This document shows positions 1 through 39,917 of a stretch of DNA of 39,917 nucleotides, in pieces. Made by a program: the position numbers and the translations under genes. The DNA lies in assembly GCA_036939975.1 (NCBI GenBank), contig JALLPB010000317.1, positions 1-39,917 of the forward strand, in the 5' to 3' direction. Numbering within the stretch: the stretch's first letter is position 1; each line of letters starts with the position of its first letter. This DNA comes from Cyclostephanos tholiformis. Lineage: Eukaryota; Bacillariophyta; Thalassiosirophyceae; Thalassiosirales; Thalassiosiraceae. The notes under the pieces were generated by a model. That model did not search any database. It was not told where the DNA came from and saw only the letters and a list, made by a program, of their open reading frames with translations.

Positions 1-1580
1 CTCCCAAGCTAGATCGTAGAGTGTTGACGACCTTGTGCATCTATAATTTGCTGTGTGCAGGTAATGGTAGACTTTCCCCTTTTTGATTCTGTGTAGGTCG
101 TTGGTCGAGCTATTATAATACCATATCCATCTCCTGTGGGTTGGAGCTATCCATGCTCCCAGAGGGATGTGAAGTTTGTCCCCGGTAGCTGTGTAGTCAT
201 GCCAGAAGTTGAACCAGACTTCCCAGTCTTTCTTTGCAGGACATTCTTGTGGAAACTTGTACTTGGACCTTGCTACCTTACTACCAGGATCAAACACAAA
301 CTGCTCCATATATTTGCCATTTGCTGTCATCATGTCTGATAGGAATATTATTTCTAATGCCCCTTGGCATCTGCTCAAACTCCTTATCATTTTTCTGTCG
401 AGGACCTTCCCAACAATCAGTTCCATTACTACCTGGTCTCTTTCTCTGGGGCTTGGAATTGATGGACATTCCATGTGCAGATGGATGTTGAAGTGGTGTA
501 GTGATCTCCACATCATATTAACCCAAGAAAGTGGGGCTAGGTGCCCCCATTAGTCATAGTCCAGTGTAATGGGGTTGTGTGGCGTGCCTAGTTGCAGTTG
601 CAAGTACCTCAAGGATGCCTCAAGTTTTCTGCTAAGGTTTGTGGACGTGTGGTAGTGTTGTAGCAGCAAATTGATTCGGCATATTAACTGCTCTGTTGCA
701 ATGCTTAGTAAGCCGAACCCTCCGGAGGTTGTATGTAGCGTTCAAAGACCTTTTGTTACGGTTTGGGCCCCCAAAATGTTGAGCGTCCTGTAGTCAGTCT
801 TGGAGTTCATGCTCTTTGCCTCTTCTATGTCATTTGTCATCGTTCCTAGCCCGTACCTGAGGCCCGGCCAGAGTTGTAGCCTGTAAGCTATCCATGCCAT
901 GTGGTAGGGGAGGTGTCCGTTTGTGATCCTGTCTGTCCAGATTGAGGCTTTTTGTTGGATGTATTTGAGGTGCTCTTTGTTCCCTCCGGAGGGTACATCG
1001 TGAATTCCTAGTGTTTTCTTGGATGCTGTCACCTCCTCTTGGTTTATCTGGCTCTTGGTGCCGTCTGGATTTGTAACAAATAATTGCCGTGGCGTCATTT
1101 CTGCATAGGACCATTCCCCATCTTCTTTGCACGTATAGTCGAGCATGTACCAGAAACATTTTTTGGGTTTAAGGGCGCCGCCCTTTGCATTGAGTAGAGT
1201 GCTCCATTGGGTTAGTTCTAGTTGTGTCTGTAGCCATAGCTCTCCTGGGTCGCGGAGATCGTCTTTCCACATATAGAGGTCAGTGTCGTCCACAAACAGT
1301 GTTCCCATAGAGTGGATCAATTCCTGCGTAATCGGGTCTACCACGGTAGCTCCGAGTTCTAGTTGTTTGAACACGTTTACTAAAACTGCGCTAAGTTGGA
1401 TCCATGAAGGTGGTGCAGCCCTGTTCCCCTGCCCCAATCCCATCATATACAGTCGAATCCCTGCCCCTCCGAAAAATGTTCTGGACTCCCCAAACCCTGT
1501 CCGCTGAAAGAATTTCATTGTCTGTAGACATATCAGTGTCAAGACTATTGCTGGTTGTCAAGGCTAGCCACACCAACGAC
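1..1580 (-). pseudogene. LINE reverse transcriptase, C-terminal half and downstream domain
   Basis: One frame can be followed from about 1580 down to base 1, broken by a TGA at 742-744 and a TAA at 550-552. The upper part has the RT active site FVDDTD (about 1270-1290), preceded by GLGQGNRAAPPSW, the usual QG..AAP-type motif. Below the TGA the frame continues through a conserved-looking region with FLSDMMTANGKY and the DWEVWFNFWHDYTATGDKL segment. This shows that the element does not end at the first stop. A frameshift between about 1535 and 1580 separates it from the N-terminal RT half. The protein would copy element RNA at the nicked target. Confidence 0.8.
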
Positions 1581-2350
1581 ATTATTATATGATTCACTTT
1601 GTCATAGCAGTTGGCTGCATCAGCCAAGACCACTGTCATTGGTTGTCTGGCTTGCCGAGATAGATCTGCCATTAGAGTCTTGTCGAATTTTGCGTCTTCT
1701 GCCGTACTTCCCTTCTGACTGAAAAGTTCCTCTGGAATATATCTGCAATCTGTTAGCGTTTGCATCACCTGCCTACCGAAAATGAGCTGGTTGTAGCAGT
1801 TGACATCCGCCTTGTACAGTTGTATGGCACGGAGCTTTTCTACAAGGCATACTCCTGCAATCTTCTCCAGCATCACTTGCAGCCCAATACTCCAGCTTTC
1901 CGGTGGGATACCGCTGCGTGCAATTACTGTCAGCTGCAGAGCTAGAACATTTGTGCTTTGTGTGTCCTGGATCGCGGCTATGTATTGCCCATAGTGCACT
2001 CCCGACATTGACGAGGACGTGAATTTGTTGACTTTCTTCCAAAATTGCTTGAATTCCTTTGGCGTTATTATTATTGAATTGTTATCACCATTGACAATCT
2101 TCATTCCCAACTTGCCCATCTCCCTTAGGATCATTGCTGTTGCTGGGTCTAGATCAGTTGGAATGTTGTAGGTTCCTGTTATTATAGCCTTTGCCAGAGC
2201 CTTGTCCGAGAGGTACCGGAGCCTCTCTCCTAGGAGCGAGTTCATGATGGGTGCGCTGTGTGCTTGCAAAAACCTTACTTCGCATTCTTGTTGGATTGCT
2301 TGCTTGACATCCTCCTGGACTGTGTATTCTTCTATCTCTCCTTCGACCAC
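1535..2350 (-). pseudogene. LINE reverse transcriptase, N-terminal half
   Basis: An open stretch encodes the fingers/palm start of the RT. It includes a KLRAIQLYKADVNCYNQLIFG segment and the palm motif VVLADAANCYDKVNH, whose D-A-A-N-C-Y-D box holds the first catalytic Asp. The open frame runs on to 1391, but real RT sequence moves to the neighbouring frame somewhere in 1535-1580, so a 1-nt indel lies there. A single TAG at 2354-2356 separates it from the endonuclease part in the same frame, indicating that endonuclease and RT once formed one polyprotein. Confidence 0.8.
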
Positions 2351-2353
2351 TCT

Positions 2354-3739
2354 CTAAATTTTCAGTACGGTGGGACTGTGGGGATCTTTGACCGTCCTCT
2401 TTATCAGGTGCCACATTCTTTTGCGCTCTTCTCGATGGAGTTTGAGCTTGATGGCTTTAGCTCGTTTGTTCTGTCTCTTTGATTGAGCGTCCAGAAGACA
2501 GTCCCTCAGGTGTACCTTGTGTAGTCCTTTTGCTTGTTGTCTCAGGTCTGCCTTCCTTATTCTGCAGAACTGAAGTCCGTCCTCTAACTCCTCCATCATC
2601 AGCTCCACTGGTCTTTCAATATGAGTCCGCTTTGCAAATCTTACAATGTTTCTGGCATTTGACGCCTTCCCTTCCTTCAATCTTATGAGTTGGAGATATG
2701 CGTGGATCCTGTTATACCAAATTTGTATTGTGGGGCTGAAATCGCTCTCTGGTTGTAGGATTTTTTGGCAGTTTTCTGCGTGAACTCTAATTTCTGTCAT
2801 TTGTTTGTACAGCTTTATGATCATGGCCCTCAACCAGTTTGGGGATGGGTAGCTGCAGTAACTTGTCATCTTGTCAACTGCGTTTAATCTTTTGATGATT
2901 CGGTGGATCTCAAATTGCTTCCCCACTATCTTGTTGTATCTGACAACCGACTGTAGTTGTGATGTTAATAGTCGCCTGCTTACAGGCCTGCAGATCTTGG
3001 GCCTATATTCTCCAAAAAATGACCGTGTCAAAATATCGATGATGAATGACCTATGATCTCCTGGACTCTCTGCAAATGTAAGCATCCCCAGGTTGACAAT
3101 CTCGATCTCTGAAGATTTGTATCCTCCATCAATTGGAGACGTTCTTGATATGTGCGTGTAGGGGGGGATCGGACCCCAGCATTTATGCGTGAATTCTTCT
3201 AGGCCCGTTTGTTCTTTTTGTAGTTGCTGGTAGAACTTGCTGGTTAGGGGGTGATCATTTACGTCCATCACAAGTACAATCCATTCACCGGATTTTATCC
3301 ATTCCTTGATTTGTTTGGCTAGGTCTTTATCAAAAAGTTCCACTGGGGAGCAGTTGATGCCATGCGCCTGAATGTAGCACAGTTGTTGTTGATAAATTGT
3401 ATGCAATCCTTTGGTCTTTGAGCGACACGTTCTGTACACTACTACTACTCTTGACACGTGGTTTGGATTGCAGAAAAATTACCACGAACACCAATGGCCG
3501 AGTCCTCTTGGATCTACCGAAGCCTTGCGTGGGTGTTGGAGAAATTTGCTTCAACATATCATTCCCCTACCTCCTGGTTGGTGTCTTGAGGAGACTGCGT
3601 CCTGCTTGTATGTGTTGTGTGCTGTTATCGATCTTGTCTCCCTTTCTTCCTGGTGAAGCCATGATGCTAAGTTGGCTGACGAGTTCACTTTAGACCAATT
3701 GAAGTTTAGTTCCATACACGCCACCAGGTTGACGTCGTA
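2354..3739 (-). pseudogene. LINE endonuclease (EEP/APE-like) and linker
   Basis: The frame holds the start of the endonuclease (CMELNFNWSKVNSSANL near 3650-3720). After in-frame TGA (3551-3553) and TAA (3479-3481) it holds the body of the domain, with VLVMDVNDHP and the C-terminal SPGDHRSFIID motif. That GDHR motif matches the SDH/GDH box with the catalytic His of the exonuclease-endonuclease-phosphatase fold. A basic linker of about 200 residues follows and leads into the RT. The enzyme would nick genomic DNA to prime reverse transcription. All interruptions are point changes in one frame, so the decay looks fairly young. Confidence 0.75.
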
Positions 3740-6487
3740 CTTTTGAATAAGTTTCTCCATGGTTGACATTTTTATCTCTCTGACCTCTTTACCCGTGTAT
3801 CCTCTCATTTGACGTACCATGATTCTCATTGTCCCGTCCTCTCTCTCAATTGGTATCTGCCCCAACTGGTCCACGTTACATCTCTCCAGTTTGGCTTCCA
3901 TTGTTTTCATCTCCCTTTCTACCACGTCCTTGTTGAGATCTCCTTCTTTTCTCTGATCGTGCCAATCTTTTACTAACCCCTTTATCTCTGCATCAGTCAG
4001 TTTCCCCTGTTTTTGTTGAGATGACCGTCTGTCCATAATTTGTTTAATTTCTAAGTAGTTTAATGTTGCTAGCGCATTTCTGTTGCTATCCCTATTGTGA
4101 CCTACTGGGGTTTCTAATTTTTCCCCACACATTGATTGCCCTAATGGCTGCCCTGATTGTTGAGTGGTCCTGAGTATAGCTAGGTCCTCTCTGCGAGTGG
4201 TTGCTTGCTTTGCAGCGCCCTGCTGTCTGGAAGCGCTGGTGGTACTGTTTGCTGCAGTTGATGACGTTCCCCCTCCATCGGCTGTAGCTCCCATGGAGGG
4301 TCGTCTTCTGTTATCCAGTGGACGCCATGCTCGAGGATTGCGCTCCCTCCTTGTCCCGTCCTGCCGGGGTGGCAGGCTCAACGGCGGCCTCATCTGTGGG
4401 GCTTGCCTTGTGGGCTCCGGGTAGTGTTCCCTGAGTCTTACTGGCTTCTTCATTTGTTCCCTCATCCTGGCTGGGTGCCTCGTCGTGGGAGTTGGGTGTG
4501 CTGATTTTGTCAAGTGCCTCCTGGATTGCTTCTATAAACTCAATTTGTTCCCCATGTTCTTTGCCGGCTTCCTCGATTAGTAGCGCCCTGAGATTCGCGA
4601 ATTCCGCTAAATCTGGCTGGTAAACCCGCTTCTTCTGCCTTTAGATTGTCCTTGAGCAAGTCTAGAAAGATAATCATGCTACCCACTGATGGTCCAGCTG
4701 TGTTCCATAGAAACTCCTTGAAAGTGTTGGGCTCTTCGAATGTGTTAGTATAGCTGGCGTCGAACACCCCTGACTCTACTTCCAATGCGGAATCATAGTC
4801 TTGCCCTAGAGAATGGTCCTCTGGGTGAATGCTGAGGTCGTTCTCTAAGTAGTCTTTGCCTTCCTCATCGTCGGAATCAGGATCTACTTCAAGGGCCATA
4901 TCTGGTAGATCTATGCATTGGATAACGTAGGATGTGTCCATTTTGCTATGCTCTTCTTTGTCCATGGCGTCGTTGAACTCATCGTCGTCCTCTTCCTTGT
5001 CCTCTTCCATATTTGTTCCCCCGGACACCGACAACAAGTTCAGCTATTCCGTGGCTTTGCTCATGTCATTCATGGGTTGAGCTTCGTACTTGAGCGCGTG
5101 TACATGTTAGTGTCCCCCTAACTTATCTTTCTGTCCGGTTTTGTTACTCTTGTTCTTACTGTGTTCTCTTGTTAGCATCTGCATCCCTTCAATCTTGATT
5201 GCTGATGTCTTAGTGTCACTTCCCTCGTAGTCAGAGCCTTTGTCCTCATCTGTCTCTACCTCATCCGATCCATTGGATGTAACCTTGGATGTGCCCACGC
5301 TGTAGACGGACTTTGCCAGTGTTTTCTGTGAGGCGACAGAAGGTGTGTCATTCGCATTCTTCGAGTGAATAGTAATAACAGACATGCTAGAGGAGAAGTT
5401 GTGCGCCTCCACTGCTCCCTCTTTTGCTTCCCCGAACATTATTTCGGAGGCATCATGGCCCCTACCGGTGATGGCTGTCCTGCGTTCCCTTTCTGACAGC
5501 CCTAGAGTTGTGTCATAGATTCCCTCTTCCTCTACTGCATTGATAATGTCGTCTGAGTTGGACTCGTCCAGTACCGCATACCCCTTGTTGGGCATGTATT
5601 TCGATTTGGTTATCTTCTGCTGTTGATCCAGCATAAAACAGTGATGTACCATCCGATTTACGTCCTCTGCTAGGCATCCTCTTTGTCTAAGCCACCAGTA
5701 TACCTGTACTCCTGGGCATCCCACAAAATTTATTTACGTGATCGTTGATTGACTCCACCACGCTCAAAAAATATCCTGTGTACTTTCTGGTTGATCCTTT
5801 GGCTAGGCATATCCATACCTTTCTGCTTTTTACCTCCATCATGCGGAAAACTTCTCTTAATGATGTCTGAGTTGCTGCCCTTGGTGATCCATCTGCCCCC
5901 GGAGTAAGACGGAGCAAGAACTTAGAATCCGCGTCAATTACTCCGTTGATTGACGCCGCCCCTAGGCTAAGCTGGACCAACCCATGTGTCTAAACCATCT
6001 GGATATAGCGTACTTTTTCGCTTTGTTGGCTATTGTTCTCCGGTATTTCAACTGTAAAGGCCATGTTTCCCGCAGTGGTTGGCCCACAACTTGCGTTGCT
6101 TTGCTATGTGACAGAGTTTACTGATTCGATTGTAGTCAGGTTGATGGACCTGCAATACATGTGCAAGCCGCGCATTGTTACCCCCTTGCTTCTTTTTTTC
6201 CCCTCTGCGTCCTCCCAGGGCATCCCCGGTGGAAACTCCTTAGTGACCGCAAAGTTGATCCATCTGGATCGTTGGTTATGGGACAGCTTATAATCGCTGT
6301 CTGTCTGCAGCAGAGTGCCTTCTAAAGTTGATAGTACTTTGTCCAGAGTATCTTTGATCACGTCGTCCTCTATTGAGTTAGGAACCCCCAACAATATTAA
6401 CTTCAACACCGTGTCGACCTCTTGACATTTCTTGTAAAATAGTGAGCATCCCATCGTACGTAGATCCCCTGCCGCGTTGTTCAAACT
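3740..6487 (-). pseudogene. LINE ORF1 (gag-like) region, frameshifted
   Basis: Open segments at 6104-6487, 5687-5980, 5107-5724, 4540-5037 and the upstream part of 3551-4513 form a broken first ORF. Segments 6104-6487 and 5687-5980 share one frame. A shift near 5700 puts 5107-5724 and 4540-5037 in another, and a further shift near 4630 leads into the endonuclease frame. Recognisable blocks are LSERERRTAITGRGHDASE and GEAKEGAVEAHNFSS, which I associate with ORF1 proteins of diatom LINEs. A very acidic stretch lies near 4800-5010. I see no zinc knuckle. The function is presumably RNA binding and particle formation, inferred from position only. Confidence 0.65.
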
Positions 6488-7707
6488 TTGCATTGGTGGA
6501 CTTGTGGTGGGACTAGCTGGTACTTGCTGTTGTTTGCGGTGATGGCGGTTAAGAATGCCTTGCTGGCCTCCTTGTCCAGGATGTGTACATCCGGGGTGGC
6601 ATGGTGCTGAGCCAACCGGTTGTAAATGTCCATGTAAGCCTGGATGCGGTGGGTGTCGTGCTTTGATTTGAATGCTTGCATGAGGATGGCATTAGACTCA
6701 CTGTGCAGGACTACCAGGTTTCCACTGCGCGAACGTGGCGAGAACCGTCCCGTGTCATTGGTGAAGATGTGATTGATTGGTACCGTGATGATCTCAACGT
6801 TGGAGGTGCTAGGTACGGCTGTGGGTCTGCCTGTGGGCTGTCGAGCAATTGCCTGGGTGGAGCGAATATGCTGGCATGGTTGCACCATATGCCCCATGTG
6901 TGTTTCATTGGCGTCCGGGCAGTATTTGCTGGCTAGCATCATGGTGAGGCCGGTCTATGAGCTGTACTCCCCATGCTTCATTGCTTGGATCCAAGTTTGT
7001 TTGACCAGGTATCCCACTGTCATGTGGTAGTACGCAATGAGGGCAGGTGTGGATGTCAGATCAAGAGTTCGGACTGCCTTTGGCATGACGTTGGTCCATG
7101 TTTGTGTTCGTGGGCCACCATTTGGCGGCGTTACTCCAATGGGCCGGTTGTGTGGCGTCTCCTCAGGCTGGACAATGCTCAACTGCGGCGACGGTGGTAC
7201 ACTGGTCTCTGTGTTAACATTGGGAGGGATGGTGATGTTTCTCGGGGCGTCATTGTCGGGCGGGATGAGGGTTGGTGGGGCTTGGTGAGGTGCAATGTTG
7301 ACTCACCATAGGTGTGCACCAGGTTGTTCCCGATCTCCGCACATTATTTTGTGGCCATGTTTGTCATGGATTTTGAGCACATGTTTGTCCATATACATGG
7401 TGAGGCTGTTTGTAAAGCCCGGGATGATGTGCCTGGTGCGTGCTTGCAGTGTAGGGATATGCGGTAACAAAAGGACCACTGCTCCCGAAGAGCTTTTTAG
7501 TTCTCCGGTTGCTGTGCAGATGGTGAGTTTGGGTGCCATGCGGTCGATGTTGAGTAGTGGGGCGGCCATCGTGAAGTAATGGTTGCTCGCTCCCATGTCT
7601 ACAATCACAGTGCAATGTGTCAGGGTTGTTGTGCTGGGTGGGCAACAAGACAAGGAAGCTGTGGCTAAATGACATAGAACTGGAGTTGTTATGTTATTTG
7701 TTACCAC
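6488..7707 (-). pseudogene. Copia copy A protease and integrase remnant
   Basis: The protease segment (7303-7707) contains IVDMGASNHYF where copia aspartic proteases have D-T/S-G. Here the middle residue is Met, so the protease should be inactive. The frame then breaks. The integrase part carries the zinc-binding-like region ending YCPDANETHMGHM and the core start TNDTGRF, with the second Asp kept (HILDKEAS). Compared with copy B, the DDTGRF Asp is now Asn-Asp and several residues are missing near the SGN-LVV site. The gene is cut after VHQC by the LINE. Confidence 0.8.
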
Positions 7708-7731
7708 CTTTTCATTGTCTGGCCCAATCAG

Positions 7732-9009
7732 TCAAGTATCCCAACCTTTGTTGGCAATGCTCCCATTCATTGTGTTGGCTCTTGTTGCCGTATCCTTATG
7801 CCCCTCCACCTTCCTGGTGCACATGGTGCTGTTGTGACCCTTTTTAAGGCGGTATCCATACGTCCAACAAAAAACTCCGATCTCATGGGTTTTGTTGCGT
7901 CCTGTGCCGCTGCGTGGTTGTTGGTTTTGCCCAGGGAGTGCATTGGTTGCGTTGGTGTTTCCGGAGGCCAGCAGGATGTTATAGACAGCTGTTAGTGCCC
8001 TGACACTTGCGGTGAGTGAGGTGACACTTGCAGTGAGGCTTGCATTGTTTTTGATGAGTTGCATCAAGGTTGTTCTTTCATTCATTGCAGCCGCTGCCAG
8101 GTTGTCTAGGTATCCATCCAACCATGCAAGCGTTTCTGATGAGATTATATCGTCGGCCGTTGTGCTGTCATTGGCTGTGGTTACTGTATTGGCGGCTCCC
8201 ATAGTTGGGGTTGCTTTTCCTGCCGTTAATAACTGATGCTTACAAGCAAGATGGGCCGCTTTGTAATGCTTTTTCCAATTGGTCCATGTCTTGTTGGCAC
8301 ATGGCCTGGCTTCCCATTCGTCAGTTGGGCATGGGAAGTGACCCGATGCAAGCACTGACATTGACACAATTGCCAGGAGCTGGTCATTGGACATGGGTAG
8401 GTTTGCTCATGCCAGTTTGCGCTGTGCCTCCTCGAGTTTGTCGATATACTCGGGGATGCCTTCCACATCCATGTAGTATCCCAACATTTCTGTAGGAAGG
8501 GATACCAGTTCACTCGGGTGGAGACCTCCGCAGTTGGCATCCAGGTGTGCCATGAGTTCTGCGGCCGTGATGTTGGTGTAGAATGACCTCGGGTGACAAA
8601 GGTTGCGGTACCAAAGTTTGTTGACCACATCGTGGATGAACTTTGCAACTGCCCATTTGGCAGCTTCATACACCACAAAATCCTTTACGAGCATGGCATG
8701 ATTAGCCTCCTTGCGGGCTCGGACAACTGCAGTAGCGTTGTCAGGGATGTCCGGATATGTTGGCAGTCATGCTGGGATTGGGAAGGCTTCACCCCACATG
8801 GCGGAGTATGTTGCTGTGGGTTCGATGAGTCCAATGAGGTTGTGGTTGAATTCGCTGGGGCCCGTGCCTTGGTCATAGGGGATATCAAGCAACAACGGGT
8901 AGAGAACTTCGTGCATGGCTGTGAGATCATCATCGGTCGGCTGTCCGATGATGGCTGGAAAGGAGGTGGCAGCTGTTGCGAAGAGCATCGTGATCTCTTC
9001 TGGCATCAT
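7732..9009 (-). pseudogene. Copia copy A gag-like region
   Basis: Three segments make up the gag region. They are 8767-9009 (starting MMPEEITMLF), 8407-8766 (NITAAELMAHLDANCGG and the following stretch) and 7732-8394. The last ends in a zinc-knuckle-like FCWTYGYRLKKGHNSTMC. The segments lie in one frame and are separated by TGA codons at 8767-8769 and 8407-8409. Both TGAs occur at the same places in copy B. In the knuckle, copy A has Tyr where copy B has His, so metal binding is probably lost. Gag would package the element RNA. Confidence 0.75.
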
Positions 9010-9144
9010 AGTTGCGTGACATGGTGTTTGGGTGTTGGACGATGCTGCGGCTTAGCGGCTTCAAGCGGCAATGCATTTCACCTGATGTCTGGTGTAGTAG
9101 CTGGTGGCGACTTTTCCGGTGGTGTGTCAATAGTTGGCTGAGCA

Positions 9145-9335
9145 GCTATTGATGCGACAAATCATAGTAGCTATGAAGAAGAGCACCAATGAGATGATAA
9201 CATCTAGTTACTAGATTAATGAGCCTAGTGCTCAAACTACTCTAGATATGGGATGACTCCAGCACCGAGTGGCTGGACAGTTGGAGAAGGATGCCAACGG
9301 TCAAGACTAGTCTGGCTGTTGCATGCCTTGCTACA
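9145..9335 (-). repeat. Shared LTR: 3' LTR of copia B and 5' LTR of copia A
   Basis: The minus strand begins TGTAGCAAGGCATGCAACAG at 9335. That is exactly where similarity to 14764 and below starts, and where the pol C-terminus of copy B (stop near 9365) ends. TG at the start is the expected LTR end. The inner boundary cannot be fixed, because gag of a copia copy follows both LTRs. I place it near 9145 from position alone. Confidence 0.6.
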
Positions 9336-9365
9336 CACCGCTGCAGACACTTCGTGTGTGTTCAT

Positions 9366-10195
9366 CCTGCGTGGGTTGCTCTACGGGCAATGTGGTAGGA
9401 GGGCGGATGATGCTTTGTGTGATAGTCCGCCATGTTTGTGGATCCTTTATCCCAGTAGAATCGAAATTGGCGCTGTGCCTCGTGGCAGCGGAGCCAATGT
9501 AATCGCATCCAAATCATTTTGATTCAACGTTGGATGATGGTATCCTGGACAAATCCTGTTGCAGTGGAATGATTGGTTTGGATGGGCAACGGGGGTTGTT
9601 TCCAGCCCATTTCTTCGAGTGCATTCCGTAGTGGGATCATTTCGCATGCTGTGTGGTAGAGGGCGCCTAGTTCAGCCTTGGCAGCAGAAGCCATGTCATA
9701 TTTAAGGATTTGCAAAAGACTGAGGATGGGTCCATTGAGACGCAGGATGGGGTCATCTTCTGAAAGGAAGATGTGTGCGCCGGCGTGGCTGCGTCCCTTT
9801 GATTCTGTGAGGTAACTGGCATCCAAATGTGCAGCCAGGACCATGTTGCTTGCCCGATAGATGATGCCATCATTAGGGTATGTGGCAATGTAGTCCAGAA
9901 GTTGGTGCACTGCCTTTTCTGTGTTCTTGGTGGCTTGAGCTTGCTGAGAACTGATGGTGCTTAAGGTGGCGAGGAGTTTATTGTCAACAGCACGTGCATA
10001 GTATAGGCGCGATCCGACAATGCCTTGAATCCGCTTGACACCTGCGGCATCAAGCGGTGCGCTAATGTTGTTTTCTGGGACAAGCTGTTCTTTTGCGCCG
10101 TAGACAATCTCACGGTGTGCGTGTGGAGAATGATGTGGTTTGTTGGGCTTGGGGTGACTGTATTTTAGGAGGAGGGTGTTGATGTAATTGTGCAT
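9366..10195 (-). pseudogene. Copia copy B RNase H and pol C-terminus
   Basis: The connection and RNase H segment (9524-10195) starts inside copia-style VKRIQGIVGSRLYYARAVD. It contains LAAHLDASYLTE (first RNase H Asp) and SAAKAELGALYHTACE (catalytic Glu). After an apparent stop at 9524, the typical C-terminus appears in the neighbouring frame: FRFYWDKGSTNMADYHTKHH, ending near 9365. That gives one more indel near 9520. The end lies only about 30 bp from the LTR start, normal spacing for copia. Confidence 0.8.
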
Positions 10196-10318
10196 CGAGA
10201 GGTGACAGGTGCATTTGGCATAATCCCATTTGAGATCTATGCCGGCAAATTTTGAGCCGCTCCAATCAGTGGTAACTTTATAGTTCTGTTGGAGCGCAAG
10301 GAGAAGGTGTTCTGCATG

Positions 10319-11165
10319 TCATTTGCCAACATATTTGATGCCAAAGTCATCCACAATGAGTACAAATGTAATCGGGCGCCATTTGTGATGCCACAAGCCT
10401 GGGGTTGTTAGGCATTGGTAATAGCCATGCTCTGCCAACTGTTCCGTAAGCAGGTCATGTGCCAGTTTGCCAGCTTGCTTAAGGCTGTAGACTCCCTTGG
10501 TAATTTCAAAATAAACCCAACCATTGTGCGCATACTTTGTAAGGTTGTACTCATTGATGAATTTTTGTGGTATGTCAGCAAGTTTGATTCGTACGTATTC
10601 TGGCTGATCCAATGGCGTGCCAAGGTAGAAATTGGAGATATCAAAGCATGCAAAGTGGGCTTGTTTGGTGGAAAGCATGTTGTTAATGACAAGCTTAATG
10701 AGCTTGAGGGATCCTGTTTTAGTTCCTGTATCACCTGGGTAGCAAATGCAGTTTCCCCCAATGCTGCTCACACACCACACAAGTGTAAGTGACGTTGGTC
10801 CGTCGTTCGAGTGGGATGTCATGGTAGTAGATGGGTCGAAAGGTGTTTGTGCCTTGCACCCATTGCTTGGTGGGATCATCATTGTTGGTACCCACCCCCT
10901 GGCATAATCCTCCCAATTCATTGGCATAGGAGGCATCCCAGGTGTCATTGTAGTCTGGATGCTTCCGCAATTGTCTGTGTTTCAGTTCTTGTCCTGTTTT
11001 TATATCAATGACTGGGGTGGTGACGTGTAAGATAGGTATGTTGCTGTGCTCTTTCTCATTCTCGGCAGTGTCGTATTCCGCAGTTTCATCTTCAGCTAGC
11101 ATGGCAATTTTTTTTTCGAGTGAGCTCGTGCACGTGTGGCCACTGGTTCCAGTGGGGTTGTGCAC
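10319..11165 (-). pseudogene. Copia copy B reverse transcriptase
   Basis: The N-terminal part is in one frame (10731-11165, with DIKTGQELKHRQLRKHPDY and DTWDASYANELGGLCQG). The palm is in another (10319-10761), with FACFDISNFYLGTPL holding the first catalytic Asp, then the copia hallmark GVYSLKQAGKLAHDLL and the active-site LIVDDFGIKYVG. A +1/-2 shift near 10760-10790 separates them. The catalytic Asp residues look intact. This domain occurs only once in the window, because copy A is cut before it. Confidence 0.85.
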
Positions 11166-11405
11166 GGTGGGATCTTGGCATTGGTGCTCCTGTGTTTTGT
11201 GTTACTGTTGTCCATCTGATGTCCATGTGCGACATTGGTGGTGCCCCCGGCATCCCTGGAGCTGGTGGCATGGTCGTTTGCTGTTCTGGCATGGCGATGG
11301 CTGGCACCCCTTGACGTGAGGGCATCTGCGCTGCATGGTTGTAGGAGTGGAGTATGGCTTTTAGTGTGATGATTGCCATGAGTTGTTCGTCCGCAGACAT
11401 CGGTG

Positions 11406-12380
11406 TCAAGCGTGCGAGCGTGTGCTGGATGGTTTGCATGGCATGCAGCAATTTGTCCTCCAAGGAGAGTGTGGGCTCCTGCAAGTAGTGATGCCAAATT
11501 TGATGTCGTCACTGATGGTGACTGCACCGGTGAGTTTGTTGAAGACTCTGTAACAGCAATAGTGTTGCAGCGCTGGTCCAATGTAGAAGCCTTCATGGCA
11601 GCAATTCTCCCACAATTTTTGCACCTCTGCTTTCAAATGAATGAGGACACGACATCCCGCAGGTCCCCTGGTTGTCCCTTTGAAGTCGAATGGTCCAAAG
11701 AGGCTGTGCCAAGCCGAGAGCGATGGGTTGTTGCTTGGCCGCAATAAGTTAAGCGTGAGCTCTGCTTGCGGCAGCAATAAGTCCCATCTATCCTTAGGAC
11801 AGGTTGGTGCTGTCCCCGCCAGGATGGTTAGGAAATGGTCCTTGAAGGTTTGGATTGCTCTCTCTGCACGGTTGCATCGGTGGACGTGTGGTGGAACTAG
11901 CTGGTACTTGCTGTTTGCGGTGATGGCGCTTAAGAATGCCTTGCTGGCCTCATTGTTCAGGATGTGTACATCCGAGGTGGCATGGTGCTGAGCCAACCGG
12001 TTGTAAATGTCCGTGTAAGCCTGGATGCAGTGGGTGTTGTGCTTTGATTTGAATGCCTGCACGAGGATGGCATTAGACTCACTGTGCAAGGCTACCATGA
12101 TGTACTGGTTTCCACTGCGCAAACGTGGCAAGAACCGTCCCGTGTCATCAGTGAAAATGTGATTGATTGGTACCGTGATGATCTTGATGTTGGGGGTGCT
12201 AGGTAGGGCTGTGGGTCTGCCTGTGGGCTGTCGAGCGATCGCCTGGGTGGAGCGAATATGTTGGCATGGTTGCGCCATATGCCCCATGTGTGTTTCTTCG
12301 GCGTCCGGGCAGTATTTGCTGGCTAGCATCAGGGTGAGGCCAGTCCACGAGCTGTATGCCCCACGCTTGATTGCTTGGAT
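11406..12380 (-). pseudogene. Copia copy B integrase
   Basis: The sequence runs through YCPDAEETHMGHM, the core motif TDDTGRF with the first catalytic Asp, HILNNEASKAF where D-N-E-A-S is expected, and NRAERAIQTF with the catalytic Glu. A GR-rich C-terminal part with GPFDFKGTT and FYIGPALQHYCCYRVF follows, similar to the DUF-like tail after copia integrases in diatoms. Asp-to-Asn at the second core position should abolish strand transfer. Copy A has Asp at that site. It is followed by a Pro/Met-rich linker (11092-11484, overlapping frame). Confidence 0.8.
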
Positions 12381-13130
12381 TCAAGTTTGTTTGACCGGGT
12401 ATCCCGCTGTCGTGTGGTAGTATGCAATGAGGGCGGATGTGGATGGCAGATTGAGAGTTCGGACTGCCTTTGGCGTGATGTTGGTCCGCATTTGTGTTCG
12501 TGGGCCACCGTTTGGCAGCGTTACTCCAATGGGCCGGTTGTGTGGTGCCTCCTCAGGCTGGACAATGCTTGACTGTGGCGGTGGTGGTACACTGGTCTCT
12601 GTGTTAATGTTGGGAGGGATGGTGACATTTCTCGGGGCATCATTTTCAGGCGGGATGAGGGTTGGTGGGGCTTGATGCGGTGCAATGTTGACTAGCCATA
12701 GGCGCACACCAGATTGTTCCCGATCTCCACGCATTATTTCGTGGCCATGTTTGTCATGGATTTTGAGCATGTGTTTGTCCATATACACAGTGCAGTTGGC
12801 ATTGCACAGCTTTCCTAGGCTTATGAGGTTGTTTGTAAAGCCCAGGATGATGTGCCTGGTGCGTGCTTGCAGTGTAGGGATATGTGGTAACAAAAGGACC
12901 GCTGCTCCCAAAGAGCTTTTTAGTTCTCCAGTTGCCATGGGGATGGTGAGTTTGGGTGCTGTGCGGTTGATGTTGAGTAGTGGGGCAGCCATTGTGAAGT
13001 AATGGTTGCTCACTCCTGTGTCAACAATCGCAGTGCAATGTGACAGGGTTGTTGTGCTGGTAGGGCTACAGGACAAGGAAGCCGTGGCTAAACGACATAC
13101 AATTGGAGTTGTTAAGTCATTTGTTACCAC
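12381..13130 (-). pseudogene. Copia copy B protease and integrase zinc-binding region
   Basis: The aspartic protease motif is IVDTGVSNHYF (about 13000-13030), so the D-T-G triad is intact, unlike copy A. The frame continues into the start of integrase (SALIAYYHTTAGYPVKQT) and stops at TGA 12381-12383. Copy A has TGG (Trp) there, so this is a G-to-A nonsense change private to B. The integrase core continues below in the same frame. The protease would cut the gag-pol polyprotein. Confidence 0.8.
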
Positions 13131-13355
13131 CTTTTCATTGTCCAGCCCAACCAGTCAAGTATCCCAACCTTTGTTGGCAATGCTCATGCTCCCATTCATT
13201 GTGCTGGCCCGTGTCACCGTATCCTTATGCCCCTCTGCCTTCTTGGTGCACGTGGTGCTGTTGTGACCCTTTTTAAGGCGGTATCCATGCGTCCAACAAT
13301 AACCTCCGATCTCATTGGTTTTGTTGCATCCTGTGCCACTGCGTGGTTGTTGGTA

Positions 13356-14503
13356 TTACCCAGTGAGTGCATTGGTTGCGTTGGTGTTTCCAGAGGCCAG
13401 GATGTTGTAGGCAGCCATTAGTGCCATAACACTTGTGGTAAGTGAGGCGACACTCAAAGTGGGGCTTGCATTGTTTTTGATGAGTTGTGTCAATGTTGTT
13501 CTTTCATTTGTTGCAGCCACTGCCAGGTTGTCTAGGTATCCATCCAACCGTGCAAGCGTTTCCAATGAGATTATATTGTCGGCCGTTGTGCTGTCATTGG
13601 CGGTGGTTACTGCATTGGCAGCTCCCATAGTTGGGGTCGCTTTTCCTGCCGCTAATAACTGATGCTTGCAAGCGAGATGGGCCGCTTTGTAATGCTTTTT
13701 CCAATGGTCCATGTCTTGTCGGCACTTGGCCTGGCTTTCCATTCATTAGTCGGGTGTGGGAAGTGACCCGATGCAAGCACTGACGTTGACGCACTGGCCA
13801 GGAGCTGGTCGTTGGACATGGGTAGGTTTGCTCATGCCAGTTTGTGCTGTGCCTCCTCAAGTTTGTCAATATACTCGGGGATGCCTTCCACATCCATGTA
13901 GTATCCCAACATATCTGTAGGAAGGGATACCAGTTTTCTCGGGTGGAGACCTCCGCAGTTGGCGTCCAGGTGTGCCATGAGTTCTGCAGCCATGACGTTG
14001 GTGTAAAACAACCTCGGGTGATGAAGGTTGCAGTACCAAAGTTTGTTGACCGTGTCGCAGATGAACTTTGCAACTGCCCATTTGGCAGCTTCATATGCTG
14101 CAAAATCCTTTACAAGGATGGCATGATTAGCCTCCTTGCGGGCTCGGACGACTGCAGTAGCATTGTCAGGGATGTTTGGATATGTTGGCGGTCATGCTGG
14201 GATTGGGAAGGCTTCACCCCACGTGGTGGAGTACATTGCTGTAGGTTCGATGAGTCCAATGAGGTTGTGGTTGAATTCGCCGGGGCCCGTGCCTTGGTCA
14301 TAGGGGATATCAAACAACAATGGGTAGAGAACTTCGCACATGGTTGTGAGATCATCATCTGTCAGCTGTCCGACGATGGCTGGGAAGGAGGCGGCAGCTG
14401 TTGCGAAGAGCATCGTGATCTCTTCTGGCATCATAGTTGCGGATGTGACACAGTGTTTGGGTATTGGACGATGCTGCGGTTTTGCGGCTTCGTGCGGCAA
14501 CAC
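13356..14503 (-). pseudogene. Copia copy B gag-like region
   Basis: The segments at 14192-14503, 13835-14191 and 13356-13831 correspond one to one to the gag region of copy A. TGAs at 14192-14194 and 13832-13834 sit at exactly the same codons (GCA TGA) as in copy A. A further shift near 13740 is specific to B. Downstream, at about 13285-13330, B keeps an intact knuckle-like YCWTHGYRLKKGHN motif. The likely role is RNA packaging. Confidence 0.75.
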
Positions 14504-14569
14504 GTTTCACCTGATGTCCGGTGTAGTAGCTGGTGGCGACTTTACCGGTGGTGTGTCAATAGTTGGCTG

Positions 14570-14764
14570 AGTGGCTATTGATGCGACAAATCGTAGTAGC
14601 TATGAAGAAGAGCACCAAAGAGGTGATAACATCTAGCTACTAGATTAATGAGCCTAGTGCTCAAACTACTCCAGATATGGGATGGCTCCAGCACCAAGTG
14701 GCTGGACAGTCGGAGAAGGATGACAACGGTCAAGACTAGTGTGGCTGTTGCATGCCTTGCTACA
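14570..14764 (-). repeat. 5' LTR of copia B
   Basis: Similarity with the LTR at 9145-9335 ends sharply at 14764/14765. The outer sequence here (GGGGTGCAAAG) differs from the pol end found outside the other copy. The minus strand starts with TG. The inner boundary is approximate. The two LTRs differ at scattered positions such as CTA/CTC and CGT/CAT, so the insertion is not recent. Confidence 0.6.
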
Positions 14765-15262
14765 GGGGTGCAAAGTGGTGGTCACTCACAAGTCAATAGC
14801 CACTCAAACGACTATATAATCTCATTGTTTTGGAAACTTGGATGTGTGGAAGAACTTGATTTGAAGGCCAGGTTGAGAATTACCTACAACAATAATGACA
14901 AGTGGTTCACAGGATTAGCAATGTGGTTCAGGCGTTTAGATACATTTCCTCAGGTGGGTTGTTCTCTCAAGTACTCCACCAAGTACACCGGCAAGCATGG
15001 CGTGCTTCCCCTGGATGGTGGTGTCGGGGAAGGCATTCGAATTCACGGACAAAGAGAGCAGTACAGACACTCTAGAGGACAGGATGAAGTGAAGACGTTT
15101 CATGTAAATAAAACAGAGAGTATATCGATCACATTTGCTCCTTCTCTATCCCCCCATTCATCCGTCAATCTTCCCATCTTTCGAATGAGTAACAATCTCA
15201 GTGTGGAAAAATTGCATTGTGCGGGATTGTTGTTTAAGCTCTGATGGTTGGCCTAATGAACT
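14765..15262. other. Unassigned spacer right of the copia array
   Basis: An open frame on the plus strand crosses from the LTR into this spacer (to 15244). Its LTR half is certainly not coding in that frame, so I do not call a gene. The spacer has no recognisable domain. It may hold the 3' untranslated region of the minus-strand cyclophilin-like gene. No target-site duplication can be tested, because the other end of the array lies outside the window. Confidence 0.4.
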
Positions 15263-16210
15263 TTATGCACATCGATTGACAAATATCGAAGACACGCCAC
15301 AGCCCACAATCCTCGGCGGCCCCATCCTTTGCCGCGCCATCGCCCTCAACACTTCGAAGGCGGTGACGGGACCATCGTCCTCTGAAAACATCGGCGTCCC
15401 TCCATCGTCATCGTCGTCGCCGCTCGAACGTACGCCGCCGATGCTCCCGTCTGCCCCACAATCGAGGTATCCCATCACCGCGCTGCTGTGAAGGAGCCTC
15501 ACCCCCCACTCCTTCGGCGATTCCTCGACCCTGACAATGGAGAACTTGGACGTGCCCGCACCCGGCCCATGGATGGGCACGGTCAAAAGTATCGCAGGAT
15601 CGTCCGTCCATGGGTGCAGACGGTCGAGCACCTCTTCGTACCCAATGCCATAGTAAACGCCGCCGAAACAATCGTGGGCGCAACCCCTCATCCGAAGCGG
15701 ATCCGAGAAAGACGAATCACGGGAGTTTTCGACCCCCTCCGACGAAATAGTTCGTATGCCGTTCCTCCCGTGGCCGTCGCAGACGTGCGCCCACCTGTAT
15801 CTCATGGATCCGTCCTCGACGCTCGCCGGGGAGTGTTTGAACTCGCATCCGACGTACGTGGCCCTCGAATCGAGGGACCTACGGTCGCCGGACGCAAGGC
15901 TCATGAGATTCGACGCGTGGAGGGGGAGATGATGCGGATGCGAGGGCGGCACGAGGCGGAAGGTCAGTCGTCCCAGCGGGGCGTATTCGGACGTGTGGGG
16001 GGACGACGGAATGGCGATGTCGAAGTAGACCCTCGACCAGTCGTCGTCGTCGTCATGGAGCACGCGATCGACGCCGCTGCCATCGTTCGGTTGCGATGCC
16101 ATCTTCGAGGGAGGGCGCGCTGCCGACAGGAGGGCGGCTGCGCGTTTGTTGCATTGCAGAAGTAGTATCGATATGAAGAATTGAATATAGCAAGCGAGCG
16201 GAATGATCAT
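15263..16210 (-). CDS. Divergent cyclophilin-like protein with signal anchor
   Basis: The 315-residue protein starts at the ATG at 16210. A longer frame to 16243 has only a GTG. Residues 1-28 form a hydrophobic signal peptide or anchor. The middle aligns by eye with the cyclophilin fold. VYFDIAI...LGRLTFRLVP matches the first strand pair, FGGVYYGIGY the central part, and KFSIVRVEESPKEWGVRL the strand region after the usual MANAGPNTNGSQFF, which here reads LLTVPIHGPGAGTSKFS. The catalytic R-x-x-x-x-x-Q-G-G region is not recognisable, so prolyl-isomerase activity is doubtful. The gene is head to head with plastid gyrA, 292 bp between start codons. Family membership is an inference from weak pattern matches. 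Confidence 0.5.
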   Translation of the reverse strand: MIIPLACYIQFFISILLLQCNKRAAALLSAARPPSKMASQPNDGSGVDRVLHDDDDDWSRVYFDIAIPSSPHTSEYAPLGRLTFRLVPPSHPHHLPLHASNLMSLASGDRRSLDSRATYVGCEFKHSPASVEDGSMRYRWAHVCDGHGRNGIRTISSEGVENSRDSSFSDPLRMRGCAHDCFGGVYYGIGYEEVLDRLHPWTDDPAILLTVPIHGPGAGTSKFSIVRVEESPKEWGVRLLHSSAVMGYLDCGADGSIGGVRSSGDDDDDGGTPMFSEDDGPVTAFEVLRAMARQRMGPPRIVGCGVSSIFVNRCA

Positions 16211-16502
16211 CTTCAGGAAATAAAAACAATAGAGGGAGGCCACTCAGTCCCGTACGTTGTGAAGACCTACTAAGTAGTAGATAATACCTCCTAATCAATA
16301 TTGAAATAAATAGAAAATAATTAATAATATGACCAAAAGAGCTGATTTTGATCAAAAGGATGTCACAGAAAAGGAAAAAAAGCGCGAGCTCACTCCTCCA
16401 CTAAAAAAATCTCGTCTTCACATCTTGAAAAGGATGATATGATACCCCCCTCCTCCTCTCGATTGTTGTCCGTCGTTCATCAACGCCTTTAACGTCGCGA
16501 GC
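16211..16502. promoter_or_regulatory. Divergent intergenic region between cyclophilin-like gene and gyrA
   Basis: This 292-bp AT-rich stretch separates two divergent start codons and must contain both promoters and 5' leaders. It has A/T-rich tracts near 16300-16335 and a pyrimidine-rich run before the gyrA start (16445-16470). I see no motif that I can name with confidence. Confidence 0.4.
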
Positions 16503-19697
<3,195 letters not shown>

Positions 19698-20799
19698 AAC
19701 AACTGGTATAATGCATATTAAGTCTCATAAGGTAACTGCTACTCATGCGCACAGGATATTTCTTTTACTAAGAAAAATATCATTTGCACAATACTACCTA
19801 CAAAAATAATCATTGTCACTTCTAATCTTTGAGGGATCTTCCTATTGATTTCTTGTATTCCATACATGTTTTTTCAGTTGATGCTTTCCCGGTTTATGGG
19901 ATTGAAGTTGATCCCTGAAAGTTGTCATTTGATTGTGCCTTGTCCTCACTAGAGGTGTCACAATTGTCATCTGTGTTGGCCGATTCTGAATATTGTGAAC
20001 CTGATGACAACTTTAGACATCTCTAATTGTATTGCACATTTTTTCCACAACACATCAGCATTGCGGTACAATTGTACCATGAAATTGATCACCAGAATGG
20101 TATGCCCTCCACTCTTCTTCAGTCTTTTCACCTCATGCTGTACCTGAATTCCGACATTTTTTTAATCTTTCGTGAAGCATAAGAAACATGGTATCTGCAG
20201 GTCGATACTGTACAAATCATGCGGATGTGGAGGATTGGGTCAAATATGATGCCAAACACAAAAATTAGAGCAAATGCAAACATGATGATTGCACATATTC
20301 TGGTACTTATTTAGAATACACCCCACATGCCCCCGGGAGGCTCTTTGAAAGTGTTGCATGCCCCAGCACAATGGTTAGGGATCTGACATGCATCTAAAAC
20401 CAAAATCTACAACTTAGAAAGAGGTAAGTTCAGTAGAGGTCCCCTGGGGGCATTCTAGTGCAATCTAAGCATATGACATTTGCTATGACTGAGAGGGTGG
20501 ACACTATGACAAGCCCCAAATTTGCCCCGAGGCTGCTTGGGCATTTTTGGGGGGATTCTTAGCACATTCTTGGGCAAAAATCCATTTTTTGCCCCAGAAA
20601 TGCCCCTTTAGCCCTCTATAAAAGGACTGGTACAATTATTCCTTGGCCCTCTCCACAATTGCAGAAGGGTGTTGTGGTGGTTTTCTCACCTGATGGAAGT
20701 AGAGATTCATACTATTCCTCTGTTGATTAATTAGCTCATCTAAACTACCAAATCCACATGTAAAGAAGAGAGGGGGGGGGGGGGGGGGGGATTTAAAAC

Positions 20800-20810
20800 N
20801 NNNNNNNNNN
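20800..20810. other. Assembly gap (Ns) beside a poly-G run
   Basis: Eleven unresolved bases follow a run of about 19 G and a short A-rich piece. Another G run follows at 20820. The local order and length are unreliable. Confidence 0.95.
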
Positions 20811-20992
20811 ATACTTGAAGGGGGGGAAATTTAAGACCACAAAACCAAAACTTGGGGGGTTTGGAGCCAGAGCATTGTCACACTGATATGCTAAGATCCC
20901 CCCGAGAGCGTCCTGGGGAAAAAGTTTAAGCCCTCTCTAGTAGCATCCCGCCAGTTTCAAAAATTATTTTGGTGGGAGTAATTTTGCTCCTA

Positions 20993-21041
20993 ACTTTTGG
21001 CGGGAACAGCCGGGTCATAAAACTTTCTGGCGGGAACAGCC
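20993..21041 (+). repeat. Short tandem repeat, GGCGGGAACAGCC core
   Basis: ACTTTTGGCGGGAACAGCC (20993-21011) recurs as ACTTTCTGGCGGGAACAGCC (21022-21041), a 29-nt period. Weaker relatives with TTTTGGTGGG lie at about 20966-20976 and 21071-21082. Confidence 0.75.
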
Positions 21042-21837
21042 AGAGTTTTGCCAAATCTCATTGTGCGACAACTTTTGGTGGGTGCCAGGGATTTAAAAAA
21101 TCAAAAACCTGAAACTTTTTAAAATAATCCAGTTCCAGAACAATGAACTAATTTTTGAACTCTTCCGCAGACAGACCACAGCCACAAACAACACCCACCC
21201 AGCACATTCCGTAAGCTTACAACAAAGTTGTTATCATTGCCATTCTAAGCCCACTCCCCTACTGGGTAAAGTCTAAGTCTGCAAATGTGGAGTTGCCATC
21301 CCTATTGAATTATATGCCAGGATCAGGAACTTGCCTTCTTGTGCCAACTTCTGACTTCAGACTCTTTGGGCACTTGATTGTAATTTTTAACTAGCACAAA
21401 AAGGGCTGCAAAAAGCTCGTCGTACGTCATTGATGCAAAGCACATCGCAAAAATAGGAAAATACCATGCAAAAGCTGAGGTTCCAGCGCGTTCAACGTGC
21501 TATCAAATTCTGCGAGTGGACAATAATTTGCTAAGACTATATTTCTACATAGCTACAATAAAAAGTGGGCCGTCAGAACCACCCTTAGTGGTTAAGCTGT
21601 TAACCATCAAGGTTTCTTCATTTGCAACTGAAAAATGATTCAACTTATTTTGAACCTGTGCTTTGTGCCTTAGAGGCTAAGGACTAAGTAGCAAAGATAA
21701 TCTCATAATATGGCTAATCATGCTTGCTCATAGCTACTATCATTCTCATGAGAGCATCATGGTAAATGCAAAAAGGAGAGTACCATACTAGCTTATGATG
21801 CACAATAGCCTCTTGTATTAGTGGCGAACTAGTTATA

Positions 21838-21871
21838 AAGGATTTTGCTCGGAGCACGGAGATCTCGCTAT
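21838..21871 (+). repeat. 34-bp direct repeat, copy 1
   Basis: The unit AAGGATTTTGCTCGGAGCAC plus 14 further bases recurs at 21958-21991 with one visible difference (GATCTC against GTTCTC). The period is exactly 120 bp. Confidence 0.85.
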
Positions 21872-21957
21872 AATTGATTCCAAAAAGAGGGAAGACAAAA
21901 ACAAAAAATATAACGAATACAAATTTGATGGCTGCACGAGGTTTGGCTGTAGTTGCC

Positions 21958-21991
21958 AAGGATTTTGCTCGGAGCACGGAGTTCTCGCTAT
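21958..21991 (+). repeat. 34-bp direct repeat, copy 2
   Basis: This is the second copy of the 34-mer at 21838-21871. The sequence between the copies is A-rich and otherwise unlike either flank. It reads through an open frame on both strands, but no gene is supported. Confidence 0.85.
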
Positions 21992-22139
21992 TTGACTCAT
22001 ATAAGAAAAAAATAGGAGGCCTCGATCCATATTTCATTGACGCGGTGGTTTATACAACTGGAGGCGTGACGTGGATTCGCTGTGTGGGGGGGGAAATGAT
22101 GAAGTTCACCATAGCAATTAAATCATCACTATCACTATG

Positions 22140-23963
22140 TTATTTTTCGGCCCTCTCCAATGCAAGACGCATTGCATTCTTGCACCCATCATACAGACCA
22201 ATTTTGTTATTGTTACTGATTGACTTATTCATCACTTCGAGCAGATTTGTGGTCAAGAAAAGATTGACGTACTTTATAGCTGAAGCAACCTCCCGCACCT
22301 CCAAGGTTCCGTCTCCAAGTTCGGAAGCACGCAAAGCCGAGTAGGCCTCGTGGTCCCCGACACGACGAATCATCAGTTTAGGAATGGGATAGAAAGCCAA
22401 TTCACTTGGTTTGCACGCCAGTACATCGGCAATATTACATAGAATGTCAGTAGTTGCCACAGCAGTGAAATAGTCCTCGTAGGAGAACTGCAATTACGAA
22501 ATCAGAGAGGCAAACATAAGAGCTCGTGGACTGGCATGTGGCAAAAAATCGATGAGGTGGAATAGAAGACCTACCAAAGTGACATTTTTCGCAGGTTCTT
22601 CTGTCATCATTTTGTCTTTGAACGATTGCAATCCATTCATATCCACAACTGTGTCATAATCCATGCCATTTGACTCCAGAGCACTAACAAAAGCCTCCTT
22701 CATGTGTTCATGATCACCTGCATTCAAAAACAGCTGCACCACCCCTTCCTTCACCAATCCCGACAGAGCACCGACCATGTTAACGATGAACGATTTCTGA
22801 GCGCCCGCTCCACCAACAGGGATGATGATGCGAAGAGGCTTCCCCGCCTTCCTTCGCGTATTTCTACGGGCACATGCATCAGGGATTCCTTCAACCAGAT
22901 CACGCGGAATCCAATGGCCTGCCAATCCCAAATCTTTTTCTGGCACCCCCATCTTCAAGAAGGCATGGTAGTTCGACGGACCTTGAACTAAATTGAGTGC
23001 GCCAGGGACAACAACGAACCACTGAGCATGATTATCAATAACTAGGTTGATGACGTTAGTAAACCCAGCTGCGACCGCAGCACATGCCACCATGCAATGA
23101 GTGGCGATGATCGGGGAATTTTTGTCAAGCCCATTGATAAGGGGGAGCATGTGTTCCGCAAATTGATAGGTGACGCGGAGGGAGTTTTCGTCACCGGATT
23201 TCGTGAGGCTGCCCCAGAACTTTTCTGCGACGCCGCCAAGCTGAAGACGAACGACGACTTAGATACACAGAGGAACAAAGAAAAACACGAGCACGAAACA
23301 TCATACCTCAGAGGCCATCCTCGATCCTTTAGAATACATATGATCCATGTCTTTAATCATTTGAGCTTCTTCGGAGTCAATGCTTAGGAAGTCGTGGAAC
23401 CTGGTACAAGAACAGAGCAATTTCAGATGACACCTCTTGTGAATCTACCCTGCCTTCCAAAAGAATAAAGACGCTAAGTTCGTAGCTTACCAAGTTTCTC
23501 TGTCAATTTTTCCACCACCAACGAGACCAAACAATTTTCCACCACCACCGAGACCCCATGAGGTAGCGGCATATGCAATGCGATGATGACCAAATCCCAT
23601 TCGAATAGTTCCCACGACAACAGGTGGCTTCGTAGTGTCGCTCCACGATTGAGGGGCACTCTCGTTCCTCGATGTGACAATGAGCCCGGGCACCTTATCG
23701 CTGGGCGCAGTCTTGAGAGGATAACCTTCCTTCTTTGCGACGCGACTGCCGACATTAAACCAATTCAAAAGAACTGATTTGAAAGCGGATACTGGGTCGG
23801 GAGGTCCGCCTACAAAATCATCAACGCTTACGGCGTTGTTTTTGATCATGGCACTATACCATCCCGGCGCGAAAAGAAGAATGACACGCCAAATGAGGTA
23901 GAAACATGCGATTACGGCCGCCACGCCGATAAAGGCAACAGCAAACGGTGGTAGATCTGCCAT
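22140..23963 (-). CDS. Membrane-anchored Rossmann/GT-B-like protein of unknown function (4 exons)
   Basis: Exons on the minus strand are 23963-23491, 23400-23307, 23240-22575 and 22487-22140. All introns are GT-AG (90, 66 and 87 nt) with frame kept, giving 526 residues. I chose the ATG at 23963 because the frame further upstream opens only at a TTG. Residues 1-35 contain one membrane span (FAVAFIGVAAVIACFYLIW). A glycine-rich loop, RMGFGHHRIAYAATSWG, resembles the GGGHR loop of MGDG-synthase-type glycosyltransferases. A second glycine-rich motif, IIIPVGGAGAQKSF, lies in the expected place of a C-terminal Rossmann domain. This suggests a GT-B-like fold. Donor and acceptor are unknown. It is divergent from the TMEM223-like gene, 307 bp apart. 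Confidence 0.75.
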
Positions 23964-24270
23964 GTGATTTGTTTTGAACTTGTTGACTGTCAACCAGAAA
24001 TGATGATATTTTTATTAATATTACCTTACACGGATAAGTCAATTTTTCATGCGTAATCACACACCTTGCAAAAATTTGGTCACACGTGAAGGGGAACCTC
24101 TATTAACCCTTCCCGCCAATTTTAATTTTTGTTTTTAATGGGGAATACCCATAAAAAATGAATCCTCCCTTCCTCCTGTCCTGTCCTCTTCGCATACCTC
24201 CTCGTCTCCCTCCTCCTGCTCTAAAAATTCAAAAAAATCATCGCCACTTTTCGCCCTCGGACTATCTACG

Positions 24271-25341
24271 ATGAAAGCTTTCCATTTGGCGTCAAGTTTG
24301 GGGATGCACCGTGTACGTCTACGCCATAGCACCCAATCGCCTCTTCTGAATGAATTTGGTGCATTCTTGCCAACGACACGAGCGTCATCCTTATCTAATT
24401 TTGACAATTACTCTCCGGAAGATGACGAACGAAAGTGGACGCTCCTCTACCATCGCAATCCTTCTAGAAATACCTCACCTCGGGCCTTGTTTGGAATATC
24501 TAGTTTTAATCTTTGTTATTGGAGTTGGTATGTCTTTGACTTTACCCCTGCGATAAATGGCTCGGCACAAACAAAGGCTGCGATGGGACAGATTAACCAG
24601 CAGACTTTAGAGCTGCTGCTTGTTGATCCAACCATGGGTTATGTTGGACTCGGTGTATCATCGATCATTTGGATTGGGGCATTTTTTTACTCGAAACAAC
24701 TGGTGTCCGCAATTTGGGCGTCAGAGACCACCGCTGGCGAAGGGGAGGAAATTTCATTCGCTGTGTCAACGCTAAAACTGCCATTCCTGACGCAACCAAA
24801 AGTCCTCCGAAAAGTGATTTATAATCCGGAGAGCAACGACTTCGACGGATCTGGAGAAAAAGTGAAGTTTATAGAATCAGAGATAAAGTCCACGGCGAAT
24901 ATTTTTGCGCCAGGAGATCTTGCATTATCCGAAGACAAGAAGAAACACGATGCTATTGTCAGATTTGACGGTGATTTTAGCAGATTGAGAGGTTTTGTAG
25001 CGCTAAAGGAGGAGGGAGAGAATGATAATGGTGGACCCCTGGCATCATTACTTCGGCAGAAATATCTCATGGAGATCAGTTCTGCAGACGAGGTGATGCC
25101 CAACGCAAGCCCTTTTCTTATGCGATCTCTAGTAAATAAGGATTATCCTTTGAGGAGTGTTAATGAGGACAAGCATTTTGGTGCGAAGAAATCTATAAAT
25201 ACTACGGGTCGTATGTTGGTTAAGAAGAAGACGGGGCGACAAAGTACGGATAATCAACGTCCGATATCTCAGCTTGAAATGGCTAGAGGAACACTGAATG
25301 AAGCAATTAAACGCAAACAAAAATCTAGCGAGAAAAGTTGA
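24271..25341 (+). CDS. TMEM223-like mitochondrial membrane protein
   Basis: This single-exon protein has 356 residues. The N-terminus is Arg/Ser-rich and nearly free of acidic residues for about 27 residues, as expected for a mitochondrial presequence. LLYHRNPSRNTSPRALFGISS followed by a membrane span (about 71-91) resembles the start of TMEM223, where a short L-x-x-H-D/N motif precedes the first span. A second span lies at about 122-141. The rest is soluble and ends in a Lys-rich tail, longer than animal TMEM223. TMEM223 proteins are linked to cytochrome oxidase assembly in the inner membrane. The assignment rests on architecture and short matches. The stop lies 41 bp from the stop of the convergent kinase gene. 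Confidence 0.5.
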   Translation: MKAFHLASSLGMHRVRLRHSTQSPLLNEFGAFLPTTRASSLSNFDNYSPEDDERKWTLLYHRNPSRNTSPRALFGISSFNLCYWSWYVFDFTPAINGSAQTKAAMGQINQQTLELLLVDPTMGYVGLGVSSIIWIGAFFYSKQLVSAIWASETTAGEGEEISFAVSTLKLPFLTQPKVLRKVIYNPESNDFDGSGEKVKFIESEIKSTANIFAPGDLALSEDKKKHDAIVRFDGDFSRLRGFVALKEEGENDNGGPLASLLRQKYLMEISSADEVMPNASPFLMRSLVNKDYPLRSVNEDKHFGAKKSINTTGRMLVKKKTGRQSTDNQRPISQLEMARGTLNEAIKRKQKSSEKS

Positions 25342-25382
25342 AAAAATTGTCATTAATGGATTCATTAAGTCCCTTGTACCCA

Positions 25383-26567
25383 TTACAAATCAAAACGGAT
25401 GCTCTCAAATGATTCTAGAATCTTGTCTCCATGGTGTAGTTCGGCCATCCATTTTGGCTGTGCAGGTTTATATGGAGGCTCAATAACATTCCTCTCGAGA
25501 GAATTCCAAATTGTTTGGTGAAAAAATGAGTGACTGCGGATTGAATTGTACCTCTTCTGCTCGGTTTCTATACGACATGTATTATTCGATTCGACAACTC
25601 TATCCTGCATACCAAGCCTGATAGCAGGGTCGATTGACAATAGTGATAATATTAAGTCTTTGGCAGCCTCGCCAATATAAGGAGGGAAACAAATTTCAAT
25701 TTTTCGATTGGTAAAATCCAACACCCTCTGAAAGGCGAGCTGCTCGCTACCGGCATGAAATGGCGATTTCCCCACAAACATGTGATAGATGAGGCACCCA
25801 AGCGACCATAGATCCACGGAAGGTGATATTGTATCTTCTTCGGTCCTGATCATTTCAGGTGACGAAAAACCCGGAGTACCAAGAAAATCGCTTAATTGAT
25901 CTGGAGGCGAACCTGTCGGTATCTGCCTTCTCGAAATCCCTTCATATTCCGGTCTTGCCAAAATGGCAGCCCCCCCAAAGTCTCCAAGTTTGATCTCACC
26001 GTTTGGATAGGTGAGAGCGATGTTTTGCGGAGATAAATCCCGATGAATTACGCCCCGTTGATGCAGATATTCCATCGCTCTTAAAATTTGACCCAAATAA
26101 TACGCCACCCACGAAATGTCCATAACTGGAGACTCGGGGTCTATTGAGTTGCTGGCTCGTGAATTGGTCAAGCCCAACAATGTTCCTCCGGCGCACAGTT
26201 CTAGCACAAAGTATACAAAACCCACATCGTGAAAGCACAAGAATAATTTCATGAAGAGGTCGGATGGATTATCGTCTTTCAATGATAGCACTTCGGATAA
26301 AATGTATTTCTCCATATAGACTGCGTTGATTTGATTGCGTCGGAGTATTTCAGTCTTTGGGATCACTTTTATCGCATATGCACGACTTTGCCGCGAGTGA
26401 CTCTCATGTGGCAACGACGGCACATCGGCAGCGGCGGCATCGGCAGCGGAATCTTGTTCGGCGGACTTGATCTCTGCGTATATCACCTTGCTAAACCTTC
26501 CCTCTCCAAGTGTTGGTCCATATAAAAAGTCCGATGGAGAATATTGCCGCTGGCCGGTTGCATCCAT
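25383..26567 (-). CDS. PDK1-like Ser/Thr protein kinase
   Basis: This single open frame codes for 394 residues. The kinase domain nearly fills it. The glycine loop is GEGRFSKV (21-28), the ATP lysine is in YAIK (Lys67), the helix-C Glu is probably Glu86, the catalytic loop is HRDLSPQN (175-182), DFG is at 196-198 and the activation-segment end is FLGTPGFSSPEM. The order and spacing resemble PDK1, which phosphorylates AGC-kinase activation loops. No PH domain follows. The catalytic loop has Ser at the usual Lys, which is unusual. A pyrimidine tract ending in CAG (26594-26596, minus strand) just upstream in an open frame hints at an extra 5' exon that I cannot place. Confidence 0.85.
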   Translation of the reverse strand: MDATGQRQYSPSDFLYGPTLGEGRFSKVIYAEIKSAEQDSAADAAAADVPSLPHESHSRQSRAYAIKVIPKTEILRRNQINAVYMEKYILSEVLSLKDDNPSDLFMKLFLCFHDVGFVYFVLELCAGGTLLGLTNSRASNSIDPESPVMDISWVAYYLGQILRAMEYLHQRGVIHRDLSPQNIALTYPNGEIKLGDFGGAAILARPEYEGISRRQIPTGSPPDQLSDFLGTPGFSSPEMIRTEEDTISPSVDLWSLGCLIYHMFVGKSPFHAGSEQLAFQRVLDFTNRKIEICFPPYIGEAAKDLILSLLSIDPAIRLGMQDRVVESNNTCRIETEQKRYNSIRSHSFFHQTIWNSLERNVIEPPYKPAQPKWMAELHHGDKILESFESIRFDL

Positions 26568-26814
26568 GCCGGGAGACGAAGTTGACGATGATGCTGGAAC
26601 AGAAAAGTAAATAATGCTAAAGTCTCGCGCTGGTCACCAGGTCAAGCAATGCTCCCGCCAAAAGCAGTATCCTACCTAAGGTACATACGTCTATTATGTG
26701 TATGGTTCAACGAAACGTTGCGCGGCGCCCCTCTCCCTCGGCATACTTCCGCCTTCTAGAGCCAGTGCCCAGCTTACTTGATTGCCCAGCTTCTTGACGT
26801 CAGGAACAAGCTGC

Positions 26815-29032
26815 ATGGATCCATCGCCAAACATGAGCTCTCCTCCCGTCGTCCGTGAACCCATGGGCGTCCGGACGCGATCCCGCACCAGTGTCTTGGC
26901 GACGCCGAACTCAACCAAAGACGCTACCAATGACGTGGACGCACATCCTCGCACTCCCCCGGATCGGATATCTGACGGGAATGAAGATGCAAAGAATACG
27001 CATGACAATAGCACCAAGGGATTGAGCGATTGGGAAAACGTGGAGGTGACGAACGACGCGTCGAGGACGGACGCTCAGGACGACTTCCGATCGGAGCATG
27101 ATGACGGAGAGAAGCGCGGTGGTAATGACGACTGCGGCGCCGAATACGCGGGAGCGAACGACGACGGCGGCGGGGATTCAGCGGAAATGATCCTCGTGAC
27201 CGAAGAAGATGTCGATGATAAGACTGATGTTTTGGGCGTTGATTCGAGCGCCAGCGCAAGTAACGCGACCAACGAGATCGATGTCGCCAAGGGGTCCTTG
27301 AAGCGAGTGCAATCTTCGGGAACCAGAAATCATGCGCAGGATGATTTCGTCAAGAATGGAGCTCATGTCAAAGCCATCCTTGCATCCGCGCTACGTGCCG
27401 TGGTCGATGGGATGTCATCCAACTCGATGGCGAATTCGTGCGGTGCCGTCGCCGGTGATAAAAAGTTCGGAGCTGAATCCGAGCGCAGATCGGTCGACGA
27501 CGGCGACGACAAAAATCAAACAAAGGGACAGGAAAAGGCGGATTATGCTCGTTTACTGGATCTCGCGCACGAGAAGGCAGAAGAATGCATATTGCTGAAT
27601 CGGGTACGATTTCATTCCGTCATAATTTTATCACTTTCTGAACATCAATTACTCAACTACCTTTTTATTGTTCAAACTGATCCCGCAGAAGCTCCAAGAG
27701 TCGCAATCTCTGATATTAATCTTGCAGAGCGAAAGCTCGGCCTCCCAGGATGCAAACGCTCATCTCAAGATGAAGGTCGACCGGACGCTCGAAGCACTCC
27801 AAATCGCAGGAACGAATGCCGCCAATGCACGAGCAGATGCTGATGCTTCAAACGCACGTGTGAAATCGCTCACCAGCCAGTTGAAAGATTTGCAGTCCTT
27901 GATTGACGACACGAAGCGCTGCATGGAGAAAGTTCGCAGGGAACATGGCGAAGTCTCTCGTTCGGCACGTTCGATCGAAGTAAAATGTATTCAAATCGAG
28001 TCCGAGCTGATCAGAGCCGCGAAAGTGAAGAAAGATGCCATGGGGGAATGCGACTTTTTGAAAAGGCGCGCCGAAACGTCAGAGAAGATTGCGAAGGAAG
28101 TGCAAGACGAGGTAAACGATTATCGCGACAAAGTCCGCATGATGAAGAAAGATTTGCTCGAGATGGAGGAGTTGGAGAGAGTTCGATCAGAAAGGACCCG
28201 CAGCATCGAATTAGAGGTGAAAGATGCCCGAGCTGGCCTGCTTCAGGCAATTTCTGCAGCGGCGGAGGCAGAATCCACAGTCACATCTCTTCGAAGCGTA
28301 GTTGAGGAATTGCGTAGCGAGAATGAACGCCTCCACGATCAAATGAATGCAAGTCGCGACGACCACGCCAAGGATCGAACAAAACAAGCCGAAGCCCTCG
28401 CCGTTGCGGAGAAGGAAGCGCAGAAGATGAAAATGAAGTGCGAAGAGGCATACGACGAGATAAGAAAATTGACGATGGATAAGACATCCGCAGCATCGGA
28501 ACTCGCTGCCTTGAGGAGCAGAGTGGCAAACATGGAACGCAGGCTCAATGACGCGAGCAAACAGTTCTCTCAATCAGAAATTTTGCCAACATCATCATCC
28601 GTCACTCCCCAGACTTCTAATAGCCTTGGCTTCATCGATTCTTTTAGTGCCACTTTACCCGTCGTCTCGGACGAAACCAAAAAGAGAAAGATTGTAACCG
28701 AGTTTCCAGCGCGAGAGTCTTCGTCAAATTCGACACTCAGTGCGTCTTCTAGGCAGCTAACTTACTCCTACACAAAAGAACATCTGCCAAGTAAGAATGC
28801 TCTGGATCAGCATCAGATAAGACAGTCGCTTTACCGCGCACCAACACGCAACGTCGGCAACACGAACAATACCTGCTGCCTTTGTTCGAAAGAGGGTGGC
28901 ATGATGTTGAGATGCCAATGTGGAGACATCGACTGCAACATGCGTGGTCACGCCATATGTATTGGAAAGTTCCGCGATGACGAGAAGAATAAATCCGGCC
29001 CAACTATTTTGTGTAGCCGCAAGAGAGAGTGA
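26815..29032 (+). CDS. Coiled-coil protein with C-terminal Cys/His-rich motif (2 exons)
   Basis: The exons are 26815-27603 and 27689-29032, joined by an 85-nt GT-AG intron with frame kept, for 710 residues. The first about 245 residues are acidic and low in complexity. Around the splice site, and for about 290 residues after it, the protein is a long heptad-type coiled coil rich in Glu, Lys and Arg, similar to SMC/myosin-like rods but without an ATPase. Residues near the end contain a C-x2-C, C-x-C and C-x6-C series (CCLCSKEGGMMLRCQCGDID) followed by GHAIC, a probable zinc-binding finger of RING/PHD-like appearance. The function is unknown. A chromatin or scaffold role is possible. The start is uncertain between nearby ATGs. 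Confidence 0.75.
27604..27688 (+). other. Intron of the coiled-coil gene
   Basis: The donor is CGG|GTACGA and the acceptor CCCGCAG|AAG. The 85-nt length is not a multiple of three, and removal joins two open frames into one continuous coiled coil (LLNR-KLQESQ). Confidence 0.88.
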
Positions 29033-29102
29033 GAGTTGGTCACGTACATGTTTCATGATGTTTTGGAACAGTACAACAGCATATTATTAGTAAAAGATAA
29101 AA

Positions 29103-30602
29103 TCATTTTTCAAGAAGGAACTTTATCGTCCGCAATGATGCTGCTTCGTGTTGAGCCTCCAGTGAAATCTCCCTCAACCCATCAATACTGCTCTCTCGAT
29201 ATGATGCAAAGCCTGAATGATTCCCACCTTTTATCATTTCAAGTCTCGTTTTCGTTGGAAGTTTTGATAAGATAAGATGCTTTTGTTGTAGCGACGTTAT
29301 CCTCGCAAAGCTATCATTGGACGCAAGTAGTATGTATACACGAAGCTGCTTTGATGAATCGGCATAGCTAAGATCGGGGAAACCTTTGGTATCCGTTCCC
29401 GCTGCCCAGACAACAATTTTATGCCCTAACATCGATATTGACAATCCATCATGCAGTAAGACTGAAGGTGTCTGACCATCACTTGAGTGCAATACTTCTG
29501 CCAGCTGTAATGCGTTGTATCCTCCCATGCTATGCCCACCTAATGCCCATTTCACGATAATATTTCCAGCATGTCTTCTTTTACGATAGTTTTTTTCATT
29601 CCCAATCTTATTTTTATGAACCCGATTGTAATGTTGCACTATTTCTTGCCCCGCCAACTTTATCAAACGTCTCACATCATCCATACCCCCGCCAAGGCTC
29701 TTATGTGCAAGTCGAAGCGGTTCAAGTGACACAATTGCAACATATATGCCACTATCTGATATTCTTGATGCAGCATGTGCGTATGCACTGTGGTCTATTC
29801 CAAACCCTGGGAAGAAGAGAAGAGATTGGATACAATCTGGCTTTATAGCATCGCTTGATTGACGCGGCAAATACAAGTCGTATGCATGCCTTCGAATTAC
29901 TCTACCCAATCGAACTCTTTCTAAGAGAAAGAGCTTAGTGCTGATATCTGGACCTTTGCGACTTGAAAGTACCGTTTGAAGACGAGACAAGATAAGAATC
30001 AGCACTGGAGCAAAGTTCCGAAATAGTAAATCGATTGTAATTGGAGAAATCATCGACAGTAACATGCACCGGGCGAGGCATTTCGGTTCAAAGTTTGAGA
30101 ACAAAGAATGGTGCACAGCGCCAGAGGTTTCGTGTGGTGATGAATATGAAAGTGCCATTGAATGAGATGTGTATGGAGAGAATGCGTTCACGTATGAAGG
30201 AAGTCTATCAAAATCAACAGTTGCCTCCGGACACGATGATGGTAAAAATGAAGCAATCAGGCTCAATATCAAGGCGGGAAGTAAGATATCCACGCCAAGC
30301 TTGAGGCCAGAATCTGATAATTCTAAGCTTGCATTCCATGCTGTTGGATCATATAGTCTGAAACAATCCACTAGATTTTTCAGAGTTGCGATTGGTCTGA
30401 GGAGAAAAATAAGCCATGCTCTGGCATTTGCTATGATACCATTGATTTCGTTGGCCACGAAATCTTTTGCGGCTTCCGAGGAAAGTTCTGTCGTCGATAT
30501 TACACCTGCAAGGTTTGTTGGTTGGCACGCTGAGCTGTTTTTGTATTGAGCGAGACGAGAGGAGGAGGGCATACACATAAGCTTGGACCATGTCAATCTC
30601 AT
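29103..30602 (-). CDS. Alpha/beta hydrolase family protein
   Basis: This single-exon protein has 499 residues. The first about 240 residues include two or three hydrophobic segments (for example LLPALILSLIASFLP) and may anchor or target it. The hydrolase core starts at LLFFPGFGIDHSAYAHAA, the oxyanion-side strand-loop of the Abhydrolase family. It has a nucleophile elbow GGHSMGGYNAL with Ser358. An Asp lies in LLASNDSF and the likely catalytic His in GGNHSGFASY. The triad is therefore complete. The substrate is unknown and could be a lipid ester. The annotated ATG at 30602 overlaps the first ATG of the opposite USP gene, so the true start may be an internal Met (for example 30578 or 30572). 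It is convergent with the coiled-coil gene, 70 bp apart. Confidence 0.85.
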   Translation of the reverse strand: MRLTWSKLMCMPSSSRLAQYKNSSACQPTNLAGVISTTELSSEAAKDFVANEINGIIANARAWLIFLLRPIATLKNLVDCFRLYDPTAWNASLELSDSGLKLGVDILLPALILSLIASFLPSSCPEATVDFDRLPSYVNAFSPYTSHSMALSYSSPHETSGAVHHSLFSNFEPKCLARCMLLSMISPITIDLLFRNFAPVLILILSRLQTVLSSRKGPDISTKLFLLERVRLGRVIRRHAYDLYLPRQSSDAIKPDCIQSLLFFPGFGIDHSAYAHAASRISDSGIYVAIVSLEPLRLAHKSLGGGMDDVRRLIKLAGQEIVQHYNRVHKNKIGNEKNYRKRRHAGNIIVKWALGGHSMGGYNALQLAEVLHSSDGQTPSVLLHDGLSISMLGHKIVVWAAGTDTKGFPDLSYADSSKQLRVYILLASNDSFARITSLQQKHLILSKLPTKTRLEMIKGGNHSGFASYRESSIDGLREISLEAQHEAASLRTIKFLLEK

Positions 30603-33600
30603 GATGTTGTCTCATGCTGTATTTTTTGTGCTTGCGGTTGCCTGCGTCTGGCCCTCCACCCAAAAGACCCCCCGCCGCACATCCTTCACGCAGTCTCAAA
30701 TGAAAACCCTACTCCGCCGCGAGGAGAGGATGAGAGGAAAAATGGAAGACGACGACGAGTACGACGCCGCCGACGAAGATAAGGGACGCGATGACTCGCT
30801 GGTGAGTGTCTTTTGTTTTATTTTGGTTATTCATCTTGTCCAACGGAAGAGTGTCATTGCTGCTCTTCCAACAGTGGTCATTAAATTTTGCATCTCACCA
30901 AATAACAAAAAAACGAATAAAACACACAATACGAAAAAGTTCCCAATTGACGTCTCTGGCGAGGCGATGATTGGAATCAAGACGACGACGGAGGAGGACG
31001 ACGACGTCGACGTCGGGTTGTCGTCGGCGATCATCCTCCTCCCGCCGCCGCCGGAGGCGGCGGCGGCGTCGTCCTCGCCCCAGGCTACCAACAACAAGAG
31101 GAAGAGGCGACGACGAACGCATCCGACGGGGCTAGGCAACCTCGGGAACACTTGCTTTATGAATTCGACCTTGCAGTGCCTTGCGCACACGCCCCCGCTC
31201 CGTGATTACTTTTTGACCGGGATGTATATCAAAGATTTGAACGTCGGCAACAGGCTGGGAACCGGAGGGGAAATGGCAAACGAGTTTGCGAATTTAATGA
31301 AAGAGATGTGGGAGGAGGAGGAGGAATGCGACGAAGGCGCAGATATGACTGGCATCCTGAATTCGTCCCGGACGTACTCGCTGGGGAATGGCGGGAGTTA
31401 CCACGCCAGCACCAACTCCTCGTCCACCTACGCGACGTCATTGTCGGTGACATATCCCCGTTCGTTCAAGACGGCACTTGGTAGACACGCCCCGCGATTC
31501 GTCGGTTACGATCAGCATGACAGTCAGGAACTCTGCGCTTACGTTTTGGACGCGCTCCACGAGGATACGAATCGCGTCGGTGCGAACAGGAGGGTGCCGA
31601 TAACCGGGCCGTGCAACGGGGAGGAGAATGGTGATGAGGTGGAGCATGAGTGCGACGACGGCATCGCGGCCGACAAGGCGTGGGAGGAGAGGAAGGTGCG
31701 GGATGATAGCGTTTTATCAGAGTTCTTTTTAGGTCAGATTAAGAGTCGGCTTCAATGTCCGAATGATAGAGATGGTGACGATACCATGGAGGAGGACGTG
31801 GGAGGGGAGGAGGGAGGTAGTCCCTGTCGACGGCAACGTCGATGCGGCAAAGTGAGCACGACGTTCGACCCATGCATGTATCTTAGCCTCCCGATACCAG
31901 GGGGCACAGACAGGGTCATGAAGATCACGTACGTCCCGCTTTCTCACATTCCGACAACTTGGTCGTTGTTGTCGTCGTCGTCGTCGTCGTCGTCGTCGTC
32001 TGATGTACCACCCGATGGGAGGGCGTTTGAATTCCTCGTAAAGCTTAAGAAAAGTGCCACAATTGGAACGCTTCGTTCGCGAATTGTCGAAATGGCAAAA
32101 GAGATGACGTCGACATTGACGTTGGTGCCGCCGGGCGGGTCGGCGTTGTTGGAGGAGGGTGATGTGATTCTGGCTGACGTATTTCAACAGAAGGTAAGAA
32201 GGCGTTTCATTTATTGTATAATATTTGTGTGTCTGAATATTTGATCTCGCTCTTTCTTTCGTAACAAAATGAAGGTATGGACTTATTACGAGAATATGAA
32301 TGACGCCATCGACGACATCAAGGATAACGACGTGACATACGCGTTTCAATTATACCCGTCGAGGAAGGTGAAGGAGGAAGTTGCAGCATATCGTATTCGC
32401 TGTCAGCAGGAACAACAACGGCAACAACAGCGGGACAATGATTCTTGTTGCAATAGTACTGGCGGTGGTGGCAGCATTGATGCCAAAGTGCGAGAAGACT
32501 GCGGTTGCCCCTCCAAACCGAATCACTCCCCCTTCTCATCATCTTCATCGCTGCTTCTAGACTCGGAGACTAAGGCCGTGCTTGATAGGAATGATGAGTG
32601 GGAGAAAAGGTTGATGACTTTCCTTAATAAGCCAACTTTCCTCTATGACTTGCTCAACGAACGAAGAAGCAGTCACGAGGAACGTCGCGACTTCTACGGC
32701 AATCTGTTGAGGTTCATTCAGAAGCACAAATCTTGCACTGATGCCCCAGCCGCCACCGCAACGAGGATCAATGATGACGATGACGTTATCATGAAATCGA
32801 CACCGGGAAATTCCTTGTTGACGCTTAAGGAAGTTTCTGACAATTCGACCCAATTCAAGGAAATTCGTACCCCCCGTGATCTGGCTATACTAGAGTACTG
32901 CGCCAGCAAGTTTTTATCTCAAATATCCAGGCTCCAAAATGGTGACCATAGTGCTCCTTCAAATGATTCTTCTCCTTCGCTTTCGACAAATACCAAAATT
33001 GACGGCAAGGACGTTAATATTATCGATGACGCAAATGAGAATGGCCTTGTTGTGCAAATCAAGATTAAAAAGTGTGATGCTTCGTCGTTGAATGGCTATG
33101 GGTTGAATAATGTATCGTCAACATCGTCGTATGCGTCAAATAATTCGTGGCGAGTCGTCGGCGACGCCCCCATTGTCGTTCGAATTTCGCCAACCCTCAC
33201 CGTTATGGACCTGCGTCGACTGATAGGACATTGTCTCTCACGCGCTTTGAAGTTGAATAGCTGGGATCGTCATCATAATGACGATGTTGATGCTTCGTCG
33301 CAATTGTCCCCGGAGATGAGCATAATGAGACAAGTCGCCATATCATACGAGAGTAGTGACAGGGGTGGAGCAAGGTGGAACAGTCGATATTTCAACAGCG
33401 GCGGCGTAAGCGATGGTATTACTAACATGGGATCTGTGACGACAGCTCATTATCCCACGAACGGAAATTCAGCGAAGCAACCTCCGCTTGCGAAATTCAA
33501 TGATAATAAAGAGAAGAAACTCGTCGCTGACCTTGTGGGTGAAGGCAGTGGTGCCATCGTCGTGAGCTGGCCGCCGCATTTGAACGACATGTTAGACGAG

Positions 33601-34416
33601 AGCGTTTTATCTGCAAAGGAAAAATTCTTGACTCGAGAGCAGAGACTTGAAAACGAGGAGGAGACGATTATGAAAAATAAGAAGGGAATCTCGATCATGA
33701 ATTGCATTGAGAAGTACTGCGAGATGGAGCAGCTCGACGAGAGTGACATGTGGTACTGCAATAAATGCAAGAAACACGTTCGTGCCTGGAAACAGTTCTC
33801 TCTTTTCCGCACCCCGCCAATACTCATTGTGCATCTCAAGAGGTTTCACTATTCGCCGACGACTCACCGCCGAAATAAAATTGACACGTTAATCGACTTC
33901 CCGTTGATGGGTCTCGATCTACGCGGTATTGTGAAACACAACTGGGAAGATGGGAAGGAACCCATATACGATTGTTACGCCGTCAGCAACCACTTTGGCG
34001 GACTTGGAGGTGGGCATTACACGGCCTATGCAAGGGCTGACGATGGCATCTGGTGCAACTTTGATGATGGTCGGGTCACTTCGGGAGTAGACGAAAGCGA
34101 GGTCGTGTCAAGTGCCGCCTATTGTTTGTACTACAAGAGGAAAGATGTTGTATCTCTTGCCGCTGATGACAATGCGACTGCCGAAGAAAATTTCAATAGT
34201 AATCTTCCTCGTCGATGTTTCCCGGTGAGTCCCTTTGCAAGTCCTTGCCATGAGGTCGACGGAGGATCACCGTCACACGGGATGCAGCCATTCCATGTGC
34301 AAATTGACAATAATTGTGATGATGCAGAATCTGCAGATAGTTCAACTTGTTCATATGCGACCCCAGTTGCAACTTTGAATGATTCCGACGACGAAATGCC
34401 GTATGGTCAATGCTGA
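30601..34416 (+). CDS. Ubiquitin-specific protease (USP/UBP family, USP4/15-like)
   Basis: The exons are 30601-32193 and 32275-34416, with an 81-nt GT-AG intron containing an in-frame stop. An extra small intron from a good donor at 30802 is likely, and the alternative start 30967 would give 1122 residues. The Cys box GLGNLGNTCFMNSTLQCL has catalytic Cys at 31153-31155. RFVGYDQHDSQELCAYVLDAL is the QQD-type box. A zinc-binding pair is split between LQCPN...RRCGKVSTTFDP and WYCNKCKKH. The His box is GGGHYTAYAR (His at 34015-34017), followed by WCNFDDGRVT. The enzyme removes ubiquitin from proteins. A long variable insert with serine runs separates the two catalytic halves, as in USP4/11/15. 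All catalytic residues are present. Confidence 0.9.
31968..31999 (+). repeat. TCG microsatellite inside the USP coding region
   Basis: About ten TCG triplets in a row encode a serine run in the USP insert. Length variation would stay in frame. Confidence 0.85.
32194..32274 (+). other. USP intron
   Basis: The donor is AAG|GTAAGA and the acceptor ATGAAG|GTATGG. Removal joins DVFQQK to VWTYYEN in frame. The length is 81 nt, with a TGA inside. Confidence 0.8.
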
Positions 34417-34554
34417 TCTTTGGTGGTGGGATGTTTGTCTCATGGCAGATGGGCTGTAAAGGAGTCCTCGCTAATACTACCAGAAAGAACAATTTTTTTA
34501 GAGATGTGGCGTTTTTTATCTAAGAGTTACTACTTTCATCATACAATTTTTTAG

Positions 34555-34789
34555 TTTTTCCTTTCGGGGGAAAAACTCATCGCGCCTTAAGCTGCAACAC
34601 AGAGCTTCTCTGTCAAGTTAGAAGGCAATAAAAGGCATAATGACTACGGCTACGCAAAGCTACTACAGAAGCCATGAGCAACACGCCATCGCATCAAAAT
34701 GGGGTGTTACTTCTTGGTTTATTTAGCTAAGTGGGCTCAGTAACGGGGTGTTACAGGACTCCCAAGTTCTGGCCTTATGCCAAATCTCG
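34555..34789 (+). repeat. 235-bp interspersed direct repeat, left copy
   Basis: The sequence from TTTTTCCTTTCGGGGG to CCAAATCTC is repeated at 39283-39517 in the same orientation. Well-kept blocks are GCGCCTTAAG, CAACACAGAGCTTCTCTGT, AGAAGGCAAT, CATCAAAATGGGG and TATGCCAAATCTC. It begins about 140 bp after the USP stop codon. The copies flank the YR retrotransposon, so they may be its terminal repeats, or unrelated copies of a short element. Confidence 0.7.
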
Positions 34790-35006
34790 CCATTGTAGCA
34801 TGCACGCTTCTTCCCGTTCCTCAACGGGGACAAGAGGACGTGCAGGAGGTGAACTTTAGCCTTCTAATGCGGACATCATTGCCATGTGTTGCGAGCATGC
34901 AAAAAATAAATATAAAAATATATATATATAAAGTATTGGGTTGGTAGGAAAGTTAGTAAGTTAGTAGTTATAGTTATGTATTAAAAGTACGAGCATGCAT
35001 GCACGC
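34790..35006. other. AT-rich spacer between left repeat and YR element
   Basis: This contains an AT run with TATATATATATA (about 34918-34931) and no coding signal. It could be the 3' untranslated part of the YR element, whose recombinase ends at 35007. Confidence 0.5.
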
Positions 35007-36180
35007 TTAAGCCTCAAACTCGTCACCATCAACATAGTGGCCCATGTCAGGGTCTATCGGGATGTCGTTTGGCAAGATATTTGTGTTGTGACCCAGGAAA
35101 AGGAGGGCAACTTTATTGGAGTCTGCTTTGAGGGCTTCCAGGTGTTGGTTTTGTATTTTTTCAGTGTCCCGGAGGTAAGATCAGTATGAATCTCCCTGCC
35201 AGCGGAGTCGCGACTTGATAAAATCTGGTGCTTTCCCGGCTTGGTCTAGGAGTACAACTGCCCATACCCGGCCTGAGTGAGAAGACCACTGTGAGGTCGG
35301 GATGTGTAAAAGCAGCCACGCTTTGAAGAGTGGATGCTATTTTTGCTGCAGTGAGATATTTCTTTTCGCCTGATGCACTGACATAGACCGCGAGAGGCTC
35401 AGAGGTATCGCTCTGATTTATTCTCATTGCTCGTTCAATTATTCGGAGCGCCGCATGCACGGGGCAAATGTCAGGGTGCTCACTGTCTGCAACTATTGTG
35501 ATCGTCTGCCCATTTCGCCTATTTTTTTGTATCCTGAACGTGATTACAAGGCGCATTACCAATGTTGGATCGCAATTTTTTCTTGGATTTATTGCTCTGT
35601 TATTCTTGTCTCAGAAGGCCCAATCAGAAGGGAGGAATGCTTTAATGACACGTTTGCCTGAAGGGTACTCGTGATAGTCGACTTTGGCTTGTGAAGTCTG
35701 TGCATACTCTGCCACCCGGAAGCCACATATTCGGACAAGGCAGAAGAAATCAAATATTGCACGGTCGAGTGAATCTTTTGTCAAGTTAGCCGCATTTGTT
35801 CCCATTTGTGCAAACATTGCATTCATAATCGGACTTCGTTGGTTGGCAACCCATTCTTCACTTTCAATTGCATTAATTATCTTGACGTTAATGTCTTGTT
35901 TATCCGCAAGATTGACGGGGGGATGAAAGCCTCGTAGCTGAAAAAGCTCGTTAATACTGGTAATATAACCTCGTATTGTTTTTGCCTTGCAAGCCGTGTC
36001 TGCAAGCAGGTTTTGCACAAAACATGCGATGATACGGCTATATCCTTTGTGGCTGCCGCAGGGATCAGGTATTTTCTTATCATTACACCATTTCAGGTAG
36101 ACAGCCTGCCTAAATCTCCCGGTGCCAATGCTCTTATCTGGTTTAATTCGGGACACTGTTTTGTCAACAGTATTTCCCAA
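35007..36180 (-). pseudogene. Tyrosine recombinase of the YR retrotransposon
   Basis: The N-terminal SAM-like region includes GRFRQAVYLKWCNDKKI and AKTIRGYITSINELF. The first catalytic Arg lies in LVRICGFRVAEYAQ. After a TGA at 35611-35613 the same frame continues (RIQKNRRNGQTITIV). An indel near 35285-35300 moves the rest to another frame, with SSHSGRVWAV (His and Arg of H-x-x-R) and RLRWQGDSY, whose Tyr (35184-35186) is the expected nucleophile. A TGA at 35181-35183 comes directly after it. The tail then reads SYLRDTEKIQNQHLEALKAD and ends at TAA 35007-35009. The tetrad is present but cannot be made as one protein. The enzyme would insert the circular cDNA. Confidence 0.85.
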
Positions 36181-38519
36181 ATGAAGGAGAGCAGCTTGCG
36201 ACTCGGCTGGTAGAAATGACAGAGATGGAGTTCCTTGTGGTTCTGTTTGATGGTGGCGAAATTGTAGGTTGGGGGTGAATTAGGTGAGCTGGTTGATGAG
36301 TTCTTCATTCTCGAAATATCATCTGCAATTATGTTTGTGTGTGTGCTAATCCACTTTGCATTAATGCCAAGCCTTGTGTTGATTAGGAGTCCGCAGAAAA
36401 ATCTAGCAAGTGCCCGGCCAATAATGGACGTCTTCGATGTATGGAGTGTCCAATTTTTTGCACTCGTATTATCAGTTACGCATAGGACTGTCGGATGAGG
36501 GTCATCAGCTACCCCCCCATCCTGGTTTAGGGCTACGAGTGAACCACAGTAATTTAATATCACTGTCACATACTCGAGCACGTTGATAGAGATGAGCCTG
36601 TTGTCTTGTTTGCTTTTTATATGCAGCAGCGTTTTTTCTACGATTTCCAGAGGGAATGCCAGGTGCCACCAGAACTTAAATTCTGTGGAGTAGCCCCCGC
36701 ACGCAAGGAGGGAACTATCACCAAATGCTAATGCAGTCGGCGTTCTTGGAATGAGGAATGCTATTGGTGTTTTGAAATTTATTCCTGAGTCAGGCCTCAA
36801 TGCCTGCTGAATGAAGTCCAGTTCTTTTCTCATTGATTCGTTGATGGGGAAGAGGGTTTTACTCATGTTCACCATCCGTGCCGCAGTTCTTAGAGCAAAA
36901 TTTATTTCTTTAACACTTTTGCTTGAGCTCATAACGAAATGCTTTGCTTTTATTTTTTTGATGATGTTTCTGAATTCTTGGGATGATGACGCAAGCAGGC
37001 GCTTGTTCGTTTGCAATGCAAATGTGAGGGAAGTGTATAAATGGGACATAATCTTGAAAATCCAAAGCGCACCTTTGCCGAGTCTTGCGATTTTACCAAT
37101 TAAATTTTGCATGTCTTTTGCTCGAAAGAATTTTCTGCACCTCGGCCATTTATGCAAAAGCTCTTTGACTTGGTTGCAATACTCTTGGGGAAGTCCAACA
37201 GTCATTGTATCCGTGTCGATCGTGAGTCCAAGCACAACTTGCTTTGGACTTATTGATGTGGTCCACCACTTTTTGAGAGACAGGGGGCATTGCCGCACAG
37301 CAACATCAGGGTCTCCACAGACTGTGAAAATACTTTCGATAGTTGCGGCAAGAAGTTTTAATACGTATTCTTTGCCTCCTCCTGCGGACAGGATATCATC
37401 CACATATATATTTCCTTTTGGGGGAATTATCGTTCCATCTTGCTGGATCACTCCTTGGTTGATTGGGCAGGATCGCGCTTGCTTTTTGTTTGCTGCCGAC
37501 TCTTTCCAAATTAGTGTATTTAAGAGCGTGTCATGTTTTTTGACAAGTGCTGCTGCATTAGCCATGTGTATTGGTACCATGGCTTCTATCGCTCTTCGCA
37601 AGGGTTCCCAACTGCTGGTGGAGGTATTTGATCCAAAAACATGGCTCGTCGTGAGGAAGTACAATTTTTTTGCCACGAATCCGAAGGCCCCAGTAATATC
37701 TGCCAAAATTCGTGCAAATCTAAAGCATGCAGTGATTTCTGCCAGGGCTATAAAAATAGTTTCGTATGGGTAGCTGATTCTCCAATTGTAGATATTGATA
37801 AGGAGTTTTTCTTTTGCTTTGCCAAAATCGATAAGGGCCTCCGTATCCGTTGGCGTGACTTAGTTAAGGACGATCTGCTTGGGAGTGTCTTTGGTTGAAC
37901 CATCCCATATTATTCATGGGTCTTTTCCGGGCTTGACTTGAATTGCTTGTGGCGTGCTACGGCAAAAAGGTGAGAAGTGAAGGACCCAAGGATTTAGAGG
38001 AATAATGTGGCTGTGCTTTTCTTCTTTGTTCATGGTCGACGCTACGAGTTCGGGGTACATCGAGAAGGTATGTTGGTTCCCTTTAGCAATGATCTCCCTT
38101 TTCATTTTTGTAGGCTCACTTAAAACGAGATGGGATGGGCATCCCTGCGTCAGGATACATTTAATGTGAGCGGCGTCTTGCTGACTGATGTACGGGGCAA
38201 CTGTTGCAAGTAATTTTTTCTCATCTTGCGATTCTCCAACATATTCTCCTTTCATAAAACAGACTAGCATGCCTGGGTGGAGCCCATAATAGATTATCCC
38301 AGTGGTTGCCAAGTCTACTCTGGCTTGTGATATTGTCTCTTGGGATTCATAATCGTAGCGCGGGTTTGTCAGTTGGGTAAAGTTCAAGTTCCGTAGCCGG
38401 AGGACATCACAAGTCATGGCACAATATAGTTTGTTGAGAACCATTATGTTTGCCACACATGCAGGTGAGAGGTAACTTTCTTCTTTTTTCATTAACAGCT
38501 TAACCCCTATTGGAACCAA
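36093..38519 (-). pseudogene. YR-retrotransposon reverse transcriptase-RNase H
   Basis: One frame runs the whole length, interrupted only by TGA (37914-37916) and TAA (37860-37862). The fingers region has VKPGKDP before the TGA and IIWDGSTKD after it. The palm has GNIYVDDILSAGG with the catalytic Asp pair. A GLTIDTDTMTVGLP segment and a DIRS-style connection follow. RNase H shows ALAFGDSSLLACGG, ISINVLEYVTV, CVTDNTSAKNW and NIIADDISR, a complete D-E-D-D set. The frame opens at a TTG, so the true N-terminus is unknown. It is intact apart from the two stops. Confidence 0.85.
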
Positions 38520-38783
38520 AAACTATCCCTCCATAGATGTTCTACGTAGGAATAGTATGTTTTTTCTTGTTTTGGCACACAACNACCCTTAGATAACTCT
38601 TAGTTACCTCTCTGACGTCAATTGATATTAAGGCCGTAGAACCTAAACACCCTCACCAACGATTCCACCCGCCCAGCGCTGCTCTCCCGCCTCGTTGAAA
38701 GGTGAAAATAATTATTGAAGGCGCACATCATCATTTACTACCTCCGCCACCGCTGCCACCCGTGACGCCCACAAGTGATCACC
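38520..38783. other. Spacer upstream of YR pol, with one N
   Basis: One unresolved base lies at 38584. In the pol frame a TAG lies near 38541-38543, so pol does not extend further. No gag is visible. Confidence 0.5.
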
Positions 38784-39260
38784 ATGCCCGGCCCCGGGGC
38801 GACTGATCCCACGGATCTGCGTGCACATGCTCGTGCACATCTCAGCCTATCCAGGCAGCTCAAGCAGATGCGTCACGAGACTCCTCATATGCTTGACGAG
38901 TATGATGGTGATGGCAATGGTTGCGGCAGTCGTCGCATCTGCCTCCTCTGCCTCTGCCCTCATTGTACCATCGCCGCTTACGACGACGATGACGCGATGG
39001 CGTCGGCACTGCATCACGTATTTGACGATGGTCAAGGGGAGGATGCCGTCATCATCCAGGAATGACGTCATCACGATAGTCCCCTCAGCCTCCTCATCCT
39101 CCTCCACTTCCTTTTCTTAGTCCGAGGAGGTGGAGGGGGGGGGGAAGGGGAACGACGGAAAGGTCCAACGACCGCGACCGCTCCTCGATGAGGCATTCTC
39201 AAACCTCTATGACGGGCAAAGGTACGAGACGATCCTCGTCGGTCTGTGTATGAGATCGTC
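38784..39260 (+). pseudogene. Possible host gene fragment next to the right repeat
   Basis: An ATG in good context (CACCATGCCCGG, 38784) opens a 93-residue frame to 39065. It is GC-rich and has a Cys-rich piece, RRICLLCLCPHC. A strong pyrimidine tract ending in TTCTTAG at 39120, and a further open stretch (LLDEAFSNLYDGQRYETIL, about 39180-39236), suggest a second exon cut by the right 235-bp repeat at 39283. I could not find a matching donor. No family is recognised. It may be the broken 5' end of a host gene. Confidence 0.3.
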
Positions 39261-39282
39261 AATGACTGATTGGAGACAAATG

Positions 39283-39517
39283 CTTTTCCTTTTGGGAGGA
39301 AAAACTCATTGCGCCTTAAGTTGCAACACAGAGCTTCTCTGTCGACTAGAAGGCAATGAAAGGCTAACAAACTTGAGCTACAATTAGATAAACGAAGTAA
39401 ACCACTAGTAAATCGCCATGCATCAAAATGGGGTTTTACTTTTTGGTTTACTTAGCTAATTGGGTGTCTGTAACATGTTACACGACCCCCGAGCTCTGGT
39501 TTTTATGCCAAATCTCA
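39283..39517 (+). repeat. 235-bp interspersed direct repeat, right copy
   Basis: This copy is collinear with 34555-34789, with scattered substitutions and small indels, at roughly 70-80% identity by eye. It contains CATGTTACACG and GGTTTACTTAGCTAATTGGG where the left copy has diverged. The sequence after 39517 is not repeated at the left. Confidence 0.7.
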
Positions 39518-39917
39518 GGGAGCGGTGGGTGGGTGAAAATTTTTTGTGATAACGATGGGATTTCACTTTGATGTGAAGCCAAAGTGGAATAATGAGGCTA
39601 AGTTTCCAATGATGGCTTCATTCTCGCCCTCGCCTCTTTCAACATCTTTGGCTTTCATGGAGTTGGTCCACGCCAAGAAAATGTGTGTTCCCGAGCCATT
39701 TTCAGAACTTTCTTCGTTCTTCTAACGCGCTCCCGCCAAGTCGGTTTGGGAAGCGTAAGTCTAATGGGAGTCCATGGCCTCAGGAAGAATTTTCTGGTAA
39801 AAAATCAGGTGTCACAATGCCGTCTCACAGCATGAGATGCTATGACATCGAATAGAGGGCTGGGGGTGATTAGCCCCACTTTTTGTGCTTATGTTACAGT
39901 GTTATTTAGCTAGTATT
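39518..39917. other. Unassigned right edge
   Basis: I see no open frame above background and no known element in these 400 bases. Confidence 0.5.

Follow-up and report, generated by a model that had tools for sequence, protein, structure and literature searches.

At many dinucleotides, two neighbouring retrotransposon copies in the diatom Cyclostephanos tholiformis read TG in one copy and CA in the other, which raises the question of what process could have produced such pairs. The window, by which we mean the whole stretch of 39,917 nucleotides that was analysed, is part of contig C314. The assembly comprises 24.95 Mb in 1566 contigs, and the genome contains a silicon-transporter match of 687 bits and light-harvesting (LHC) genes, as befits a diatom.

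The two copies are arranged head to tail on the minus strand. Copy A (6488..9335, delimited by blastn, MAFFT and translation) is truncated within the integrase at 6488, has no reverse transcriptase (RT) and carries five in-frame stops in its translation, from 9051 onward. The portion of copy B common with A (11872..14764, minus strand, from blastn and a MAFFT alignment against A) contains the 5′ LTR, gag-like and protease-like regions and the start of the integrase; an earlier, sequence-only reading had placed its start at 11880. From LTR to LTR the full-length B element spans 9174..14764 on the same strand, its integrase frame running on past 11872 and giving way to RT-like and RNase H-like regions and a 3′ LTR (all of B's "-like" regions were named by eye from the translation). 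The 5′ LTR of B (14603..14764, minus strand) is 162 bp long with TG...CA ends, and such LTRs are also present at 9174-9335 and on contig C1465. There, a third copy (C1465:142-1738) is collinear with window positions 9174-10769 at 92.4%, and the match begins at the LTR edge, which marks 9174-9335 as the 3′ LTR in an element of the B type. This middle LTR (minus strand) is therefore the 3′ LTR of B and the 5′ LTR of A at once, and because it is common to both, B lacks a simple 3′ flank for a target-site duplication. Dating B from its two LTRs is uninformative: they are identical at 153/162 positions, 2 of the 9 differences are CpG transitions, and each LTR has just 2 CpGs. Two Pfam matches fall in decayed frames and below cut-off, namely SH3_retrovirus in the ORF at 11406-12329 (21 bits, cut-off 27) and RVT_2 in the ORF at 10319-10948 (20.2 bits, cut-off 31.6); the resulting order, with integrase upstream of RT, agrees with the copia type. 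A and B thus appear to be neighbouring, broken members of a single family of copia-type LTR retrotransposons.

Over 2841 aligned columns, A and B differ at 252, comprising 209 transitions and 43 transversions. That many of these differences are of the CG/TG, CG/CA or TG/CA kind, as the sequence-only reading had proposed, is borne out by the counts: 91 of the 209 transitions lie at a CpG that one copy retains, and a further 66 make up the 33 TG/CA doublets, for a sum of 157; the other 52 have no relation to CpG. The individual examples it quoted are correct as well, both the plus-strand strings TCCCATGTC (CA) at 7591-7599 in A and TCCTGTGTC (TG) at 13014-13022 in B, and the AACATT/AATGTT and GATGTT/GACATT pairs in the protease-integrase spacer (A 7210-7240, plus strand, against B 12600-12630). 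Transitions at two adjacent positions occur 37 times, as TG/CA in 33 cases and as other kinds in 4, with CG/TA absent. When transitions were redistributed among pyrimidine and purine columns in 5000 permutations, TG/CA doublets numbered about 2.9 on average and 10 at most. At CpG positions the transition rate is 91/423 (0.215), as compared to 0.014-0.046 in six other contexts, computed after CpG-derived sites were set aside, and C-to-T change is 13.6 times as frequent at CpG as transitions are at the remaining C/G columns (bootstrap 9.4-18.2). The spectrum is thus specific to CpG, with the excess that the earlier reading had anticipated. CHG methylation was considered and is not claimed, since CHG contexts have no clear excess over CHH in A and B (CTG 9/198 versus CTH 8/397; CAG and CCG near CAH and CCH).

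Was the ancestor of the TG/CA doublets CG? Among single-step pairs, 91 pass via CG and 13 via TA, making CG the likely ancestor. More distant relatives point the same way, in line with the ancestral CG that had been postulated: CG is present in one or more of them at 17 of the 25 TG/CA sites covered (8 of the 33 had no coverage), against 94 of 371 control sites at which A and B are both TG or both CA (Fisher p 2e-5). For this comparison we used 15 of 25 loci, 65-71% identical in their main matches; because L013 overlaps with L016, a number of cells are counted twice.

Decay affected both strands, with CG changed to TG at 55 sites and to CA at 36, and both kinds occur within each copy. Along A and B the two kinds are interspersed at random (runs tests, z -0.85 and 0.61). 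Decay depends on the 5′ base (p 0.01), and its bias with respect to codon position is weak, transitions falling 58, 58 and 79 times on positions 1, 2 and 3, and 35 of 85 single decays on the third-position side. In animal retroelements, editing of cDNA yields clusters of C-to-T or G-to-A changes, and an APOBEC-like cytidine deaminase acting before integration could in principle account for the mild excess of sense-strand C-to-T seen here (55/91, p 0.06). Such editing is at odds with the occurrence of both kinds of decay in each copy, with the confinement of the excess to CpG, and with the fact that histone H3-like gene copies are affected too (see below); we regard it as scarcely credible. None of the five in-frame stops of A faces CGA in B, and three are common to B; TGA accounts for 51 of 68 stops in the RVT_2 matches listed (hand count), and an origin of stops from CGA may lend weak support to decay.

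Is the scar a peculiarity of A and B? We compared 14 further copia pair rows, hand-picked as long or of high identity; these share loci and hence are not independent, and two bear the name L011/L016, of which the second alone enters the analyses of independence, codon position, CpG o/e and runs. TG/CA doublets are present in 12 of the 14 rows and are the commonest double transition in 11, while in L034/L043 they are outnumbered. Tandem repeats are difficult to assemble, and one might ask whether the doublets reflect chance or an artefact of alignment or assembly; in view of this recurrence, and of a count in A/B far outside the permutation range, we consider that explanation to have next to no chance of being right.

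If each copy decays independently, the expected number of TG/CA doublets is xy/2c. For 6 of the 13 other named pairs this expectation is close to what is observed (L001/L008, 11 versus 10.4; L007/L012, 13 versus 14.1; L037/L041, 13 versus 10.5; L009/L012, 23 versus 22.3; L011/L016, 10 versus 9.4; L030/L047, 6 versus 5.6), and two more pairs are within about 1.5-fold (L007/L010, 11 versus 16.0; L010/L012, 12 versus 8.1). The expectation is too high for L009/L015 (11 versus 25.2) and L034/L043 (5 versus 9.0), and too low for L010/L015 (8 versus 0.8) and for A/B itself (33 versus 18.1). The surplus in A/B may mean that some CpGs decay faster than others. Runs tests in some of the other pairs also deviate more than those in A and B (z 2.25, -1.92 and -1.74).

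Two pairs with intact frames, L032/L035 and L050/L056, have no TG/CA doublets at all, against expectations of 4.2 and 6.3. In these pairs, 140 of 180 and 332 of 434 mismatches lie at codon position 3, a concentration which implies that both evolved under selection; in L050/L056, the third-position side takes 83 of 95 single decays, in contrast to A/B. TG/CA doublets may therefore be a marker of relaxed copies. The division between dead and selected copies is not clean, however, since L037/L041, L034/L043, L011/L016 and L030/L047 combine TG/CA doublets with a third-position bias, indicative of a mixed history. Across 30 RVT_2 loci, taken from 151 matches, CpG o/e climbs with the length of the open frame (rho 0.71, p 1e-5). 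In the table of RT neighbours, an RT found in pieces on C1156, C1512, C940 or C1375 is entered once, without its second piece.

A further question is whether CpG might simply be hypermutable throughout this genome, methylated or not, with genes appearing spared through selection alone. The two intact-frame pairs give some encouragement to this idea, their third-position CpG rates being 2.6 and 1.7 times the rest, although the third-position frames for copia and histone pairs were set by a script from short fragments, and not all of them are secure. Additionally, our host controls are all coding and probably codon-biased, and CpGs in genes are also maintained partly by selection. Third positions of the LHC genes nevertheless changed at 18/342 CpGs versus 34/548 other sites (p 0.66; three pairs from three genes, in the frame giving most third-position differences), and none of 17 LHC double transitions is TG/CA. 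Two intact-looking H3 genes, L079 and L080, have a CpG o/e of 1.0-1.1 and TG or CA at 1 of 32 CpGs; between them, third positions differ at 3/44 CpG sites and 17/137 of the rest, with the same caveat about frames. The excess seen in A and B is therefore not shared by the coding genes that we checked, contrary to what would be expected if all CpGs were equally prone to change, and we judge genome-wide hypermutability to be improbable. An equal excess in host genes, which the earlier reading had named as grounds for rejecting its view, was thus looked for in coding sequence and not found. Within the window, A and B have a CpG o/e of 0.57 and 0.58, respectively (0.56-0.58 with the left flank included), repeat-rich 19359-21873 has 0.41 and the repeat-bearing right end 0.68-0.81; values for seven gene-like ORF stretches range over 0.85-1.32.

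Transposons are not the only carriers of the scar; decayed H3-like copies have it too. Five of these have TG or CA at 44-68% of the covered CpGs of L079, as compared to C-to-T change at 7-20% of other C/G; CpG o/e is 0.17-0.32 in four of the five, and one has an in-frame stop. Judging from their sequence, the other four are probably dead as well. Pooling 16 overlapping histone pairs gives a CpG excess (107/257 versus 151/1676), which we ascribe to the decayed copies within the pool. These copies suggest that the mark goes with silent or duplicated DNA, whether or not it is a transposon.

In fungal RIP, duplicated DNA undergoes C-to-T decay with a CpA-to-TpA signature (high TpA/ApT) and strand-clustered tracts. 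Might a comparable enzyme sense duplicated DNA here and actively mutate its CpGs, in transposons and surplus gene copies alike? That decayed H3-like copies are affected alongside transposons fits this idea, as does the poor performance of the independence model for some pairs, and a possible agent is DNMT4, a relative of DIM2 and RID that, according to PMC9998398, occurs in 23 centric and 8 pennate species of 60 diatoms. Yet the CpA-to-TpA signal is absent from A and B (TpA/ApT 0.52 and 0.57), the runs tests found no strand-clustered tracts in either copy, several pairs have counts matching site-by-site decay, and the three related LHC genes are unaffected. A mutator that targets CpGs in repeats is thus disfavoured; we think it unlikely as the source of the scar, and the broader proposition, that centric diatoms possess a duplicate-sensing defence of this kind directed at transposons and extra H3 copies, possibly by way of DNMT4, is very doubtful.

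Candidate enzymes for CpG methylation are encoded in the genome. A C5-methyltransferase match (PF00145) of 202 bits lies in a 628-aa frame on C425, and another on C446 is in two exon-like pieces. One C5-methyltransferase is 78% identical to a protein of Stephanodiscus triporus (72% of the query covered) and 68% identical to one of a Thalassiosira sp. (82% covered). The pieces on C446 match HaeIII/HhaI and have weak matches to other DNMTs; DNMT5 was not recognised. According to PMC12344493, certain families of DNMT may act on RNA.

The scar was very probably left by independent deamination of 5-methylcytosine at symmetric CpGs in silenced copies. As selection on the coding frames of A and B relaxed, their CpGs would have remained methylated on both strands; spontaneous deamination, proceeding separately in each copy, would then convert CpG to TG when it struck the top strand and to CA when it struck the bottom strand, and events on opposite strands in the two copies would leave TG facing CA. 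Symmetric methylation with deamination copy by copy would account for the two-strand events, the interspersion of TG and CA, the sequence context, and the lack of an excess in those functional-looking genes that were tested. Weighing against this account are the misfit of A/B and several other pairs to independence, the dependence on the 5′ base, the tilt towards sense-strand C-to-T, the third-position bias of four scarred pairs and the lack of CGA opposite the stops of A. From the pattern of mutations we infer the modified base (5-methylcytosine), methylation lasting over the lifetime of the copies, and an enzyme responsible. The claim of the sequence-only reading that TG opposite CA is hard to explain except by deamination is supported, if worded slightly too strongly, since a mutator, though disfavoured, retains a small probability. 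Its suggestion that the scar records CpG methylation of transposons likewise appears sound, except that the record extends to decayed H3-like copies. Long-term methylation may thus be inferable from this scar, which would provide a readout from sequence of silent DNA in a fragmented diatom genome, with no need for bisulfite; counting TG/CA doublets could widen the survey of 5-methylcytosine to environmental genomes.

How does this compare with known systems? In methylated repeats of vertebrates and plants, CG decays to TG or CA on both strands, leaving CpG depleted and TpG/CpA in surplus. The decay described here is alike in all of these respects; it differs in that both repeats and decayed copies of genes show it, and the small set of functional-looking genes that we tested does not. 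Fungal RIP has in common with our case that duplicated DNA decays by C-to-T change, but here the change is at CpG only, TpA/ApT is low, A and B are free of strand-clustered tracts, and three LHC genes are spared. Among diatoms, we found no report of a decay scar in the titles and opening lines of abstracts of the papers listed by full-text searches of the open-licence PMC literature; a GC-to-AT bias in Phaeodactylum tricornutum has been described, with methylation suggested as one possible cause (PMC6604790). Methylation itself is documented. According to PMC9998398, 5-methylcytosine is reported in four diatoms (Thalassiosira pseudonana, Cyclotella cryptica, Fragilariopsis cylindrus and P. tricornutum), in three of them mainly at CG and over repeats, and diatom genomes contain CG-methylated transposon islands in otherwise unmethylated DNA. 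The same source names copia-like elements as methylation targets in P. tricornutum, in which DNMT5a mutants lose methylation and overexpress copia-type elements; in C. cryptica, methylation is described as predominantly CpG (PMC5124317). In our case the mark is read from mutations in place of bisulfite, and decayed H3-like copies are scarred too. As far as sequence can tell, the scar in A and B is a new instance of a process already known in diatoms.

In the alignment of the two neighbouring copia-type LTR retrotransposon copies, A and B, the extent of CpG decay (CG to TG or CA) varies with the 5′ base (p 0.01). By context, decay was counted at 30/93 for ACG, 22/92 for TCG, 20/101 for GCG and 19/136 for CCG.

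Four H3-like copies elsewhere in the genome (L081, L082, L085 and L086, found on contigs C488, C1336, C1201 and C345) have a CpG o/e of 0.17–0.32. At many positions where intact-looking H3 carries arginine, these copies carry H, C, Q or W, which is the pattern expected from decay of CGN. Three of the four, those on C488, C345 and C1336, show 83–90% identity, with about 400 bases matched. Possibly, these copies represent surplus or captured H3 genes.

Within the window, the spacer at 19400–22450 is dense in repeats, with 79 genome matches (self counted), and its CpG o/e falls as low as 0.14 in one bin of 600 bases. An additional repeat family occupies 34420–39917, where direct repeats are seen at 34556–34788 and 39284–39516; contig C1430 matches this family with 70% identity along 3.5 kb. 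At the left end (1–6200, CpG o/e 0.56), minus-strand ORFs look by eye like those of a non-LTR element that encodes an endonuclease and an RT. A Pfam search of five ORFs from this region found neither the endonuclease nor the RT of such an element; the matches were Mab-21, slightly under cut-off, and a weak DUF930.

The head-to-tail order of copia neighbours seen on C314, the contig of the window, is repeated on C570, C691, C610, C1434, C711, C1110 and others. Among the RVT_2 (copia-type RT) matches listed, 9/11 neighbours spaced 4–10 kb share a strand (p 0.07). This arrangement might have arisen through tandem insertion or through recombination between LTRs. Copia-like RT and RNase H frames, recognized by eye, are also found on contig C446 (L078, 4824–6272), where they are located shortly past the two exon-like pieces of a methyltransferase (PF00145). 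This methyltransferase gene may be interrupted or truncated.
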